A DNA stretch of 64,000 bases, from contig MKTL01000016.1 in assembly GCA_001897605.1 (NCBI GenBank), forward strand, positions 1 through 64,000, written 5' to 3'. The stretch's first letter is position 1. Every line of letters begins with the position of its first letter. Below the pieces are notes generated by a model. That model was not told the DNA's origin and did no database searches. It worked only from the letters and a program-made list of their open reading frames with translations. The position numbers were made by a program, and so were the translations under genes. Below, piece by piece: positions 1 to 64,000 of the stretch. The stretch is from Clostridiales bacterium 38-18. GTDB taxonomy: Bacteria; Bacillota; Clostridia; Peptostreptococcales; Acidaminobacteraceae.

Positions 1-186
1 AGGGAAAATGTGCTGTTTAATCAAATGCTGAGCTTATTATATTTAAGCTCTCCGTTTTCTTGACAGAGGACCAAGATTTCTGAGAAAATTCAATACTTAA
101 ATATTATCAAATTTATTAATGTCTTTCTATAAATAATATTCTTAGTAAGTAGGATAATTTAAGAAATGAATGATAATAATAGCATA

Positions 187-202
187 TGTTTCACGTGAAA
201 CA
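187..202. promoter_or_regulatory. parS: parS centromere site (ParB/Spo0J binding)
   Basis: The 16-bp sequence TGTTTCACGTGAAACA is a perfect palindrome and an exact match to the bacterial parS consensus known from Bacillus and many other bacteria. ParB binds it, spreads, and loads SMC, and the ParABS system segregates the origin region. It lies in non-coding DNA, and parS sites usually cluster near the origin. The neighbouring dnaX-recR and rpsF-dnaB blocks fit that position. Confidence 0.9.
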
Positions 203-627
203 TCGGAAAAAGCTCTAAATTTGACCTAGGTTTGCATTTAGTTCTAGTACATGGATTATATATACCATAATGATAAAAAATGCAAGAAGAAAGAAAATAA
301 AAAAAATGCTTTGAAACTATTGGAATATAGGGAATACCTTTAGACTCATGAAGTAAATTATCATATTAGTATGCTTAAATTGATAAAAAACCAATAATAG
401 AGAAAAAAAGAAATACAAAGAACTAAATAAACTATATCATAAAAGATAGATTAATAAGAAAAATAACTGATCAGCATTAAGATATTATTAGTAGTCGTTA
501 TATATATGATAAAGTAATAAAACATAAATCATTTAGTGTGAAAATATAGTGTTAGAAATAACGAAGATATGGATAAAAATCAATTGTAAACTAGGCACGA
601 CAAGGAATTAATGATTAAGTAAAGATG

Positions 628-845
628 ATAAAATATTAATAACAAATAATGAATAGCAAATGACAAATAATGAATAACAAATGACAAATTACAAATTACG
701 AATTACGAATGACAGAAGATTAATGATGAATGATGAATAACGAATGAGGAAAAATAAATGACAAATGACAAATGACAAATGATGAATAAAAAATGATACA
801 TGACAAATAACAAATTATTAATAGAAAATGATAAATAGAAAGATG
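628..845. repeat. Degenerate short tandem repeat block (ACAAATGA-type units)
   Basis: Over roughly 200 bp the sequence is built from imperfect 7-15 base units such as ACAAATG, AATGATGAATA and AATTACGAATTACG. Three near-exact ACAAATG units occur in a row around 760-780. It codes for nothing supportable in either direction. Such AT-rich repeats recur in intergenic DNA of many genomes; the function is unknown. Confidence 0.6.
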
Positions 846-1357
846 ATTGAGACAATTATTTATAGTTAGCCGATCGGATCGTTTGATGATAAATAATAAT
901 ATGAATAAGAACAGAAATAGATATACCACTAAAATAGAGATATCACTATAAAATGAATTGACTTTATTGTAAGTGAAATACAGTTAAGCGATAGTAGATA
1001 GTGGAAAAATGGAGGTAAAGTTATTAGCTCATCTGAATAGATTATAGTCTATTTAATTATATATTAGATCTGTATAGATGAAGTGTATGATGTATCAAAT
1101 AAGTAATAGCAGCACTATACTTAAACTAAATAGTAATAACTGATATCAACAAGCTTAATAATATTGAAGTAGACATTCAATTAAATAAAAGAAGGATTTA
1201 GGTACACTTTTTTAGCTTAATAGGTTAAGATAGATATAAGTGCAGTATTCTAATCCAACTGTATAAGTTAGTTTAAGTCACAATACTACTTTTCTTAATG
1301 GAAGTATAAATTTTGATCTATAGGAAATTTTACAAATATAAGCATACAGGAGAATTC

Positions 1358-2296
1358 ATGAGTTCATTTATAAACACTGAATTAAATAAAGATACCAGAA
1401 ATATACTATTTATTGTAAACCCAGTTGCTGGAAATGGAAAGACAAAGGAAATTTTACCACTTATCAAGGCAAAGCTTAATCCTCATAAAGATCATATTAG
1501 TTATAAAATAATAATCTCAAAATTTAAAGGTGACATAATTTCAGAGGTAAAAAAACACTATGATCAAGGCTACAGAGAATTTGTAGCGGTTGGTGGTGAT
1601 GGAACCTTATCTGAGTTAATCAATGGCTTTATCTTACCACTAAACGACAAACCCACAATTGGTATTATACCTATGGGAACAGGAAATGATTTTGTTAGAA
1701 ATTTAGATTCAAATCGAGATTTGGACAAAATATTTCAAACAATCATTGACCTAAAGTCAAAAACAATAGATGTTGGTGTGGTAAATAACTACTATTTTTT
1801 AAATGTTTGTTCATTCGGAATTGACGGTCCAATTATTGAAGATACAGACCGCTTAAAGAAATATATACCAGGTCAAGGATCTTATTTATTAAGTACAATA
1901 AAAGCTGGCTTGACATTTAAGGCTTCAGAGGTTTACTTAAAATATTCTGGACAAACTATTAAGGAAAAAATGATTTTGGTTGCAATTGGAAATGGGAAGT
2001 ACTTCGGTGGTGGCATGAAAATTTTTCCGGAAGCTCGGCTTGATGATGGCTATCTAGATATGGTAAAAGTAAAAAATGTAGGTAAAGTTAAGTTCGTAAA
2101 AGAGATGTCCAAAATTTACACAGGTAAGCTTGATCAGGTTGAAGAAGTGGCATATTCAAAAATTACAGAATTAGAAATTGATAATGAAGAAAAAAAATAT
2201 TGGATAAATGCGGATGGTAATTTAGTGGGAAGAACACCAGCAAAAGTGAAGATTATAAAAGAGGGAATCAAATATTTTGCTACTGATTTGGTATAA
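1358..2296 (+). CDS. Diacylglycerol/lipid kinase family protein (DagK/YegS type)
   Basis: A 312-residue soluble lipid kinase. Expected role: ATP-dependent phosphorylation of diacylglycerol or a related membrane lipid on the inner membrane face, recycling lipid head-group by-products. Seen: the DAGK catalytic signature NPVAGNGKT near the N-terminus, GGDGTLSEL (nucleotide-binding loop), and GTGNDFVR shortly after. The C-terminal part has the usual beta-rich domain with GNGKYFGGGM and a DDGYLD motif. A TTG start 45 bases upstream is open, but ATG 1358 has an AGGAG five bases before it and fits family length, so I chose it. The gene stands alone with no clear terminator behind it. The exact substrate cannot be told from sequence. 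Confidence 0.85.
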   Translation: MSSFINTELNKDTRNILFIVNPVAGNGKTKEILPLIKAKLNPHKDHISYKIIISKFKGDIISEVKKHYDQGYREFVAVGGDGTLSELINGFILPLNDKPTIGIIPMGTGNDFVRNLDSNRDLDKIFQTIIDLKSKTIDVGVVNNYYFLNVCSFGIDGPIIEDTDRLKKYIPGQGSYLLSTIKAGLTFKASEVYLKYSGQTIKEKMILVAIGNGKYFGGGMKIFPEARLDDGYLDMVKVKNVGKVKFVKEMSKIYTGKLDQVEEVAYSKITELEIDNEEKKYWINADGNLVGRTPAKVKIIKEGIKYFATDLV

Positions 2297-2418
2297 ATTG
2301 TAAAAAACATAGGGTCTTGGTTCAATTTTAATCTAATATGCTATAATTTTATATTAAATCTATTGAAAAGTGCTTAAACGCAAAAATTGAGAGATATAGA
2401 AAGAAATTAGGGGTTTTT

Positions 2419-3861
2419 ATGGATTCATCAATAAAAGATATTAAAAGTGTGTATATTGAAACTGGAAGACTAAATAGAAATGTAATTGAAAAGGAAATTG
2501 CGATATCTTGGTACAAATGTAAACTTCAGTCGCTGCATCCAGGAGATCAAATAAGAAGAAACTTTACTGATTCAAAATGTAATTTTGAATATAGATTTAA
2601 AAATTATGTAGATTCGATCATTGACGGAAAATATCAGTACATTTTAGCGAATAAGAATTTACATGTCTGTCATTCTAGATTAACTGATGACTTATTAAAG
2701 CAAATTAATAGCATTGATGATTTATATTTAGGCACGAACGCAGGTTATATCGCCAATAAAATAAAGTCAAATTATCAGGTAAGATATGACGAACACTTTT
2801 TAGACGCACTATCTATTTATTGTACTTGTGGCATATATTTAAGTGATGGGAATACGAGCTTTGGGACACTAACATTATTCTCTAAGGATGAAGTTTCAAG
2901 CTATGAGATCATTAAAATCGTTGAAACCCTAAATAAATACTATAAAAAAGAAACGTTTGAAGTTTTACCAGTTGAAGATGAGAGCAATGACTACGAATTG
3001 GCATTATCTGAGCTTTTTAATTATGATTTTGACTATTTTCAAGATTTTGAGTATAAAGTCAATCGATTAAGTAGTCAAATGAATACTTTTCTAGTTAAAG
3101 GAACCGCAGGATCAGGAAAAACAACACTTTGCCAATACTTTGCAATGAAAAAAACTGGTATTATAGGCTATTTTAATGCTGAGGATGTAAATAACTTGTT
3201 ACATGAGCAGTGTTTAATACGATTGTTGTCTCAAAATGATACAGTCATAATTGAAAGTATTGAAAAATTAAATGAATCATTATTAGGGTTGTTAACTGTT
3301 TACAGTGAAGGGTTAATAACACAAAAGTATAGCTTAAATCATAGTAATTACAAGTGTAAGACACTAATACTGTCAACTACTTATAGCGATTGTGAAAGCT
3401 CAGAGATAGATCTAGAAACTAAAGCATTTACAAAGCTTATATCTAAACTAACACTTTGTACTGTTAACTTGGTTAACAGTAGAGAATTTAAAGCTCAAAG
3501 TTATGATTTCGCCAAAAGAATCATTGAAAAAAGAAATATTAAAGCATCAAATAACTTCATTAAAAAGGTGGCTTTTGACTTAGAGCATACAGACTATAAG
3601 CATGCAATAGAGAATGTTGAAAACTCTCTTAAATTAAGTGTGAATGCGGCTTCAGACCAAGTAAGACTTCATATTAGTGACCATGAAATGAGCATGAAAA
3701 CATTAGAAGATTTTGAACTCGATTATATACAAATGGTATTTAGGCAATTAGATGAAAACATAGCTGCAACTGCTGAAGTATTGGGAATTGGAAGATCAAC
3801 GCTTTATAGAAAACTAGAAAAGTGTAAAATGTATCAAAATAACACACTTATAAACAAATGA
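2419..3861 (+). CDS. AcoR/NtrC-like regulator with degenerate AAA+ domain
   Basis: A 480-residue protein laid out like a sigma-54 activator of the AcoR family. The N-terminal segment carries the SWYKCK...LHP motif typical of those sensors (residues about 30-42), then a GAF-like region. A central P-loop domain has GTAGSGKTT near residue 230. The C-terminus ends in a Fis-type helix-turn-helix (ATAEVLGIGRSTLYRKL, about residues 452-468). The AAA+ part is short and eroded: I see no GAFTGA loop for contacting sigma-54 and no canonical Walker B acidic pair. It probably binds DNA but cannot open sigma-54 promoters. Start: ATG 2419 behind an AGGGG site. No target gene is evident beside it. Confidence 0.7.
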   Translation: MDSSIKDIKSVYIETGRLNRNVIEKEIAISWYKCKLQSLHPGDQIRRNFTDSKCNFEYRFKNYVDSIIDGKYQYILANKNLHVCHSRLTDDLLKQINSIDDLYLGTNAGYIANKIKSNYQVRYDEHFLDALSIYCTCGIYLSDGNTSFGTLTLFSKDEVSSYEIIKIVETLNKYYKKETFEVLPVEDESNDYELALSELFNYDFDYFQDFEYKVNRLSSQMNTFLVKGTAGSGKTTLCQYFAMKKTGIIGYFNAEDVNNLLHEQCLIRLLSQNDTVIIESIEKLNESLLGLLTVYSEGLITQKYSLNHSNYKCKTLILSTTYSDCESSEIDLETKAFTKLISKLTLCTVNLVNSREFKAQSYDFAKRIIEKRNIKASNNFIKKVAFDLEHTDYKHAIENVENSLKLSVNAASDQVRLHISDHEMSMKTLEDFELDYIQMVFRQLDENIAATAEVLGIGRSTLYRKLEKCKMYQNNTLINK

Positions 3862-3878
3862 TAAAGATCTCATAATGA

Positions 3879-3934
3879 AACAAGGCCGAAGACGTATCAA
3901 AATGCGACATATTTTGATTAGCTTCGGTCTTGTT
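3879..3934 (+). terminator. Hairpin after the AcoR-like regulator gene
   Basis: Arms AACAAGGCCGAAG (3879-3891) and CTTCGGTCTTGTT (3922-3934) pair along 13 bases with one G-U; an inner ATCAAAAT/ATTTTGAT stem extends it. It begins 18 bases past the stop codon. The U-tract is weak, so termination is likely but not certain. Confidence 0.55.
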
Positions 3935-4340
3935 AAGTTATGTAAAAGAATAAATTAATCAGATTGACTTAAGGCATATTAAATTCAGAGGTGCAAATTT
4001 GTAACTGATAGAGTAAAAAAGGCCGTTCAAAAAATAATAGGAGTAGAAATCAGCATAAATATTGATCATTATTGTAAATTAAAAAATCTTTGTTAATGAT
4101 TCAAATACAAACGTTTAAGAGAGTAACTGTTAATTAGAAATATAAATAGTTAATAATCAAATGTAAAATGTGTTAAGTTAACTATAATATTGTAAAGCTG
4201 TTTAATTAGAATATATAAGACTATCCATGTCCAATCTAATGATATTAATAGAATAAATAAAAATAGTATTTGAATAAAAGTAATAGTTTATGTAAAATTA
4301 GATATATAGTTCAAATCCAGTTTATATGCGAATTAAGTAA
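3935..4340. other. AT-rich intergenic region, no gene seen
   Basis: About 400 bp between the hairpin behind the AcoR-like gene and the operator-like repeat of the next cassette. No open frame with a ribosome binding site and no RNA gene is visible. It probably holds the promoter of the downstream cassette, but I cannot place a convincing -35/-10 pair. Confidence 0.5.
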
Positions 4341-4362
4341 TTTACAGTTAATTTACTGTAAA
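4341..4362. promoter_or_regulatory. Inverted repeat, operator candidate of the HTH cassette
   Basis: Perfect 8-base arms TTTACAGT (4341-4348) and ACTGTAAA (4355-4362) around a 6-base AT spacer, ending 16 bases before the GTG start at 4379. The placement just upstream of a gene for a small HTH protein suggests autoregulation; this is inferred. Confidence 0.45.
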
Positions 4363-4378
4363 CTATAGGGGGGTTGTT

Positions 4379-4789
4379 GTGTATAAGGTAAGTGATGTAG
4401 CCGAGCTTATCGGTGTAGAAAAAACTGAAATATTTGAAAAAATGATCACTCACAAAGCATTGCTAGATTTGAATATTTCCAAAATTGATGGTGTTACTTA
4501 TTTTGATGAAAGAGGATTCGAAATATTAAAGACGCTATTTTCCAAAAATGAAGATATCAATCAAGTAGATAAAATCGAAGTTAAACCGATTAAAAGTATT
4601 TCAAAGTTTGAGAGAGAACGTGATATTTTGTATGACAAAGTCGAAATACTTAAAAACGAGTTATATAACCTAGATTCAGAATTAGAGTTAAAGGATGAAA
4701 TGATCCAGAAATTTCAAGAAAAGTTACTAGAGGATGTAGAATTGCTAAATAAACTTCAATATCAAATGATGAAAAAATATGTGGAGTAG
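4379..4789 (+). CDS. Small HTH + coiled-coil DNA-binding protein (paralogue 1)
   Basis: 136 residues, not assigned to a named family. Residues 1-50 look like a MerR-type winged helix (MYKVSDVAELIGVEKTEIFEKM, then VTYFDERGFEIL), as in the N-terminus of RacA-like and some plasmid regulators. Residues about 75-130 are a charged coiled coil (ERERDILYDKVEILKNEL). The next gene encodes a paralogue with the same layout four bases downstream. GTG 4379 is chosen for the strong AGGGGGG site just upstream. It opens a tight four-gene unit ending in an envelope protein. It could be a regulator or a nucleoid-organising protein; the sequence does not decide. Confidence 0.65.
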   Translation: MYKVSDVAELIGVEKTEIFEKMITHKALLDLNISKIDGVTYFDERGFEILKTLFSKNEDINQVDKIEVKPIKSISKFERERDILYDKVEILKNELYNLDSELELKDEMIQKFQEKLLEDVELLNKLQYQMMKKYVE

Positions 4790-4792
4790 TAT

Positions 4793-5182
4793 ATGTATCG
4801 AGTGATAGAAGTAGCGAGAATGTTAGGTGTTAGTAAGGTAACTATTTATAAGAAAGTAAATAAAAATAAAAAGCTTCTTAAAAATCATATTCACACAAGG
4901 AGTAATATCACCTATATCGATGATACAGGCGTTGATATTATTAAAGACACAATTGAAATTAATTCTTCTGGATCTCTAGGCGGTATCAATGAGCTAGATG
5001 ATTTAAAAAAAGAGTATATTGATGATTTAACAGAAATGATTGATTATTTGAGTTCACAGATTCAAATCAAGAAAAAGCAGGTTCAAAAGAAAGATGAAAT
5101 AATTGAAACCTATAAAAGTATCTTAAAAAGCAATAGAGGAAAAATACAATATCTTGAAAGCAAGATAAATCAAGTAAACTAG
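4793..5182 (+). CDS. Small HTH + coiled-coil DNA-binding protein (paralogue 2)
   Basis: 129 residues, a diverged tandem duplicate of the preceding protein. The N-terminal helix-turn-helix is better preserved here (VIEVARMLGVSKVTIYKKV), followed by the same ITYIDDTGVDIIKD wing-like segment. Residues about 75-125 form a lysine/glutamate-rich coiled coil. It starts four bases after the upstream stop and ends 12 bases before the next start, so the genes are almost certainly co-transcribed. The paired coiled coils could let the two paralogues form a heterodimer. Function not known. Confidence 0.65.
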   Translation: MYRVIEVARMLGVSKVTIYKKVNKNKKLLKNHIHTRSNITYIDDTGVDIIKDTIEINSSGSLGGINELDDLKKEYIDDLTEMIDYLSSQIQIKKKQVQKKDEIIETYKSILKSNRGKIQYLESKINQVN

Positions 5183-5194
5183 GAGGATAAAGCT

Positions 5195-5908
5195 GTGGTA
5201 CCTAAGAAATCTATTTTTGAAAGAATGGGTTTGATTGAGCATACTCAAAAAGAAGAAGAATTCGGAATTGAAGAGTCTAATGAAGCCATTGACTTTGATA
5301 ACGTTCCTGAACCAGATTATGTACCTGACTTGACTCACATGGACTTAGACGTAAAAGAAGAAAAGAAAATTGAAATCACAGATGCAACTACTGAGAAATT
5401 ACTTGAACCACAAGGAAAGTTAAATGTGGATGATATTCCAAAAAATATCAGTGATAAGCTTGATTTAATCATCGGCGCTTACGAAAAAAACAAATTAATG
5501 ACCATCGATGAAATCTATCGAAATTCTCATCTAGAATCAGAAGTAAAAAAGACAATTTTTATGACCGATGTCTATCTTAAAGCAATTCCAGAGAACCTTC
5601 CTCTTGATATAAAGAGAGAAACGGTCTTAAATATTATGAACGTTTCAAATATCAGTTTAGATGATTTGTTAAACGATGCTTATAAGAGAATCGATTCACT
5701 CAATACAGTGTTAGAAGAAACGGTTTCAACAACTCAAGAAGTTTTCAATCGAAATGATGCTACCATAAGAGAGCTTGAGAAGAGAATTGAAGATATTAAG
5801 GAAATTAATAAAAATCGCAAAAAGTTCCAAGAAGATCAGAATACGATGATAGAATATGAAATTCAAAAAATTATCAATTTAGTCGAGTTTGTTAAGCCGA
5901 AGAAATAG
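5195..5908 (+). CDS. Acidic coiled-coil protein of unknown function
   Basis: 237 residues, no family recognised and no membrane segment. Residues 1-80 are strongly acidic and probably disordered (EEEFGIEESNEAIDFDN). The middle, about 85-170, looks helical (KNISDKLDLIIGAYEKN, then a Leu/Asn-rich stretch). Residues about 170-225 are a long coiled coil (NDATIRELEKRIEDIKEINK). The start is GTG 5195 behind a perfect AGGAGG. It is the third gene of the unit, 12 bases after the second HTH gene and three bases before the OmpA-like gene. It may be an adaptor between the DNA-binding and envelope members; that is inference from order alone. Confidence 0.6.
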   Translation: MVPKKSIFERMGLIEHTQKEEEFGIEESNEAIDFDNVPEPDYVPDLTHMDLDVKEEKKIEITDATTEKLLEPQGKLNVDDIPKNISDKLDLIIGAYEKNKLMTIDEIYRNSHLESEVKKTIFMTDVYLKAIPENLPLDIKRETVLNIMNVSNISLDDLLNDAYKRIDSLNTVLEETVSTTQEVFNRNDATIRELEKRIEDIKEINKNRKKFQEDQNTMIEYEIQKIINLVEFVKPKK

Positions 5909-5911
5909 CAT

Positions 5912-6568
5912 ATGGGTGAATATAATTTAACCAGAAAAGGTAAAATCGTCCTTTCTGTTTTCATTGCAATTCTTTTGACTGGATGGGTTTATTCAGGCCT
6001 CTATATTTTGAATTATTTAAAGGATAGAGCAGTTGTTAATGCTGAAGCGACTACTGAGGAAATTATTACTGAAAGTAGTGAGTTAAATTCAACTGATGTA
6101 ACTGAAGCCTCAACCGATACAACTGCAGAAGAATTAACTGAAGACAAACAAGAAAGTGAAGGCTCAGAGTCAAACATCTATTCGGTATACGATCTTGAGG
6201 ATTTAAAACTATTTAAAATAATCATATATTATGATAGTGAATTGAATAACATAATCCTTAGTAGTGAAGACCAAAAATCAATAGTTGAAATGCTTGCAAC
6301 TTACCCAGAAGAAGTTATTGCTGTTTCGGGATATATAAATGGGTATCCTAATTTTGAAAATAGTGATAAACTTAGACAAGAGTCATTAAATATGGCAGAG
6401 GATGTCAGAGACCTTTTGGTTAATAGTGGCATAGAGACAACCACAGTCAAGGTTTATGGCTTTGGAACTGATTATCCTATCTCCAAGGATTTTGGTAATC
6501 AAGATAAGAATAATCGGGTTGAGATTTATTTTGAAAATCATTACGTTATTGGTAGTCAGTCAAAATAG
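5912..6568 (+). CDS. Membrane-anchored OmpA-like domain protein
   Basis: 218 residues. One transmembrane helix lies near the N-terminus (about 10-33, KIVLSVFIAILLTGWVYSGL) after a short cytoplasmic tail, then a Thr/Glu/Ser-rich extracellular linker (about 43-90). The C-terminal domain (about 95-212) has the ending of OmpA-type peptidoglycan-binding domains: a helix with LRQESLNMAEDVRDLLVNSGI, then VYGFGTDYPI and NKNNRVEIYF-like residues. The family binds diaminopimelate-type peptidoglycan non-covalently. The ribosome binding site is weak, so translational coupling to the upstream gene is likely. It appears to be the envelope end of the cassette. The start could also be slightly off; no better ATG is seen. 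Confidence 0.65.
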   Translation: MGEYNLTRKGKIVLSVFIAILLTGWVYSGLYILNYLKDRAVVNAEATTEEIITESSELNSTDVTEASTDTTAEELTEDKQESEGSESNIYSVYDLEDLKLFKIIIYYDSELNNIILSSEDQKSIVEMLATYPEEVIAVSGYINGYPNFENSDKLRQESLNMAEDVRDLLVNSGIETTTVKVYGFGTDYPISKDFGNQDKNNRVEIYFENHYVIGSQSK

Positions 6569-6574
6569 TCATTC

Positions 6575-6650
6575 GCACTCGTAGCTCAGAGGATAGAGCA
6601 ATCGCCTCCTAAGCGATAGGTCGGATGTTCAAATCATCTCGGGTGCGCCA
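6575..6650 (+). tRNA. tRNA-Arg (anticodon CCT)
   Basis: A 76-base cloverleaf with CCA encoded. The acceptor stem GCACTCG pairs with CGGGTGC (one G-U). The D-arm GCTC..GAGC, anticodon stem ATCGC/GCGAT with loop CTCCTAA (anticodon CCT), and T-loop TTCAAAT are all present. Confidence 0.95.
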
Positions 6651-6660
6651 AAATGAATGA

Positions 6661-6696
6661 AAGCCTTGTAACTAAATAGTTGCAAGGCTTTATTTA
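6661..6696 (+). terminator. Intrinsic terminator of the tRNA-Arg transcript
   Basis: Arms AAGCCTTGTAACT (6661-6673) and AGTTGCAAGGCTT (6678-6690) pair with one G-U around an AAAT loop, then TATTTA. The group II intron begins at the base after this element. Confidence 0.85.
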
Positions 6697-8602
6697 GTGC
6701 GCCCAGCATGGGCGCAATCCAACGGGTGAAAGTCCCGAACACGCCCTAGTAGTGGGAAGTGTATAGCTTAAGCCAAGGGTGTCGTGGGTGATTGCGAATC
6801 TGAAGGAAGTCGGCGGCAAATCTCTGGTCTGACGAACAGAAATCACATCAGGCATCGGTTAAGGATAAGGCTACTAATCAAGTCAAAGTCCAATAACTAC
6901 TCGGAATTAACCGCCGTAAATGTGGCAGATAGATGGAGAGAAGGATTGCGTTCTTACCTGGGGAGATCTCACGGACGTTTAAGACACTATAGTCATTAAC
7001 GGTTGAAACAAGATTTATCGTGAGAAGTCAGCCGAGACCATAGTAGTGGTCATGTCGACGTGACCATGAAGGGTTGAACCTAAGGAGGTGAAAGTCAATG
7101 AATGTTACCGAAATCGGGACAAAAGAAAGCAGAACACATCGTAAAAGCGATGGCTACTGTCAGAGAGATAGTGCGGAACACAAAGGGTATGACAGAGCGC
7201 TTACCGAAACGAGGATAACTGAAAACAACATCACCGACGCAAGCAGTGAAGAGTATGGCCTACTTGAACAAATTCTAGACCCCGAAAACCTGAATAAAGC
7301 ATACAAACAAGTGAAGAGAAACAAAGGGTCGCACGGCGTGGATGGGATGAGTACAGATGAACTTCTGGAATATTTCAAACAAAACGGGAATACGTTAAGA
7401 AAAACCATACTAGACGGTAAATACCGTCCAAGTCCCGTCCGAAGGGTTGAAATCCCAAAAGATAATGGGAAGAAAAGACAGTTAGGCATACCGACAGCAG
7501 TAGACAGAGTCATCCAGCAAGCCATTATGCAAGTGCTATCACCTCTTTATGATGTGACATTTAGTGAGACAAGCTATGGCTTCCGCCCAAAGCGAAGTAC
7601 CCACGATGCACTGAGGAAATCCATAGAATATGCAAACGAAGGTTACACTTACGTTGTAGACATGGACCTCGAGAAGTTCTTTGACATCGTAAATCAATCG
7701 AAGATGATAGAAATACTATCAAGAACCATCAAAGATGGACGTGTCATCTCATTGATTCACAAATATCTTAGAGCGGGTGCAATCGTGAACAAGCGATTTG
7801 AGGAAACTCAAATCGGACTCGCGCAAGGTGGAAATCTAAGCCCGCTATGTAGTAACATCATGCTTAACGAGCTTGATAAAGAACTAGAGAGAAGAGGCAT
7901 ACGATTTGTTCGCTATGCAGACGACATCATGCTGTTTGCAAGGTGTAAGCGCAGTGCCGCAAGAATCATGGCACATATACTGCCATTCATCGAAAACAAG
8001 CTCAAATTACGTGTGAATAAAGAGAAGACCAAAGTAGCCTATATCGGCCATGTCAAGTTCTTGGGCTATGGATTCTATCCTAGCAAAGGCTCTAAGATAA
8101 AACTCAAAGTTCATAAGAAGAGCATCGTAAAGATGAAAGACAGAGTGTGTGAAATCACCTCTAGAAGTAGAGGTATCAGTTATGAAACCCTAAAACTCGA
8201 ACTGAAACAATATGTAAGGGGATGGGTCAATTACTTTAAACACGCGGACATGAGGATGTTACTGGAATCAACAGACGCTTGGTTGCGCCGTAGACTTCGT
8301 ATGTTCATTTGGAAGCGGTGTAAGAAAGTGAAGACGAGATACCGCCTGCTGAAACAACTTGGCTACAATCATCAAAACGCTATCAAGTATGCAAACACAA
8401 GAAAAGGCTACTGGTCAGTTGCCGGTAGCCAAATACTAAGCTGTTCTATTACAGATGATGTGCTTCGAAAAGCTGGTTATCTGTTCTTCTTGGACTATTT
8501 GAAATCTGTTAATGCGTAAACTTGGGAACCGCCGTATACCGAACGGTACGTACGGTGGTGTGAGAGGTCGGGAGGATTATTCAATTTTCCCTCCTACTCG
8601 AT
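6697..8602 (+). mobile_element. Group II intron with encoded reverse transcriptase
   Basis: About 1.9 kb retroelement. The 5' end starts GTGCGCCCAGCATGGGCGC, a known group II intron opening. Domain V is visible near 8524-8558: CCGCCGTA/TACGGTGG lower helix, TACC/GGTA upper helix with GAAC loop and a CG bulge. By position, the catalytic triad reads CGC rather than AGC. Domain VI follows (GGGAGG/CCCTCC) and the intron ends CCTACTCGAT at 8602. Insertion right after a terminator hairpin, the CGC triad and a maturase without endonuclease all fit group IIC habits, though class was not tested. GC content is clearly higher than in the flanks, suggesting transfer. Confidence 0.9.
7098..8519 (+). CDS. 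ltrA: Group II intron reverse transcriptase/maturase
   Basis: 473-residue intron-encoded protein that helps splice the intron RNA and copies it into new target sites. The reverse transcriptase fingers/palm is present (residues about 60-330), with QAIMQVLSP, TSYGFRP, QGGNLSPL and the catalytic YADDIML. The maturase (GIIM) domain follows (residues about 360-440, LKLELKQYVRGWVNYF). There is no HNH endonuclease at the C-terminus, which is normal for several bacterial classes that prime from other DNA ends. ATG 7098 has AAGGAGG ten bases ahead. The frame is intact, so the element may be active. Confidence 0.95.
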   Translation: MNVTEIGTKESRTHRKSDGYCQRDSAEHKGYDRALTETRITENNITDASSEEYGLLEQILDPENLNKAYKQVKRNKGSHGVDGMSTDELLEYFKQNGNTLRKTILDGKYRPSPVRRVEIPKDNGKKRQLGIPTAVDRVIQQAIMQVLSPLYDVTFSETSYGFRPKRSTHDALRKSIEYANEGYTYVVDMDLEKFFDIVNQSKMIEILSRTIKDGRVISLIHKYLRAGAIVNKRFEETQIGLAQGGNLSPLCSNIMLNELDKELERRGIRFVRYADDIMLFARCKRSAARIMAHILPFIENKLKLRVNKEKTKVAYIGHVKFLGYGFYPSKGSKIKLKVHKKSIVKMKDRVCEITSRSRGISYETLKLELKQYVRGWVNYFKHADMRMLLESTDAWLRRRLRMFIWKRCKKVKTRYRLLKQLGYNHQNAIKYANTRKGYWSVAGSQILSCSITDDVLRKAGYLFFLDYLKSVNA

Positions 8603-8641
8603 TTAGAACATGATGTTATTATCAATACTGAAGGAGCAAAA

Positions 8642-9100
8642 ATGAATAATATACACGAGAAATATATGTACGAAGCAATTAAAGAGGGTGAAAAGGCTCT
8701 CATTATGAATGAAGTTCCCATAGGAGCTGTTATCGTTAAGGACGGCATCATAATTGCTAAAGGGCATAATACACGCGAAATTCAAGAATCAGTAATAGGT
8801 CATGCCGAAATAAATGCGATACAAGAGGCTTGTCGTAAACTTGGTACGTGGCGATTGACAGAGTGTGATATGTATGTTACAATTGAACCCTGTCCGATGT
8901 GTGCTGGCGCAATATTTCAGTCGCGGTTGAGGGCAGTTTATTTTGGATCAAATGATGAAAAAGCTGGCTTACTTGGATCAAAATTCAATTTGTTTTCTAT
9001 TGAAGGCTTGAACCATTATGTGCAAGTTTATTCTGGTATACTGGATGATCAGTGTAAAAGTTTAATGACAAGCTTTTTTAAAAAGAAGCGTAATAAATAA
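8642..9100 (+). CDS. tadA: tRNA-specific adenosine deaminase TadA
   Basis: 152 residues. It deaminates adenosine 34 of tRNA-Arg(ACG) to inosine, widening wobble decoding; it acts as a cytosolic zinc-dependent dimer. The zinc and proton-shuttle motifs are intact: HAEINAI (about residues 58-64) and PCPMCAGAI (about 87-95). Length matches the family. Start: ATG 8642 behind GAAGGAG. In Bacillus and Clostridia tadA sits beside the SRP RNA gene and dnaX, as here. The group II intron ends 39 bases upstream and may have displaced its original promoter region. Confidence 0.95.
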   Translation: MNNIHEKYMYEAIKEGEKALIMNEVPIGAVIVKDGIIIAKGHNTREIQESVIGHAEINAIQEACRKLGTWRLTECDMYVTIEPCPMCAGAIFQSRLRAVYFGSNDEKAGLLGSKFNLFSIEGLNHYVQVYSGILDDQCKSLMTSFFKKKRNK

Positions 9101-9106
9101 GGTTAT

Positions 9107-9196
9107 GGAGAGATGTCCGAGTTGGCTAAGGGGCACGCCTGGAAAGCGTGTAAGGCTGTCATGGCCCCGCGGGTTCGAGTCCCGCTCTCTCCGCCA
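9107..9196 (+). tRNA. tRNA-Ser (anticodon GGA)
   Basis: A 90-base type II tRNA with a long variable arm and encoded CCA. Acceptor GGAGAGA pairs with TCTCTCC; the anticodon loop CTGGAAA gives GGA; T-loop TTCGAGT. It sits between tadA and the SRP RNA. Confidence 0.95.
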
Positions 9197-9212
9197 AATA
9201 TATATAAAGCTA

Positions 9213-9481
9213 TGCCGTGCTAGACGGGGAGGTAGCGGTTCCTTGTAACCTACAATCCGCTGTAGTAGGGTTGATGCTTAGCTGAGGACACCATTTGTAG
9301 AGTCTGCGCCTATTAAGTGATGTTGAGAATTGGGTCTTACGCAATAGATACTTGTGAACCTCGTCAGGTCCGGAAGGAAGCAGCGATAAACTTGACCATC
9401 TATGTGCCGTAGGGTCGCCTAGTTTGAGTTAACTAATAGGTTAACGTCTGTAGATATCTGTTCGAAGCTAAGTGCACGGCG
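9213..9481 (+). ncRNA. ffs: Signal recognition particle RNA, large Bacillus type
   Basis: About 268 bases. The ends GCCGTGC and GCACGGC pair. The universally conserved helix 8 core GTCAGGTCCGGAAGGAAGCA sits at 9363-9382, where Ffh binds. The size matches the large 6S-type SRP RNA with an Alu domain found in Bacilli and many Clostridia. With Ffh it targets nascent membrane and secreted proteins to the translocon. Confidence 0.95.
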
Positions 9482-9489
9482 TAATAAAG

Positions 9490-9520
9490 AATCATCACCA
9501 ATTATTGGGGATGATTTTTT
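9490..9520 (+). terminator. Intrinsic terminator of the SRP RNA
   Basis: ATCATC-A-CCAA pairs with TTGG-G-GATGAT (one mismatch), followed by TTTTTTATTT, eight bases or so after the end of the SRP RNA. Confidence 0.85.
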
Positions 9521-9626
9521 ATTTATCTAAATATAGGATAGAGATAAATAAACGGTTTGTTTCTTTTATTTTTGATCAATTTCTAATATAATTTAAAGTA
9601 AGGCAAAAAAACGGAAGGAGAAAAGT

Positions 9627-11483
9627 ATGAACCTAACACACTTGGAAAAGAAAAGATTAGTGGTTGGTCTTATTGGCATTTTATTTCAAATGGCAATGGT
9701 TCTATTTTTGATTCTGTTTTTGGTAAAGGTGCTCAAAGTGGCTATTTTAGTACCAATGCCATTAGTTTTAGGTGTAATGAGCGTGTTAATAATATTGACA
9801 TTGCTATCAAATATATGGCTGATTTCAGTTATAAGAAGAGATAAGGCCCTTTTAATTACAGGGATTGAAGAGCCTTCAACTGCGGAACGTTTTTTGGAGA
9901 TTACTGCTCTTAGAGAAGCCTATCTTGAAAAAATAGAAGCAATTAATAAAATCAAGAGTAATTATGAAGAAGAAAATCTTATCTCAAATGAAATCTATCA
10001 AGACTTAAAAAAATGTCAGTTTAATTTAAGAACGGCCGCTTCGGACACGAAGTTTAAAGAAGACAGGTTGAATAAATTAAATGATGGGTTTTTAAAAATC
10101 TCTAATAGCTTGTCCTCTCATGTGTGGCTAACAGATTATCAAGGGAAACTCGTATTTTTAAATGAAAGTATAAAAACGCTTTTAGGTCATCCAACCGCAT
10201 CCGAAAATTTGGAAATATTTGATCTACTTGATATATCACCTATTCAATTCGACCTTTTTAGAAGAAGAAATTTTCAAAGTATTGAGATGCATTTTAATAA
10301 CAATCAAGTGACCAATGGTAAAAATTCACGGGTCTTTTTTGACGAAAGTATAAAACGAATATTATTTATTGCCTCTATTTCAAATCAAGATAATCTAATG
10401 AATAAAACCTATTTAAAGAAGAGCAGAGATTTGCATTTCGTCAATGAAATAAGTAAAATAATCAGTGGCCAAAACTCAATTGAAACAACCCTTCAAGATG
10501 CAATTGATCGGATTGCTTTTTTGGGTAATTATAATTCCTGTAGTATCAGATTGGTAAATGATAATAATGAACTTGAAATAAAAGCATTAGGTGGCTACAG
10601 TCACGAATTTGTTATGAAAAACAAAAAGAATCCAACTAATTCGCATCTAGGATTTAGCTTTAAGAATAATCGTATAGTAATATTAAATGATATCAGCCAG
10701 ATGTTATTTGAAGAGGCTGATATTGAAAATGTTTTAGTTCACAATAAAAGAGTACTTTATATTCCCCTTACTAACTATAATAAAACGCTTGGCGTGCTTG
10801 CTATTGTCAGTGATAACAAGTTTGACGAAGACAGTATTCAACTGCTTGAATCCATATCGATTAATGTCACAATAGCACTTGAGAAAATACTATTATATGA
10901 TCGATTAAAATCAAACTATTTTAAAACCGTGGAGGCCTTTGTTACTGCAACGGATATTAAATCAGATCGATTTAACGGCCATTCTAGAAGAGTGGCTGAA
11001 CTATGCAAGCTAATAGCAGAGAAATTATATTTAAGCTCAAATGAGATAGATGAAATATATATGGCTGGTTTACTACATGATGTGGGAAAACTTGCATTTT
11101 CAGATCATTCGCTTGATTATTATTATGATATTGATAACCATGGCTCAATTGGAAGAAGAATGGTAGAAAAGGTTGGTCTTACAAAGGATATTCTAGAAGG
11201 AATAGAATTTCATCATATTAATTATGATTTATCAAACTGTGTGATAGATGGTTTAAATGAGCAGCCCTACTATGCACAAATTATTAGAATTGCAAATGAT
11301 TTTGATTTATATATGAATTATGAATCAACTGAGCCAAATGCACCAATGTTTATTAAAGAGAATCAGCATTTGGCAGGTACGGTTTATTCAAGTCAATTTT
11401 TGAGAATCGTAAACGATATAATTGAAAATCATTCAGACGCATTAAATAGAATTTACTCTAGTGAGGGGCAGTATGAATCATAA
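9627..11483 (+). CDS. Membrane PAS-GAF-HD domain receptor, degenerate HD-GYP
   Basis: 618 residues. Two transmembrane helices (about 10-35 and 45-66), a coiled coil (about 85-145), a PAS-like segment (about 150-240), a GAF-like segment (about 270-420), then an HD domain (about 435-600). The HD core is kept (HSRRVAEL, GLLHDVGK, HGSIGRRM, FHH). The GYP signature and the AD.FDA helix, hallmarks of active cyclic-di-GMP phosphodiesterases, are replaced (YDLSNCVIDG, ANDFDLY). It may sense signals without hydrolysing the dinucleotide, or act on another substrate. It overlaps the next gene, a paralogue with an intact GYP. Start ATG 9627 follows GGAAGGAG. Confidence 0.75.
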   Translation: MNLTHLEKKRLVVGLIGILFQMAMVLFLILFLVKVLKVAILVPMPLVLGVMSVLIILTLLSNIWLISVIRRDKALLITGIEEPSTAERFLEITALREAYLEKIEAINKIKSNYEEENLISNEIYQDLKKCQFNLRTAASDTKFKEDRLNKLNDGFLKISNSLSSHVWLTDYQGKLVFLNESIKTLLGHPTASENLEIFDLLDISPIQFDLFRRRNFQSIEMHFNNNQVTNGKNSRVFFDESIKRILFIASISNQDNLMNKTYLKKSRDLHFVNEISKIISGQNSIETTLQDAIDRIAFLGNYNSCSIRLVNDNNELEIKALGGYSHEFVMKNKKNPTNSHLGFSFKNNRIVILNDISQMLFEEADIENVLVHNKRVLYIPLTNYNKTLGVLAIVSDNKFDEDSIQLLESISINVTIALEKILLYDRLKSNYFKTVEAFVTATDIKSDRFNGHSRRVAELCKLIAEKLYLSSNEIDEIYMAGLLHDVGKLAFSDHSLDYYYDIDNHGSIGRRMVEKVGLTKDILEGIEFHHINYDLSNCVIDGLNEQPYYAQIIRIANDFDLYMNYESTEPNAPMFIKENQHLAGTVYSSQFLRIVNDIIENHSDALNRIYSSEGQYES

Positions 11484-13365
11484 ATACAGTAGTAAACTAC
11501 AATTGCTGACTTTTATAACCATATATTTACCAGCTGCTTGTGTCTCTGTTTGGATTCTAACCTCTGCAATAGATGGGGTGTCAACGGGTAGTAGAATCGC
11601 TCTCATCATTTTGACACTGATCTTTGAAGGAATAGTAAACTTTATAATAACGAACAAGTTAGGTCGTGTTTTCGAAGCAGATTTACAAGCTTTAAAATCT
11701 CTAGATTCTAGTTTGACAGATATTTCTATATTAAAAAATAAAATAGAATTAATGACGCAAGCAGATGATTTGTATCAGAATGAAATTAGGAATTTGAAGC
11801 AACAAAAGGCAAATAATCTGCTAGAAATTGATAAAATTAAACAGCAGATTGATGAATTATCTCAAAAGGATTTTAACTTAACTGAAGAAATCGAATTACA
11901 AGATAAGCTAAATAAAGCACTAATGGAGTTGACAGCTCAATTTATTCTTCAGGTGGATTCAGAAGGGATCATTACGAGTATCAATACTGCTTTAGCCTTA
12001 CGTTTAGGCTATGTGGCTAGTGAGCTTATAGGATTGAGCATTGGCGAGCTGTTTATGACAGATCAAGCTACCTTTTCGAGTAACAAAAATTCTTTTTCCG
12101 ATCCGGTACTCAATACAAAGCAATGGATGATTAAATTAGTGAGATCGATAGACGAACCGGTTGCTGCTTATTTAAAAGTCAAATCTAATAATCCAAGCGC
12201 ATGTGAATATATTAGATTTACATCAAACAAATTAGCTGATGGCACTTTGTTATGTGTAGGTAAATCAATTAATGATGAGCTCGCAATGCAAAGTAATATA
12301 CTCCGAAAAAATAGAGAATTCGAATATATCAACCAAATCAATGAGAGTTTAATCAGCAATTGGGACATCGATGCACTCTTGGTCAATATAATTAACCGGA
12401 TAGAGTATTTATTTGATACTAGGATGGGAGCAATTTATGTCTTAGATGATCTAAAGAAATGGCAGCTTCGATCAGCTAGGGGTAAAAATTTAACCGAGCA
12501 GGAGATTAAAAGCTTAGAAATTGAAAAGCATTTTGACCATTCAATTATAAATGAAACAAATATAAGATCAATAGAAGTAAATACAGAATTCTACAACTAT
12601 TTAATACTTGCGCCACTAGAAGTGGAAAATGAAGTTATTGCAATACTTGTACTAGCGCTGTCAAAAGAAATGAGCCCTAATGATATTAGTATTTTAAAAA
12701 TGCTAAAAAATCAAGCCTCTATGGTTATCCAGCGAGCAATTATCTATGATCAATTGAGAAATCAATACTTTGGAACCATTGAAGCATTGGTCAATGTCAT
12801 TGAAGCAAAGGATAAGTATACCGAGGGCCATTCAAGAAGAGTTTCTAGATTTTCGGTTGAAATAGCTAAGGAAATGGGCTATAGTAATGAAGAAGTTGAA
12901 AATATTGAAATTGCTGGGTTGTTACATGATATTGGCAAGATAGGAATCGATCAAAATATACTGGCCAAGCGTGGAAAATTAACTTTGGAAGAGTATGAGG
13001 TAATAAAAAACCATCCTGTTAAGGGCATACAAATCCTTGAGGCAATTAGTTTTGATGATAAAATAAAAGAAGGCATCCTATATCATCATTTAAGATACGA
13101 TTTAAAGGGATATCCTAAATGTGATTTAACTGAACTTCCTGATTATGCAGCGATCATTGGCCTTGCAGATGCCTTTGACGCAATGACGTCAGCAAGATCT
13201 TATTCTGCAGCTAAATCAATGTCAGTCGCATTAGAAGAAGTCATTAGAAATAAGTCGACACAGTTTGAGCCCATTGTAGTAGAAGTAATTGAAAGATTAA
13301 TTAAAGAATCACCAGAAAAAATCCAAGATATTATAAACGACGTTGAAATCGTTCAATTTGAATAA
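11473..13365 (+). CDS. Membrane PAS-GAF-HD-GYP cyclic-di-GMP phosphodiesterase
   Basis: 630 residues with the same layout as the upstream gene: two transmembrane helices, coiled coil, PAS (about 150-250), GAF (about 285-420), HD-GYP (about 435-610). The catalytic set is complete: HSRRVSRF, AGLLHDIGKIG, NHPVKG, YHH, KGYPK and ADAFDAMTS. The expected reaction is hydrolysis of cyclic-di-GMP to pGpG and GMP in the cytoplasm, modulated by the sensor domains. A GTG start at 11461 is open, but ATG 11473 has GAGGGG just ahead. It overlaps the preceding frame by 11 bases, so the pair is translationally coupled and may form a heteromeric receptor. Confidence 0.8.
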   Translation: MNHKYSSKLQLLTFITIYLPAACVSVWILTSAIDGVSTGSRIALIILTLIFEGIVNFIITNKLGRVFEADLQALKSLDSSLTDISILKNKIELMTQADDLYQNEIRNLKQQKANNLLEIDKIKQQIDELSQKDFNLTEEIELQDKLNKALMELTAQFILQVDSEGIITSINTALALRLGYVASELIGLSIGELFMTDQATFSSNKNSFSDPVLNTKQWMIKLVRSIDEPVAAYLKVKSNNPSACEYIRFTSNKLADGTLLCVGKSINDELAMQSNILRKNREFEYINQINESLISNWDIDALLVNIINRIEYLFDTRMGAIYVLDDLKKWQLRSARGKNLTEQEIKSLEIEKHFDHSIINETNIRSIEVNTEFYNYLILAPLEVENEVIAILVLALSKEMSPNDISILKMLKNQASMVIQRAIIYDQLRNQYFGTIEALVNVIEAKDKYTEGHSRRVSRFSVEIAKEMGYSNEEVENIEIAGLLHDIGKIGIDQNILAKRGKLTLEEYEVIKNHPVKGIQILEAISFDDKIKEGILYHHLRYDLKGYPKCDLTELPDYAAIIGLADAFDAMTSARSYSAAKSMSVALEEVIRNKSTQFEPIVVEVIERLIKESPEKIQDIINDVEIVQFE

Positions 13366-13389
13366 CTAGTATGAAATTAAGGAGACAAT

Positions 13390-15054
13390 ATGTCCTATCA
13401 AGCACTGTATAGGCAGTGGCGGCCAATTGATTTTGATGAGATAATAGGTCAAAGTCATATAACGATACCACTTAAAAATCAAATTCAATCTCAAAGCTAT
13501 GGCCATGCTTATATATTTTCAGGTACAAGAGGTACTGGAAAGACCTCTACTGCTAAAATATTTGCTAGAGCAGTGAATTGTCTAGATAATAAAGATGGCA
13601 ATCCCTGTAATAAATGTGCAAACTGCCTGAGTATTTTAGAGGATCAATTCATTGATGTTGTCGAAATGGATGCTGCTTCAAATAATAGTGTTGATGATAT
13701 ACGTGAGCTTAGAGAGCACATTAAGTTTGCCCCCTCAAGAGGGCGATATAAGGTTTATATAATCGATGAAGTTCACATGCTTTCAACAGGCGCATTTAAT
13801 GCACTTTTAAAGACATTGGAGGAACCGCCAGAATATGTATTATTCATATTAGCGACAACGGAAATGCATAAGATTCCTGCGACAATACTTTCTCGGTGTC
13901 AAAGATTTGATTTTAAGCGAGTATCATATGAGCAAATTTTGGGCCGTTTGGAACATATATGTGGTCAACTGGGTATCGAATATGATGTAGAGGCATTAAA
14001 GCTGATTATTCAAAAAAGCGATGGTGCCGTTAGAGATACATTAAGTGCACTCGACCAATGCTTGAGTATAAGCGATAAGAAACTTAGAATTTCAGAAGTG
14101 GTTGAGATTTTAGGTGTTGTAGAAAAAACACAGATATTGACATTGGTACAGTTTATAGAGCAGAACCAGTCAGAAGAAGTATTGTTAACGGTTGACAACA
14201 TCTTGAAGCAAGGAAAAGATTTAAATCAGTTTGTAAATTCTATGATAGAGGTCTATCGTGATTTGCTTATCGTTAGTATGGTAAAGGACAATCATTCACT
14301 ATTAATAGATGCATCATCAGAATACATTGAATCCTTAAGAGACTTAGTAAAATCGGTATCACCATCTCATTTTTCAAGAGCATTAGATCATCTTTTAGAG
14401 CTTTCAAAGCAGCTAAAATACGCTCAAAATAAACGTGCATTATTTGAGGCCGTTTTAATTCGACTTTTATATCCACAAACTGAGATAAGCTATTCAAATC
14501 TGTTAGAAAGAGTCTCTCGTCTTGAAAAAAGGATTGAAGAGGGTGATTTTTCAGTAAAGAAAATCGGTCAACCTCAAGCCGTACAAAGAAATTATGAGGT
14601 GCCCAAAACGCAACCCTCGCAAACGACTAAAGAACCATCTAACACGATTAAGCCTGAAATAACAAGTCAAACAAATCATAATGATATTGAGTCATTTATT
14701 GAATTTACAGATGTGGAAGTATCAATTGCGAACATCAATGAAAAATGGCATCAGTTTATAGAGCAAGCCTCTGTCGAGAAAAAAGGTATAATGCCAATGC
14801 TTCAAGGTGCGCTACCGTATTCCTATAATGGTACTAAATGTCTAGTTAATGTTAGTCCCGAGAACAAAATGTTTTTATCAATTTTGAATAGCAATGCAAA
14901 TGTAAGTGCACTGGGAATGATGCTCAGTCGTTTGGTTAAAAAGAACATTCAGCTTGAGTTTGTTTCAGAGGAAGTTCAAACCAACAAAGACAGTGAGGAA
15001 GAACAAATTAAAGATTTTTTTAAGGACTATACCAACGTTCTTGAAATTAAATAG
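13390..15054 (+). CDS. dnaX: DNA polymerase III subunit gamma/tau
   Basis: 554 residues. The AAA+ clamp loader ATPase that places the beta clamp on DNA during replication. Visible: the opening YQALYRQWRP, Walker A GTRGTGKTSTAK (about 45-56), the four-cysteine zinc site (C64, C73, C76, C79 area, with PCNKCANC), Walker B IIDEVHML, and sensor motif LATTE..KIPATILSRCQRF. The C-terminal 180 residues include a low-complexity linker, as in tau proteins. It starts a three-gene unit with ybaB and recR, an arrangement conserved from Bacillus to Escherichia. Ribosome binding site AAGGAG before ATG 13390. Confidence 0.95.
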   Translation: MSYQALYRQWRPIDFDEIIGQSHITIPLKNQIQSQSYGHAYIFSGTRGTGKTSTAKIFARAVNCLDNKDGNPCNKCANCLSILEDQFIDVVEMDAASNNSVDDIRELREHIKFAPSRGRYKVYIIDEVHMLSTGAFNALLKTLEEPPEYVLFILATTEMHKIPATILSRCQRFDFKRVSYEQILGRLEHICGQLGIEYDVEALKLIIQKSDGAVRDTLSALDQCLSISDKKLRISEVVEILGVVEKTQILTLVQFIEQNQSEEVLLTVDNILKQGKDLNQFVNSMIEVYRDLLIVSMVKDNHSLLIDASSEYIESLRDLVKSVSPSHFSRALDHLLELSKQLKYAQNKRALFEAVLIRLLYPQTEISYSNLLERVSRLEKRIEEGDFSVKKIGQPQAVQRNYEVPKTQPSQTTKEPSNTIKPEITSQTNHNDIESFIEFTDVEVSIANINEKWHQFIEQASVEKKGIMPMLQGALPYSYNGTKCLVNVSPENKMFLSILNSNANVSALGMMLSRLVKKNIQLEFVSEEVQTNKDSEEEQIKDFFKDYTNVLEIK

Positions 15055-15079
15055 AAAAGAATTCTAAGGAGGCAATATT

Positions 15080-15418
15080 ATGGCTAAAGGTAAAGGTCCA
15101 ATGATACCAGGCAATATGAATAATATGATGAAACAAATTCAAAAAATGCAAAAGGATATGACCGATGCACAAGAAAAAATTGAAGCTGAAAATTATGAAG
15201 CAACAGCAGGTGGTGGCGCAATTAAAGTAGTGGTCAATGGTAAAAAAGAGCTTATTTCGATTGATTTAAAACCAGAAATAGTTGATCCAGATGATATCGA
15301 AATGTTACAAGATTTAATTATGGTTGCTGTCAATGAAGCAATGAAAATTGCGGATGAAACCATGAATAAAACCATGAGTAAATTTACTGGCGGTATGAAT
15401 ATGCCAGGATTGTTCTAG
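15080..15418 (+). CDS. YbaB/EbfC family nucleoid-associated protein
   Basis: 112 residues. A small DNA-binding dimer that coats the nucleoid and is almost always between dnaX and recR. Seen: N-terminal glycine/methionine-rich tail ([17 protein letters not shown]), a helix, the core [17 protein letters not shown] and [14 protein letters not shown], and a C-terminal helix followed by GGMNMPGLF, all standard for the family. It starts 25 bases after dnaX behind AAGGAGG and ends nine bases before recR. Confidence 0.93.
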
Positions 15419-15427
15419 GAGAATTAA

Positions 15428-16027
15428 ATGTCAAAGTTTATCCCTGCTATTGGTCGATTAATTGACGAGTTTGCTAGATTGCCTGGCGTTGGGAAGAAAA
15501 GTGCCCAACGACTTGCTTTTTATATTGTAAATATGGAACAGAGTCAAGCGGTTGCTTTTGCTGAAGCCATACTAGATGTTAAAAGAAAAGTCAGGTATTG
15601 TGATCGATGTTTTAATATTACCGATCAGGATATCTGTGAAATTTGTCAAGATGTTAAAAGAGATCAGCAGATTATTTGTGTGGTGGAGACACCTCGTGAT
15701 GTTATTGCTATAGAGAACACTAAGGAATATCATGGCTATTATCACGTTCTTCATGGTGCGATATCGCCAATGGAAGGGATTGGTCCAAATGACGTTAAAA
15801 TTCGTGAATTGATCATTAGATTACAAGGAGACGAAACTAAAGAATTGATCATTGCGACAAACCCAACCATAGAAGGCGAAGCTACGGCGATGTATATATC
15901 AAAGCTACTTAAGGGGACCGACATTAAGGTAACTCGACTTGCACATGGTATACCTGTTGGTGGCGATCTAGAGTATGCAGATGAAATAACTTTAGCTAAG
16001 GCAATTGAAGGTAGAAGGCTCTTGTAG
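15428..16027 (+). CDS. recR: Recombination mediator protein RecR
   Basis: 199 residues, full family length. It works with RecO (and RecF) to load RecA on single-stranded DNA at gaps. Seen: helix-hairpin-helix [14 protein letters not shown] (about 20-33), four-cysteine zinc finger CDRC...CEIC (about 56-74), and a Toprim domain (about 80-175) with VVETPRD and [13 protein letters not shown]. The C-terminal Walker-like [16 protein letters not shown] is intact. It ends the dnaX unit and is followed by a terminator. Confidence 0.95.
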
Positions 16028-16060
16028 CAAAGATGATAACTCAATAAAGTAAAGTGTTAA

Positions 16061-16092
16061 AAGAGCATTATATTCTGATGCTCTTTTTTTGT
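16061..16092 (+). terminator. Intrinsic terminator of dnaX-ybaB-recR
   Basis: AAGAGCAT (16061-16068) pairs with ATGCTCTT (16078-16085), followed by an unbroken run of T. It lies inside the upstream extension that an ATG at 16054 would give to the next gene, which argues for a later start there. Confidence 0.88.
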
Positions 16093-16164
16093 TTCAAAAA
16101 AAATAGATTTACAAAATATGGAAATCATGATATGTTATTTACAAATTATGGCAAAGAGGTTGAT

Positions 16165-17286
16165 ATGCAAATTTATATATACAGTACAGAAGAAATAACC
16201 AAAGATAATTTGGATTTTCTCAATTTTAATCAACTCATTTACTTTGATGAGGTCGATAAAATAAAGAATCATTTCAGTGAAGAGTGGTTACCCATATTAT
16301 TAATATGGTCGCAACCAAGTGATGAGATTGTTAAAGAACTTGAACAGCTCAAGTGGTATAAGAGACTCGTAAGAATGGGAATCAGATATAAGACGCAGGA
16401 TAGTTTATATTTAGAAAACACAAATAAATATGAAATTTTTAAACAATTGAGCATACAGTACAAGAGGGATATTAACCAAACCTATCTAAAACTAATTAAG
16501 GAACTAATTTTAGATGAATCCGATTATCAATATTTATCTACATATTACGAAGGTATGGAAATAAAAGACTTCAATATGAAAGTGAACAAACGGCAAAATA
16601 GTCAATTTACTGGCATGATAGCATTGGTTGGGCAACAGAGAATATCTAAAAAGATGATTCAGGAAATGACTAGTAGGGTTTCTGGTCGAACTCTTTTAAT
16701 CGATGGTAATTTATTAGCACCCTCGCTTGATGAGATTTATGGTATCCATCAGATGGAAACTGGAATTAGATCACATTTGACAGGCATAGATAATACAGGG
16801 ATTAATGTCGCTTTGGATACGATTTTAAAAGGGATTGATATAAAAAGTAGTATCGACCAATTGGTTAAAAGGGTGTCACCCAAACTGGATCTTATGCTTG
16901 GAAATTATAATATATATAACTATGAACACTATGATGTTGGTACGATTAAGCGGCTTTTACTAAATTTACAGCAGTTATATGAATGTGTGGTCGTAGTCGT
17001 ATCTGGATTTCCTTATGATGAAATGACAATGCTCACCCTACATATGAGCTCGGTGAATATTTTTACCACTTCAGGTTCACTTGCAGAAACCAGACATCTA
17101 TTTCAGTTTATTAATTTACTAGAAGCCAAGCAGGGCATTGTTAAATCTAAGAATAAAATACTGTTAAAGAAAACGAATAAGTTAATTGACTTAAAAAGCA
17201 GATCTGTACTTAAATTTTTATTTAAAGATAATTTTTACAGTTCAGCTGAAACGATAGTAAGGAAGGGGATTGGAATAATAAATTAA
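16165..17286 (+). CDS. TadZ/CpaE-like pilus localisation protein (divergent)
   Basis: 373 residues. Position in front of a CpaF-type ATPase and the fold pattern suggest a TadZ/CpaE relative: a receiver-like N-terminal half, then a ParA/MinD-like half (about 145-330) with GMIALVGQQRISKK and VSGRTLLIDGNLLAPSL. The P-loop Gly-Lys-Thr is not conserved (GQQRISK), so ATP binding is doubtful. TadZ proteins place the pilus machine at the pole. An upstream ATG at 16054 would translate through the recR terminator; ATG 16165 has GAGG six bases ahead and is preferred. The gene overlaps the next by one base. Confidence rests mainly on context. Confidence 0.6.
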   Translation: MQIYIYSTEEITKDNLDFLNFNQLIYFDEVDKIKNHFSEEWLPILLIWSQPSDEIVKELEQLKWYKRLVRMGIRYKTQDSLYLENTNKYEIFKQLSIQYKRDINQTYLKLIKELILDESDYQYLSTYYEGMEIKDFNMKVNKRQNSQFTGMIALVGQQRISKKMIQEMTSRVSGRTLLIDGNLLAPSLDEIYGIHQMETGIRSHLTGIDNTGINVALDTILKGIDIKSSIDQLVKRVSPKLDLMLGNYNIYNYEHYDVGTIKRLLLNLQQLYECVVVVVSGFPYDEMTMLTLHMSSVNIFTTSGSLAETRHLFQFINLLEAKQGIVKSKNKILLKKTNKLIDLKSRSVLKFLFKDNFYSSAETIVRKGIGIIN

Positions 17287-18461
17287 TGGGAGTGCTTAAT
17301 AGTTTAATAGAACCTTTCGACACCAGTCGACAAATCGAGTTAAAAACGAATTTGTCTGTGGTGAATGAATTAATCGATGAGCTAATGTTTAATTTCGCTA
17401 CCTTAATTGCGGATGTTGAAGAAGGTCGTGTTAATGAGCTTGTATTAAAAATGGAAATTGAGAAAAAAATCAATAAGCAAAAGGGTGTGTTTGATCCTGA
17501 GGAAATGAAACGTATCATTTTCGATACAATCTATGGCTATGGGATATTACAACCATTGGTGATGGACAATGACATCTCTGATATTGATGTACCGCATTAT
17601 GATTACATACTAATTAAGAGAAAGGGAAATCAGGAAAGAATAGATTTAAAGTTTGAGAATGAAAAATCATTTACTCGGTTTTGCAAGCTATTAATAACCA
17701 GAAATGGCGGCGTTATAAACGAAGTTGATAACCATTGTCGAGTTAGTGATCATCATCATTTTTTGAGAATCAATGTCTGTATCTCTCCAAGAAATAATAC
17801 AGGTACTTCATTAAATATTAGAAAGCATACAATCATTGCATACAAATGGGAGGAGCTACAATCACTTGGTTTTTTGGATTCAATGAGTAGTAGTCTTTTA
17901 AAAAAAATGAATGAAGAAAAGAAAAATCTATTAATCTGTGGTAAAGGCGCAGCTGGTAAAACGACTCTTTTAAGAACCTTGATAGATTCTGGGGATGAAT
18001 TAGAGAGAATGTTGATATGTGAGACAGATTCCGAGATTTATCCACAGAAAAGAAATGCAATTTCACAAAAGATAAAGAAATCTGAAATTGGAGGTAAGTC
18101 ACTTGAGCTTAAGGACTTAATAAGAGAGGGACTTACAATGAGCTTAGATACTTATTGTATAGGTGAAATCATAGGTGAAGAATCATGGGATTTTATTCAG
18201 GCGGGCTATACAGATCATAGAATCATAGGAACCATACATGGTTCAAATGTCGTTGGGGCACTGGACCGTATGGTGATGTTAATTGAAAATTGTACGAGAA
18301 TTCCTTATGAAAAACTTGCTGAAATGATAGCGAATACCTTAGATTATGTAATTTATCTTAAAGACTTTCAAGTGATGAATATCAGTAGGATTTCAGGCTT
18401 TGATATGGACAAAAGGAAGTATGAAATTCAACCCATATATACTTTTGGTGATTGCGAATGA
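17286..18461 (+). CDS. CpaF/TadA family secretion ATPase
   Basis: 391 residues. The hexameric ATPase that powers Tad/Flp pilus assembly on the cytoplasmic side. Visible: N-terminal region with IIFDTIYGYGILQPL and DISDIDV, Walker A CGKGAAGKTTLL (about 218-229), an acidic GEIIGEESWDFIQAGYTDH stretch standing for Walker B, and the GTIHGSN histidine motif. Length is normal for the family. The first codon overlaps the stop of the TadZ-like gene, and its stop overlaps the TadB-like start as ATGA, so the locus is one operon. Confidence 0.88.
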   Translation: MGVLNSLIEPFDTSRQIELKTNLSVVNELIDELMFNFATLIADVEEGRVNELVLKMEIEKKINKQKGVFDPEEMKRIIFDTIYGYGILQPLVMDNDISDIDVPHYDYILIKRKGNQERIDLKFENEKSFTRFCKLLITRNGGVINEVDNHCRVSDHHHFLRINVCISPRNNTGTSLNIRKHTIIAYKWEELQSLGFLDSMSSSLLKKMNEEKKNLLICGKGAAGKTTLLRTLIDSGDELERMLICETDSEIYPQKRNAISQKIKKSEIGGKSLELKDLIREGLTMSLDTYCIGEIIGEESWDFIQAGYTDHRIIGTIHGSNVVGALDRMVMLIENCTRIPYEKLAEMIANTLDYVIYLKDFQVMNISRISGFDMDKRKYEIQPIYTFGDCE

Positions 18462-19336
18462 CAATACTGATTGTATGTTTTAATGCTCTGGCAATTTTTT
18501 TGCTATTTCGTTTTCTATTAAAAATCGACTTTAGCAATAAATTAATCAATTTTCATCATATGACAATTTCCTATTATAGAAATGAAGGACTCGGACAAAG
18601 GCTTAAAAAGAGATACATTGAAGAATTGTTTTTAGAAGAAAAAATAACCTTATCAGAAATTTGGGTATTTTACTTAATTTATATTACGTTGATTTTTATA
18701 TTAAACCTGATTACACAGCTCAATCCATTTTATAAATACAGCTTAAGTGTTCTTTTTATAGCACTCCCGTTTCTTTTAATGGAAGTAATACGAAATCATT
18801 TAAATAAGAAAATTGAACGTGGCTTGTTTCAGCTACTAACTCAGTTCAATTCAAGATTGATGAAGAAGGAAGATGTTATCTGTGCAATGTATGAAATTGA
18901 ACGTGCTATTGACAACCAACCGATCCGTAAAATTCTTAGGCGTTTCAATCAATCGATACAAATCGGTGTTTTACCTGAGCAAGCCTTTCAAAATACAAAG
19001 CGCATTTGTACAAATGATTACTTTAAATACATTATAACAAATATTGAAATTGTATATAAAAGAAGGGGGAATGTCTCAGAGCTTATGAGGGCACTTGAAA
19101 ATGAATATACCTCCATTCAGATAGAAGTTAATAAGAGGAAGACCGAACTAATACATGAGCTAAGGATGATTTTGGTATCGTTAGCGATTTTCCTCTTAGT
19201 TACCATAAAGGTGATTAATGATAATGACTATATCTTAAGCTTCTATAGTGGTCATTATGGACTTATAGCTTTGATTTCAGTTATCGTATCTTTGGGAATC
19301 GTGCTTGTGGTTAAAGGCTTTCTGAAAACATATTGA
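18458..19336 (+). CDS. TadB-like pilus assembly membrane protein
   Basis: 292 residues. A polytopic inner-membrane platform protein of the type II secretion F family. Helices are visible near the N-terminus (about 3-20), at about 65-110 (two segments) and at the C-terminus (about 230-290, two segments), with a cytoplasmic helical domain between them containing VLPEQAFQNTKRI. The ATG overlaps the CpaF stop codon (ATGA), which decides the start over the TTG six bases upstream. It follows the standard tadA-tadB-tadC order. Confidence 0.75.
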   Translation: MTILIVCFNALAIFLLFRFLLKIDFSNKLINFHHMTISYYRNEGLGQRLKKRYIEELFLEEKITLSEIWVFYLIYITLIFILNLITQLNPFYKYSLSVLFIALPFLLMEVIRNHLNKKIERGLFQLLTQFNSRLMKKEDVICAMYEIERAIDNQPIRKILRRFNQSIQIGVLPEQAFQNTKRICTNDYFKYIITNIEIVYKRRGNVSELMRALENEYTSIQIEVNKRKTELIHELRMILVSLAIFLLVTIKVINDNDYILSFYSGHYGLIALISVIVSLGIVLVVKGFLKTY

Positions 19337-19378
19337 AAGTGAGTCTAAGACAAATAAAAGGACTTTAGGGTGAGGTAA

Positions 19379-19984
19379 ATGATAAATGCAACAATTATTG
19401 CTATAAATATTTCTGCGGTCACTATTTTATTGCTTTTTATGGAAGCTGCAGGTGAGGCGCAGCGAGTAAAATCCCCAATTAAAACAAATCAGTTCGTTAT
19501 GCGTCTAAAAAAAGATAGAATTAATTCTACAATTATTGCAAAAAATTTCTACAGAATTTATAAGTACTTATATATTCAAACGGTTACAGGTGCAAGACCT
19601 GAAGATGTATTGAAGAGCATGCATCAAATTGTGGACCATGTTTTATTAAAAAAGGTTCTTGTTTCGATGTCAGCAATTTTATCGCAAACCAATGATGTTG
19701 AAGAAGCATTAAACTATTTGAAAATCAAATTTGCATATGAGGAAGGCGAAATTCTGGTAGGAATTCTAAAAAGCATAACCATTAGCGGTCTATCACAGGA
19801 ATCTTTTCTAAGACTAGATCAAATGCTTTTTCAAAAATATCTTGCACAGTTAAGAAAAGATACTGCGCAGATAAAGAGAACCTATTTTTATGCAATTGTG
19901 TGCTTTACAATAGCAGCTTCAATGATTATTTTTATACCATTGCTTGAGCAAATGTTAAATTCAGCGAATATTATATTTAACTAG
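19379..19984 (+). CDS. TadC-like pilus assembly membrane protein
   Basis: 201 residues. Second platform protein of the Tad locus. One N-terminal helix (about 5-22) and a C-terminal helix (about 170-192) flank a cytoplasmic helical part with a GARPEDVLKSMHQ segment and SGLSQESFLRLDQML. It is shorter than typical TadC proteins. It starts 42 bases after tadB behind GGTGAGG and is followed by the Flp-like pilin gene. Identity depends on gene order as much as on sequence. Confidence 0.65.
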   Translation: MINATIIAINISAVTILLLFMEAAGEAQRVKSPIKTNQFVMRLKKDRINSTIIAKNFYRIYKYLYIQTVTGARPEDVLKSMHQIVDHVLLKKVLVSMSAILSQTNDVEEALNYLKIKFAYEEGEILVGILKSITISGLSQESFLRLDQMLFQKYLAQLRKDTAQIKRTYFYAIVCFTIAASMIIFIPLLEQMLNSANIIFN

Positions 19985-19996
19985 GAGGTTATTTTA

Positions 19997-20236
19997 ATGA
20001 AAAGAGTTTTCTTGAGAGCCTGTAAAAACTTACAAGACAGGATCTATGGTGCGATGGCTACCCTTAAATCTGAGGCGGGTGAGTTTGGAATTAGTTCGGT
20101 TATTGGGATTGCAATTGGATTAATTGTGGCAGCGTTTATATTAATTCCTGGCATTCAAACCTTTGCAAGCAAAATTATTTCAGATATGCAATTGTGGTGG
20201 ACGAACTCAATTAGCACACAAATTTTCCCGAACTAA
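19997..20236 (+). CDS. Flp-type pilin candidate
   Basis: 79 residues. A positively charged leader (about 1-27), then GEFGISSVIGIAIGLIVAAF, a single hydrophobic helix preceded by Gly-Glu-Phe as in Flp and type IVb prepilins, and a short C-terminal tail. The prepilin peptidase would cut near that glycine. It lies behind tadC with an AGGAGG site, the usual place for the major pilin or a pilin-like subunit. A prepilin peptidase gene is not in the window. The mature part is about 50 residues, in the Flp range. Confidence 0.65.
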   Translation: MKRVFLRACKNLQDRIYGAMATLKSEAGEFGISSVIGIAIGLIVAAFILIPGIQTFASKIISDMQLWWTNSISTQIFPN

Positions 20237-20622
20237 TGAATATAGACCAAGTGGTTGTAATCGGGATATTACTAGTGGTCATTATGGCTATATTTGTTTC
20301 TGTGATAGAGCTTGCTACGCCTATCATTAAAAAAATAGAGTTTAATGCACTGTGTAGAAATTATACTTTATTAGCGGAATCTCAAAATGGATTGTCAAAT
20401 GAAACACTACAGAAATTAAAAAACGAATTAATGAGCAGTGGCTATGAGATTATAGACATCCAGTCAAATGAAAATAATACGGTCATGAGAGGGAGTGAAT
20501 CGGTATTAGTGGTAGAGGTTGCCTATAAAACAACGAAGCTTATTAATCTATTTAATAGAATTGATGAGACTCTCATTTTTAAGTATTCTCAGAACTTTAT
20601 CGCAAGAAAGATCGTAATGTAG
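20236..20622 (+). CDS. Tad-locus pseudopilin-like membrane protein
   Basis: 128 residues. One N-terminal helix (about 5-25, VVVIGILLVVIMAIFVSVIEL) and a small extracytoplasmic domain. It starts on the last base of the upstream stop codon (TAATG) and ends two bases before the next gene, so it is tightly coupled. The layout resembles TadE/TadF minor pilins without a clear signature. No other family is recognised. Confidence 0.55.
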   Translation: MNIDQVVVIGILLVVIMAIFVSVIELATPIIKKIEFNALCRNYTLLAESQNGLSNETLQKLKNELMSSGYEIIDIQSNENNTVMRGSESVLVVEVAYKTTKLINLFNRIDETLIFKYSQNFIARKIVM

Positions 20623-20623
20623 G

Positions 20624-21070
20624 ATGAAATATAAAAAAAAAGTAAGCGGCTCTAGTGAAATTGGGATTGTTATTACAGCGTTCTTTATATTACTGATTAT
20701 TGTAATGCCAATTTACTTAATGATTCAGGAATACGCTCTTTTTAATAATTTTAATCAAGAGCTTGAAGCAGAAGTAGAATTTGCATTAATGAATCAATTG
20801 ATGTACTTAAATTCAAATGCATTTAGTGAAGCTAGGTTTGTCCTTAATTCAGACTATTTGAACAGATTTGCTTTAGATATTGAAAGTGATGCCCCACTCA
20901 ATAAAATGACTCAAATAGAAAACCTTGAAATCACGTTCAAAACAATAGCGAGTAGTGCTGACATAATGGTTTCATTTAATTACGATTATGTCTCCCAAAT
21001 TATAATGAGGGGGCATCTGACTAAGAAAATGAATGTGAAGCTAAGGTATCAATTACCTGTGAATCAATGA
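20624..21070 (+). CDS. TadE-like minor pilin
   Basis: 148 residues. A short charged leader with GSSEIGIVITAFFILLIIVM gives a Glu at position +5 of the hydrophobic helix (about 8-32), the pattern of TadE and type IV pilin-like proteins. The remainder is a small extracytoplasmic domain with a run of beta strands. It follows another pilin-like gene by one base. The assignment is from helix position, acidic residue and locus. Confidence 0.55.
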   Translation: MKYKKKVSGSSEIGIVITAFFILLIIVMPIYLMIQEYALFNNFNQELEAEVEFALMNQLMYLNSNAFSEARFVLNSDYLNRFALDIESDAPLNKMTQIENLEITFKTIASSADIMVSFNYDYVSQIIMRGHLTKKMNVKLRYQLPVNQ

Positions 21071-21131
21071 AAACAAATAATATAAATCTTTTGTGATATG
21101 AGGTCATACGAGATAAAAGCAGTGAGGATAT

Positions 21132-21713
21132 ATGAAAAGGATAGTAATGATTGTTGGTTTACTCTTATTTGGTTTCCTGTTAACTTATTATGAAGTGAGC
21201 TCTATTAGAGATGTAAATCAAAATGAATTGATTGAAATTATAGCACTTAAAAATCCCATTGAGGCAGGAGTGGCAATTACCACTGAAGACATAAAATATG
21301 TTTTAGTGGATTATACCTTTGATCGTGAGCATTATTTTTCAAAAGGCACCGATGTTGTCGGGAAAAAACTAGCGATTACATTAAATGAAGGCACCTTACT
21401 AATGGACCAGTTTATAAAGCAGGAGGGTGACTATTCACCTGAAAAAAATAATGCAATTACCAGTCTAAAGGTTTTGCCAGAGGAGTTTATTTGTTGGCAG
21501 GTTGGCGTTGGAGATCGCATAGACCTTGTACATGTTTCGTTTGAGCATGAGATGACCTTACTTGGCGAAGTGTTAATTAAAGGCATTTTTGACCAAAATT
21601 TAAAAAGCAATTCGAGCATGCCGACCTACGTTGTCGTTGAAGGGGAAGCTTATACGATAGAAAGGCTTATACTGTTAAGAGATCAAGGTCGCATCGAAGC
21701 AATAAAGAGATAG
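21132..21713 (+). CDS. CpaB/RcpC-like SAF domain protein
   Basis: 193 residues. N-terminal membrane anchor (about 2-18), then a SAF domain (about 35-100) with KNPIEAGVAITTEDIKYV and VVGKKLAITLNEGTLLM, as in flagellar FlgA and pilus CpaB/RcpC proteins. These act outside the membrane in Tad pilus assembly. It starts 61 bases after the TadE-like gene with GTGAGG ahead of ATG 21132 and ends the Tad locus. No secretin is seen, as expected for a Gram-positive envelope. Confidence 0.75.
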   Translation: MKRIVMIVGLLLFGFLLTYYEVSSIRDVNQNELIEIIALKNPIEAGVAITTEDIKYVLVDYTFDREHYFSKGTDVVGKKLAITLNEGTLLMDQFIKQEGDYSPEKNNAITSLKVLPEEFICWQVGVGDRIDLVHVSFEHEMTLLGEVLIKGIFDQNLKSNSSMPTYVVVEGEAYTIERLILLRDQGRIEAIKR

Positions 21714-21806
21714 CTTACATTTGAAAGCGATCATATATATGCATTATAAAGACAATGTATTATTTGCTGAATTCTCTGATATAATATAACAAATAGGAGG
21801 TTTCAG

Positions 21807-23375
21807 ATGAATTATAGCAAGCTTTCTAGAGAGTCTTTGATACACGAAATTGAACAATTAAACAAGGAAAAGGAACAAATTAGGCTCGAAGCAATAGGAT
21901 CAAAGCTAGGTATTCACGAGAGCATAAATGATTTAAGTGTTCCTGCGTTTATTGTTAATTCAGACTATAATATCGTATGGGCCAATCGACATAGCTCAGA
22001 CAACTTCAATGACCTACTTTCTCATAAGTGTTATAAAGTCTTTTTTGGATTAGAGGATGTTTGCTTTGGGTGTCCACTTCAGAACTGCTTTAGCGAGCTT
22101 TCGCATGAGGATTTTATTACAACTCGATTTACAGATGGATTGCTGAAGGAAATAGGCATTAAGCTTTTACCTGTAATAAAGAATGAACAAATAACAGGTG
22201 TCCTTGAAATTCAAACTGAAAATCACAAACAACAGTTTACAAAAAAAATAACGAGCATAGTAGACGCCTATGAGCACCTAAAACAAAAACATGAGGATTT
22301 ATTAAATTTCATACAACACTACTCTAAATCCTTGAGAGTACCGTTAAGATCTTTCATTGGTTATTTTCAAGCCTATTCTAATATTGAGCCAGATAACCAT
22401 GTTCAATCTGAGTATTTGAAAATGCTGGAAACAAATTCAGAGATGTTATATGAAACCTTAAATCGATTAATGGTATATATAGAAACTGAGAAGCTAGCTT
22501 ATAATGCTAAAAAAATTACATTTAGTTTGAAGCAGGCAATTAATGAGGTGTTAGATCAGGTGTTAGCACTTAATCAGATCACAGAGCATTCGAATTACAG
22601 CCTTCAATATACTGAAACACTACCCGAGGTTGTCGTTGGCGATGCATTTGGACTTAAGATGACACTTGCCTATTTGCTAGAATTTGCACTGCATTCGTCA
22701 TCAAGCCAGCTGATTGAGATAAGAATTTCAGAGGTACTGCAAACTCATTCGCAGCTTGCATTAAAGGTTAGCATTCAGACCAAATTTGATCCCTTAGTGA
22801 CTGAAAAGCCATTTGAGTATTATAGAATTCGAGATAACATGTCCTTTGATTCCTTAAAAGAGTTTTCTCAAGTACTTGGAATTGAGCTTGCAAGAGAAAT
22901 TGTTGAAAGTAATAAAGGTACTTTAGTCTTAAGTTCTGGTATTGATAATTATATCTATATGGATGTGAACCTACAGTTCGATAAAATCAATCCAAAATTT
23001 GAGGATATCGATGAAAACAGTATTAAAGAAAGACCCAAAATATTAATTATTGACAGTGAGAGGCTAAGACTTTCATTGGAAATTTTTAAAGCATACGACT
23101 TTTATTTTGCTTCAAATGGAGAAGATGCAGTCGCTGCATATTTCAAAAATGAACCGGATTTAACCATTATGAATGTTATGATCACTGGAAGTGATGGGTT
23201 TAAGGTTTTTGATGAAATAGAAAGTAGAAGACGTAAGGTAAAACCCATTATCGCAATTTCAAATAAGCTAATCGATAATGAGAGAGAATTCATGAGGGAT
23301 TACGGATTTGATGAGTATTATCCAAAGCCCTTGGACGAAGAGAAATTGCTAAGTATCATAACTAGTTATATTTAG
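21807..23375 (+). CDS. PAS-histidine kinase-receiver hybrid lacking both phospho-acceptors
   Basis: 522 residues, cytoplasmic. An N-terminal coiled coil (about 5-30), a PAS domain (about 40-135) with a cysteine cluster CYKVFFG...CFGCPLQNCF, a dimerisation helix (about 165-220), a GHKL-like ATPase segment (about 260-390) and a receiver (about 410-522). The H-box reads SKSLRVPL where kinases have SHELRTPL, so the phosphorylated histidine is a lysine. The receiver's aspartate is an asparagine (TIMNVM for the usual ILMDIM), while the downstream Lys (PKPLD) remains. The ATPase boxes are also weak. It most likely signals by protein contact. Start ATG 21807 behind AGGAGG. It follows the Tad locus in the same direction and may control it. 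Confidence 0.7.
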   Translation: MNYSKLSRESLIHEIEQLNKEKEQIRLEAIGSKLGIHESINDLSVPAFIVNSDYNIVWANRHSSDNFNDLLSHKCYKVFFGLEDVCFGCPLQNCFSELSHEDFITTRFTDGLLKEIGIKLLPVIKNEQITGVLEIQTENHKQQFTKKITSIVDAYEHLKQKHEDLLNFIQHYSKSLRVPLRSFIGYFQAYSNIEPDNHVQSEYLKMLETNSEMLYETLNRLMVYIETEKLAYNAKKITFSLKQAINEVLDQVLALNQITEHSNYSLQYTETLPEVVVGDAFGLKMTLAYLLEFALHSSSSQLIEIRISEVLQTHSQLALKVSIQTKFDPLVTEKPFEYYRIRDNMSFDSLKEFSQVLGIELAREIVESNKGTLVLSSGIDNYIYMDVNLQFDKINPKFEDIDENSIKERPKILIIDSERLRLSLEIFKAYDFYFASNGEDAVAAYFKNEPDLTIMNVMITGSDGFKVFDEIESRRRKVKPIIAISNKLIDNEREFMRDYGFDEYYPKPLDEEKLLSIITSYI

Positions 23376-23402
23376 ATGATCAAGCCATATTTAACACCAT
23401 CC

Positions 23403-23426
23403 GGGACGCGCATAGCGTCCTCTTTT
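23403..23426 (+). terminator. Intrinsic terminator after the hybrid kinase-like gene
   Basis: GGACGC (23404-23409) pairs with GCGTCC (23415-23420) around a GCATA loop, followed by TCTTTT. It separates the gene from the methyltransferase transcript. Confidence 0.8.
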
Positions 23427-23534
23427 ATGTTATAATGGAATATAAATGCAGAATTACGATTTGAATTTTCATAAGATTTTTAATAAGATGGACGGGAAAT
23501 TAAGAAGAATTTTAGATAAATTGGAAGGTGAAGC

Positions 23535-24689
23535 ATGAAATTTAGAGGGATTGCAAGTGCAGTGTTTGGAATGGAAGCCATCGTTGGTCAGGAGCTTAAG
23601 GATTTAGGCTTTGACAACGTGGTTGTAGAAAATGGCAGAGTTTTATTTGATGCAGATGAAGCTGGCATCGCAAAGGCAAATCTATGGGTAAGAACTGCAG
23701 AAAGAATCTATATCATGGTAGGTACATTTAAGGCGACTACCTTTGAACAACTTTTTGACCAAATATACAAATTGCCATGGGAGCTTTATATTCCAAAAGA
23801 AGCGACTTTCCCAGTCAATGCAAAATCGGTAAAATCCAAGCTATTTAGCTTGTCTGATATTCAAAGCATTAGTAAAAGAGCCATTGTAAAAAGACTATCC
23901 GGCTTATACAAGGTAGAATGGTTTAAGGAAGAAGCAGAAACCTACAGCATTCATGTGAATTTTTTAAAGGATGAGGTAACGGTTAGCATCGATACATCTG
24001 GAAGTGGTCTTCATAAGAGGGGCTACCGTGCTAAAGGCAATGAAGCACCGCTTAAAGAAACCTTAGCAGCAGGCTTACTATTAGTGAGTAAATGGCGCCC
24101 TTTTATCCCATTGATAGACCCTTTTTGCGGCTCGGGAACAATTGCTATTGAAGCGGCATTGATTGCAAAAAATATCGCTCCGGGTCTCAATCGAAGCTTT
24201 GATGCTGAAAAATGGCGCTGGATTGATGCAAGCATATGGAAAAATGCAAGAAAAGAAGCCTATCAGGCGATTAAGCAGGATGTTGATATTAAGATTGAAG
24301 GCTATGATATTGATCGACGCGCCATTGCTATAGCGAGAGAAAATGCCGAATTAGCTGGTGTTGAAGACATTATTCACTTCCAAGTAAGGGATGTTAGAGA
24401 TTTCAGCACTAAGAATCAATACGGTTATTTAATTTGCAATCCACCGTATGGTGAAAGACTTGAAGACGAAGCTGCTGTTAAGTCCTTATATGCATTGATG
24501 GGTAAGGTATTTAAGGAATATACGACTTGGTCCAAATACATCATTACGTCGTATGATTATTTTGAAGATGCTTATGGTTCAAAGTCAACTAAAAATAGAA
24601 AGCTATACAACGGAAGAATTAAAACTTATTTTTACATGTACTTTGGCGAAAAGCCACCTAGAAGAAATAAAGAAGTGTCAGAAATGTAA
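23535..24689 (+). CDS. THUMP-domain class I RNA methyltransferase (RlmL/YpsC family)
   Basis: 384 residues, matching Bacillus YpsC in length. An N-terminal ferredoxin-like/THUMP part (about 1-160) for RNA binding precedes a Rossmann methyltransferase domain. Seen: SAM-binding DPFCGSGTIAIEAALIA (about 196-212), the acidic GYDIDRRAI, and the catalytic NPPYGERL (about 304-311), typical of N2-guanine modification in 23S rRNA. The exact rRNA base is inferred from family only. Start ATG 23535 behind GGAAGGTG. A unit with DUF5711, CvpA and YedF genes follows. Confidence 0.9.
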   Translation: MKFRGIASAVFGMEAIVGQELKDLGFDNVVVENGRVLFDADEAGIAKANLWVRTAERIYIMVGTFKATTFEQLFDQIYKLPWELYIPKEATFPVNAKSVKSKLFSLSDIQSISKRAIVKRLSGLYKVEWFKEEAETYSIHVNFLKDEVTVSIDTSGSGLHKRGYRAKGNEAPLKETLAAGLLLVSKWRPFIPLIDPFCGSGTIAIEAALIAKNIAPGLNRSFDAEKWRWIDASIWKNARKEAYQAIKQDVDIKIEGYDIDRRAIAIARENAELAGVEDIIHFQVRDVRDFSTKNQYGYLICNPPYGERLEDEAAVKSLYALMGKVFKEYTTWSKYIITSYDYFEDAYGSKSTKNRKLYNGRIKTYFYMYFGEKPPRRNKEVSEM

Positions 24690-24710
24690 TTAATTCGAGG
24701 ACAAGCCAAC

Positions 24711-25808
24711 ATGAAGAAAAGTATCTCAATTGCTATTTTGATTATATGCATCGTTTTTGTCATGCAATTTGAAAGAATCATGTCTTTAGCGACACGATTG
24801 GTGGATGAAAACTATAAAAAATCAGATAGTATTTACTTTAATCTAAATAATGACTTTGAAAATCGTGCACAAGTGTATGCGCTTAAGGACGCATATATCA
24901 TTGTGGGTAGGACGAAGCTACAGTATATTTCCGAAAAAGGAATTCTCATATGGGAGAAAGACATCACTTCTCAAAATGTAAGTGTAGACACTGAGTCAAA
25001 ACTAATGCTTTTAGCAGAAAAGAAGGCGGGGGATCTATTTCTCGTCAATGAATCTGGTGAGATAACTCAGAAAAGATTTGCAATAGGCAATATAGAATCC
25101 ATCAGATGCTTTAGTGGGGGCTATTTTGGCGTATTAAAATCCAACCACGAATTTATACTTTTGGATAAAAGCTTAAAAACCGTTTCAAGCACAGAACTAC
25201 CATCAGGAACGATTATCGATTACAAGATGAACCTTGAAAGACAAAATGTGGCTTTTTTACTACTGGATTTAAAGCATGCGGAGTTTAATACAAAGCTGAT
25301 TATAACCACCTTTAACGGTAATATCGTTAGTGGAAGTAATATCTCAGAGGATATCGGCTATGCCATGCGCCTTAAAAAGGATAAGATCGTGGTTTTAGTC
25401 GACCATGCTATGATGAGTTTTGATTACGATGGCAAAAAATTAAGCGAGGCGACCTTTGACCAGACGATCAGTCAGTTTAAGCTGGCGGATAGCGTATTTC
25501 TGTATCTTAATAATGCCAATAATACCTCTGTGACGGTTGAAACCCCTTCAGAGCAATTAGTTGTCTATGATGATAACGGCAATATCCTCAATAGCTTTAA
25601 GCCACCATTTTTAGATATCATGGGTGTCAATGTTATGGATGGCAAGATTCTACTATATAATTCGAATAAGGTGGTACTAACTGATTTTTCAGGTAAGGTA
25701 CAAGAAACCTATGATGTGATAGAAGACATTGTAAACGTACATGTAATGAATAACAAAGGCTTTGCAATTGAATACATGGATCACTTGGATGTTTATACGT
25801 TACGTTAA
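24711..25808 (+). CDS. DUF5711-like membrane-anchored beta-propeller protein
   Basis: 365 residues. One N-terminal membrane helix (about 4-22), then an extracytoplasmic domain of repeating short beta blades (patterns like GILIWEKDI, VNESGEI, DYDGKKLSE, DDNGNILNSF). It resembles the clostridial DUF5711 proteins that sit next to cvpA; no reaction is known. It lies between the methyltransferase and cvpA with spacing under 25 bases. Start ATG 24711 behind CGAGGA. Family call is from memory of the layout and context. Confidence 0.6.
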   Translation: MKKSISIAILIICIVFVMQFERIMSLATRLVDENYKKSDSIYFNLNNDFENRAQVYALKDAYIIVGRTKLQYISEKGILIWEKDITSQNVSVDTESKLMLLAEKKAGDLFLVNESGEITQKRFAIGNIESIRCFSGGYFGVLKSNHEFILLDKSLKTVSSTELPSGTIIDYKMNLERQNVAFLLLDLKHAEFNTKLIITTFNGNIVSGSNISEDIGYAMRLKKDKIVVLVDHAMMSFDYDGKKLSEATFDQTISQFKLADSVFLYLNNANNTSVTVETPSEQLVVYDDNGNILNSFKPPFLDIMGVNVMDGKILLYNSNKVVLTDFSGKVQETYDVIEDIVNVHVMNNKGFAIEYMDHLDVYTLR

Positions 25809-25820
25809 ATGGAGGCATAA

Positions 25821-26537
25821 ATGAATTGGACGGATGTCGCGGTTGCTGCCATATTGGGAAGCTGTATTTATTTTGGATGGAAGAAAGGGTTTATTGTTGC
25901 TGCCATTGAATTTATAAAATGGATTGCATCTTTATTTGTAGCACGCGTTTTTTTTGTTCAATTTACAAACTTTTTTATAGGCATACTGGGTGATCCTACT
26001 GAAAAAATTAAGACCCATGTCAGCAAGTATCTTTATGAGTCCTTTGGCTTTAGTATGACTTCACCTCAAACGATGACAGGAGGCGAAGTGGATGTTGCTG
26101 TAACCTCATTAAAGCTTCCCATGGACTTTGAGACTGGCATCAAGTCGCAGCTTTCAACAATGGTTACTAAGACGACGACAGATTTCGTCAATGTGGCAAC
26201 ACAAGAAATGAGTAAAATGATACTTTATGGATTAGGCTTTATCTTATTGGTATTCCTGCTATTAATTGCGTTTAGTATTTTTCAAACAGTTGCAAACATG
26301 ATTGCAAAGCTCCCGATACTTAAAGAGTTAAATCAAGGTGGTGGCATGGTAATTGGTGGCGTAATCGGTGTAATTAGCGTCTACTTTATTATGGCCATAC
26401 TCGGCTATTTAAAGACCTTTTCATGGGTTCAAGAAACACAGAGTGCTGTGGAAAATTCTCAGTTTGCCGTCTATTTTTATAAATACAATATTCTGCAATA
26501 TTTGTTTAACCATATGTTGATTAAGGGTCAATTTTAA
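25821..26537 (+). CDS. CvpA family membrane protein
   Basis: 238 residues. Opening NWTDVAVAAILGSCIYFGWKKG is the CvpA signature (helix plus glycine-rich turn). Four hydrophobic segments are visible, at about 4-20, 26-48, 133-160 and 177-200. Family members have been linked to colicin V production and envelope stress; the molecular role is unsettled. The long loop between helices two and three is larger than in short CvpA proteins. Start ATG 25821 behind GGAGG, 12 bases after the DUF5711 gene. Confidence 0.8.
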   Translation: MNWTDVAVAAILGSCIYFGWKKGFIVAAIEFIKWIASLFVARVFFVQFTNFFIGILGDPTEKIKTHVSKYLYESFGFSMTSPQTMTGGEVDVAVTSLKLPMDFETGIKSQLSTMVTKTTTDFVNVATQEMSKMILYGLGFILLVFLLLIAFSIFQTVANMIAKLPILKELNQGGGMVIGGVIGVISVYFIMAILGYLKTFSWVQETQSAVENSQFAVYFYKYNILQYLFNHMLIKGQF

Positions 26538-26549
26538 TGGAGGATGATG

Positions 26550-27146
26550 ATGGAAGTGAAAATTGATGCACGTGGACTGGCTTGTCCAAAACCGGTGATT
26601 GAAACTAAGAAAGCACTAGAAGGAATCAATGAAGGCAATATTATAACCTTAGTGGATAATGCAGTTGCTAGAGACAATGTTTCAAAGCTGGCAAAAAGCC
26701 TAAAGCTACATTTTAGTGTATCTGAGGCAGACGGAAATTTTGAAATAAGTATCTTTAAGGGCGCCTATGCACAATCGCCAGAGGATATGGTGCAAAAAAG
26801 ACCAGACCTAGCTAATTTAGTTATCCTAGTTGGAAAAGATACACTCGGCGAGGGTGAAAGAGAACTGGGTGAAACCTTAATTAAGAGCTATTTTTATGCA
26901 CTTTCAGAATCTGAGCCCTACCCAAAGGCGATTCTATTTGTTAATTCTGGCGTAAAGCTTACCACCTTAAATAGCCAGGTGATTGAGCATCTTAAAAAAC
27001 TAACAGAATATGGTACAGAGATCTTAAGCTGTGGTTTATGTTTAGATTATTATCAAATAAAAGATTTTTTACAAGTAGGTGGTGTTACCAATATGTATCA
27101 TATTATTGAGCTAATGAATGAAGCCAATAATACGATTACCTTGTAA
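26550..27146 (+). CDS. yedF: Selenium metabolism protein YedF (TusA-DsrE fusion)
   Basis: 198 residues. The N-terminal TusA-like domain (about 1-70) has the active cysteine in ARGLACPKPVIETKKAL. The C-terminal DsrE/F-like domain (about 90-198) carries LVGKDTLGEGERELGE and a cysteine pair in SCGLCLDYY. Proteins of this architecture occur in selenium-using anaerobes and are thought to deliver selenium or sulfur. Three ATG codons run in a row at 26544, 26547 and 26550; the last has the best distance from GGAGG. A DUF3343 gene follows, the usual partner. No selD or selA is in the window. Confidence 0.85.
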   Translation: MEVKIDARGLACPKPVIETKKALEGINEGNIITLVDNAVARDNVSKLAKSLKLHFSVSEADGNFEISIFKGAYAQSPEDMVQKRPDLANLVILVGKDTLGEGERELGETLIKSYFYALSESEPYPKAILFVNSGVKLTTLNSQVIEHLKKLTEYGTEILSCGLCLDYYQIKDFLQVGGVTNMYHIIELMNEANNTITL

Positions 27147-27230
27147 TAAGGTAAGCATTAATTATTAATTACTTGACTGAAAGATTATATGCTTAGTGCA
27201 ATTAATAGTTTGAGGAGCAATATAAAGATT

Positions 27231-27518
27231 ATGGAAAGAAATTACATGATTATTACATTTAGCTCAACGCATCAGGCGATTCATTTTGAACGTCTATTGT
27301 TGGGACGATTTGCTATAGAAATGATTCCAACCCCAAGAGATATAACCGCCAGCTGTGGCCTTTCACTTAAATTTGAGAAGGAAGATTTATCATCTATACT
27401 TGATGCTTTAAAAGCGGAGGATCTTTCTGGGAAACAATTGTATGAATATATAGAAGAGAAGCAGATTAGAAAAATGATTACAATTGGTTGGGAGGATGCG
27501 TATGCCACTAAAGCTTGA
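27231..27518 (+). CDS. DUF3343 domain protein
   Basis: About 95 residues. The TFSSTHQAIHFERLL opening and the PTPRDITASCGLSLKF centre with its cysteine are the DUF3343 signature. Members are small cytosolic proteins beside yedF and selenium or sulfur-transfer genes, and a thiol-binding role is suspected. The start is uncertain: ATG 27189 has a poor site, ATG 27231 follows GAGGAG at a long distance, and ATG 27246 follows GGAAAG. Its end overlaps the start of the next gene by 17 bases. Confidence 0.8.
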   Translation: MERNYMIITFSSTHQAIHFERLLLGRFAIEMIPTPRDITASCGLSLKFEKEDLSSILDALKAEDLSGKQLYEYIEEKQIRKMITIGWEDAYATKA

Positions 27519-27708
27519 AGTCGGCGATCAAATTACAACGAAAAAACCACATCCCTGTGGCAGTCATAGTTTTAAAATTATGAGAGTCGGCGTGGATTTT
27601 GTCATAAAGTGTGATCAATGTAGCAAAGAAATATGGATTCCACGTGTTAAAATAGAGAAAAGAATCAAAGATATCTATAGAAATGGCGTTAAAATACCAA
27701 AAGAATAA
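27502..27708 (+). CDS. DUF951 family small zinc-ribbon-like protein
   Basis: 68 residues. Seen: KLEVGDQITTKKPHPCGSH, then VIKCDQCSKEIWIPRVK. This gives three cysteines and a histidine, with the Lys-Lys-Pro-His-Pro-Cys motif typical of DUF951, a small conserved Firmicute protein of unknown function usually encoded near rpsF or yyaF. ATG 27502 is six bases past GGGAGG; a TTG at 27484 is less likely. It overlaps the DUF3343 gene end. Confidence 0.85.
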   Translation: MPLKLEVGDQITTKKPHPCGSHSFKIMRVGVDFVIKCDQCSKEIWIPRVKIEKRIKDIYRNGVKIPKE

Positions 27709-27716
27709 AAAAAAAC

Positions 27717-27745
27717 TTGCCATGTGTATAGGTCGATGATATAAT
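27717..27745 (+). promoter_or_regulatory. Sigma-A promoter of rpsF-ssb-rpsR
   Basis: TTGCCA (27717-27722), a 17-base spacer, and a perfect TATAAT (27740-27745). It lies just after the DUF951 stop and about 80 bases before rpsF. Confidence 0.85.
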
Positions 27746-27754
27746 TCTAATGTT

Positions 27755-27812
27755 GTAAGTGCGGCAATGCCGCTACTTCTCTGCCCTTTTTTAAGGGCCA
27801 TTATGTCCATAG
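27755..27812 (+). promoter_or_regulatory. rpsF leader, possible S6:S18-binding RNA element
   Basis: The leader holds two stems: GCGGC-AAT-GCCGC (27761-27773) and TGCCCTT/AAGGGCC (about 27782-27799), ending before the GGGAGG of rpsF. A structured leader bound by the S6:S18 complex is known before rpsF in many Firmicutes and would give feedback control. The match was judged by position and stems only. Confidence 0.4.
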
Positions 27813-27824
27813 GGAGGTGTAAAG

Positions 27825-28112
27825 ATGAGAAATTACGAGACTATTTTTATTTTAAAACCATCACTCGAAGAAGAAAAAAGAATTGAAGCAATCGAGAAAT
27901 TCAAAGCGATTATCGCTGCGGATGGCGAAATAGAAAAAGTGGAAGAATGGGGTAACAGAAAATTAGCTTATGAAATCGAAAAGATTAGAGAAGGATACTA
28001 TGTGTTAGTAAACTTTAAGGCTAATTCTACTCTTCCAAAAGAGCTTGAAAGAAATTTCAAGATTTCTGATGACGTAATTCGTTATATCGTCGTTAATTTA
28101 GAAGACAAATAA
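27825..28112 (+). CDS. rpsF: 30S ribosomal protein S6
   Basis: 95 residues, full length. Opening MRNYETIFILKPSLEEE, central WGNRKLAYEIEKIREGYYVL and the C-terminal strand RYIVVNLEDK are standard S6. It pairs with S18 on the platform of the small subunit. First gene of the rpsF-ssb-rpsR unit, conserved in almost all bacteria. Start behind GGGAGGTG. Confidence 0.97.
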   Translation: MRNYETIFILKPSLEEEKRIEAIEKFKAIIAADGEIEKVEEWGNRKLAYEIEKIREGYYVLVNFKANSTLPKELERNFKISDDVIRYIVVNLEDK

Positions 28113-28132
28113 TTGAAAATGGGGGCTCCTTA

Positions 28133-28576
28133 ATGAATAATGTTGTTTTAATCGGACGTTTGGCAAGAGACCCAGAACTCAGATTTGTTCCCGGCAGCGG
28201 GATGGCAGTAGCCAACTTTACGATGGCGATCGATAAAGGATTGACACGTGAGAAAAAGCAGGAATTTGAAAGCCAAGGCAAACCGACAGCAGATTTCATA
28301 AGAATCGTTGTTTGGGGAAAACAGGCTGAAAACTGCTCACAATATTTAGCAAAAGGCAAACTCGTGGCTATACAAGGTTCTATTCAAACCAGCAGCTATA
28401 AGTCGAATACAGGAGAGGTCAGATACACGACCGAAGTACTTGCCAACCGAGTCGAATTCCTCGAATGGGGAGAAAAGTCACAGTCATCAACGTCAAAAGG
28501 CGATGATTTCAGCTTTGGTGCTGGAAGCTTTGAAGATTTTCAATCCATTGAAGATGATGATGATGTTCCATTCTAG
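28133..28576 (+). CDS. ssb: Single-stranded DNA-binding protein
   Basis: 147 residues. OB-fold (about 1-105) with [17 protein letters not shown], the [13 protein letters not shown] core and VEFLEWG, then a glycine/serine-rich linker and the acidic tip DDDVPF that recruits partners such as PriA and RecQ. It coats single-stranded DNA in replication and repair. Located 20 bases after rpsF behind GGGGGCTC, a modest site, so coupling is likely. Confidence 0.97.
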
Positions 28577-28593
28577 AAAAGGAGGGAAAACTA

Positions 28594-28815
28594 ATGGTTA
28601 AAAGACGTAGAAAGAGAAAAGGTTGTTCTTTCTGTCAAGATAAAGTAGAGTCTATCGATTACAAAGACACTAAGAAACTTCAAAAGTATCTTACTGAAAG
28701 AGGCAAAATTTTGCCTAGAAGAGTAACTGGTACTTGTGCTAAGCACCAAAGAATGGTTACTAGCGCAGTTAAAAGATCTAGAATTATCGCTCTTTTACCT
28801 TTCGTTAACGATTAA
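28594..28815 (+). CDS. rpsR: 30S ribosomal protein S18
   Basis: 73 residues. Basic N-terminus [46 protein letters not shown] and the hydrophobic end IALLPFV are typical. The cysteines (CSFC, C and H later) make this the zinc-binding form rather than a zinc-free paralogue. Follows ssb by 17 bases with AGGAGG and ends the unit. Confidence 0.97.
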
Positions 28816-28840
28816 GTTTCGAAAGCAAAAGTATAAAATT

Positions 28841-28872
28841 AACGCTGTCCGATGGGCAGCGTTTGTTTTTTA
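28841..28872 (+). terminator. Intrinsic terminator of rpsF-ssb-rpsR
   Basis: AACGCTG-T-CC pairs with GG-G-CAGCGTT around a GAT loop, then TTGTTTTTT. Confidence 0.88.
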
Positions 28873-28933
28873 GTGTATAATCAATAGAGGTAAGACGAAA
28901 TGACTATTTTCCAGAACGTGGAGGTTTTTCACA

Positions 28934-29905
28934 TTGAATAAGACAAGACAAATAACTGAAGCGGGATTATTTGCAGCTTTGATTGCAATTATGATTGTTG
29001 GGGCATATTATGTGCCTATCATTGGAGGCGTACTCGCCTTTTTATTACCAGTACCTGTTATCGTTCTGACTATGAAAAATAAGCCTTTGTATGTATTTGT
29101 CGCAGGTGTGATCGCAAGTTTGATCTCCGGGGCAATCATATCAATCATCAATGGATTGACCCTAGGTGGACTTGCTTTGATCATTGGACTTCCAATGGGG
29201 CTAGCTATAAAGAATAGAAAATCTAACTTAATGACGCTTTTTATCGGTACTGTTTCAGCAGCAATAGGATTATTTATAATCTTTACATTGCTTGAATTTG
29301 TATTTGGCGTTTCTTTTATAAGTGTTATTGAAGATAGCTTTAGAGTATCGATGGATCTACAAGCCAGTATTGGTACAGCAGCAAGTGATCTTGACGTAGA
29401 TAAAACTGCAACATTAGATGAACTTCAAAAGGCAATGGATCAAGTGCTTTATATCACACAGCTAGTTATGCCTGCAATGATGATTGCGATGGCTATGCTG
29501 TATTCAGCAATAAATTTATTGTTTTCGCATCAAGTATTAAAGAGAATGAAAATTGATCATATACCACTTGGCACTTTTGATACGTTTAGATATCCTAAGC
29601 ATCTTGCTTACGGTAGTATGGGAATGCTATTACTAGCTTACATCATCAGTTATTTAGGCTATGTGGATTCGGTGCTTCTTATGTCCAATTTAAAGTATCT
29701 GTTTGTCACGGTCTTTTCAGTTCAAGGCTATGCATTATTTTACGCTTTCTTTAAGAAAAGAACCGGAAAATCAATGTCCATCATTTTACTTGTATTACTG
29801 ACATTGTTTGGATTTACTCAGTTACTTGTATTCCTTGCATTCCTTGGTTTCTTTGATGTTATGATGGATTTAAGACGCCTTGATATTAAAATAAAAAAAG
29901 ATTAA
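28934..29905 (+). CDS. yybS: YybS-like DUF2232 membrane protein
   Basis: 323 residues, about eight membrane helices (clear ones near 8-30, 40-60, 65-88, 97-122, 170-192, 222-245, 255-275, 290-312). The opening TEAGLFAALIAIMIVGAYYVPIIG with the inter-helix proline resembles the ECF-transporter-like YybS family. In Bacillus, yybS also precedes yybT (gdpP) and rplI, the order seen here. Function is not established. Start is TTG 28934, behind GTGGAGG, with no better ATG near. Confidence 0.8.
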   Translation: MNKTRQITEAGLFAALIAIMIVGAYYVPIIGGVLAFLLPVPVIVLTMKNKPLYVFVAGVIASLISGAIISIINGLTLGGLALIIGLPMGLAIKNRKSNLMTLFIGTVSAAIGLFIIFTLLEFVFGVSFISVIEDSFRVSMDLQASIGTAASDLDVDKTATLDELQKAMDQVLYITQLVMPAMMIAMAMLYSAINLLFSHQVLKRMKIDHIPLGTFDTFRYPKHLAYGSMGMLLLAYIISYLGYVDSVLLMSNLKYLFVTVFSVQGYALFYAFFKKRTGKSMSIILLVLLTLFGFTQLLVFLAFLGFFDVMMDLRRLDIKIKKD

Positions 29906-29935
29906 GTAGACGTTATCGATAGAAAGGGATATTTT

Positions 29936-31927
29936 ATGGGAAACAATAAAATGAGCAATCCATTTAAAGAAACGGTCAACTTATATTTAGTTGTTATAGC
30001 ATTGCTTGTAATCGGACTTGCATTTTATAATCCTTTACTAGGTATTATAGGGGCATTTATTTTGATTAGTCTCATCATATACAATTGGCTTTCTGATCGA
30101 AATAAATCGAGAAAGTGGCGAAAGTATGTTGAGGCATTATCCACAAATATCGATAATGCAGCTAGGTATGCAGTGTTTAATTTACCTGTACCACTGGTTG
30201 TCATCGATATAGATGGTAAGATCAATTGGTACAACTCAAAGTTTACAGATATGGTTTCTGAAAAAAGTGTCATGGGTAAAGGGATCGTCAATTTAATTCC
30301 TGCGCTTAATTTAGAAGCATTTAAGCTTTCTGAAAATCAAGAAGCGGTTCGAATTGGAGATCGTACTTATGATGTCTATGCCAATATGGTTAACCTTGAG
30401 GATGACAATCCTCAAAACCTTGTGATTATGCTGTATTGGTTTGATGTGACGCCACTTACAGATCTTCAAATGCGATATGAGGAAGAAAAACCCGTTTTGG
30501 CTTTGATAAATGTCGATAACTTTGAAGACGTTATGAATGAGACAAAAGAGGAGAAAATTCCATTTCTTACTTCTGAAATTGAAAAACGCGTTAATCTTTG
30601 GGCAACTCGCATGAATGGGATGATAAAACGTTATCAAAAGGACAAATATATCGTTATCTTTGAAGCAAAGTACTTAGAAAACCTTGAAGCTAAGAAATTT
30701 GCAATATTAGATGATGTAAGAGAAATAGATGTTGGTAATAAAATTCCTGCGACACTGAGTATCGGTATTGGCTATAATGGCAATACGCCAGCGCTTATTG
30801 AAGAAGACGCATATGCTTGTTTGGAGCTCGCTTTAGGTAGAGGCGGGGATCAAGCGGTTATCAGAAGAAACAATACATTTGAGTTTTATGGCGGAAAGAC
30901 AAAGGCAGTTGAAAAGAGAAACCGTGTAAAAGCAAGGGTTATCGCTCATGGATTTCAAACGCTTATCGACGAAAGTTCGAAGGTCATCGTTATGGGGCAC
31001 AAATCGCCAGACATGGATTCGTTTGGTGCTGCAATAGGCATCTACAGAAGTGTTATCAATCGTGGAAAAGAAGCTGCCATCGTTTTAAATGAAATCAATG
31101 AAGGCATTGAAACGGTTTATGGCACAGTTAAGGATAAAGACATCTATCAGTTTGTAGATTCGCTGCAAGCGCTTGAAATGCAGGATGAGAAAACACTTGT
31201 CGTCGTGGTAGATACACATAAACCAAGCTTGACCGAATGCCCTGATCTGATAGAATCCGCAACAAGAGTGGTCCTTATCGATCATCACCGTAGAAGTACG
31301 GAGTTTATTGATAAAGCGGTTTTAAAATACATGGAGCCTTATGCTTCTAGTACTTCGGAACTGGTAACAGAGATTCTTCAGTATATGGAGAATAAGCCGA
31401 GAATTGAAAGAGAAGAAGCAGATGCACTCCTTGCGGGTATAACTGTGGATACAAAGAATTTCTCGCTTAAAACAGGGGTAAGAACGTTTGATGCGGCAGC
31501 TTATCTTAGAAGACAAGGTGCAGATACCATTCGTGTCAGACAACTGTTTCAGGACGATCTCGAGACTTTTATCGAAAAGGCCTCTATTGTGAGAACGGCA
31601 ATACGCCATAGAGAAAGCATCGCTATATCAAGTTCAGATGTTCAAAGTGATAGTATTCAACTGATTGCTGCACAGGCTGCAGACGATCTGTTAGATATAA
31701 AAGGTATTAATGCATCCTTTGTCATTGCACAAAAGTTAGATGGTACAGTTTTTATTTCTGGACGCTCTTTAGGAGATGTTAACGTTCAAATCATCTTAGA
31801 AAAACTAGGTGGAGGCGGTCATCTCGAGGTTGCAGGCGCACAGTTTAAGGATGCAAATATCGAAGAAGTAAAACAAAAACTTATTGAAAGTATCGATCAA
31901 TATTATGAGGAAGGGGCATCGAAATGA
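29936..31927 (+). CDS. gdpP: Cyclic-di-AMP phosphodiesterase GdpP
   Basis: 663 residues. Hydrolyses cyclic-di-AMP to pApA at the membrane, affecting potassium balance and cell-wall stress. Layout: two N-terminal helices (about 15-50), a PAS domain (about 80-150), a degenerate GGDEF (about 170-300), and DHH/DHHA1 (about 335-660). Metal and catalytic motifs are intact: [30 protein letters not shown] and [11 protein letters not shown]. It starts 30 bases after yybS and ends over rplI (ATGA overlap). Length is normal for the family. Confidence 0.95.
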
Positions 31928-32370
31928 AAGTCATACTCTTAAAAGACATAAAGGGCACTGGAAAAAAAGGTGAGATTATTAACGCAAGTGATGGACATGC
32001 TAGAAACTACCTTATTCCTAGAGGGCTTGCAAAGGAAGCAACTGACGGAAGTGTTAGACAATTAGAGCACCAAAACGCTGCGAAAGAAAAACGTGCACAA
32101 GAAGAGTTAGATGAAGCAAAGGCACTTGCAGAAAAAATCAATACCTTCGAAATTACGTTTAAAACCAAAGCAGGAGAAGGTGGTAGATTATTTGGTTCTA
32201 TTACCAATAAAGACGTTGCAGAAATGATTAAGAAGAAATACAGTCTAGATATCGACAAGAAGAAAATCGTTATGGATCAGCCGATTCGTACCTTAGGAAC
32301 GACGAAGGTTACCATTAAGGTCTATCCAAAGGTTTCAGCTGAGTTGAAAGTTCAAGTGATTGAGGAGTAA
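31924..32370 (+). CDS. rplI: 50S ribosomal protein L9
   Basis: 148 residues. N-terminal domain [18 protein letters not shown]...[13 protein letters not shown], long connecting helix (about 40-75), and C-terminal domain with [16 protein letters not shown]. The ATG overlaps the gdpP stop by four bases, so translation is coupled. It binds 23S rRNA near the L1 stalk. Confidence 0.97.
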
Positions 32371-32553
32371 ACCACTTCATGAGAATTACATTAAAAATTG
32401 AGGTTATTTATGACCTATTTTTAACGTATTTTTCTGAAATATAAACAAATCTTAAAGCAAAAATGCTTAAAAATAGGGTATCATTTGATTAGACAGCAAG
32501 GAACGACAGAAGCAACTGGGAAATGACGTAAGCAACATGGATATGACATCAAT

Positions 32554-32584
32554 AATAAGAAGATCGAGAGATCTTCTTATTTTG
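32554..32584 (+). terminator. Strong intrinsic terminator after rplI
   Basis: Perfect 12-base stem AATAAGAAGATC/GATCTTCTTATT with a GAGA tetraloop, then TTG. It sits about 180 bases past rplI and 40 bases before the moxR start. The long distance from rplI leaves room for an untranslated transcript in between. Confidence 0.85.
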
Positions 32585-32624
32585 TAGGTGGAATTATCAG
32601 AAAAATCAGACAAAGGGGTGTAAT

Positions 32625-33542
32625 ATGATAGAATCCATCAAAAATGAAATTAGAAAAACACTTGTTGGAAAGGATACAGCGATTGAGAGCATATTAATTG
32701 CAATGCTTTCAGGAGGACATGTTCTTATCGAGGATCTACCGGGGCTGGGAAAAACGACGCTTGCCAAAGCATTCTCTGCAGCTATGGATTCGGAATTTAG
32801 AAGAATTCAGTTTACGCCGGATTTAATGCCATCAGATTTAATTGGCATATCAATATTCTCTAAAGAGAAAGAACAATTTGTTTTTCATCCGGGTCCAATT
32901 TTCACAAATGTGCTTTTGGCGGATGAGATAAATAGAACCTCTCCCAAAACGCAATCCAGCTTGTTAGAGGCAATGGAAGAGTTTCAAGTAACCGTTGATG
33001 GACAGTCCATTAAGCTTGAAGCGCCATTTATCGTCATTGCTACAGAAAATCCGATTGAGCTTCAGGGGACTTTTCCTCTTCCAGAGGCACAGCTGGATCG
33101 ATTTATGATGCGAATTTCACTTGGCTATCCAACCGTTGATGAAGAGGTCGATATCCTAAGTCTAAAGGAGAAAAGTGCAGAGATTAAGCCAGTTATAACA
33201 AAGGAAAGCTTTCAAAGTGCAGTTAGCGACATAGAAAAAATATACGTAGATCCCGCACTTAAAAGCTATGTAGTTAAGCTTGTAAAGGCGACGCGTGAGC
33301 ATCATTTGATAAAGCTAGGCGGAAGCCCTAGAGCATCGGTACATTTATTTAAGGGCGCTAAGGCTAAGGCATACTTAGAGGGAAGAGAATTTGTGATCGC
33401 ATCCGATATTTCGGACATTTATGAGTCGATTATTGGGCATAGGCTGATTCTAAAGAGTGAAGCCATTCATAGAGGCTCAGGTCTTAAGGGGCTTCTACAA
33501 GAAATAGTAGATTCAGTTGAAGTACCTAAAGTGGTACGTTAG
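32625..33542 (+). CDS. MoxR family AAA+ ATPase
   Basis: 305 residues. A chaperone-like AAA+ ATPase that activates metal or envelope proteins through a DUF58 partner. Walker A LPGLGKTTLAKA (about 39-50), Walker B VLLADEINRTSPKTQSSLLEAM (about 103-124), sensor ATENPIELQGTFPLPEAQLDRF and an arginine-finger region are all present. Starts behind AAAGGGGTG. The MoxR-DUF58-transglutaminase operon is common in bacteria and appears here inserted between rplI and dnaB, which are neighbours in Bacillus. Confidence 0.92.
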   Translation: MIESIKNEIRKTLVGKDTAIESILIAMLSGGHVLIEDLPGLGKTTLAKAFSAAMDSEFRRIQFTPDLMPSDLIGISIFSKEKEQFVFHPGPIFTNVLLADEINRTSPKTQSSLLEAMEEFQVTVDGQSIKLEAPFIVIATENPIELQGTFPLPEAQLDRFMMRISLGYPTVDEEVDILSLKEKSAEIKPVITKESFQSAVSDIEKIYVDPALKSYVVKLVKATREHHLIKLGGSPRASVHLFKGAKAKAYLEGREFVIASDISDIYESIIGHRLILKSEAIHRGSGLKGLLQEIVDSVEVPKVVR

Positions 33543-33550
33543 GGGGATTT

Positions 33551-34717
33551 ATGACGAAGGGATTTCGTCGATTTCTGTATGTCTTAATGGCCTTTCTTTT
33601 AGTCGTATCGGTTATATCAGGGGGAAAAACACTTTATTATTTATGGTTGCTGACATTTTTAATCTGGCTAAGCATGGTCCTCATGCTCAGGCATAATGAA
33701 CGTAACCTATATATTCTTTATTATACAAGTGATAACGTCGTTTCTTCTGGGGATGCAGTGAACATCGATTATAAACTGTCAAATACGAGCATCGTGCCAA
33801 TTCTTCATGCAGTGATCGAATTTAAACTCGATAAAAAAATGGATACGGACTCAAGCTTAAAGGAGATCGCCTATTTTAAGAATTTTGATCGCATTAATTT
33901 TTCCAAGGACATTATCTGCAAGTATAGAGGGTATTACAAGCTTGGAAAGGTTAAGGTTGATCTTTATGATCCTTTAATGATCGGAAAAAGAACCATTGAT
34001 TTTAACAAGGAAGTGGATATAACCGTTTATCCTAAGGTGATGCCAATTAAAGAACGCGTCCTTCAGTCGATGGACTTTTTTGGGACGCTTAAATCCAACC
34101 GACAGACACTAGAGGATCGCACAAATCTTGTGAATATTAGACCCTATCAGCCAGGTGACCAGCTAAAAAACATCCATTGGAAAATCAGTGCAAGAAAGGA
34201 TGATTTACACACAAAGGAGTTTGAGCAAACTGTGAGCACAAAACTGGTTGTTTTGCTAAATGGTCAATATTCTGAAGGTCTAAATCTTTTAGAGGAAGAA
34301 GAGATGGTCTCATTTGTAGCCTCACTTTCTAAACGTTTTTTGGATGATGAAATCAATATGAAGGTTGTCGTCAACAATCATGCTGGCCTGATTTTAGAAG
34401 GGAACACAGGTAGTGATTTTCACAATTTTTTAGAGGCCCTAACTTCTTTTGAAAGTGATTCGGAGTTTTCATTTGCTAGCTTTGTCAATCGTTATATGAA
34501 CGTTGACATGGTAAAATCTGGACAAGAGATTGTCCTAGTAAGTCAAACTCTAAGCCAATCCTTTTTCGAAGCATTGGCTCAAAATCATCAGAGATTAACC
34601 GTATTTACGTTTTCACCAAAAACACTGGAAGAAAAAGAGCTTTACGCAAAATATCAAAGTCGTCTCCTGAGATTACACTATATTGATCGAATAATGGACG
34701 TGACCTATGGACAATAA
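33551..34717 (+). CDS. DUF58 domain protein
   Basis: 388 residues. Two N-terminal helices (about 7-27 and 29-47), an Ig-like region, and the DUF58 core (about 200-260) with RPYQPGDQLKNIHWKISARKDD, the family fingerprint, inside a von Willebrand-type fold. Works with MoxR ATPases; the molecular target is unknown. It starts nine bases after moxR behind AGGGGG and overlaps the transglutaminase gene by 11 bases. Confidence 0.88.
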   Translation: MTKGFRRFLYVLMAFLLVVSVISGGKTLYYLWLLTFLIWLSMVLMLRHNERNLYILYYTSDNVVSSGDAVNIDYKLSNTSIVPILHAVIEFKLDKKMDTDSSLKEIAYFKNFDRINFSKDIICKYRGYYKLGKVKVDLYDPLMIGKRTIDFNKEVDITVYPKVMPIKERVLQSMDFFGTLKSNRQTLEDRTNLVNIRPYQPGDQLKNIHWKISARKDDLHTKEFEQTVSTKLVVLLNGQYSEGLNLLEEEEMVSFVASLSKRFLDDEINMKVVVNNHAGLILEGNTGSDFHNFLEALTSFESDSEFSFASFVNRYMNVDMVKSGQEIVLVSQTLSQSFFEALAQNHQRLTVFTFSPKTLEEKELYAKYQSRLLRLHYIDRIMDVTYGQ

Positions 34718-37055
34718 AATTAAACTTACAAAATGGGCTACAGGCTACGTCATTTTACTTGCTGTACTTTTTACAGTTAATTATTTTATCAAGCTAACTG
34801 TAGATGGCGCGTTATACTTTAGCGTCTCGATAATGGTGTACTTCGGTTTTTATGCCTTGTATAGGTATAAAAAGGTCACCTATAAATTGGTATTGATATT
34901 AGTCGCTTTATTGATGTGTCTCTATGCAGCCGATGCCATTTTAACCTACATGAATCGTCAAGAGCTAGTCGTTGAAGAAACCCTGACGCCAGTCAACGAC
35001 GGTGAGCGTGTCGCGATAAGACATGATATAAAATGGGTGAGAGATCTTAGAGATCACTTGGATTATAAAATGCTAGTACCGTTTGGGAAATGGTTTATAG
35101 ATGAAAAGATCAATAATGTCCCCTCTCATTTAGAAACATCAAAGCAAAGGCGCTATGAGTTGTACCTGCTGATTATTTTGGTGCTGGTGATCACGGTTCT
35201 TATTTTTCTAATCTATCGCTATCGCTGGCTTAAGCCAATATTGGTTATACCAATTCTATTTTATGTCTGGTTTTGGTATCAATTTGTAGACCTTCCGTGG
35301 CTTTACAGTGCCCTTTATTTTGCGGGTGCGGTGGCTTATTTCGTTATGGATCATCATGATAAGCTCATCAAAGCACATCCAGGCTTTAATACCGCCTATT
35401 ATCCAGCGAAAAGTCTTATGATTACCAGCTTGGTTTTAGGACTGGTGATTGTACTTGTGGCTGGAGTGGTTTCTGCTGCTTTTCCAATTAATCAGGTAAA
35501 TTTTCTGGTAGACCTTGTAACACCAAATCTTTGGGGGGCTAGGAGCGGGTATGAGGGGTCTAAGCTTCAAATGTACTCACTTAAGGAAACCGCATTTCAA
35601 GGAAACGGCGATATATTAGGAGGACCTTTAGGTGAGATCAATAGTGTCGATCCTTTATTTTGGGTAAAATTTGATAAGCCGATTACTCAAGCAGTCTATT
35701 TGAAATCGACTATAAAAGACAACTATGACGGTTTAAAATGGAACAATAATGGCATAACGTATAAAACGAATTACAAATATTATCTTTCGAATAAGGACAA
35801 CATAGACCTTCTGACGAGTGGCAATTATGATGGCATATCTGGATCAATTAAAATAAACAGAAAGCTGACGAAGACCGTTACGCTCTTTACGCCTATGGGT
35901 CTTTATAAGACGAGCTTGGGCAACAATAAGGTCTATGCATCAGCGGAAAATGAGGCTTTTTATAAAACCGGTGCTTTTGTTAAGTACCTTAAGACGTATG
36001 ACTTTTTTTCTACTCGAAGAGATTTTTTACTTTCACCTGAGGTAGATTATCTACAGGTTTCAAACCGAGTTGAGCCTAGAACCATTGAGCTTGCGAAACA
36101 AATTGGGGCCTTCGGTGAAACGGATTATGAAAAAATGTTAATGCTGACGCAATTTTTATCGCAGAATTACACCTATAGCCTGACGCCAGTCAGCAACCGA
36201 GAGCGTCGTGATTTCGTTTCCAGCTTTTTATTTGATACCAAAAAGGGCTATTGTACTTATTTTGCATCTGCGCTTGTGGTCATGGCGAGGATTAACGGCA
36301 TTCCTGCGCGTTATGTAGAAGGCTTTAGAGTAGACCCAGATGAGGTCGATCCTGATGGTGATTACTCCAAGGTGACTGAAAAGGATGCACATGCATGGGC
36401 TGAAGTTTATATCGAGGGATATGGTTGGATGATTTTTGAAAGTACGCCTATCTACTCGGAAGCTGAAGGTGAAGCACTTGCACCTACACTTGAGGAGCTA
36501 ATTCAAAAAGAGGAAACAACTGTGGGTGATGGTAGTACAGGCAATATGCCAACCACTGAGGCGCCAATTGATTTGGAAGATTTACTGTCTGAAAACGATG
36601 GTGGAAGAGGCGACTTTAATTCACCAGTGGACACTGAGGTGCTTTCAAAATCCTCTATATGGACAAAGTGGATGGTTATCGGTGTTCTATTTTTTGTTTT
36701 GTTAGCATTAATCTATATAAGATTGCCATTCAGATTTTTAAATAGAAAAAATACGCATGCCTTTGCGATAAGGATGATCTATGTACTGGCTTACTTACTT
36801 GCTGAATCAAAGGATTATCCACTTCATGAGCCTGAATACGTCTTTAAGCGAGCAGATTATCCTAAGGGTGAGGTTAATTTATGGCTTAAAATGCTCTATA
36901 GTAAGCCAGAGCTGGTGACAGAGGAGCAGATTATGAAAGCCATTGATCAAGCCCTAGCGCACTACAAGGATGTGGCAATGAACTACCGTCTACGTAAGGG
37001 AAAACTGAAATATCTTAAATTTAGGTATTTTGACATAGTAAAATTCATTCCTTAA
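34707..37055 (+). CDS. Membrane protein with transglutaminase-like domain (TgpA type)
   Basis: 782 residues. About seven N-terminal helices (up to residue 265), an extracytoplasmic part with a transglutaminase-like domain (about 500-590), a single helix (about 648-668) and a cytoplasmic tail. The catalytic triad is visible: Cys in KKGYCTYFASALVVMAR, His in DAHAWAEVY and Asp/Glu in GWMIFESTP. Such proteins act on the outer membrane face, possibly as peptidases or crosslinkers of envelope proteins. It closes the MoxR-DUF58 operon. Substrate unknown. Confidence 0.88.
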   Translation: MDNKIKLTKWATGYVILLAVLFTVNYFIKLTVDGALYFSVSIMVYFGFYALYRYKKVTYKLVLILVALLMCLYAADAILTYMNRQELVVEETLTPVNDGERVAIRHDIKWVRDLRDHLDYKMLVPFGKWFIDEKINNVPSHLETSKQRRYELYLLIILVLVITVLIFLIYRYRWLKPILVIPILFYVWFWYQFVDLPWLYSALYFAGAVAYFVMDHHDKLIKAHPGFNTAYYPAKSLMITSLVLGLVIVLVAGVVSAAFPINQVNFLVDLVTPNLWGARSGYEGSKLQMYSLKETAFQGNGDILGGPLGEINSVDPLFWVKFDKPITQAVYLKSTIKDNYDGLKWNNNGITYKTNYKYYLSNKDNIDLLTSGNYDGISGSIKINRKLTKTVTLFTPMGLYKTSLGNNKVYASAENEAFYKTGAFVKYLKTYDFFSTRRDFLLSPEVDYLQVSNRVEPRTIELAKQIGAFGETDYEKMLMLTQFLSQNYTYSLTPVSNRERRDFVSSFLFDTKKGYCTYFASALVVMARINGIPARYVEGFRVDPDEVDPDGDYSKVTEKDAHAWAEVYIEGYGWMIFESTPIYSEAEGEALAPTLEELIQKEETTVGDGSTGNMPTTEAPIDLEDLLSENDGGRGDFNSPVDTEVLSKSSIWTKWMVIGVLFFVLLALIYIRLPFRFLNRKNTHAFAIRMIYVLAYLLAESKDYPLHEPEYVFKRADYPKGEVNLWLKMLYSKPELVTEEQIMKAIDQALAHYKDVAMNYRLRKGKLKYLKFRYFDIVKFIP

Positions 37056-37095
37056 CTGTGTTATAATAAGAAAAAAATGCACTAGGAGTATTGCC

Positions 37096-38427
37096 ATGAA
37101 TTTGAAGACAATGCCACACGATATTAACGCAGAACAAAGTGTTTTAGGTTCTTTATTGCTTGACAGTGACTTGATAGGCGATGTTATGGATGTCGTCTCA
37201 AATGAGGACGAGTTTTATCATGAAGCGCACAAGGAAGTATTTAGAACGATTAAGCAATTGTTTTCAGAAGGAAAGACCGTTGACCTAATTACCGTATCAG
37301 ATGAATTGACAAAGAATAAGCTGCTGGAAACCGTAGGTGGCTTCGAATATTTAACTGAGCTATCAGATGTGGGTACTTTAATCGCCAACGTTTCAAATCA
37401 TGCGAAGATTATTCATGAAAAGTTTATGCTCAGACGCCTGATTCGCGCGTCAACTGAGATTGTCGATAAGGGATATGAGTCGCACGATGCGGAGCTTTTA
37501 TTAGAAGAGGCAGAATCGAACATCTTCGAAATTTCGCAAAATAGAGATAAAAAAGGGTTTCAAGCTATTTCCGACGTCCTTCAGACGACTTATGAAAAAA
37601 TCGTTCAGCTGCACGAGGATCCAAATGCCATGACGGGTATATCAACGGGTTTTGATGCACTTGACGAAATGACCAACGGACTTCAAAGATCTGATATGAT
37701 TCTCATCGCAGCTCGTCCTTCCATGGGTAAAACAGCATTTGCACTGAACCTATGTCAAAACGCAGCGGTTAAAGATAAAAAAAGTGTCGCTATTTTTTCT
37801 CTAGAGATGGCGGCAGATCAGTTGGTACAGCGTATGCTAGCGGCACAGTCTCTCGTTTCTATCGGTGATATCCGTACCGGTCAAATTGAGGATGACGATT
37901 GGTTCAAGCTTGCAAGAAGCTCAGCTCAGCTTGCAGAGGCTAAGGTGTTTATCGATGATACACCAGGTATTACAGTAGCAGAAATTAGAAGTAAATGTAG
38001 AAGATTAAAGATGAATCACGGACTAGATATGATTATGATCGACTACTTACAGCTGATGTCAGGTGGCGGTAAGTCTGAAAACAGACAACAAGAGATTTCG
38101 ACGATATCTCGTTCGTTAAAAGGGATTGCCAGAGAGATGAATTGTCCAGTAATCGCACTCTCACAGCTTTCCCGTGCATCTGAACTAAGAGCGGATCATC
38201 GTCCGATTCTATCCGACCTTCGTGAATCCGGCGCAATTGAGCAGGACGCTGACTTAGTTATGTTCCTCTATCGTGATGAGTATTACAACCCTGATACGGT
38301 GGATGAGAAGCTCAAGGGGATTGGTGAGGTCATCATTGCAAAGCAAAGAAATGGTGAAACCGGTAAAGTCTACCTTGCATGGCTAGGTAAGTATACAAAA
38401 TTTGCAAATACCTCCCAAATGAGGTGA
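37096..38427 (+). CDS. dnaB: Replicative DNA helicase
   Basis: 443 residues (called dnaC in Bacillus). Hexameric helicase that unwinds the fork on the lagging strand. N-terminal domain opens with PHDINAEQSVLGSLLLD; the RecA-like domain has Walker A ARPSMGKTAFALN (about 207-219), DYLQLM, and the LSQLSRASELR and SDLRESGAIEQDAD arginine-finger region. No intein is present. Starts behind CTAGGAG, 40 bases after the transglutaminase gene. Confidence 0.97.
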   Translation: MNLKTMPHDINAEQSVLGSLLLDSDLIGDVMDVVSNEDEFYHEAHKEVFRTIKQLFSEGKTVDLITVSDELTKNKLLETVGGFEYLTELSDVGTLIANVSNHAKIIHEKFMLRRLIRASTEIVDKGYESHDAELLLEEAESNIFEISQNRDKKGFQAISDVLQTTYEKIVQLHEDPNAMTGISTGFDALDEMTNGLQRSDMILIAARPSMGKTAFALNLCQNAAVKDKKSVAIFSLEMAADQLVQRMLAAQSLVSIGDIRTGQIEDDDWFKLARSSAQLAEAKVFIDDTPGITVAEIRSKCRRLKMNHGLDMIMIDYLQLMSGGGKSENRQQEISTISRSLKGIAREMNCPVIALSQLSRASELRADHRPILSDLRESGAIEQDADLVMFLYRDEYYNPDTVDEKLKGIGEVIIAKQRNGETGKVYLAWLGKYTKFANTSQMR

Positions 38428-38431
38428 TCTT

Positions 38432-38992
38432 ATGCTAGAGTTTAGGAAGTTTAAGCGAAGTGATATCTACGCGTTTGAGAAATGGGGAGCGCATGAGGAC
38501 CCGCGTTTTTTTCAGTATAACTTTCCCTTTAGATACAAGGAAGAATTTGACGGCTGGTACGATTCAAAGCAAAAGTGGATAAGGAAAAAGGTTTTTGGTC
38601 TCTTTATAGATGATTACCCACTTGGGTTTGTGACATTAAAGAACATCAAGTGGCTAAAAAGACGTGCAGAGCTTGGAATTGCCATTGATCCTAACTATTT
38701 AAGTGAAGGATTTGGAACTGAGATGTTAAAAAGATATCTCGAGTATATTTTTGAGCACTATCCATTTGAGGACATGCAGCTTCGAGTCGCGCATTTTAAT
38801 AAACGTGCGCAAAAGAGCTATGAAAAGATTGGATTTAAAAAAGTAAAGGAAGTTTTAGAGCCCTTTGAAGAGCAAAGCTTTAGGGATGTAATTATGGAGA
38901 AATATCCTGAACAATTTCAGATGATTAGAGGCGTTCTTTACACAACCTTTTATGTGATGGTTTTTAACAAGAGCCAGTTACCATTTAAATAA
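38432..38992 (+). CDS. GNAT family N-acetyltransferase
   Basis: 186 residues. RimJ/RimL-type fold: LEFRKFKRSDIYAFEKW at the start, the acetyl-CoA pyrophosphate loop area LSEGFGTEML (about 88-97) and the NKRAQKSYEKIGFKKV strand-helix near residue 130. The substrate (protein N-terminus, metabolite or antibiotic) cannot be told. It begins four bases after dnaB with GAGGTGATC overlapping the dnaB stop, so it is co-expressed. Confidence 0.85.
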   Translation: MLEFRKFKRSDIYAFEKWGAHEDPRFFQYNFPFRYKEEFDGWYDSKQKWIRKKVFGLFIDDYPLGFVTLKNIKWLKRRAELGIAIDPNYLSEGFGTEMLKRYLEYIFEHYPFEDMQLRVAHFNKRAQKSYEKIGFKKVKEVLEPFEEQSFRDVIMEKYPEQFQMIRGVLYTTFYVMVFNKSQLPFK

Positions 38993-39002
38993 AATCATAT
39001 TT

Positions 39003-39046
39003 AATCTGCCAAAGAGTGACTTCATATGGCAGATTATTTTTTTTTT
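39003..39046 (+). terminator. Intrinsic terminator after the dnaB-GNAT genes
   Basis: AATCTGCCA (39003-39011) pairs with TGGCAGATT (39027-39035), followed by ATTTTTTTTTT. Confidence 0.88.
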
Positions 39047-39156
39047 GAAATTACACTTTATAATTTATACAAAATGGCATATAATTGATTATAATGTATT
39101 TTTATTGTATTTTGTATTCACATACTTAATAGAATGAATGAAAAAGAGGTGTTCAA

Positions 39157-40035
39157 TTGGATTTAACTAATGCTCAAAGTGTTCAATTAAAGGCTAGAGC
39201 AAAAATTAATCTTACACTGGATGTTCTTTCTAGACGACCTTCTGGTTATCATGATGTGGAAATGATCATGCAGCAAATCGATTTATACGACCTAGTAACA
39301 GTTACCCTGATCTCTGAAAAAAGAATTGATTTAACCTGCTCAGATTCATTTTTACCAACGGATGAACGCAATATCGCCTATAAGGCGGCTCAGGCTATGA
39401 TGACGCGTTTTAATTTAGAGGTTGGATTTGAGATACAAATCGAAAAGAACATACCTGTAGCGGCTGGACTTGCAGGTGGAAGTACAAATGCTGCTGCAGT
39501 GATAAAGGGTATAAATCAGCTCTGTAAATTAGGCTTATCAACTGAAGAAATGCAAGGAATTGGCTTTGAGCTTGGTGCAGATGTGCCTTTCTGCTTCTGT
39601 GAAGGGGCAGCCATCGCCAGAGGATTAGGCGAAATTCTCGAACCGATTAAAGGGTTTGAAAATGCTTGGATGATATTGGTTAAGCCAAGCTTTGGCGTAT
39701 CGACAAAAGACGTTTATGGTGGTCTAGAGCTGAGTGAAGTTAATGTACATCCAGATACACATAAAATGATAGAGGCACTAAAAACACAAAATAGAAAAGA
39801 CATACTGAGTGGTCTTGTGAACGTCCTTGAAACGGTTACCTTGAAACTTTATCCTAAGGTCGAGGAAATCAAACAAACTCTAATGGCATTTGGCGCAGAG
39901 GGCGTTCTAATGAGCGGCAGTGGTCCAACTGTTTTTGCTTTTTACAGCAGCTACGAAAAAGCAAAAAAAGCGCATAAAAAACTAAAGCTTCAGTATTCTC
40001 AGTGTTATCTAGTAGCAACATATAATAAACAGTAA
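39157..40035 (+). CDS. ispE: 4-diphosphocytidyl-2-C-methyl-D-erythritol kinase
   Basis: 292 residues. Fourth enzyme of the MEP isoprenoid pathway; phosphorylates the 2-hydroxyl of CDP-methylerythritol using ATP. GHMP kinase marks: LKARAKINLTLDVLSRRPSGYHDVEM at the start, PVAAGLAGGSTNAAAV (about 103-118, ATP loop) and MSGSGPTVFAFY near the C-terminus. The start is TTG 39157 with AGAGGTG ahead. A GntR regulator and a DUF1934 gene follow, an order common in Clostridia. Confidence 0.93.
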   Translation: MDLTNAQSVQLKARAKINLTLDVLSRRPSGYHDVEMIMQQIDLYDLVTVTLISEKRIDLTCSDSFLPTDERNIAYKAAQAMMTRFNLEVGFEIQIEKNIPVAAGLAGGSTNAAAVIKGINQLCKLGLSTEEMQGIGFELGADVPFCFCEGAAIARGLGEILEPIKGFENAWMILVKPSFGVSTKDVYGGLELSEVNVHPDTHKMIEALKTQNRKDILSGLVNVLETVTLKLYPKVEEIKQTLMAFGAEGVLMSGSGPTVFAFYSSYEKAKKAHKKLKLQYSQCYLVATYNKQ

Positions 40036-40053
40036 AAGTTAAGTGGAGGGGTT

Positions 40054-40725
40054 ATGAACGTGAATTTTGACAAATTGGAAATAAGAAATTATAAACCACT
40101 AGGCGAGGTTGTTTTTGAGTATCTTAGAAATGCGATTCTTGCTGGAGAGCTAAAGCCAGGTGAAAGATTGATGGAGGTTACAATAGCAGATCAGCTTGGT
40201 GTTAGCCGTACGCCAGTGCGCGAAGCCATTAGAAAGCTTGAAAAAGAGAGCTTTGTTATTATGATCCCAAGAAAAGGGGCTTATGTTGCAGATTTAACCA
40301 AAAAAGACATCATGGAGGTTCTTGAAATTCGTAAGGAGCTTGAGGGCTTTGCAGCCTATCTTGCAGCTGAGAGAATGACCTTAAGTGAAAAAGAAGCACT
40401 TGGTAAGGTGGTAGAGCACTTTAATGAATCTCTTTTAAGCATGGATAAGAAAAGCATGATTGAAAGCGATAATGAGTTTCACTCATTGATCTTCGAGGGT
40501 ACTAAAAATCAGAGATTAATTAATATCATTTATGATTTACACGACCAATTTCAACGCTTTAGATTAATTTACTTTAATGAATTCAATAACTTTAAAGAAA
40601 TTCAAGCATCTCACAACCGTATCTTCGATGCAATCATTCGCCAAGATGGCGCAGTAGCGAGACAGGAATCTGAAAGCCATGTAGAGAGCATTAAAACGCT
40701 TGTTAATAAATGGATCGCAGAATAA
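40054..40725 (+). CDS. GntR family (FadR/FCD subgroup) transcriptional regulator
   Basis: 223 residues. N-terminal winged helix (about 15-78) with VFEYLRNAILAGELKPGERL and LGVSRTPVREAIRKLE. The C-terminal all-helical FCD domain (about 85-215) has EIRKELEGFAAYLAAE and the metal-site histidines in DNEFHSLIFEG and ESHVESI. FCD domains sense small acids. Starts 18 bases after ispE behind GGAGGGG. The target is unknown; position suggests it need not control ispE. Confidence 0.9.
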   Translation: MNVNFDKLEIRNYKPLGEVVFEYLRNAILAGELKPGERLMEVTIADQLGVSRTPVREAIRKLEKESFVIMIPRKGAYVADLTKKDIMEVLEIRKELEGFAAYLAAERMTLSEKEALGKVVEHFNESLLSMDKKSMIESDNEFHSLIFEGTKNQRLINIIYDLHDQFQRFRLIYFNEFNNFKEIQASHNRIFDAIIRQDGAVARQESESHVESIKTLVNKWIAE

Positions 40726-41135
40726 TGGGAAAAGAAAACATAAACATCACCGTCAAATCGATTATCACAAATGGCGCTGGTGAAATAAACGAAATACAGC
40801 AATTTACAGAAGCAACCTATAAAAAAGAGGCTTATAAGACTTTTCTTATGTACAAAGAAGTTGAAATGGAAGGGACTAAGACGCTTATAACATTTGAAGA
40901 CGAAATAATAGCCATTAAGCGCTATGGTGAAAATACAAGTGTTTTGAAAATTGAAAAGGACGTATGGCATGAGAATATCTACCAGACCCCTTATGGTACC
41001 TTTGTGATGCAAACTTGCGGTATTGAAATTCATTGGGATGAAGTAAATATTGAACTAAAGTATTTATTAAAAATCGAAGGTGACGAAGAAAAGCCTTCTG
41101 AGGTGCAGATTAAAATAGATATGAAAAGAGAATAG
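40725..41135 (+). CDS. DUF1934 family beta-barrel protein
   Basis: 136 residues. A lipocalin-like small beta-barrel: alternating strands such as NITVKSIITNGAG, TLITFEDEIIAIKRYG, YGTFVMQTCGIEIHW and ELKYLLKIEG, typical of DUF1934 (Bacillus YwiB type). No enzyme residues are evident. ATG 40725 shares a base with the GntR stop (TAATG); ATG 40710 upstream is also open. Function unknown; often beside argS or ispE in Clostridia. Confidence 0.75.
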   Translation: MGKENINITVKSIITNGAGEINEIQQFTEATYKKEAYKTFLMYKEVEMEGTKTLITFEDEIIAIKRYGENTSVLKIEKDVWHENIYQTPYGTFVMQTCGIEIHWDEVNIELKYLLKIEGDEEKPSEVQIKIDMKRE

Positions 41136-41139
41136 TGCT

Positions 41140-41913
41140 ATGTTCAAAAAACGCGAAGCAGAACACAAACGCTATAATTTCAGACAAATGGGAACTAGAA
41201 GACTAATTATATTTGCATTGGTGGCAAGTATTTTTCCAAGTGTTCTACTTACAATAAGTGAGTTTACTAAATTCATTGAATGGTACATTGTCATTTTATT
41301 TTATACAGTGGTGCTTTTATTTTTAGCTTTCGTCGTCAATGAATATTTCAACAGAGAGGTTTCTGAAAAGGTAAATGAAATTTTCAAGAATGAAGAAATT
41401 ATCAGTCGTGAGCTCATTAAGATTAATACAGAAGAAAAATTGAAAAACGTTTTATCGCTAGAGTTTGAAAGGAGTCATCAAACTCAAATGCTTTCAACCG
41501 TTGTATTTTTTGATGTTGACGATCTAGGAGAAGTTAATAAGAAGTTTGATGTTTTCACTGGTGATAAAGTACTTATCGATATTGTAAAAATAACTAAGGC
41601 ATTTATTCAAGAAAATAAAACCCTTTCAGCTAATGGCTGTCAGGTAGCTAGAGTTAAAGGTGATACCTTTGCAATCGTAATGCCAAATGTAACACAGACA
41701 GTTGCCTATGAGATTACCAATCAGCTCAGAGATCGAATTCACAGTATAAAGTATGCAGAAATTAAGGATCAAGATAAGGAAAGTGAGATTAACGTAACGT
41801 GTCGTTATGTGGTCTTATCTATTGATCAGTGGCAATCAGAGGATAAGTTTGTCCACTTAGCCTATGAGAAATTAAAGCTGGCAAAGGATTACGGAAAGGG
41901 AACAATACTATAG
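41140..41913 (+). CDS. Membrane protein with degenerate GGDEF domain
   Basis: 257 residues. Two N-terminal helices (about 21-41 and 48-68), a short linker and a GGDEF-like domain (about 105-250) recognised by FFDVDDLGEVNKKFDVFTGDKVLI. The catalytic GGDEF is replaced by KGDTF (VKGDTFAIVMP), so diguanylate cyclase activity is unlikely; GTP or cyclic-di-GMP sensing remains possible. It starts four bases after the DUF1934 gene. A palindrome and a sigma-54 activator gene follow. Confidence 0.75.
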   Translation: MFKKREAEHKRYNFRQMGTRRLIIFALVASIFPSVLLTISEFTKFIEWYIVILFYTVVLLFLAFVVNEYFNREVSEKVNEIFKNEEIISRELIKINTEEKLKNVLSLEFERSHQTQMLSTVVFFDVDDLGEVNKKFDVFTGDKVLIDIVKITKAFIQENKTLSANGCQVARVKGDTFAIVMPNVTQTVAYEITNQLRDRIHSIKYAEIKDQDKESEINVTCRYVVLSIDQWQSEDKFVHLAYEKLKLAKDYGKGTIL

Positions 41914-41922
41914 GTGCTGATT

Positions 41923-41940
41923 TTTCGGCTATAGCCGAAA
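41923..41940. promoter_or_regulatory. 18-bp perfect palindrome before the sigma-54 activator gene
   Basis: TTTCGGCTATAGCCGAAA is a perfect palindrome between a stop at 41913 and the ATG at 41970. It could form a short hairpin or be an operator. There is no T-run, so it is a poor terminator. Confidence 0.45.
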
Positions 41941-41969
41941 TGTCGGCATTTTGAATGTAGGAGTATGAT

Positions 41970-43382
41970 ATGCATCCGATTTTAACTCTTGAACATGTAA
42001 AAATAATGCTTGAATATATAAGTGATGGTGTTCAAATCGTCGATGATAAAGGCATTCTTGTCTATTGTAATCGTAATTCTGCTCTTCTTGATGATATTAA
42101 TATTGAAGACTCTATTGGCAAACACATTACGGAGATTTATCCATCGCTAAAGGAGGAGGAAAGTACTTTGCTAAAAGTACTCTCAACAGAGCTGCCGATA
42201 TTAAACCGTGAACAAACCTATCGAACCTATAAGGGTAAAAATATTGCAACCATTAACAGTACACTGCCAATAATAAATGATGGGAAAATAGTTGGTGCTA
42301 TTGAAATTTCAAGGGATATTACAACCTATAAGGAACTTACTGAAAAAGTGATCGATCTACAGTCACAGGCGAAGAGCAAAGATGATGCTCTAAAAGTCCA
42401 GGATTCTGGAAGAAGAGGCTATCATTTTGAGGATATTATAACGGTTCATTCAGAATTCAATCGTGTCAAAGCAATTGCAATGAAAGCCGCATCTACAGAT
42501 ATCGCCATATTAATCTATGGCGAAACGGGAACCGGTAAGGAGTTGTTGACTCAAGCCATTCATAATTCTAGCAAAAGGAAAAACAAACCCTTTATTGCAC
42601 AAAACTGTGCGGCTTTACCGAGCTCCTTGCTAGAGGGCATTCTTTTTGGAACCGTAAAAGGTGGGTTTACAGGTGCGGTTGATCGTCCAGGCTTGTTTGA
42701 ACTAGCGGATTCTGGAACCTTGTTTTTAGATGAAATCAACTCGATGCCTCAGGAGCTACAGGCAAAGCTGTTAAGAGTTCTTCAAGATGGGAAAATAAGA
42801 AGAATTGGAGATACTAAGGAGCGAAATGTTGATGTCAGAATCATTGCAGCTACAAATATAGAGCCAAACCTTGCCATCGATTTGGGACTGATACGTCGCG
42901 ATTTATATTATAGGCTAAACACAGTAACCTTATGGATTCCGAAGCTATGTGATCGTAGGGAGGATATACCTGTTCTAACACGCTATTTTATCAAAAAATA
43001 CAATGGTTTGCTTTACAGAAGTCTCAAAGGAGTTACGCCAGAGGTGATGGCATTGTTCAATGAGTATCCGTGGGATGGTAACGTTAGGGAGCTTGAGCAT
43101 GTAATAGAGGGGGCTGCTAACCTAGTAGATGGTGATCTGATCCGAATTGAAGACCTTCCCTACAACTTTAGAGTCTTTTATGACAAGCAAATGCCTAAAC
43201 TACCAAGAAATATCGACATTACACCGGATTATTTTAATTTGCAGGATGCCCTCACTGAATATGAAAAGCAAATGATAACAAGGGTAATAGGTGAATCAGA
43301 GGGTAACATCACTAAAGCAGCAAAACGATTGGGTCTACCAAGACAAACGCTACAATCCAAAATGAAAAAGCATCAAGTTTAA
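41970..43382 (+). CDS. PAS-type sigma-54 activator of lysine fermentation
   Basis: 470 residues. PAS sensor (about 5-120, SDGVQIVDDKGILVYCN), AAA+ domain (about 150-385) and Fis-type helix-turn-helix (about 445-468, GNITKAAKRLGLPRQTLQSKMK). Walker A is GETGTGKELL, Walker B is LFLDEINSM, and the R-finger region is intact. The sigma-54-contacting loop reads GGFTGA where nearly all relatives have GAFTGA. It opens sigma-54 promoters using ATP. The kdd-kam operon with a perfect -24/-12 promoter begins 226 bases downstream, so it is very likely its activator, perhaps sensing lysine or a breakdown product through PAS. Start ATG 41970 behind TAGGAG. Confidence 0.88.
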   Translation: MHPILTLEHVKIMLEYISDGVQIVDDKGILVYCNRNSALLDDINIEDSIGKHITEIYPSLKEEESTLLKVLSTELPILNREQTYRTYKGKNIATINSTLPIINDGKIVGAIEISRDITTYKELTEKVIDLQSQAKSKDDALKVQDSGRRGYHFEDIITVHSEFNRVKAIAMKAASTDIAILIYGETGTGKELLTQAIHNSSKRKNKPFIAQNCAALPSSLLEGILFGTVKGGFTGAVDRPGLFELADSGTLFLDEINSMPQELQAKLLRVLQDGKIRRIGDTKERNVDVRIIAATNIEPNLAIDLGLIRRDLYYRLNTVTLWIPKLCDRREDIPVLTRYFIKKYNGLLYRSLKGVTPEVMALFNEYPWDGNVRELEHVIEGAANLVDGDLIRIEDLPYNFRVFYDKQMPKLPRNIDITPDYFNLQDALTEYEKQMITRVIGESEGNITKAAKRLGLPRQTLQSKMKKHQV

Positions 43383-43408
43383 CGCCGAAAAATCGGCGTT
43401 TTTTTATT
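43381..43408 (+). terminator. Intrinsic terminator of the sigma-54 activator gene
   Basis: AACGCCGA pairs with TCGGCGTT around AAAA, followed by TTTTTATT; it begins on the stop codon itself. Confidence 0.92.
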
Positions 43409-43574
43409 GTTTTTTTTGATGACTGCCATTCAAATTTTCAAACTGTCTAAAAAATTACGAACGCCAATAAGAAAATTTAATTTAGAGATTTGTAAACAGT
43501 AGTATACTATAAGCTATTTAGATAAGAGTGTACATAGATAAACTGTTAATGATTTACACGGTTAAAATAAGCAT

Positions 43575-43607
43575 AATGTTTCAATAAATGTACAATTGTG
43601 AAACATT
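43575..43607. promoter_or_regulatory. Inverted repeat abutting the sigma-54 promoter
   Basis: Perfect 9-base arms AATGTTTCA (43575-43583) and TGAAACATT (43599-43607) with a 15-base spacer. The right arm ends at the base before the -24 element. It is too close to be a usual enhancer site and may bind a repressor or a second regulator. Confidence 0.45.
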
Positions 43608-43623
43608 TGGCACAAGAATTGCA
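43608..43623 (+). promoter_or_regulatory. Sigma-54 (-24/-12) promoter of the kdd-kam operon
   Basis: TGGCAC, five bases, TTGCA: GG at 43609-43610 and GC at 43621-43622 are exactly ten bases apart, a full consensus RpoN promoter. It is 58 bases before the kdd start. It lies inside an upstream open extension of kdd, so that extension is not translated from this transcript. Confidence 0.9.
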
Positions 43624-43680
43624 CTTATAGAATACTATCGTTTATGGTTAACGGGATTGAGTCAATTTTGGGAGGAAGTT

Positions 43681-44718
43681 ATGAAAAAAGGCTGTAAATT
43701 TGGAACACATCGTGTTATCGAACCAAAGGGCATATTGCCACAACCCGCACAAAAAATTTCTAATGACATGGAAATCTACGACAATGAGATTTTAATTGAT
43801 GTGCAAACACTTAACATTGATTCAGCGTCATTTACGCAAATTAAAGAACAGGCAAATGGCGATGAAGAAAAAATCAAAGAAATAATGCTCGATATCGTTG
43901 AAAAGCAAGGTAAACATAAAAACCCTGTTACAGGATCAGGTGGTATGCTAATAGGTACAGTCGCTCAAATAGGCGATGCCTTAGTTGGCAAAACAGATTT
44001 AAAGGTGGGCGACAAGATAGCGACATTGGTTTCATTATCTTTAACACCACTTGTTATAGAAGAAATAATTGAGATTAGAAAAAACATTGATCAGGTTGAT
44101 ATAAAAGGGCAGGCAATTCTTTTTGAATCTGGCTTATATGCTAAGATTCCATCAGATATTCCAGAGAATTTAGCTTTATCGGTTCTAGATGTAGCAGGTG
44201 CGCCTGCACAAACGGCAAAACTTGTTAAACCAGGCGATACCGTACTGGTTATTGGCGGTGCTGGTAAGTCAGGTATGCTTTGCTTATATGAAGCTAAGAA
44301 AAGAGCTGGGGTAACCGGTAAGGTAATATGCTTACAGCACAATGATGCCGCTAAGGAACGCGTCATGGGTGCAGGGATTGCGGATGCATTTTTAGTGGCA
44401 GATGCAACCGATGCTGTAGAGGTATTAAGAAAAATCGAAGAATTAACAGATGGTAAAATGTGTGATTTGGTTATTAACTGTGTTAACGTGCCAAATACGG
44501 AAATGGCGTCTATTTTAGCAACTAAGGACGATGGTATGGTTTACTTCTTCAGTATGGCGACAAGCTTTACAAAAGCAGCTCTAGGTGCTGAGGGCGTTGG
44601 TAAAGATGTTACGATGATCGTCGGAAATGGTTATACTAAGGGACATGCTGAAATTACGTTACAAATCATGAGAGAGAGTGAAGTTTTAAGAAAAATCTAT
44701 GAGGCGCTCTACGCGTAG
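43681..44718 (+). CDS. kdd: L-erythro-3,5-diaminohexanoate dehydrogenase
   Basis: 345 residues. NAD-dependent oxidative deamination of 3,5-diaminohexanoate to 5-amino-3-oxohexanoate, the third step of lysine fermentation. Opening KKGCKFGTHRVIEPKGILPQPA is characteristic. A Rossmann domain begins with VLVIGGAGKSGMLCLYEAK (about 185-203), in a medium-chain dehydrogenase-like fold. ATG 43681 is preceded by GGGAGG and lies after the sigma-54 promoter; the ATG at 43588 is upstream of the transcription start. First gene of the operon; the later genes kce and kal are not in the window. Confidence 0.93.
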   Translation: MKKGCKFGTHRVIEPKGILPQPAQKISNDMEIYDNEILIDVQTLNIDSASFTQIKEQANGDEEKIKEIMLDIVEKQGKHKNPVTGSGGMLIGTVAQIGDALVGKTDLKVGDKIATLVSLSLTPLVIEEIIEIRKNIDQVDIKGQAILFESGLYAKIPSDIPENLALSVLDVAGAPAQTAKLVKPGDTVLVIGGAGKSGMLCLYEAKKRAGVTGKVICLQHNDAAKERVMGAGIADAFLVADATDAVEVLRKIEELTDGKMCDLVINCVNVPNTEMASILATKDDGMVYFFSMATSFTKAALGAEGVGKDVTMIVGNGYTKGHAEITLQIMRESEVLRKIYEALYA

Positions 44719-44733
44719 GAAGGGGATTATCAA

Positions 44734-45990
44734 ATGAGACATTACACTGAAATCGAAATGTGGAAAGACGTTACACAGGCAGAATGGGATTCTTGGGAGT
44801 GGCAAGTAAGAAACAGAATCACAACGCTTGAACAGCTTAATAAGGTGATTAATTTAACTGAGCAGGAGCAAGGCGGGGTATTGAAAACACTTGAGCTTTT
44901 AAGAATGGGCATAACACCTTATTATGCGATGCTTATGGATGAAAATGACCCAAAATGTCCAATTAGAATGCAGGCTGTACCAACCATATATGAAACCTAT
45001 CAATGCTCAGCAGATATGGACGACCCACTTCATGAAGATGGCGATTCTCCAGTGCCTGGCTTAACACACAGATATCCTGATAGATGCTTGATTCTTGTAA
45101 CCGATATGTGCTCAATGTATTGTCGTCACTGTACAAGAAGAAGATTTGCTGGTCATAATGACGGTGGCGTTCCAAGAGAAAGATTAGATGCAGCAATCGA
45201 GTACGTAAGAAACACACCTCAAATTAGAGACGTTGTTCTTTCAGGCGGTGACGTATTATTGGTATCTGATAGTTTATTAGAATACGTGATCAGCAAGCTT
45301 AGAGAAATCCCACATGTTGAGATTATTCGTTTAGGCTCGAGAACACCAGTTGTTATGCCACAAAGGATTACACCAGAGCTTGTAAATATGTTAAAGAAAT
45401 ACCATCCAATTTGGTTGAACACACATTTTAACCACTCTAAGGAAGTAACGCCTGAAGCTAAGAAGGCAATCGCTTTACTTGCCGATGCAGGTGTACCATT
45501 GGGCAATCAATCTGTACTTCTAAGAGGCATCAATGATAGCGTTCATATCATGAGAGACCTTGTTCATGATTTAGTAATGATGCGTGTTAGACCTTATTAT
45601 ATTTATCAATGCGACCTTTCAATGGGAATTGAGCATTTTAGAACCCCTGTAGCTAAAGGTATTGAAATCATTGAAGGCTTAAGAGGCCATACTTCAGGCT
45701 TCTGTGTTCCAACCTTCGTTGTGGATGCACCAGGTGGTGGCGGTAAAATCCCTGTAATGCCACAATATATGATTTCACAATCGCCAGAAAGAGTCATTTT
45801 AAGAAACTATGAAGGTGTTATTACAACCTATGCTGAACCAAGACCTTACGATTTAGATCAAGAGGGAGCAGTTCTGACAGAGGATCAAAAGCATCATGTA
45901 ATTGCTGGTGTTGGTGGACTCTTACAAGGCAATAGAGTGAACATTGAGCTGAAAGAGCTCGAGCGTGCAAAAAGAACACATCATGAATAA
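44734..45990 (+). CDS. kamA: L-lysine 2,3-aminomutase
   Basis: 418 residues. Radical SAM, PLP-dependent enzyme turning L-lysine into L-beta-lysine, the first step of the pathway. The cluster motif CSMYCRHCTRRRF (about 124-136) carries CxxxCxxC, followed by the glycine strand VVLSGGDVLLVSD. The PLP-lysine region is near GGGGKIPVMPQY (about 327-338). Length and sequence match clostridial KamA. It starts 15 bases after kdd behind GGAAGGGG. Oxygen-sensitive, fitting an anaerobe. Confidence 0.97.
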   Translation: MRHYTEIEMWKDVTQAEWDSWEWQVRNRITTLEQLNKVINLTEQEQGGVLKTLELLRMGITPYYAMLMDENDPKCPIRMQAVPTIYETYQCSADMDDPLHEDGDSPVPGLTHRYPDRCLILVTDMCSMYCRHCTRRRFAGHNDGGVPRERLDAAIEYVRNTPQIRDVVLSGGDVLLVSDSLLEYVISKLREIPHVEIIRLGSRTPVVMPQRITPELVNMLKKYHPIWLNTHFNHSKEVTPEAKKAIALLADAGVPLGNQSVLLRGINDSVHIMRDLVHDLVMMRVRPYYIYQCDLSMGIEHFRTPVAKGIEIIEGLRGHTSGFCVPTFVVDAPGGGGKIPVMPQYMISQSPERVILRNYEGVITTYAEPRPYDLDQEGAVLTEDQKHHVIAGVGGLLQGNRVNIELKELERAKRTHHE

Positions 45991-46014
45991 TTTTAAGTAG
46001 AAGGGAGTGCCTGC

Positions 46015-47034
46015 ATGAAACTAATAGACCTATTTGAAGCGCAAGAGCGCATCATTTCAATCGTCGGTATGGCTAAAAATGCAGGCAAAACCGTCACTTT
46101 AAATCATCTAATCGAGAGTTTTGACGAAAACGGGTTCAGAGTTGGGATTACTTCCATTGGTCGCGATGGTGAGCGGACTGACATCGTGACAAAGACTGAC
46201 AAGCCCATGATTTTTGTGAAAAAAGGGACCTTGGTTGCAACCTCAGAAATGCTGTTCAATTTGTCAGAGTCAAAAATGGAAATATTAGAAGTTACCGATT
46301 ATCAGACAGCGATGGGGCGTGTGATTATTGGTAAAGCTCTTACGGAAGGGTTTGTACAGGTCGGGGGGCCAACGACAAATTCTGAAGTAAGAATGATATG
46401 TGAAAAAATGTGTGCCATAGGGGCAGATTTTGTTCTAGTTGATGGTGCTCTGGATCGGACCTCTTCAGCTTCACCTGCAATTACAGACGCTTGTATTTTA
46501 TCTACAGGAGCGGTGATTAGCCGCGACATGTATAAAACGGTTGATTTAACCGCCTTCAAGGCCTCAATGTTCAGCTTAGAGTCGATAGATGATCCTATGC
46601 TCCTATCGGCTTGGGAGATGGCTGAGGCTTCAGGCAAGCCAGTTTTGGTTGAGTCGGATGGCAAGGTCGTACCTTTAAGTGAGGTCGTAACTGCCATCGG
46701 ATCAGGTAAACTAATAGCAGATCAAATTGCTGAAGAGACAGTAGCAGTATTAATTCCTGGCGCACTTGTCACTCAGACGTTAAAGGACGTCATTTCAGTG
46801 AACAAGAGTTTACAGTGGGTGGTAGCAGATGCCACCCGATTGTTTATCGATTATAAAGATTGGCTCTACTTTAAAAGAGTGGGGCTTAAAATTAATGTGA
46901 GATATGGGATGCAAATAAAAGCAGTCACTGCTAATCCCTATTCACCACAAGGCTATTATTATGATTCTGAAAGCTTTGTATCAGAGCTTCAATCAAAGAT
47001 TGTCGGTATACCTGTATTTGATGTAATGGCTTAG
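46015..47034 (+). CDS. kamB: Lysine 5,6-aminomutase reactivase subunit KamB
   Basis: 339 residues. N-terminal P-loop (SIVGMAKNAGKTVTLNHLI, about 14-32), then a GRDGERTD segment. In lysine fermenters kamB and kamC lie between kamA and kamD and are annotated as the ATP-dependent reactivase of the adenosylcobalamin enzyme KamDE, which loses its cofactor by suicide inactivation. The mechanism is inferred from the family, not shown here. Starts behind AGAAGGGAG, 24 bases after kamA, and ends 18 bases before the chosen kamC start. Confidence 0.88.
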   Translation: MKLIDLFEAQERIISIVGMAKNAGKTVTLNHLIESFDENGFRVGITSIGRDGERTDIVTKTDKPMIFVKKGTLVATSEMLFNLSESKMEILEVTDYQTAMGRVIIGKALTEGFVQVGGPTTNSEVRMICEKMCAIGADFVLVDGALDRTSSASPAITDACILSTGAVISRDMYKTVDLTAFKASMFSLESIDDPMLLSAWEMAEASGKPVLVESDGKVVPLSEVVTAIGSGKLIADQIAEETVAVLIPGALVTQTLKDVISVNKSLQWVVADATRLFIDYKDWLYFKRVGLKINVRYGMQIKAVTANPYSPQGYYYDSESFVSELQSKIVGIPVFDVMA

Positions 47035-47052
47035 AAGATGAAAGAGGTTGGC

Positions 47053-48681
47053 ATGATGGACTTTATCACTAAAAAAAATCTAACCGATTTGGACATGGGA
47101 TTTGTACTTGATCGCCTCAGTCTAGTGTCGCCATACGGAGAAAGACATCGTAGAAGCTTAAAGCCATTTAAAAGTGAGGCAGCAGAAGCGCTTGATAGGG
47201 AATACGACAAATTAGAAGCAATGATCGCACTTTTTGAGCAGCGAAGAGCAGATGTACTCAGAATTAAAGAAGAGCTGAAGCGAATTAAGCTACTGGACGG
47301 GTCCTTTGAGCGGATTCTACAGGATGACGTATTAACGGAAACTGAGCTCTTCGAGATTAAGCAAATTGCCAGAACCATGCTCACCATTTTAGAGCTTCAA
47401 AACCTATTACAGTGGCAGAATCGTATTGGCGAACACCAGCTTAAATCCGTAGCGTTAATTCTAGAGCTGCTCGATCCAGAAAATTCTGGGACTCAAGCCT
47501 TTCATTTATACAGTGCTTACTCGGATGTATTGTGTGAAATAAGAGCACAAATAGAACGAGCTGATGTCGAGATGAAGCGCTATAAAATGAAGCAAATAGA
47601 GGCATTAGCGGATGAGGGATATCCTGTACAGCCAAATGGCGACATTCGCATTAAGTCTTTTGAGACGGACCTTTTAGATCGAGCAAAAAATGATGAGAGG
47701 CTATGCTATAAATCAGAGCTACCACTGTATAAGCTTTATACAGTTAAGCCATCTCAAAATTTAACCCAATTAAAAGAAAGCTTACTCTTAAAGGAAGAGC
47801 AAGAGGAATACGAGGTGAGAAGCCAACTCACAAAAGCGTTAAAAGAGAATTTGGAAACCCTAACTTCCAATACCGATGCAATCAGCTGGATCGACTTACT
47901 GATTGCAAAAGCGCAATTCTCAATCGCATTCAGATGTGTACGACCTGTGCTTCTTAACACTGAAGAAGTTGTAATGAAGGGTGCAAGGCATATAAAGGTT
48001 GCCATTGGATTAGAAAAACAAGGTAAGACGTTCACACCAATAGATGTTTCCCTCAAGAACTCAGTGACGTTGATTACCGGTGCCAATATGGGTGGGAAGA
48101 CGATTTCTTTAAAGCTAATCGGTCTGATGATCAGTATGGCTCAATATGGTTTTTTTGTTCCCTGTGACTTTCTATCCTTTAAACCCTTTGATTATATCTT
48201 TATCTCTGTAGGAGATTTTCAGTCGATAGACATGGGTCTTAGCACATTTGGTGGCGAGATTGTCGAAATTGAACAGGCAATTAAACGCTCTAATGAGTAT
48301 GGATTAATACTAATAGATGAGCTTGCAAGGGGAACTAACCCACTTGAGGGCTACGCAATTTCAAAAGCATTAATAGAGTATTTGACCCAGTATAGATCCA
48401 AAGCAGTTATAACCACTCATTTTGATGGTCTAACTGAGGTTATGCATACCACACACTATCAAGTGAAAGGACTTTCTGACATCGATCTTAGCATCGTTCG
48501 TGAGCGTTTAAACCAACACGGTGTAGGACTACTCCACGAGTATATGGATTATCGATTGGTAGAAGTAAGTCAGACAAAAGAAATACCCAAGGAAGCGATT
48601 AGAATTTCTGAGCTTATGGGCCTTAATAAAGAAATTTTAGACCGTGCAAAAGAAATATTAGGAGGATCAAATGACGAGTAA
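47053..48681 (+). CDS. kamC: Lysine 5,6-aminomutase reactivase ATPase KamC (MutS-like)
   Basis: 542 residues. The C-terminal half is a MutS-type ABC ATPase: Walker A TGANMGGKTISL (about 343-354), signature-like STFGGEI, Walker B YGLILIDELARGTNP and H-loop TTHFDG. The N-terminal half is a helical clamp-like region without a mismatch-reading domain, so this is not a DNA repair protein. It is thought to power reactivation of KamDE together with KamB. ATG 47053 follows AAAGAGG; ATG 47038 upstream lacks a good site. It overlaps kamD by 11 bases. Confidence 0.88.
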   Translation: MMDFITKKNLTDLDMGFVLDRLSLVSPYGERHRRSLKPFKSEAAEALDREYDKLEAMIALFEQRRADVLRIKEELKRIKLLDGSFERILQDDVLTETELFEIKQIARTMLTILELQNLLQWQNRIGEHQLKSVALILELLDPENSGTQAFHLYSAYSDVLCEIRAQIERADVEMKRYKMKQIEALADEGYPVQPNGDIRIKSFETDLLDRAKNDERLCYKSELPLYKLYTVKPSQNLTQLKESLLLKEEQEEYEVRSQLTKALKENLETLTSNTDAISWIDLLIAKAQFSIAFRCVRPVLLNTEEVVMKGARHIKVAIGLEKQGKTFTPIDVSLKNSVTLITGANMGGKTISLKLIGLMISMAQYGFFVPCDFLSFKPFDYIFISVGDFQSIDMGLSTFGGEIVEIEQAIKRSNEYGLILIDELARGTNPLEGYAISKALIEYLTQYRSKAVITTHFDGLTEVMHTTHYQVKGLSDIDLSIVRERLNQHGVGLLHEYMDYRLVEVSQTKEIPKEAIRISELMGLNKEILDRAKEILGGSNDE

Positions 48682-50224
48682 GTTGAATTTGGATTTTAGT
48701 ATCGTTGACAAAGCGCGTCAATCTGCAAGAGTGATTGCTGAGGATACACAAAAATTCATCGACCGACACACCACCGTGGCTGTAGAGAGAACAATCGTCA
48801 GATTATTAGGTGTCGACGGAATCGATGATATTGAAAGACCACTTCCAAACGTGGTTGTAGATAACATCAAAAAAGGTGGCGGCTTAGCAGAAGGTGCGGC
48901 TTTCTGGTTGGGCAATGCCATGGTAGCTTATGGAAAGACAGCTCAAGAAATCGCAGAAGGCATTTCAGCAGGTGAAATAGACTTAGTAAAAGTGCCAGTG
49001 CAAGACATGGGAAAAGTGACTGAAGTCGTTGAAGCAGAAGCAGCAAAAATGGTGGAACGCATTAAGAATAACCGCGCTCAAAGAGATCAGTTCTTAACAG
49101 AAATAGGTGAAGGTCCTAAACCTTATCTATATGTAATCGTAGCAACTGGTAATATCTATGAAGACGTATTGCAAGCGCAAGCAGCTGCAAGACAAGGTGC
49201 CGATATCATAGCTGTTATTAGAACGACAGCTCAAAGCTTATTGGATTACGTACCATTTGGTGCGACTACAGAAGGCTTTGGTGGTACCTATGCGACTCAA
49301 GAAAACTTTAGAATCATGCGTAAAGCACTTGATGAAGTTGGCATGGAGGTCGGTCGTTATATCAGACTTTGTAACTATTGTTCAGGCTTATGTATGCCTG
49401 AGATCGCTGCTATGGGTGCGATTGAGCGTCTTGACGTTATGCTAAACGACGCTTTATACGGCATTTTGTTTAGAGATATCAATATGCAAAGAACGCTGGT
49501 TGACCAGTATTTTTCAAGAATCATCAACGGCTATGCTGGTATTATTATCAATACTGGCGAAGATAACTATTTGACGACTGCAGATGCTATTGAAGAAGCG
49601 CATACTGTTCTCGCATCACAGTTTATCAATGAACAATTTGCACTTCTCGCTGGACTACCTGAAGAACAAATGGGACTTGGTCATGCATTTGAAATGAATC
49701 CAGATACTGAAGATGGCTTCTTACTTGAATTATCACAGGCGCAAATGGCAAGAGAAATCTTCCCAAATGCACCACTTAAATACATGCCACCAACAAAGTA
49801 TATGACGGGCAATATCTTTAAAGGTCATATCCAAGATGCACTATTCAATGTGGTATCGATCATGACAAACCAAGGGTTACAATTACTTGGTATGCCAACT
49901 GAAGCGATTCATACACCACTTTTACAAGACAGAGCACTCTCAATTGAAAATGCGAAATACATCTTTAACAACATGCGTCATTTTGGCGATGAGGTTGAGT
50001 TTAAAAAAGATGGTATCATCCAAACAAGAGCACAAGGCGTTTTAAAAGAAGCGGCGGATCTATTAATGGAAATCGAAGAGATTGGCATCATGTCAACTAT
50101 TGAACAAGGCAAGTTTGCTTCTGTTACTAGAAAAATCGATGGCGGTAAAGGTCTTGATGGCGTTACTCAAAAGGGAGAGCGTTATTTCAACCCATTTATT
50201 CCAATGATGTTAGGAGGGAAGTAG
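48671..50224 (+). CDS. kamD: Lysine 5,6-aminomutase alpha subunit
   Basis: 517 residues. PLP/adenosylcobalamin enzyme subunit moving the 6-amino group of beta-lysine to carbon 5, giving 3,5-diaminohexanoate. It forms the TIM barrel: SKLNLDFSIVDKARQSAR at the start, KPYLYVIVATGNIYEDVLQAQAAARQGADIIAVIRTT and NYCSGLCMPEIAAMGAIERL in the core. Full family length. Start ATG 48671 behind AGGAGG, overlapping kamC. The beta subunit follows one base after the stop. Confidence 0.96.
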   Translation: MTSKLNLDFSIVDKARQSARVIAEDTQKFIDRHTTVAVERTIVRLLGVDGIDDIERPLPNVVVDNIKKGGGLAEGAAFWLGNAMVAYGKTAQEIAEGISAGEIDLVKVPVQDMGKVTEVVEAEAAKMVERIKNNRAQRDQFLTEIGEGPKPYLYVIVATGNIYEDVLQAQAAARQGADIIAVIRTTAQSLLDYVPFGATTEGFGGTYATQENFRIMRKALDEVGMEVGRYIRLCNYCSGLCMPEIAAMGAIERLDVMLNDALYGILFRDINMQRTLVDQYFSRIINGYAGIIINTGEDNYLTTADAIEEAHTVLASQFINEQFALLAGLPEEQMGLGHAFEMNPDTEDGFLLELSQAQMAREIFPNAPLKYMPPTKYMTGNIFKGHIQDALFNVVSIMTNQGLQLLGMPTEAIHTPLLQDRALSIENAKYIFNNMRHFGDEVEFKKDGIIQTRAQGVLKEAADLLMEIEEIGIMSTIEQGKFASVTRKIDGGKGLDGVTQKGERYFNPFIPMMLGGK

Positions 50225-50225
50225 G

Positions 50226-50984
50226 ATGAGCGCGCAAAACGGATTGGATTTAACTAAAGTTAAACCTTATGGCGATACCATGAACGATGGTATGATGCAA
50301 TTTTCTTTTACACTTCCTATTCCACTCAGTGAAGAAAGCAAGGAAGCAGCAAAACAGCTTTTAATTAAGATGGGCATAGAGGAGCCAGCAGTGGTTTCAG
50401 CACAAGATTTAGGCGTAGGCTATACTTTCTTCATCATGTATGGAAAATCAACACATACAGTAGATTTCACACAAATTGAAGTACCTAAGGTTGATTCTGA
50501 CGTTATGGACAAATACGCAGTTGAAGACTTTATCGAAGCAAATATTGGTCGAGACGTGGTTATCGTCGGCGCTTGTACTGGAACCGATGCGCATACTGTA
50601 GGTATTGATGCGATTATGAATATGAAGGGCTATGACGGTCACTATGGTCTTGAGAGATATCATGGCATCAAAGCATACAACTTAGGCGCACAGGTCCCAA
50701 ATGAAGAGCTTGTGGCGAAAGCGATAGAGCTTGGCGCAGATGCGATTATCGTGTCTCAGATCGTAACCCAAAAAGATGTTCATATCCCAAACATGACACA
50801 GCTGATTGAGCTTTTAGAATCAGAAGGCTTAAGAGATAAGATGATCATCTGTGCAGGTGGTCCTAGAATTTCTTATGAGCTTGCAAAAGAGCTTGGCTAT
50901 GATGCTGGCTTTGGCACAGGTACTTATGCTGAGGACGTCGCATCATTTGTGGTTCAAGCGTTGGCTAAAAAATTAAACAAATAA
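50226..50984 (+). CDS. kamE: Lysine 5,6-aminomutase beta subunit
   Basis: 252 residues. Carries the base-off cobalamin-binding Rossmann domain: DAHTVGID (DxHxxG, about 119-126) supplies the histidine ligand to cobalt, and AGGPRISYELAKELGYDAGFG is the later SxL/GG-type loop. The lysine that holds PLP in this family lies in YHGIKAYNLGAQ (about residue 145). It starts one base after kamD and ends the operon before a strong terminator. Confidence 0.96.
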   Translation: MSAQNGLDLTKVKPYGDTMNDGMMQFSFTLPIPLSEESKEAAKQLLIKMGIEEPAVVSAQDLGVGYTFFIMYGKSTHTVDFTQIEVPKVDSDVMDKYAVEDFIEANIGRDVVIVGACTGTDAHTVGIDAIMNMKGYDGHYGLERYHGIKAYNLGAQVPNEELVAKAIELGADAIIVSQIVTQKDVHIPNMTQLIELLESEGLRDKMIICAGGPRISYELAKELGYDAGFGTGTYAEDVASFVVQALAKKLNK

Positions 50985-50990
50985 TCCATA

Positions 50991-51032
50991 AAAAAGACTC
51001 CGAAAATGTTTCATTCTGGAGTCTTTTTTTAT
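50991..51032. terminator. Bidirectional terminator between kamE and the surface-protein gene
   Basis: AAAAAGACTCC (50991-51001) pairs with GGAGTCTTTTT around an inner AATG/CATT stem; runs of T follow on the plus strand and A-runs precede, so it can serve both directions. The surface-protein gene on the minus strand ends about 100 bases away. Confidence 0.85.
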
Positions 51033-51131
51033 TTACAAAGCAATTTTCGTAAAGTGTATTTTTTAAGTGAGTAAGGGCTTCTACCTACTCAAGACATTAC
51101 TTTTATACAAATTCGTCCTCTTCATGTTTAA

Positions 51132-52448
51132 TTATTTTTTACGTTTAATATAAGCGCCAATAGCGGTTAACATACCACCAACACCGTAGAATAATTCTAC
51201 TGGCATTTGGCCAGTTTGAGGCAACGCATCTGCTAAAGGCGTTTCTTCTTCAGCGACAACCTCTTCGGTAGACATTTCCATGTTATCGTAAAAACTGTCA
51301 AAATTAAATGGCACCACAGCTTCACCTAAAGGTACGACTTCTTCAGTAACAGCCTCTGTAGGTGCTTCAGTTGTTACAGGTACAGTAACAACTACGGTTT
51401 CAGTAACTGTATTAGTAATTACTGCTGGTAAATAATAGTGGAAAATAACATCAAAATCGCCAGCTTCGGATTCTGAGCTGATGGTTCCTGTGTCATTATT
51501 ATTTAAAGTATAAGCAAATAAGTAGCTTCCAATTGAAGCTGGATGAGGTATTGAGTAAGGTTCATCCAAATAAACCTTTATCTTTTCTCCTGGAGGCTGA
51601 ACATCTGCATCTGCATTGTCCACATAATATGGAGTTGCCCAAACATAAGGATCTTCCACGAACATAGCTGTAGCTTCTACAGATACCTCAGGCATTACAA
51701 ATGAGATATCCCCTTCATTTAACCCAGGAGTTGGCGATAAATCAAACTCTCCCAAATCCCAATAATCAAAAGAGAAATGCTCAGCAGGTGTTGCAGTTAA
51801 TTCAACCAAGTCACCAACTTGATATGAACCATCACCAGTCGTTGTACCTGTACCTTCGGGATCGACCATAGTAGTCACATCATAATATGGTATTGGCTCA
51901 AAAGTAATTAGTATAGAGACATCGTTAGCTGGCATACTGAAATTATGTTCAGTTGATGTTGGCAATGGCGAATCTGAGTTAACAGTCCAGCTTAGAACGC
52001 GATAGCCTGGAGCAGCTAAAGCATCTATTTCAATTGGACTATTGAAAGGAACTGCTCCTTCCATATTTGATACATAACTGCCCATTTCAGGATCATTTAC
52101 TGCTATGGACAGATTGTAGTTTAAAACTCTAAAATTTGCAGTAAAGGTATTGCTAAAAAAAGCATCAAAGCTCAAGCTCGAATTGGTACTTGATTGATTA
52201 GGCCACCAACTCCAATTTACAAATTCATAACCTGGATTAGCTGTAGCTAACAAATTTACATGCTGGCCAAACCAATAATTCCCGCCACCAGAAACATTTC
52301 CGCCCTCTGGTGGAGAAGCAACAACCGCTATGGAAACTGGCGGTTGTGGTGGAGGCGGTGGGTTATTATGGGCAAAAGTACTTCCCATCGTCCCAATGAC
52401 TAGAACTAAAGTTAACATAACCATCGTTAAAACTTTAAATTTTCTCAT
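51132..52448 (-). CDS. LPXTG cell-wall protein with InlB-type repeats
   Basis: 438 residues. Signal peptide (about 1-26, VLTMVMLTLVLVIGTMGSTFAH), then three repeats of the divergent InlB B-repeat/bacterial-repeat type (about 35-275; patterns PPEGGNVSGGG..ANPGYEFVNW, and VDPEGTGTTTGDG..ATPAEHFSFDYW). A Thr/Val/Glu-rich stalk follows, then a sortase signal: LPQTG, a hydrophobic stretch and KRKK at the very end. It would be anchored to peptidoglycan by sortase and display repeats that may bind host or polymer surfaces. Its last 70 residues resemble those of the 57253-59994 adhesin. A class II cyclic-di-GMP riboswitch lies in its 5' leader. Confidence 0.85.
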   Translation of the reverse strand: MRKFKVLTMVMLTLVLVIGTMGSTFAHNNPPPPPQPPVSIAVVASPPEGGNVSGGGNYWFGQHVNLLATANPGYEFVNWSWWPNQSSTNSSLSFDAFFSNTFTANFRVLNYNLSIAVNDPEMGSYVSNMEGAVPFNSPIEIDALAAPGYRVLSWTVNSDSPLPTSTEHNFSMPANDVSILITFEPIPYYDVTTMVDPEGTGTTTGDGSYQVGDLVELTATPAEHFSFDYWDLGEFDLSPTPGLNEGDISFVMPEVSVEATAMFVEDPYVWATPYYVDNADADVQPPGEKIKVYLDEPYSIPHPASIGSYLFAYTLNNNDTGTISSESEAGDFDVIFHYYLPAVITNTVTETVVVTVPVTTEAPTEAVTEEVVPLGEAVVPFNFDSFYDNMEMSTEEVVAEEETPLADALPQTGQMPVELFYGVGGMLTAIGAYIKRKK

Positions 52449-52471
52449 TAATAAATCTCCTCTCTTTAATG

Positions 52472-52556
52472 AATAAAGAAAGGGTCGGTTGCACTATTCA
52501 CTCCGCATCTCTAAAGTGCCCAGTTTCAAGAGATGCTTCATCATGTCCCTCTTTAC
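52472..52556 (-). promoter_or_regulatory. Cyclic-di-GMP-II riboswitch
   Basis: Read on the minus strand, the leader holds the class II cyclic-di-GMP aptamer: GGGACATGATGAAG, then a stem GCATCTCT/AGAGATGC enclosing TTGAAACTGGGCAC, and the closing AGTGCAACCGACC. The ATGATGAA, TTGAAACTGGGCAC-like and AGTGCAACCGACC segments match the Clostridium acetobutylicum class II aptamer as I remember it. GGGCACT/AGTGC forms the pseudoknot-like pairing. It ends about 25 bases before the start codon. An alternative hairpin CTTTCTTTA/TAAAGAGAG would cover the ribosome binding site; aptamer closing of AAAGAGGG with CCCTTTCTTT would release it, suggesting an ON switch. Confidence 0.88.
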
Positions 52557-52643
52557 TTACGTGGGTAAATAGGTGAAGCCCCCACTTCCTAAATTGCCTA
52601 TTTTATTTGTACCAATAAATACAAAAAGTTAACATAATTTTCA

Positions 52644-52659
52644 TTGTCATTCATGACAA
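52644..52659. promoter_or_regulatory. Palindrome, operator candidate
   Basis: TTGTCATTCATGACAA: perfect 7-base arms with a 2-base centre, in the divergent region between the surface-protein leader and yfhO, where a repressor or activator could act on either gene. Confidence 0.4.
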
Positions 52660-52893
52660 ACCATTAGATGACTTTTAATATATTTATTAATACATTTAAA
52701 GTAGACGTAAAATCATGTATAATGAATGTATCAATTTATGAGTATTTAGAACTGATACAGGAATATTTCAACAATGTTAACTTTATATTATTTCAATTGT
52801 ATGTACTTAAAACAATAAACTAGAATTAGTAACAATCATTTGAAATAACAGGTATCATATCATCACTATATATTTAGCAACGCAGGAGGTAGC

Positions 52894-55626
52894 ATGAAGC
52901 AAAGAATATTAAAGCACAAGTATGTTTTATCCACCTTTGGAATTTCCTTTTTATTTATGATGATTGCGTTTGCTGTCATTGGACTTTATCCATTTGGAAA
53001 AGGACAAATTATGGTAATAGACAGTTGGCATCAGTATTATCCATTCTTTCAGGAGCTCCATTACAAGCTTCAGCACGGTGAATCCATTTTTTATTCCTGG
53101 GATATGGGGATGGGGTCCAACTTTATACTCGTAATGGCGTATTACGCCTTTAGCCCTATTTATTTACTTTCAATTTTAGTACCTGCGCAGTTTCTAAGAG
53201 AGTTTCTTATGTTTGCAACGGCGTTTAAAATTGCACTTGCAGGTACTTTTTTTTCTGTATATATCAAGCATCAATTTAAACGAGAAGATTACACCATTAC
53301 CGGATTTGGACTTTTATATGCATTTTGTGGGTTCACAATGGGCTATTATTGGAATGTGATGTGGCTAGATGCGGTTGCTTTGTTTCCTCTGATCATTCTA
53401 GGCATGCATCGCGTGATTAGCGGAAAGGGCTTTAAGCTCTATGTGATTACACTTGCAATTGCTTTAATCAGCAATTTCTATATTGGCTATTTTGTCTGCG
53501 AGTTCATTTTGATTTACTATTTTATTGCCTATTTTTCTAGGCGTGAAAAATTCAAATTTGGTCATTTTTTTAATCGCTCAATTCAGATTCTGGTCTACTC
53601 TTTTATAGCAATTGGACTTGCTGCTATCGTTTTGCTGCCAGCATTTAGGGGCTTACAGCTATCACATGCTATCGAAGGATCAAAGCCGACAAGCTTTAAG
53701 ACCTACTTTACCACGCTCGAAATACTAAACAACCTTTTAGTAGGTGTCCAGCCAACGGTTAAAAGTGGTCTACCTAATATCTTTAGTAGCTTTATAGCAT
53801 TGCTGATGCTACCCGTTTATTACATGACAAATAGAATTAAAATAAAAGAAAAAATACTTTATACTGGATTGCTGGTATTCTTTATCGCAAGCTTCAATAT
53901 AAACTATTTAAACTATATTTGGCATGCGTTTCATTTTCCAAATGAAGTACCTTATCGATTTGCATTTATGTTTTCGTTTGTATTACTAACGATGGCATAC
54001 AAGGGATTTGAAAACTTTGAAGAAACAAGGACAAAACAAATTTGGGCCATACTGATAGGTGTTGTCATTTATTTGATCGTCAATGAAAGTATTTCACTTA
54101 AAAGTGAGGTTCTCTTTGGTACATTGGCAGCAACCGCACTGTATGGACTTGTATTCCTACTTTATAGATATAGGGTAATTCGTAGAAAGCTATATGTGAT
54201 TCTATTTTCAATATTGATTTTATCAGAAGCACTCCTATCAGCCATTTTGGGGTCTACCACCACAGGAAGCTCATCTAGAGCAGGCTATCCGTATTTAGGT
54301 GATGATGTTAAGGCAGCAGTGCAAAAGGTCTATAATGCGGATGACAGCTTTTACCGCATGGAGATGATTAAGTGGTATTCAACAAACGATCCAGCTTTGT
54401 ATGGCTATCGTGGGGTATCTATGTTCTCTTCTACAGTAAACTCAAATGTGACGCAGTATCTAAAAACATTGGGATTAGCAGCTTCACCTGCGTCCAATCG
54501 CTATTTATATGCGGCGAGTACACCCCTCGTAAATGGTCTACTAAACGTAGACTATTTAATAGGAAGAGACGCACAGGGCACGAGAGATAACGTTGGGTAC
54601 AGTCCATACTTAACAGAGGGTAAGGTCAATGTCTTTAAGAACAATTATCCACTTTCTATCGGATTTAGAGTAGATTACAATACGTATAACTGGGAGGGAA
54701 GTCCTTCCAATCCATTTATCGCACAGGAAGCATTTTTAAAGTCCGCAACTGGAAATGAGTACCAGCTCTATACCAATGTGCCAATATCCAGTGAAAACTA
54801 TGTTAATATGGAGAGAACGAATTTAAGTAACGACCTAAGATATTCCTATAAGAACCTAGATGCTTCAGCAGTTGGAAATGCTGTTCTCTTCTTCAATGCA
54901 CCAGAAACAAAGCAGATGTACCTTACAATGTATGCGAATCGTTCCTATAAAACAAAGGTTTCAATTGGCGGCGAGAGTCCAGTTGAATATGAAACGCGAA
55001 GGGGATTAATCATTGATTTAGGCGTACTTGAGAAAGGAACCGAAATCAAACTTGAGTTTGAGGTTCAAGCGGCAAACGAGGGGTATTTCAACCTACAGGC
55101 GGTTACCTTTGACCAGTCAGCATGGGAAGCTGCTTATGGTGAGCTTTCAGATGAGCAACTGATCGTAACTGATTTTAGCTCGACTAAAATTAAGGGGCAT
55201 ATAGACGCAAAGAACGATGGCTTTATCTACACCTCAATTCCATATGAGTTGGGATGGACAGTTAAGATCGATGGTGAAAAAATACTAACTGAAGCACTTG
55301 ATGAAGCGATGCTAATGGTCGATGTCGAGAAGGGGTATCACGAGATTGAATTTAGCTATCTACCATATGGGCTAAAGCAGGGCTTTTTTATCAGCCTAAT
55401 GGCACTTGCTCTTTTCATTTTCATGCTGAAGTACGGGCAAAGCCAACCAGATCCTGATTTTGTGGAGCCTGAAGTTTTAGTGTATACAAAGGCACTTGAA
55501 GAGATGCTCAAAGAGGATTTGCATGAGTCAGATATAGCGCATGAGCAACCAATAGAGAATGTATCAGAAGAAGTGAAAACATCAAAAGAAGTGAATGTAT
55601 CAATACAAGAAAATAAGCTAGAGTAA
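52894..55626 (+). CDS. YfhO family membrane glycosyltransferase
   Basis: 910 residues. About 12 membrane helices in the first 450 residues, a large extracytoplasmic domain (about 460-840), one more helix (about 843-862) and an acidic cytoplasmic tail. Opening with GLYPFGKGQIMVIDSWHQYYPFF and the later DMGMGSNF fit YfhO. In Bacillus YfhO acts outside the membrane with CsbB and GtcA to add GlcNAc to lipoteichoic acid. Genes for a CsbB/GtrB-type transferase and a GtrA/GtcA-type flippase face it downstream, so the three probably form one decoration pathway. ATG 52894 behind GGAGG. Confidence 0.85.
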   Translation: MKQRILKHKYVLSTFGISFLFMMIAFAVIGLYPFGKGQIMVIDSWHQYYPFFQELHYKLQHGESIFYSWDMGMGSNFILVMAYYAFSPIYLLSILVPAQFLREFLMFATAFKIALAGTFFSVYIKHQFKREDYTITGFGLLYAFCGFTMGYYWNVMWLDAVALFPLIILGMHRVISGKGFKLYVITLAIALISNFYIGYFVCEFILIYYFIAYFSRREKFKFGHFFNRSIQILVYSFIAIGLAAIVLLPAFRGLQLSHAIEGSKPTSFKTYFTTLEILNNLLVGVQPTVKSGLPNIFSSFIALLMLPVYYMTNRIKIKEKILYTGLLVFFIASFNINYLNYIWHAFHFPNEVPYRFAFMFSFVLLTMAYKGFENFEETRTKQIWAILIGVVIYLIVNESISLKSEVLFGTLAATALYGLVFLLYRYRVIRRKLYVILFSILILSEALLSAILGSTTTGSSSRAGYPYLGDDVKAAVQKVYNADDSFYRMEMIKWYSTNDPALYGYRGVSMFSSTVNSNVTQYLKTLGLAASPASNRYLYAASTPLVNGLLNVDYLIGRDAQGTRDNVGYSPYLTEGKVNVFKNNYPLSIGFRVDYNTYNWEGSPSNPFIAQEAFLKSATGNEYQLYTNVPISSENYVNMERTNLSNDLRYSYKNLDASAVGNAVLFFNAPETKQMYLTMYANRSYKTKVSIGGESPVEYETRRGLIIDLGVLEKGTEIKLEFEVQAANEGYFNLQAVTFDQSAWEAAYGELSDEQLIVTDFSSTKIKGHIDAKNDGFIYTSIPYELGWTVKIDGEKILTEALDEAMLMVDVEKGYHEIEFSYLPYGLKQGFFISLMALALFIFMLKYGQSQPDPDFVEPEVLVYTKALEEMLKEDLHESDIAHEQPIENVSEEVKTSKEVNVSIQENKLE

Positions 55627-55646
55627 AAATTGTCATCACAATAATA

Positions 55647-55714
55647 AAGCCTGACGAGATAAGCTGTCTACCGTTTTAAAAACAAGTAGCGCTTTCGTAG
55701 TCAGGCTCTTTTTA
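55647..55714. terminator. Convergent terminator between yfhO and the GT2 gene
   Basis: AGCCTGA (55648-55654) and TCAGGCT (55701-55707) close a longer structured hairpin, with TTTTTATT on the plus side; the minus side continues into TTTATTATT. It separates the two convergent transcripts. Confidence 0.7.
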
Positions 55715-55718
55715 TTGC

Positions 55719-56654
55719 TCAATGTCTTTCAACTCTTTTTTCAATAAGATAATGCGGGCGCCTTTTAATTTCTTCATAGATTCTTGAAATGTATAATCCA
55801 ATAATTCCAAGCGAGAGCATAATCATCGATCCTGTGATTAAAATCAACAATATAACGGTGGAAAAGCCGCTAATAGCATTACCAAAAAAGAAATTAAACA
55901 AAGTTTGTATCCCCATAACGACAGCAAATACTAGGAATAACCCCCCAGCAAATAAAGTAAGATAGAGGGGCTTACTTGTATAGGATACAATGGCACTCAT
56001 CGCTAGAAAAATCAGTCTGCCAAATGAAAAGTGGCTCGTTCCCTCAAGGCGATCTGCCACATCAAATTCAAAGGTAACGCTTTTAAAGCCCACCCAGCTC
56101 ACGATACCTCTGAAAAAAACATTTCGCTCATTGAAGCTTCTCAGACTGTCGATGACTTGGCGATTCATTAATTTAAAGTCTGATGAATTGTCCATTTTAA
56201 GTCCAGTAATCCACTTGAGAACTTTATAGAAGGTTTTAGCAAAAAATTTATGTGAAAGAGTTTCACGCCCTCTCGAGGCTTTTATACCATCAACGATATC
56301 CGCATTGGTTTCAGACATGATTCGAAGCATGTCTTTGACATAACGAGGAGGGTGCTGAAGATCAGAATCCATCGTTAAATACAGATCCGCATCAACTGTT
56401 TCGATACCAGCCCTTAAGGCGACCTCCTTCCCAAAGTTTCTGGCAAATTTTATCCCAGAAACCTCGTTGAACTCTTTAGAAAGTGCTTCGATTACCTGCC
56501 ATGTATGATCCTTAGAGCCGTCATCTACAAAGTGATAACGACAAACAATACCATCCTGATTGAGTATGCGTTTGATTTCTAAAAAGTTGGTTCTAAGGGC
56601 ATCACCTTCATTAAAAACTGGAATAATAAGTACAAGACTTTTAAGTGAATTCAT
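55719..56654 (-). CDS. GtrB/CsbB-type glycosyltransferase family 2 (bactoprenol sugar)
   Basis: 311 residues. Family 2 catalytic domain (about 5-220): LVLIIPVFNEGDAL, the DDGSKDHTW nucleotide site, MDSDLQHPP and the NERNVFFRGIVSWVG acceptor helix. Two membrane helices follow (about 233-258 and 267-292) with charged ends. Such enzymes move a sugar from a nucleotide donor to undecaprenyl phosphate at the inner face. Start ATG 56654. The gene for a GtrA-like flippase is five bases upstream on the same strand. Confidence 0.9.
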   Translation of the reverse strand: MNSLKSLVLIIPVFNEGDALRTNFLEIKRILNQDGIVCRYHFVDDGSKDHTWQVIEALSKEFNEVSGIKFARNFGKEVALRAGIETVDADLYLTMDSDLQHPPRYVKDMLRIMSETNADIVDGIKASRGRETLSHKFFAKTFYKVLKWITGLKMDNSSDFKLMNRQVIDSLRSFNERNVFFRGIVSWVGFKSVTFEFDVADRLEGTSHFSFGRLIFLAMSAIVSYTSKPLYLTLFAGGLFLVFAVVMGIQTLFNFFFGNAISGFSTVILLILITGSMIMLSLGIIGLYISRIYEEIKRRPHYLIEKRVERH

Positions 56655-56659
56655 AACTG

Positions 56660-57067
56660 CTACTCCTTATAAATAATAAACTTGTAGATAAAAAAGTTCC
56701 AGCAAACGACACACGCCATTTTTAAGAAGGGTGAAAATAAAGCATTAATTCCTAAAACATCGGTTAAAAACCTCAGTAGAAACACATTTGCAAACACTAG
56801 ATTAAAAAGAAAAAGCAATAAGTATAGAAACAGCTGTCGATTAACCCTACCCTGAGATTGGAAGGACCATTTTCTATTTACAAAGAAAGAGAACAGGAAT
56901 ACAAGTGCGTAAACAATGACACTTGCAAGGATATAATTAAGTCCGACGGCCTTATACAACAGTACGTATAAGCTGTATTCTATTCCAAATGCAGTAAACC
57001 CAGTAATTAAATATCTAGTAATTTGATTAATTGTCTTTGAGGATAGTTTAATATCAAATAAACGCAT
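56660..57067 (-). CDS. GtrA/GtcA-like membrane protein
   Basis: 135 residues. Four hydrophobic helices (about 15-35, 38-58, 79-98, 108-130). The sequence RYLITGFTAFGIEYSLYVLLY followed by FFVNRKWSF matches GtrA. These proteins are thought to flip lipid-linked sugars across the membrane for wall polysaccharide or teichoic acid decoration. The ATG at 57067 has a plausible GGAGAG. It is co-transcribed with the family 2 transferase. Confidence 0.85.
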   Translation of the reverse strand: MRLFDIKLSSKTINQITRYLITGFTAFGIEYSLYVLLYKAVGLNYILASVIVYALVFLFSFFVNRKWSFQSQGRVNRQLFLYLLLFLFNLVFANVFLLRFLTDVLGINALFSPFLKMACVVCWNFFIYKFIIYKE

Positions 57068-57174
57068 ATGCTCTCCATTTATTAGGTTATATTAATTATA
57101 TTATAAATAAGTACATTAAGATAGACAAACTAAAAGGTAAATAGTTGCATAAATACCCTGAAGCGAACAATTTA

Positions 57175-57212
57175 ATAAAAAAGCGAACTCATTTATCATG
57201 AGCTCGCTTTAA
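57175..57212 (-). terminator. Terminator of the thioester adhesin gene
   Basis: On the minus strand, AAAGCGAGCTCAT pairs with ATGAGTTCGCTTT (one mismatch) and is followed by TTTTTATT. It lies about 40 bases past the adhesin stop codon. Confidence 0.85.
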
Positions 57213-57252
57213 TTATTTATCCATATGATTATTGCAAAATACTTAATTGTAA

Positions 57253-59994
57253 CTATTTACTTCTTTTTTTAAGGAAAACGCCAGCTGCAGTAATTAAGCT
57301 ACCTAAACCATAGAATAATTCTGGAGATGCTTGACCAGTCTGTGGAAGAGCATCAGCAAGTGGGGTTTCTTCATCGTCTACGATAAACTCTTCAGCTTCT
57401 GTTGTCATTTCCATATTGTCATAGAAGCTGTCAAAGTTGAATGGCGCAATTGCTTCACCAAGTGGTGTATCTTCGTTCGTTAGTATTTCACCATTTGAAT
57501 AAACATAGCTCACAGTTATAGAACCATCAATAAATGAACCGCTTGCATTTGAAGGTGTTTCAACTAATGAGTAGCCATCAAATGATCTTGAAGAGGTTTG
57601 ATATAAAGTGCCAACGCTACCAGTGAAAGAGAATGAACTTCCAAGAGTATTACCTTCAGTATCCACATAATTTACTAAAACGGTTCCTTGTGGACCGATT
57701 GGTTGTTCCGGTACAACTGGTGGTTGTGTAGATGGTTGTGTTTGAGTTTCAGTTTCAGGTTCAGTTGTTTCTACTTTTTCATAGATATAGATTACATCGA
57801 AACTAGTTTCACCAAAGCTTCCTGAAGCGTTTTCTGGTGTGGTTTTTAGTTGATAGCCATTAATTGATTTAGAACTTGTTGTATAAGGATCAAGTGGATA
57901 GCCTTTGATGATATCATCAGAAGCAATTGATACATTGTCTTCATCAACATGCTTAACTGTTAAAACTAATTTATCATCTGGTGTATATACATAAACAACA
58001 TCAAATGGAGAATCACCGTAAACACCATTTGAATTAGCAGGTGTAGAGCTTAAAGTGTAGTTTGGTATACTTTGTGAAGATGTTGAATAAGCTTCATCAG
58101 CATATCCACTGATGGTTGCAATCGCTACAAGGTCATGGCCTTCAGCATCTTGATGTTTTATAGTGATAGTAGTCTTTGGATCTTCACGATAAACATACGT
58201 TACGGTTGCATCATCTTCTGCATAGATGCCGTTAGCATTGTCTGGAGTAGTAATTAAAGTGTAATGAGCAATCACAGCTGGACTTGTTGTATAACTTTCG
58301 CCTGCATAGCCACTCATTGAGTCAGAAGGAGAAAGTGTATTATTATCTTCATCTACATAGTAAACGTATACGGTTGATTTATCGTTTTCAACATAAATAT
58401 ATTTAACAGTGATATCACTTGAATCATGTGTTCCAGTTGCGTTTACAGGTGTATCAATTAGTGCATAATGATTAATTGTTTTAGCTGCCGTCGTATAAGA
58501 TTGGCCAACATAATTGACTACTTCTTCAGGAGCAGCAAGAACATTATCATCTTCATCAACATAGATGGCAGTAACTTTTGATTTTGGATCTTCCTTATAA
58601 ACATAAGTTACTTCAAAGTTAGAATTTCCAAATAATCCAGTTTCTGTAGCTGGTTTTGTTAAAACGGTGTAGTGTGGAATGGTTGCTGCATTAATAGAAT
58701 AATTTTCTTCAGCATAACCACTAAAGGTTTGATCTGCTGCTAAGGTTACATTTGCTTCAGAAACATGGTGCACAGTTAAGACGGTTCTTGGGATAGCAGT
58801 ATTGGTGACATTAAGCACTTTATTTTCAGAGCAAGTAAGTGTAAATGAAGTACCATTTGCAATTGAAGAAGTATAATGAGCAGGAGTCACCTCTTGAACT
58901 GAATAATTACCAGGAACAAGGTTTGAAAATACTAACGAATGGTTTTGTGTTGTTAATGTGTTAATGACCACATTGTTTTTGAGAAGCTTAAATGAAACTT
59001 CAGTTGCTGCGTTATCTGAAAAAGATTTATTAACTGTAACAGACCCTAAAAGATTTGAACTAGTACCTGTAACTGTTTTAGTTACAGTTGCTGGTTGATT
59101 TAATCCTGTTGATACGAGGGTTTGCGTTTTATCGCGACCATCTTTTGGATTAAAGGCAAATACGTCAACATAGTTACTTTTGCCATTTAAACTTACTGTA
59201 AAAGATCCAAAATCTTGTGCTGTGGCAGAAGCTAGTGACTTTTTAAAAGTTACCTGTGTCCAACCATCGCTTACTGATGCTTCAGTTTTTGTGAAACCAG
59301 TTAAAGAAAGTGAAATCGTAGGATTCGCAAGTAAATTCTTGTAGTTAAATTGAATCACAATATTGGTACCATCTGAAGTTGCAGTTGGTTGCGTTGCTTG
59401 AATTTGGGGAAGAGCAGGTGCAGACTCTCCAGGTAGATTAGTCAAATAATTATAAACCTTATAAACATCGTTTTCATCAATACCAGGTGCATACCAATAT
59501 GTCCAGTTTACATTTCTGTTGTTTGAGTACTTCCAAATTGCAGCTTGTATCGCAGTAACGGCTTCGGTACTTGTAAGCTGACTAATTTTGTTACCGCTAG
59601 ATAACCCAGCGTTAACGCGTGCTTGCAAAGTGTCTACACTAATAACTGGAAAGCTATTATTGACGATTGCGCGGATTTTCGAAGCATTTGTAAGATAGCT
59701 AATGGATTCTAAACTACTAATTGTATAAGAGTTATGACTCCCAGAGCTAAGTCCATTTTCAAAATCTAGACAGTATGCAGTAAACTTGTTTGATGTATCA
59801 TCTTTTTGTCGAACATTCATTAGAGAAGTATCAGTAGCTGAGTACTTATTCTCCATTAAAATAGCTTTTCCATTTGTGTTGCTGTTAACATACTCATAAT
59901 AAGTAGTAGCTGCAAAGCTAGTTGCTGGAAATGTGCCGATTACCAGAACGGCAATAAGTAATAATGCAAATACTTTTTTTACAGAATTCTTCAT
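57253..59994 (-). CDS. Thioester- and MucBP-repeat LPXTG adhesin
   Basis: 913 residues. Signal peptide (about 1-28, KKVFALLLIAVLVIGTFPATSFA), then a Gram-positive thioester domain: Cys near residue 75 (FTAYCLDFENG) and Gln near 150 (TAIQAAIWKYS) would form the internal thioester that binds host or surface amines covalently. A Cna-B/SpaA-like domain (about 315-400) and six repeats of 66-70 residues of the MucBP type (about 400-840) follow, then a Thr/Pro linker, LPQTG, a helix and KKRSK. Sortase would anchor it to the wall. A TTG at 60012 is open, but ATG 59994 follows AAAGGAG. A class I cyclic-di-GMP riboswitch precedes it. No sortase gene is in the window. Confidence 0.88.
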   Translation of the reverse strand: MKNSVKKVFALLLIAVLVIGTFPATSFAATTYYEYVNSNTNGKAILMENKYSATDTSLMNVRQKDDTSNKFTAYCLDFENGLSSGSHNSYTISSLESISYLTNASKIRAIVNNSFPVISVDTLQARVNAGLSSGNKISQLTSTEAVTAIQAAIWKYSNNRNVNWTYWYAPGIDENDVYKVYNYLTNLPGESAPALPQIQATQPTATSDGTNIVIQFNYKNLLANPTISLSLTGFTKTEASVSDGWTQVTFKKSLASATAQDFGSFTVSLNGKSNYVDVFAFNPKDGRDKTQTLVSTGLNQPATVTKTVTGTSSNLLGSVTVNKSFSDNAATEVSFKLLKNNVVINTLTTQNHSLVFSNLVPGNYSVQEVTPAHYTSSIANGTSFTLTCSENKVLNVTNTAIPRTVLTVHHVSEANVTLAADQTFSGYAEENYSINAATIPHYTVLTKPATETGLFGNSNFEVTYVYKEDPKSKVTAIYVDEDDNVLAAPEEVVNYVGQSYTTAAKTINHYALIDTPVNATGTHDSSDITVKYIYVENDKSTVYVYYVDEDNNTLSPSDSMSGYAGESYTTSPAVIAHYTLITTPDNANGIYAEDDATVTYVYREDPKTTITIKHQDAEGHDLVAIATISGYADEAYSTSSQSIPNYTLSSTPANSNGVYGDSPFDVVYVYTPDDKLVLTVKHVDEDNVSIASDDIIKGYPLDPYTTSSKSINGYQLKTTPENASGSFGETSFDVIYIYEKVETTEPETETQTQPSTQPPVVPEQPIGPQGTVLVNYVDTEGNTLGSSFSFTGSVGTLYQTSSRSFDGYSLVETPSNASGSFIDGSITVSYVYSNGEILTNEDTPLGEAIAPFNFDSFYDNMEMTTEAEEFIVDDEETPLADALPQTGQASPELFYGLGSLITAAGVFLKKRSK
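57480..58800 (-). repeat. Six MucBP-type repeat units in the adhesin gene
   Basis: Repeats of about 66-70 codons share the frame (T/I)xxxVDEDxxxL...SGYAxExYTTSxxxIxxYxLxxTPxNAxGxxxxxxxxVxYVY. The repeats are diverged in sequence, so the array is old rather than newly expanded. Confidence 0.85.
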
Positions 59995-60028
59995 AAAACT
60001 CTCCTTTGCCAAATCATATTATTGTTTT

Positions 60029-60137
60029 GGCAGTCGGACGATCTTGGTTTAATTCTTTGTAACTGATTTAAGTTAATTAAACTTTAGACTCCTGACTTTG
60101 CGTCCTCCACTTTCATAGAGTTTGCCCTTGCTATGCA
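60029..60137 (-). promoter_or_regulatory. Cyclic-di-GMP-I (GEMM) riboswitch
   Basis: On the minus strand the leader holds the GEMM-I core: AAGGGCAAACTCTATGAAAG (GNRA tetraloop GAAA), GGAGGACGCAAAGTCAGGAG (the near-invariant GACGCAAAG, + strand 60096-60104) and the TCTAAAG tetraloop receptor, then a third stem and GTCCGACTGCC. The aptamer begins about seven bases after the stop of the upstream 79-residue gene. Its last bases (TGCC) can pair instead in a hairpin TTTGGCA/TGCCAAA (60007-60013 with 60026-60032) that abuts the adhesin ribosome binding site, giving a plausible switching part. Direction of the switch cannot be told. Confidence 0.9.
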
Positions 60138-60143
60138 TAAACG

Positions 60144-60383
60144 TTAAATCACGTTTATCATTCTTTCATCTTGCCATGTGCGCAGCTTATCTGATTTCTC
60201 AGTGTTTAAAGCAACTGCATTGTGTATTAGGTTGATTAATTCTAGTTCGCTTCTAAAGTGCATTTTTTTCCTTGTGTCCAACCATTCAATCACACCTTGA
60301 TAAGTAAAGTTTTCCTGATGATATACGGTGATTAAAAAGTTAGTCCCCATGTTCATTTGATTTTTCTTAGATGGTTTTTCCAT
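60144..60383 (-). CDS. Small conserved protein, unknown function
   Basis: 79 residues. Pattern ITVYHQENFTYQGVIEWLD and MHFRSELELINLIHNAV resembles a short clostridial family found near BTAD regulators; I cannot name it. No membrane segment or signal peptide. ATG 60383 has a perfect GGAGGT eight bases ahead, whereas the longer frame from 60497 has none. The riboswitch of the adhesin gene starts just past its stop, so adhesin transcripts either read through this gene or start within it. Confidence 0.65.
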   Translation of the reverse strand: MEKPSKKNQMNMGTNFLITVYHQENFTYQGVIEWLDTRKKMHFRSELELINLIHNAVALNTEKSDKLRTWQDERMINVI

Positions 60384-60600
60384 TATTACCTCCGAGTGGA
60401 GACTACGCTCAATATAGTTATTATACATAGTCAGTGTGACAGAGGACGAACATTTGCGTGACATATAAAGAACATCGCTGTTACATATCTGTGACAAGAA
60501 TTGTTATATCTAGAAGGTTATAATACAAAAATAAAAAAACCTTCGTCTGAAGGTTTTTAGTTAACATATATTGCGAACTTGAAAGGGGGCTATACAGAGC

Positions 60601-61812
60601 CTACAAATTAATACTACTTGCACTTAGCTCCTTTACTTGTGATACAGAGATGGATTGATTATTGGCAAAAGTACCTAAAATTCGATTTAAAATTTTATGC
60701 ATCATATCCGAATCCACACCAGGAAGTAAAACGACAAATTGACTCTCATTCCATCGAGTGAACGTATCACCCTTACGGAGATGCTCCATTAAATGCTGTT
60801 TTAGATGGGAAATTCGCAAATCCTCTTGGGATTGAGAATAGCCATCAATTTTACTAGCATCCAAAACGCCTATGCTGAAAGTTACACCTGACCTTTGAGA
60901 CCGACGTCTTTCAAGCTCATAGATTGATTTAAACGTATCTGTTTCGCAAAAGAATGCATTTTCAAGACTTAATTCTGATTCTAGCGCCTCATACAAACTA
61001 CTATCATTTTTTAAAGGCTGGTGAGTCTGAAGGAGCTTTTTATAGAGTGCTTTCATGGAAGGCGATGGCTTTAACCCCATCTCATGATAGTAAAAACCGG
61101 TGATGTACTCATAGTGCTCAAGAGCTTCCTTTTGCTCACCCTTGTGCATTAACGCTTCCATTAAATTGAGATGAAAGCCCTCTTCATAGATATCAATGAT
61201 GATAGCTTGTCTACACAAAGATATGATTTCCTCATATCTTCTAGCAGCCTTAAGCAGCTCAGAAGCATTCATTACCGTTTTAAGATAAAGTCTTCGATAA
61301 TGGTTTCTTATAGAAAAAACCCAGTGCTGATCGACACAATCGGGCAGATAATCGCCGGTATAGATCTGAGTAGCAGCCAAGAAATCCTTAAGTGCTAGAT
61401 CAGGGGCATTTTGCATAAGCGCCTCGCCTCTTTTGATCAGGTCCTCAAAGCTTTCAACATCAATATGAATCGGCAGCTGATCGTTCCACTTATAGTAACC
61501 ATTTGAGAAAATTAAGGTCTTTAGATAGTCGTCATCTGTAGACTCCAAAAGCGCTTGTCTCAATCGGTGCATCTGACGTCGAAGCGTGCTTCTAGGATCA
61601 CTATACGATTCAGTTACCCACAATTGGTCCATGAGAGATTCAGGTGTAAATACGCGATCTCTATGTGTTAACATGAATTTATAGAGTTCCCAGATTTTTT
61701 TTGAACCTGCAGAAGAATTTACGAGGGACTCACCATTTTTCATAACCTCAAATTTTCCCAGAGTCTGTATGATAAATGTAGGATTTTCATTAATAACTGG
61801 GGAAGTCAACAT
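60601..61812 (-). CDS. BTAD transcriptional regulator with degenerate GGDEF-like tail
   Basis: 403 residues. Order: OmpR-type winged helix (about 14-105, FIIQTLGKFEVMKNGESL ... SLMDQLW), a bacterial transcriptional activation domain made of helical repeats (about 115-275, WVFSIRNHYRRLYLKTVMN), and a C-terminal part (about 300-395) resembling a degenerate nucleotide-cyclase/GGDEF domain: GVTFSIGVLDA, then FTRWNESQFVVLLPGV where active cyclases have a GGDEF loop. ATG 61812 follows AAGGAG; a longer frame to 61992 has no such site. It precedes the small gene and the adhesin on the same strand, so it may be their regulator. Confidence 0.75.
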   Translation of the reverse strand: MLTSPVINENPTFIIQTLGKFEVMKNGESLVNSSAGSKKIWELYKFMLTHRDRVFTPESLMDQLWVTESYSDPRSTLRRQMHRLRQALLESTDDDYLKTLIFSNGYYKWNDQLPIHIDVESFEDLIKRGEALMQNAPDLALKDFLAATQIYTGDYLPDCVDQHWVFSIRNHYRRLYLKTVMNASELLKAARRYEEIISLCRQAIIIDIYEEGFHLNLMEALMHKGEQKEALEHYEYITGFYYHEMGLKPSPSMKALYKKLLQTHQPLKNDSSLYEALESELSLENAFFCETDTFKSIYELERRRSQRSGVTFSIGVLDASKIDGYSQSQEDLRISHLKQHLMEHLRKGDTFTRWNESQFVVLLPGVDSDMMHKILNRILGTFANNQSISVSQVKELSASSINL

Positions 61813-62301
61813 TAACAACTCCTTAGTAATAAGTATATTTTGGGAATAGAATATTATATCATGAAGAGAATATTGGTTACAATCAAACGTTCGAAATTTA
61901 CTATAGTATATTAGTATAGTTATTATTACCAAATATAATAGTTGATAAACTGTTATATTAGAAATAATTTTAGAGATACAAAGATTTAACACAAGCCAAA
62001 CTTTTAACTAAAAAAATAATAAATTATTACTCAAAATCGACAATTTGATACTTTACAGATTATTCACAAAGGGGTCATAACCTATACACAACTCTATTTT
62101 ATTATAAGTACAAGATAAGTGATAAACAGATCGCTTAACACAATAAACCCCCAAAATATTTACCTAAATTGCAACAAAACCCCAATAATGAATTCCGAGT
62201 GGGCATCCCCCAAATTAACCCACTCGTGAAATTCCCCCCTTCTTAACTTTTAGATTGACTTTCATTCTTACGAATTGAAGTCTTTTTTTTTACCCATTTT
62301 T
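61813..62301. other. Intergenic region with a long hairpin
   Basis: 489 bp between the BTAD gene start and the cupin-HD-GYP stop. AT-rich near the BTAD gene. A stem CGAGTGGG/CCCACTCG (62196-62203 with 62219-62226) stands out, with a C-rich loop; no T-run follows on either strand. Isolated DnaA-box-like words are present but not clustered. No gene seen. Confidence 0.5.
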
Positions 62302-63216
62302 CTAAAAGCTAGAAGTCTTGTTATCTAAAATCATCTCGACAAATGCAGAAACGACCTCGCTGTCGTATTTCGTTCCAGAAAGCTCTTTAAGCTCAAGCAA
62401 TGCTGCCTCGATGGATTTCCCTTTCTTGTAAACGCGATCGGTAATCATAGCATCATAGCTATCACAGACGGCGAGAATTTTTGCTTCAAAGCAAATCTCA
62501 TCACCCTTTAGGCCATTTGGGTAACCCGTTCCATCTATTCTTTCATGATGCTGATAAATAATTTCAAAAACCTCCGGACTGAAGTTTTCAAGAATCAGCT
62601 TCTTACCGTGCTCAACGTGTAGCTTTATAGCTTCAAACTCCATTTGATCCAGTGCACCTGGCTTATTAAGAATTTCATCAGGAATCTTTATCTTTCCAAG
62701 GTCGTGATAAAAGGCAGCCTTGTTAATTAGATTAAGTGCCTTTGATTTATAGCCGAGTCTAACTGCGAGCTGCTTAACCAAATCGAAGACCCTTTGACTG
62801 TGCTCACCCGTATAATGATCCTTATCCTGAATTTCACGTATAAGTCGATCCACTACACCATGATGGTTTTCAAGTGTTTTATAAACGTCGTAGTTGGTAG
62901 CGTGTACAACGATGGTGGTATCTTCAAGCGTTTTTAAAGTATGAACCTCTGAGGTGTTCTTAAAGACGACGATATCACCAGATTTAACGATGGAAGCATC
63001 CTCAAAGACGAAGCAAGCGCCCTTTACGATATAATACGTTTTAAAATCCCCATTTGAAGGGAGTGGCTCTACATATAAAATACGATCTGATGAAATATGA
63101 AGAACACTAATTTGCAAATCTTCATCATGAAATTTTTTCTCTATTTGAGAATTTTTGTTCTTCATCTCATAAGTAGACTCAGCTTCACCAGAGCGTATTA
63201 TTTTGTATTCAGACAT
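62302..63216 (-). CDS. Cupin-HD-GYP cyclic-di-GMP phosphodiesterase
   Basis: 304 residues, soluble. N-terminal cupin-like beta barrel (about 20-115; TYYIVKGACFVFEDASIVKSGDIVVF), then a complete HD-GYP domain (about 130-300). The catalytic motifs are all there: HSQRVFDL, AAFYHDLGKIKIP, HVEHGKK, YQHHERIDGTGYPNGL and CDSYDAMITDRVY. Expected to hydrolyse cyclic-di-GMP, with the cupin as ligand or redox sensor. ATG 63216 follows GGAGG; ATG 63228 is less well placed. It is upstream on the same strand as the BTAD regulator and the riboswitch-controlled adhesin. Confidence 0.85.
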   Translation of the reverse strand: MSEYKIIRSGEAESTYEMKNKNSQIEKKFHDEDLQISVLHISSDRILYVEPLPSNGDFKTYYIVKGACFVFEDASIVKSGDIVVFKNTSEVHTLKTLEDTTIVVHATNYDVYKTLENHHGVVDRLIREIQDKDHYTGEHSQRVFDLVKQLAVRLGYKSKALNLINKAAFYHDLGKIKIPDEILNKPGALDQMEFEAIKLHVEHGKKLILENFSPEVFEIIYQHHERIDGTGYPNGLKGDEICFEAKILAVCDSYDAMITDRVYKKGKSIEAALLELKELSGTKYDSEVVSAFVEMILDNKTSSF

Positions 63217-63658
63217 AGAGGCCTCCATTGGTGTCTATACAGTGTTACAGACTTTTCATATTTCACTCAATTATACACAAAATAATCCTAAAATAAAAGT
63301 GGATTACATAATTATTAAGGCTATATGAGACATTGCCTTATAAATAAGAAATACTAATGTTACAAAACAAAGACAACCTAATATTTTACTTAAGAAAATA
63401 AACAAAATACCCGATATTCCTATTGTGGTGTATCCTGTCATAAGGGTGTCACATGCTTGTAAAGAGCCCTTAATCCAAAAATGATAGTTCATTTGATATA
63501 ATAAAAGTAGTATTGACTATAAGGATAGATTAGTAATCGACTGTAAAAATGAAGTATTAAGCAAAAATAATTAAATAAAGTAATTAAATAAAGTAATTAA
63601 ACAACAATTAGAGCAAGAAACAATAGATGGGTAAAAAAAAATCTGTGTGAGGTGCAAT
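63217..63658. other. Intergenic region between divergent genes
   Basis: About 440 bp. A 62-codon minus frame (63304-63492) is hydrophobic but has no ribosome binding site. A short AT tandem repeat (63570-63600) sits before the last gene. No RNA element recognised. Confidence 0.5.
63570..63600. repeat. 13-base tandem repeat ATTAAATAAAGTA
   Basis: Two full copies and a partial third of ATTAAATAAAGTA in a row, in AT-rich DNA about 60 bases ahead of the final gene. Could be slippage-prone. Confidence 0.7.
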
Positions 63659-64000
63659 ATGAAAAAAACATTAATTATATTATTGACGATAATAACGATA
63701 CTTGGTTCCATTCCCCTTGATGGCATTCTATCGTTTGCACTTGTAGTTGGGACAAGCGGTGGCGCTGATGTCGAGGTAACAGATGTCAAATACGCCATCT
63801 CACATGAAGTTTTTCAAATTACCAATGGCTATATTGAAATTCTAGGTGAAAACTTAAAGGACGTTGAAGTTTTGTTTGAAAAGTACGGGCAAGGCTTTGT
63901 CAGTATGGGTACGAGAGTTATTAACTCATCAACGTTTGTAAAATTCAACCTCAACACAGATGAAACACAGGCCTTTATTGGTAGAGTAAGAATCGGGAAC
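63659..64000 (+). CDS. Secreted protein, IPT/TIG-like, cut by the window edge
   Basis: First 114 codons of a longer gene that runs off the window. The start is ATG 63659 behind GTGAGGTG. A signal peptide is clear (KKTLIILLTIITILGSIPLDGILSFA, about 2-27). The visible mature part has TNGYIEILGENLKDVEVLFEKYG, which resembles the first strands of an IPT/TIG immunoglobulin-like domain. Probably an extracellular protein; it lies beside the surface-protein region on the opposite strand. Nothing can be said of its C-terminus or anchoring. Confidence 0.6.
   Translation, partial: MKKTLIILLTIITILGSIPLDGILSFALVVGTSGGADVEVTDVKYAISHEVFQITNGYIEILGENLKDVEVLFEKYGQGFVSMGTRVINSSTFVKFNLNTDETQAFIGRVRIGN

Follow-up and report, generated by a model that had tools for sequence, protein, structure and literature searches.

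Does a bacterium that carries both c-di-GMP aptamer classes, which are unrelated RNAs, before two neighbouring genes for sortase-type surface proteins use them in opposition or in concert? The question is raised by 64,000 nucleotides of DNA (the window) from a clostridial bacterium whose genome falls in the genus of Fusibacter bizertensis. The best-studied clostridium has essentially one direction per class, and so invites direction to be read from class: in C. difficile class I is described as OFF and class II as ON, save for a single class I case in the initial transcript data (PMC6200980). The initial annotation of the window took the two classes to act oppositely, and proposed a local c-di-GMP switch that chooses or times which adhesin is displayed.

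Its aptamer coordinates proved accurate to 1–3 bases. In cmscan searches with all families of Rfam 15 both RNAs exceeded the gathering cut-offs, 53.5 bits for RF01786 and 35 bits for RF01051 (scores in the table), and the two minus-strand LPXTG genes behind them, 4.8 kb apart, were borne out as well. By eye, both products have an N-terminal signal and a C-terminal LPQTG followed by a hydrophobic stretch and then a basic tail; the NCBIfam LPXTG_anchor model gives the 913-aa protein 17.3 bits, above its cut-off of 15.9, and the 438-aa protein, with three stretches of Pfam Flg_new_2 (the divergent InlB B-repeat), 15.3 bits, below it. The annotated HD-GYP and BTAD/GGDEF-like neighbours hold up in Pfam, the GGDEF match being weak, and the former is probably a c-di-GMP phosphodiesterase. 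The word ‘local’ is a weak part of the proposal because the genome has 54 GGDEF matches, and the aptamer pair belongs to a larger set, since six class I and three class II matches occur genome-wide.

Features of the two surface-protein loci, in window coordinates
Feature	Position	Strand	Evidence or remark
LPQTG surface protein, divergent InlB B-repeats, 438 aa	51132..52448	−	PF18998 102.9 bits; LPQTG tail; gene start 52448
Candidate class II platform hairpin, CCTTTCTTTA/TAAAGAGAGG	52459..52483	−	10 bp; P1 3′ strand with ribosome-binding site
c-di-GMP-II aptamer, RF01786	52474..52557	−	77.2 bits, E 1.1e-15; model positions 1-84 of 84
YfhO membrane protein	52894..55626	+	PF09586 565.8 bits
Glycosyltransferase family 2	55719..56654	−	PF00535
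GtrA-type membrane protein	56660..57067	−	PF04138
Terminator-like hairpin 3′ of thioester/MucBP gene	57180..57210	−	Terminator-like site listing
LPQTG adhesin, thioester domain (TED), SpaA and 6 MucBP, 913 aa	57253..59994	−	Pfam
Candidate class I platform hairpin, TGCCAAA/TTTGGCA plus TCC/GGA of ribosome-binding site	60002..60038	−	Uses aptamer 3′ strand
c-di-GMP-I (GEMM) aptamer, RF01051	60026..60136	−	69.1 bits, E 1.8e-11; model positions 1-87 of 87
Conserved small ORF, 79 aa	60144..60383	−	Ends shortly before class I aptamer
−10 hexamer TATAAT	60420..60425	−	9 nt 3′ of last TGTCACA, by sequence
Six TGT direct repeats in exact 11-bp steps, four being TGT[AC]AC	60431..60496	−	0/1000 shuffles
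Terminator-like hairpin between regulator gene and small ORF	60535..60558	−	Terminator-like site listing
SARP-like regulator, Trans_reg_C, BTAD and degenerate GGDEF	60601..61992	−	Pfam; start uncertain
HD-GYP-type protein	62302..63228	−	HD_5 PF13487 134.2 bits; motifs HDLGK and GTGYPNG in ORF

Both RNAs are predicted to be ON switches, because the 3′ strand of each aptamer can pair with a downstream segment that overlaps or adjoins the ribosome-binding site. When the ligand, presumably c-di-GMP for both, is absent, this strand would fold onto the downstream leader, for class II in a hairpin that includes the ribosome-binding site and for class I in one that lies directly beside this site and could involve three of its bases. 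Once ligand is bound, the aptamer would hold the strand and the ribosome-binding site would be free; as this would apply to both leaders, high c-di-GMP should raise both adhesins jointly. It is likely that the two are ON-type c-di-GMP riboswitches, chiefly translational, which raise the adhesins together and differ in their second input. Confidence is no higher than that because two of ten class II rows are out of register and the syntenic locus of one relative (G002) has no class I aptamer.

The class II hairpin has a duplex energy of −12.0 kcal/mol, equalled by 26 of 5000 dinucleotide shuffles. It is predicted to be mutually exclusive with P1, the 3′ strand of which is complementary to the ribosome-binding site. 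The entry 52483-52459 among terminator-like sites is this same hairpin with the ribosome-binding site; AGATTTATTA comes next instead of a U tract. All 12 class II leaders that were classified (from four genera and two families by handle, and loci L194 and L198) look ON-type, with the same type of hairpin, the 3′-strand duplex beating its shuffles by 2.3–8.7 kcal/mol in every one and the P1 extension being at best 0.7 kcal/mol above shuffles. When the aptamer pairs of the Rfam structure are enforced in a folding model, the unpaired fraction of the window's class II ribosome-binding site is predicted to rise from 0.25 to 0.88. The set modelled comprised ten rows. Two of them have 85-nt aptamers, fall out of register and are little informative; a rise is predicted for seven of the eight in register, the exception being G020 (0.25 to 0.20). 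Alignment A1 has no compensatory pairs for the hairpin; its first row is offset from the rest by an indel, and after a slide of −1, 92.6% of cells pair. Covariation in class II P1 was not above shuffles.

Class I is the weaker half of the ON prediction. Its hairpin is nearly invariant, with 80 of 80 cells paired across eight leaders and TTTGGCAAAGGAGA unchanged in all eight, the loop being variable. Because of this near-invariance there is no covariation support, and neither A1 nor A2 contains compensatory pairs for it. At −12.2 kcal/mol the window's hairpin is equalled by 49 of 5000 dinucleotide shuffles. In the leader comparison described below it stands against a shuffled mean of −6.1, and OFF-type pairing is absent, the P1 extension being −2.0 against a shuffled mean of −2.9. 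The modelled unpaired fraction of GGAG is 0.49 without ligand, both in the window and as the mean of the eight leaders, and 0.93 in the window (mean 0.80) with aptamer pairs enforced. The rise is predicted for all eight, in one by merely 0.03; this effect on the site is modest, and the model is soft because the enforced pairs omitted P1. A terminator was considered as the window's class I platform and rejected, no terminator-like site being listed between the aptamer and the gene.

The second input to the class I adhesin would come from a promoter with an operator of 11-bp repeats, followed in order by the small ORF, the aptamer and the adhesin gene. In the description of SARP (AfsR-type) promoters, direct repeats lie 11 or 22 bp apart and the 3′ repeat is about 8 bp from the −10 (PMC10936776). 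The window, with six repeats and 9 nt to TATAAT, has this arrangement, and 8 nt separate the last repeat from a TATAYA-like −10 at L011, L117 and L194. The array, one of two exact three-repeat matches in the genome, is probably a SARP-type operator, which the SARP-like regulator encoded next to it most likely uses, a match we infer from sequence. Just two or three repeats are present in 5 of the 13 upstream regions surveyed, and the class II leader has no 11-bp direct-repeat array. Unlike SARP activators of AfsR type, the elements here are TGT[AC]AC, in Clostridia, with up to six TGT, before surface-protein operons and beside a regulator with a degenerate GGDEF end. The small ORF has no Pfam match at E 0.01 and no NCBIfam match above cut-off; its product is modelled, with modest confidence, as strand-strand-strand-helix (mean pLDDT 69.6, core 77–87), and no PDB match was found for it at E 0.001 (best 0.66).

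Of the three same-genus genomes searched, each has class II ahead of its InlB-type gene, and two have class I ahead of the thioester/MucBP-type position. In G002 the syntenic adhesin (4652, locus L114) has the repeats only, with neither small ORF nor class I aptamer, and a small ORF with class I aptamer is present at a separate locus, L112. At L194 the order is regulator, small ORF, class II aptamer, LPQTG gene, GtrA, GT2 and YfhO, which is that of the window with class II replacing class I; a small ORF followed by a class II aptamer is also found in Alkaliphilus peptidifermentans (L198).

An alternative is that the class I operon senses c-di-GMP mainly through the SARP-like regulator, by way of the RxxD in the degenerate GGDEF domain, and that the riboswitch merely fine-tunes. 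The regulator's RKGD is invariant in the four orthologues aligned, in all of which N[DE]xxF replaces the GGDEF signature; repeat arrays precede the operon, at L114 even where there is no aptamer, and at L188–L190 it is the regulator gene, not an adhesin gene, that stands behind the class I aptamer. RxxD is, though, common among GGDEF domains and by itself says little of a sensor, the L194 regulator has no GGDEF match at E 0.001, and of 12 loci with the small ORF, 8 have an aptamer behind it. On balance this alternative is unlikely, and control of the adhesin by its ON-type leader is preferred.

Whether class II is ON and class I OFF, so that c-di-GMP would select the adhesin displayed, was addressed by comparing leaders, those of relatives included; 178 class I aptamer matches were counted. 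Each leader was labelled by which of two duplexes had the larger excess over shuffles (single-base, 100 each), the 3′-strand duplex standing for ON and the P1 extension for OFF; a label is assigned even where neither beats its shuffles, as with the proximal G020 leader and the class I surface-protein leader G006:25672. Class I leaders of surface-protein genes are ON-like in 17 of 18 cases, G006:25672 being the lone OFF-like one. The ON-like ones are all nine from Fusibacter and its close kin, and eight of the nine from other genera, in which the hairpin is followed by a T-run; both pilus leaders are ON-like, also with T-runs. Two ON-like leaders, G004:14348 and G024:238889, have a strong OFF-type duplex too (−9.3). 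The test can detect OFF-type pairing, because it is above shuffles in 20 of the 21 proximal leaders of a transglutaminase-like gene. Leaders of that gene are labelled OFF-like in 21 of 21 proximal and 11 of 12 distal cases and ON-like in none and one respectively, with near ties at proximal G024 and distal G014. Their cognate OFF-type pairs beat shuffled flanks (0/300) and are not above swapped partners (permutation p 0.07). Polarity thus seems, in the leaders classified, to track the gene and not the aptamer class.

The C. difficile precedent, with class I OFF and class II ON as described (PMC6200980; PMC11477304), and the merely partial free-state block of the class I leader speak for such an opposed pair. 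A pair of that kind would have an OFF-type class I platform, and the window's looks ON-type; moreover class I and class II occupy one position of a single gene order, and in B. thuringiensis a class I RNA is described as ON before a cell-wall adhesin (PMC4933901). Selection between adhesins is accordingly improbable, and the C. difficile rule of class and direction does not seem to carry over. Of the annotated local c-di-GMP switch there remain the two classes, the two sortase-type proteins and the c-di-GMP-related neighbours. Opposed action was rejected for reasons of platform type and class swap, and a local choice between adhesins is not supported either, given predicted ON-type platforms in both leaders and the relative in which the classes are swapped. 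That one aptamer senses another dinucleotide or no longer binds, leaving a single adhesin to follow c-di-GMP, is more improbable still, for although GEMM variants exist, and by E-value the Rfam variant c-di-GMP-I-GGC is the best model for several aptamers of the transglutaminase-like gene, the two aptamers of the window match the standard models at full length, as top matches in their clans, and are kept in the same-genus genomes as given above.

The preferred reading, joint ON control, may extend beyond the window. Contig C16 has c-di-GMP aptamer leaders before four LPQTG genes, near 52, 60, 110 and 136 kb. At 136 kb, where the reading crosses a gap in the assembly, the leader has a head-to-tail pair of class II aptamers. 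Of tandem c-di-GMP-II RNAs, 59 doublets and nine triplets are described, most of which precede a gene for a surface anchor in Paraclostridium and its relatives (PMC9481103); the 136-kb gene is alike in another host, and in the window class II is not doubled. Contig C2 carries tandem class I aptamers (C2:227339-228353) with the transglutaminase-like gene, which is frequently sortase-linked; among 35 hits to it, 22 have an aptamer and 13 do not. Tandem c-di-GMP-I RNAs before COG1305 transglutaminase-like genes, the same type, are tabulated for Bacillota as an enrichment, in a row that mentions neither sortase neighbour, adhesins nor OFF direction (PMC12452182).

Tentatively, there could be a genome-wide surface programme: c-di-GMP would switch ON sortase-anchored adhesins via either class, and class I, mostly in tandem, would turn OFF a secreted adhesin remover of transglutaminase fold encoded behind sortase. 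To this the class I adhesin operon would add the SARP-like regulator, whose relic domain would bind c-di-GMP, and the small conserved protein, produced just before the aptamer. If so, the transglutaminase-fold protein would remove adhesins when the c-di-GMP level drops, as an independent equivalent of PPEP-1 (C. difficile) and LapG (Pseudomonas). The sortase-linked gene, predicted OFF, encodes a candidate adhesin-release enzyme outside C. difficile. As direction seems to be set by the gene and the two classes substitute for one another before the same kind of operon, these loci offer a natural test of whether differing aptamer folds are interchangeable sensors.

Known systems resemble parts of this. 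The class II leaders of C. difficile CD2831 and CD3246 are described as raising sortase substrates, one of them a thioester-domain protein, with c-di-GMP, as predicted here, and both classes occur there on adjacent genes, class I being at PPEP-1/ZmpI CD2830 (PMC4591827, PMC11477304). There, however, class I is OFF and on the protease gene, whereas the window's class I looks ON and precedes another adhesin gene; the gene predicted to be OFF in this genome is the transglutaminase-like one on contig C2, recalling CD2831/PPEP-1. Switching in C. difficile is of transcription or splicing, and here apparently of translation. Closest for class I is the Bc2 RNA of B. thuringiensis, ON before the cell-wall-anchored adhesin gene cap; it acts by antitermination, unlike the seemingly translational window leader, and its description mentions neither a class II partner nor an operator array (PMC4933901).

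An LPXTG pattern gives 12 matches in the genome against 10 for its reversed control. Five of the 12 are LPQTG proteins. Of these five, counting those found by this pattern only, four have c-di-GMP leaders, and the remaining one, a protein of 1414 aa at about C16:229.5-233.8 kb, has none within its 9-kb locus. In one match, on contig C4, LPQTG is followed by a stop codon.

Searches with cmscan (Rfam 15) place both cyclic-di-GMP aptamers of the window where the initial annotation had put them, as full models well above the cut-off, and the minus-strand genes behind both do encode LPQTG surface proteins. Behind the class II aptamer (c-di-GMP-II, RF01786) the product is 438 aa long and carries divergent InlB B-repeats; behind the class I aptamer (c-di-GMP-I, RF01051) it is 913 aa long and combines a thioester domain with SpaA and six MucBP repeats. 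The source genome (3.42 Mb, 30 contigs, genus of Fusibacter bizertensis) has six class I and three class II matches in total; its 54 GGDEF matches make c-di-GMP a general signal in this genome. All four aptamer-led LPQTG genes are on contig C16. A fifth LPQTG protein, found by pattern search (six other LPXTG-like matches fall outside this count), has no c-di-GMP leader, and one further aptamer site has no gene directly behind it; there, by eye, a second aptamer and then a T-rich end follow, and the opposite strand carries a gene.

Features of the window and of the source genome, with similar genes in two relatives
Feature	Location	Remarks
Group II intron between two tRNA genes, then large SRP RNA	window 6575-9479	
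Class II aptamer, LPQTG gene leader	window 52472-52556	C16, 52 kb
P1 3′ strand to RBS-containing segment	window 52483-52459	
GtrA, glycosyltransferase 2 and YfhO genes	window 52894-57067	separate the two adhesin genes
Class I aptamer, LPQTG gene leader	window 60029-60137	C16, 60 kb
Small ORF (~80 aa)	window 60144-60383	invariant QG..W and FRS..E residues
Six TGT repeats	window 60496-60431	upstream of small ORF
Imperfect TGT repeats	window 63436-63460	plus strand; 2255-aa surface-type protein gene starts near 63659
Class I aptamer, LPQTG gene leader	C16, 110 kb	
Class II doublet, head to tail, LPQTG gene leader	L012:10696-10863 (C16:135696-135863)	C16, 136 kb; one base common to both aptamers; gene read across assembly gap
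TPR, GAF and GGDEF domain gene	L012:8323-10308	immediately precedes a class II surface-protein leader
Similar genes in two relatives	L115:1104-3080; L118:2965-4944	before class II surface-protein leaders
Sortase gene, two tandem class I aptamers (OFF-type pairing), secreted transglutaminase-like gene	L013:6537-8356 (C2:226537-228356)	
Class I aptamer, no gene directly behind	L015:8871-9006 (C1:374871-375006)	minus strand; 48.5 bits
Class I aptamer, type IV pilus assembly operon leader		

The gene behind the class II doublet has a TTEATTEA stalk as well as the gap, and three further genomes (G002, G020, G036) have doublets like it. The genes separating the two adhesins, perhaps a surface glycosylation set, are also present in relatives (loci L107, L114, L119, L194).

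The proposal that the two classes act in opposite directions on the two adhesins is not supported by what is found around the small ORF, which sits between operator and aptamer in both class I and class II loci. As a query in named records it gave 12 related loci. In eight an aptamer follows within about 10–100 nt, class I in six (L187, L191, L192, L193, L195, L196) and class II in two (L194, L198). In three more, L188-L190 (one from Petrocella sp. FN5, two from Firmicutes MAGs), it is the upstream gene for the SARP-like regulator that has a class I aptamer in front, with a hairpin and T-run behind the aptamer, and a search of L197 found no aptamer. L194 has the order of the window (regulator, small ORF, aptamer, LPQTG gene, GtrA, glycosyltransferase, YfhO) with a class II aptamer where the window has class I; its assembly also yields L193, with small ORF, class I aptamer and LPQTG gene. 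G002 speaks against a strict rule: there the adhesin in the syntenic position (L114) keeps the repeats but lacks small ORF and class I aptamer, which are located elsewhere (L112). Even so, finding two unrelated aptamers at one place argues for one direction of action.

The direction predicted for both leaders of the window is ON, i.e. c-di-GMP raises the gene. For class II, the 3′ strand of P1 has ten bases complementary to the RBS-containing segment, and the RBS hairpin and P1 are mutually exclusive. Among 5000 dinucleotide shuffles 26 attain the energy of this duplex (−12.0 kcal/mol), and in the folding model the window's RBS goes from 0.25 unpaired when free to 0.88 with aptamer pairs enforced. 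Of the ten rows so modelled, eight keep the register; the value goes up in seven of them and drops from 0.25 to 0.20 in G020. The other two, with 85-nt aptamers, retained 10 and 12 of 22 pairs and have little weight. Compensatory changes in this hairpin were sought in the alignment and none were found. In class I leaders TGCCAAA follows the aptamer; then come a loop whose length varies, TTTGGCAAAGGAGA and the start codon. Across all eight leaders (seven of the genus, one from a different genus in the family) TTTGGCAAAGGAGA is invariant, whereas the loop is not. The platform hairpin takes up the aptamer's 3′ strand, and the aptamer's TCC can pair with the GGA of the RBS. Its energy, −12.2 kcal/mol, is matched by 49 of 5000 shuffles, and RBS opening is modest (0.49 to 0.93 unpaired in the window, enforced-pair model), upward in 8/8 leaders with a weakest gain of 0.03. 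Comparison carries more weight for class I polarity than the leader's own energetics. In other genera, eight of nine class I aptamers before surface-protein genes, and both pilus leaders, have a hairpin on the 3′ strand and then a T-run, a layout of antitermination (ON).

Each leader was scored for two duplexes against its own shuffles: ON-type, aptamer 3′ strand with downstream leader, and OFF-type, upstream flank with the bases just 3′ of the aptamer. Tested leaders were picked by downstream gene among those fetched, a minority of the matches in 41 genomes (178 to class I, 69 to class II). Because the leaders are related by descent, and some genomes duplicate named records (G001 is F. bizertensis WBS), the counts do not amount to independent events. 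ON-like were all 12 class II leaders classified, 9/9 class I surface-protein leaders of Fusibacter and close kin and 8/9 of other genera (the exception, second of a tandem pair, has neither pairing), pilus leaders (2/2) and regulator leaders (3/3). In G006 and G019 the surface-protein genes carry a terminal PSGE-type motif instead of LPXTG, the gene of G009 and the L198 ORF show no such motif, and some others are cut by contig ends. For transglutaminase-like genes (one, in G040 at a contig end, excluded) the proximal aptamer was ON-like in 0/21, its OFF duplex beating shuffles in 20/21; the upstream aptamer, tested in 12 of 14, was ON-like once.

These genes came from a search of the 41 genomes that gave 35 matches at E below 1e-45. 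Class I aptamers, from one to three per gene, are directly upstream on the same strand in 22, two or more in 14. A TLxTC sortase (found by motif, not by profile) is upstream on the same strand in 13 of the 22, and in none of the 13 that lack an aptamer. The 13 genes correspond to 12 sortases, two genes of G018 sharing one; in G036 an inserted element intervenes and the distance is 2.6 kb. The source genome has its sortase (PF04203, 111 bits) directly upstream; of the two aptamers there, by eye the first looks transcriptional, with a T-rich end, and the second translational. Aptamer-led surface-protein genes are in the same cluster in five genomes (G006, G009, G019, G024, G036). The protein matches Transglut_core, and our guess is that it acts on adhesins; LapG of Pseudomonas would be a parallel.

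Adhesins with a transglutaminase-like gene that is predicted OFF resemble the C. difficile pair of CD2831 (ON) and PPEP-1/ZmpI (OFF) (PMC4591827). Both aptamer classes and their role ahead of adhesins have been published, as have class II tandems and class I tandems in front of COG1305 genes. The accessible portions of the open-licence literature yielded no description of neighbouring adhesins that the two classes both switch ON, of one locus where the aptamer class is swapped, or of an OFF module made up of sortase and transglutaminase.

The six TGT repeats before the small ORF are in exact 11-bp steps, with TATAAT 9 nt past the last TGTCACA. Eight of 13 upstream regions have 4–6 copies (0/1000 shuffles), one has three (2/1000) and four have only two (31–89/1000, not significant); the regions upstream of the source genome's two class II leaders were checked and lack an 11-bp array. 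A three-repeat pattern with at most one mismatch has three matches genome-wide, two exact, at the two small ORFs, and its reversed control two. The third, with one mismatch and in front of the 2255-aa protein gene, may be chance, the control pattern equalling such matches per strand. The window's layout fits the SARP promoter rule of PMC10936776. The gene adjoining the operon is SARP-like (Trans_reg_C and BTAD), bearing out the BTAD/GGDEF-like regulator of the initial annotation; its C-terminal GGDEF domain is degenerate, the catalytic signature gone. RKGD is kept in 4/4 orthologues and is a putative c-di-GMP site.
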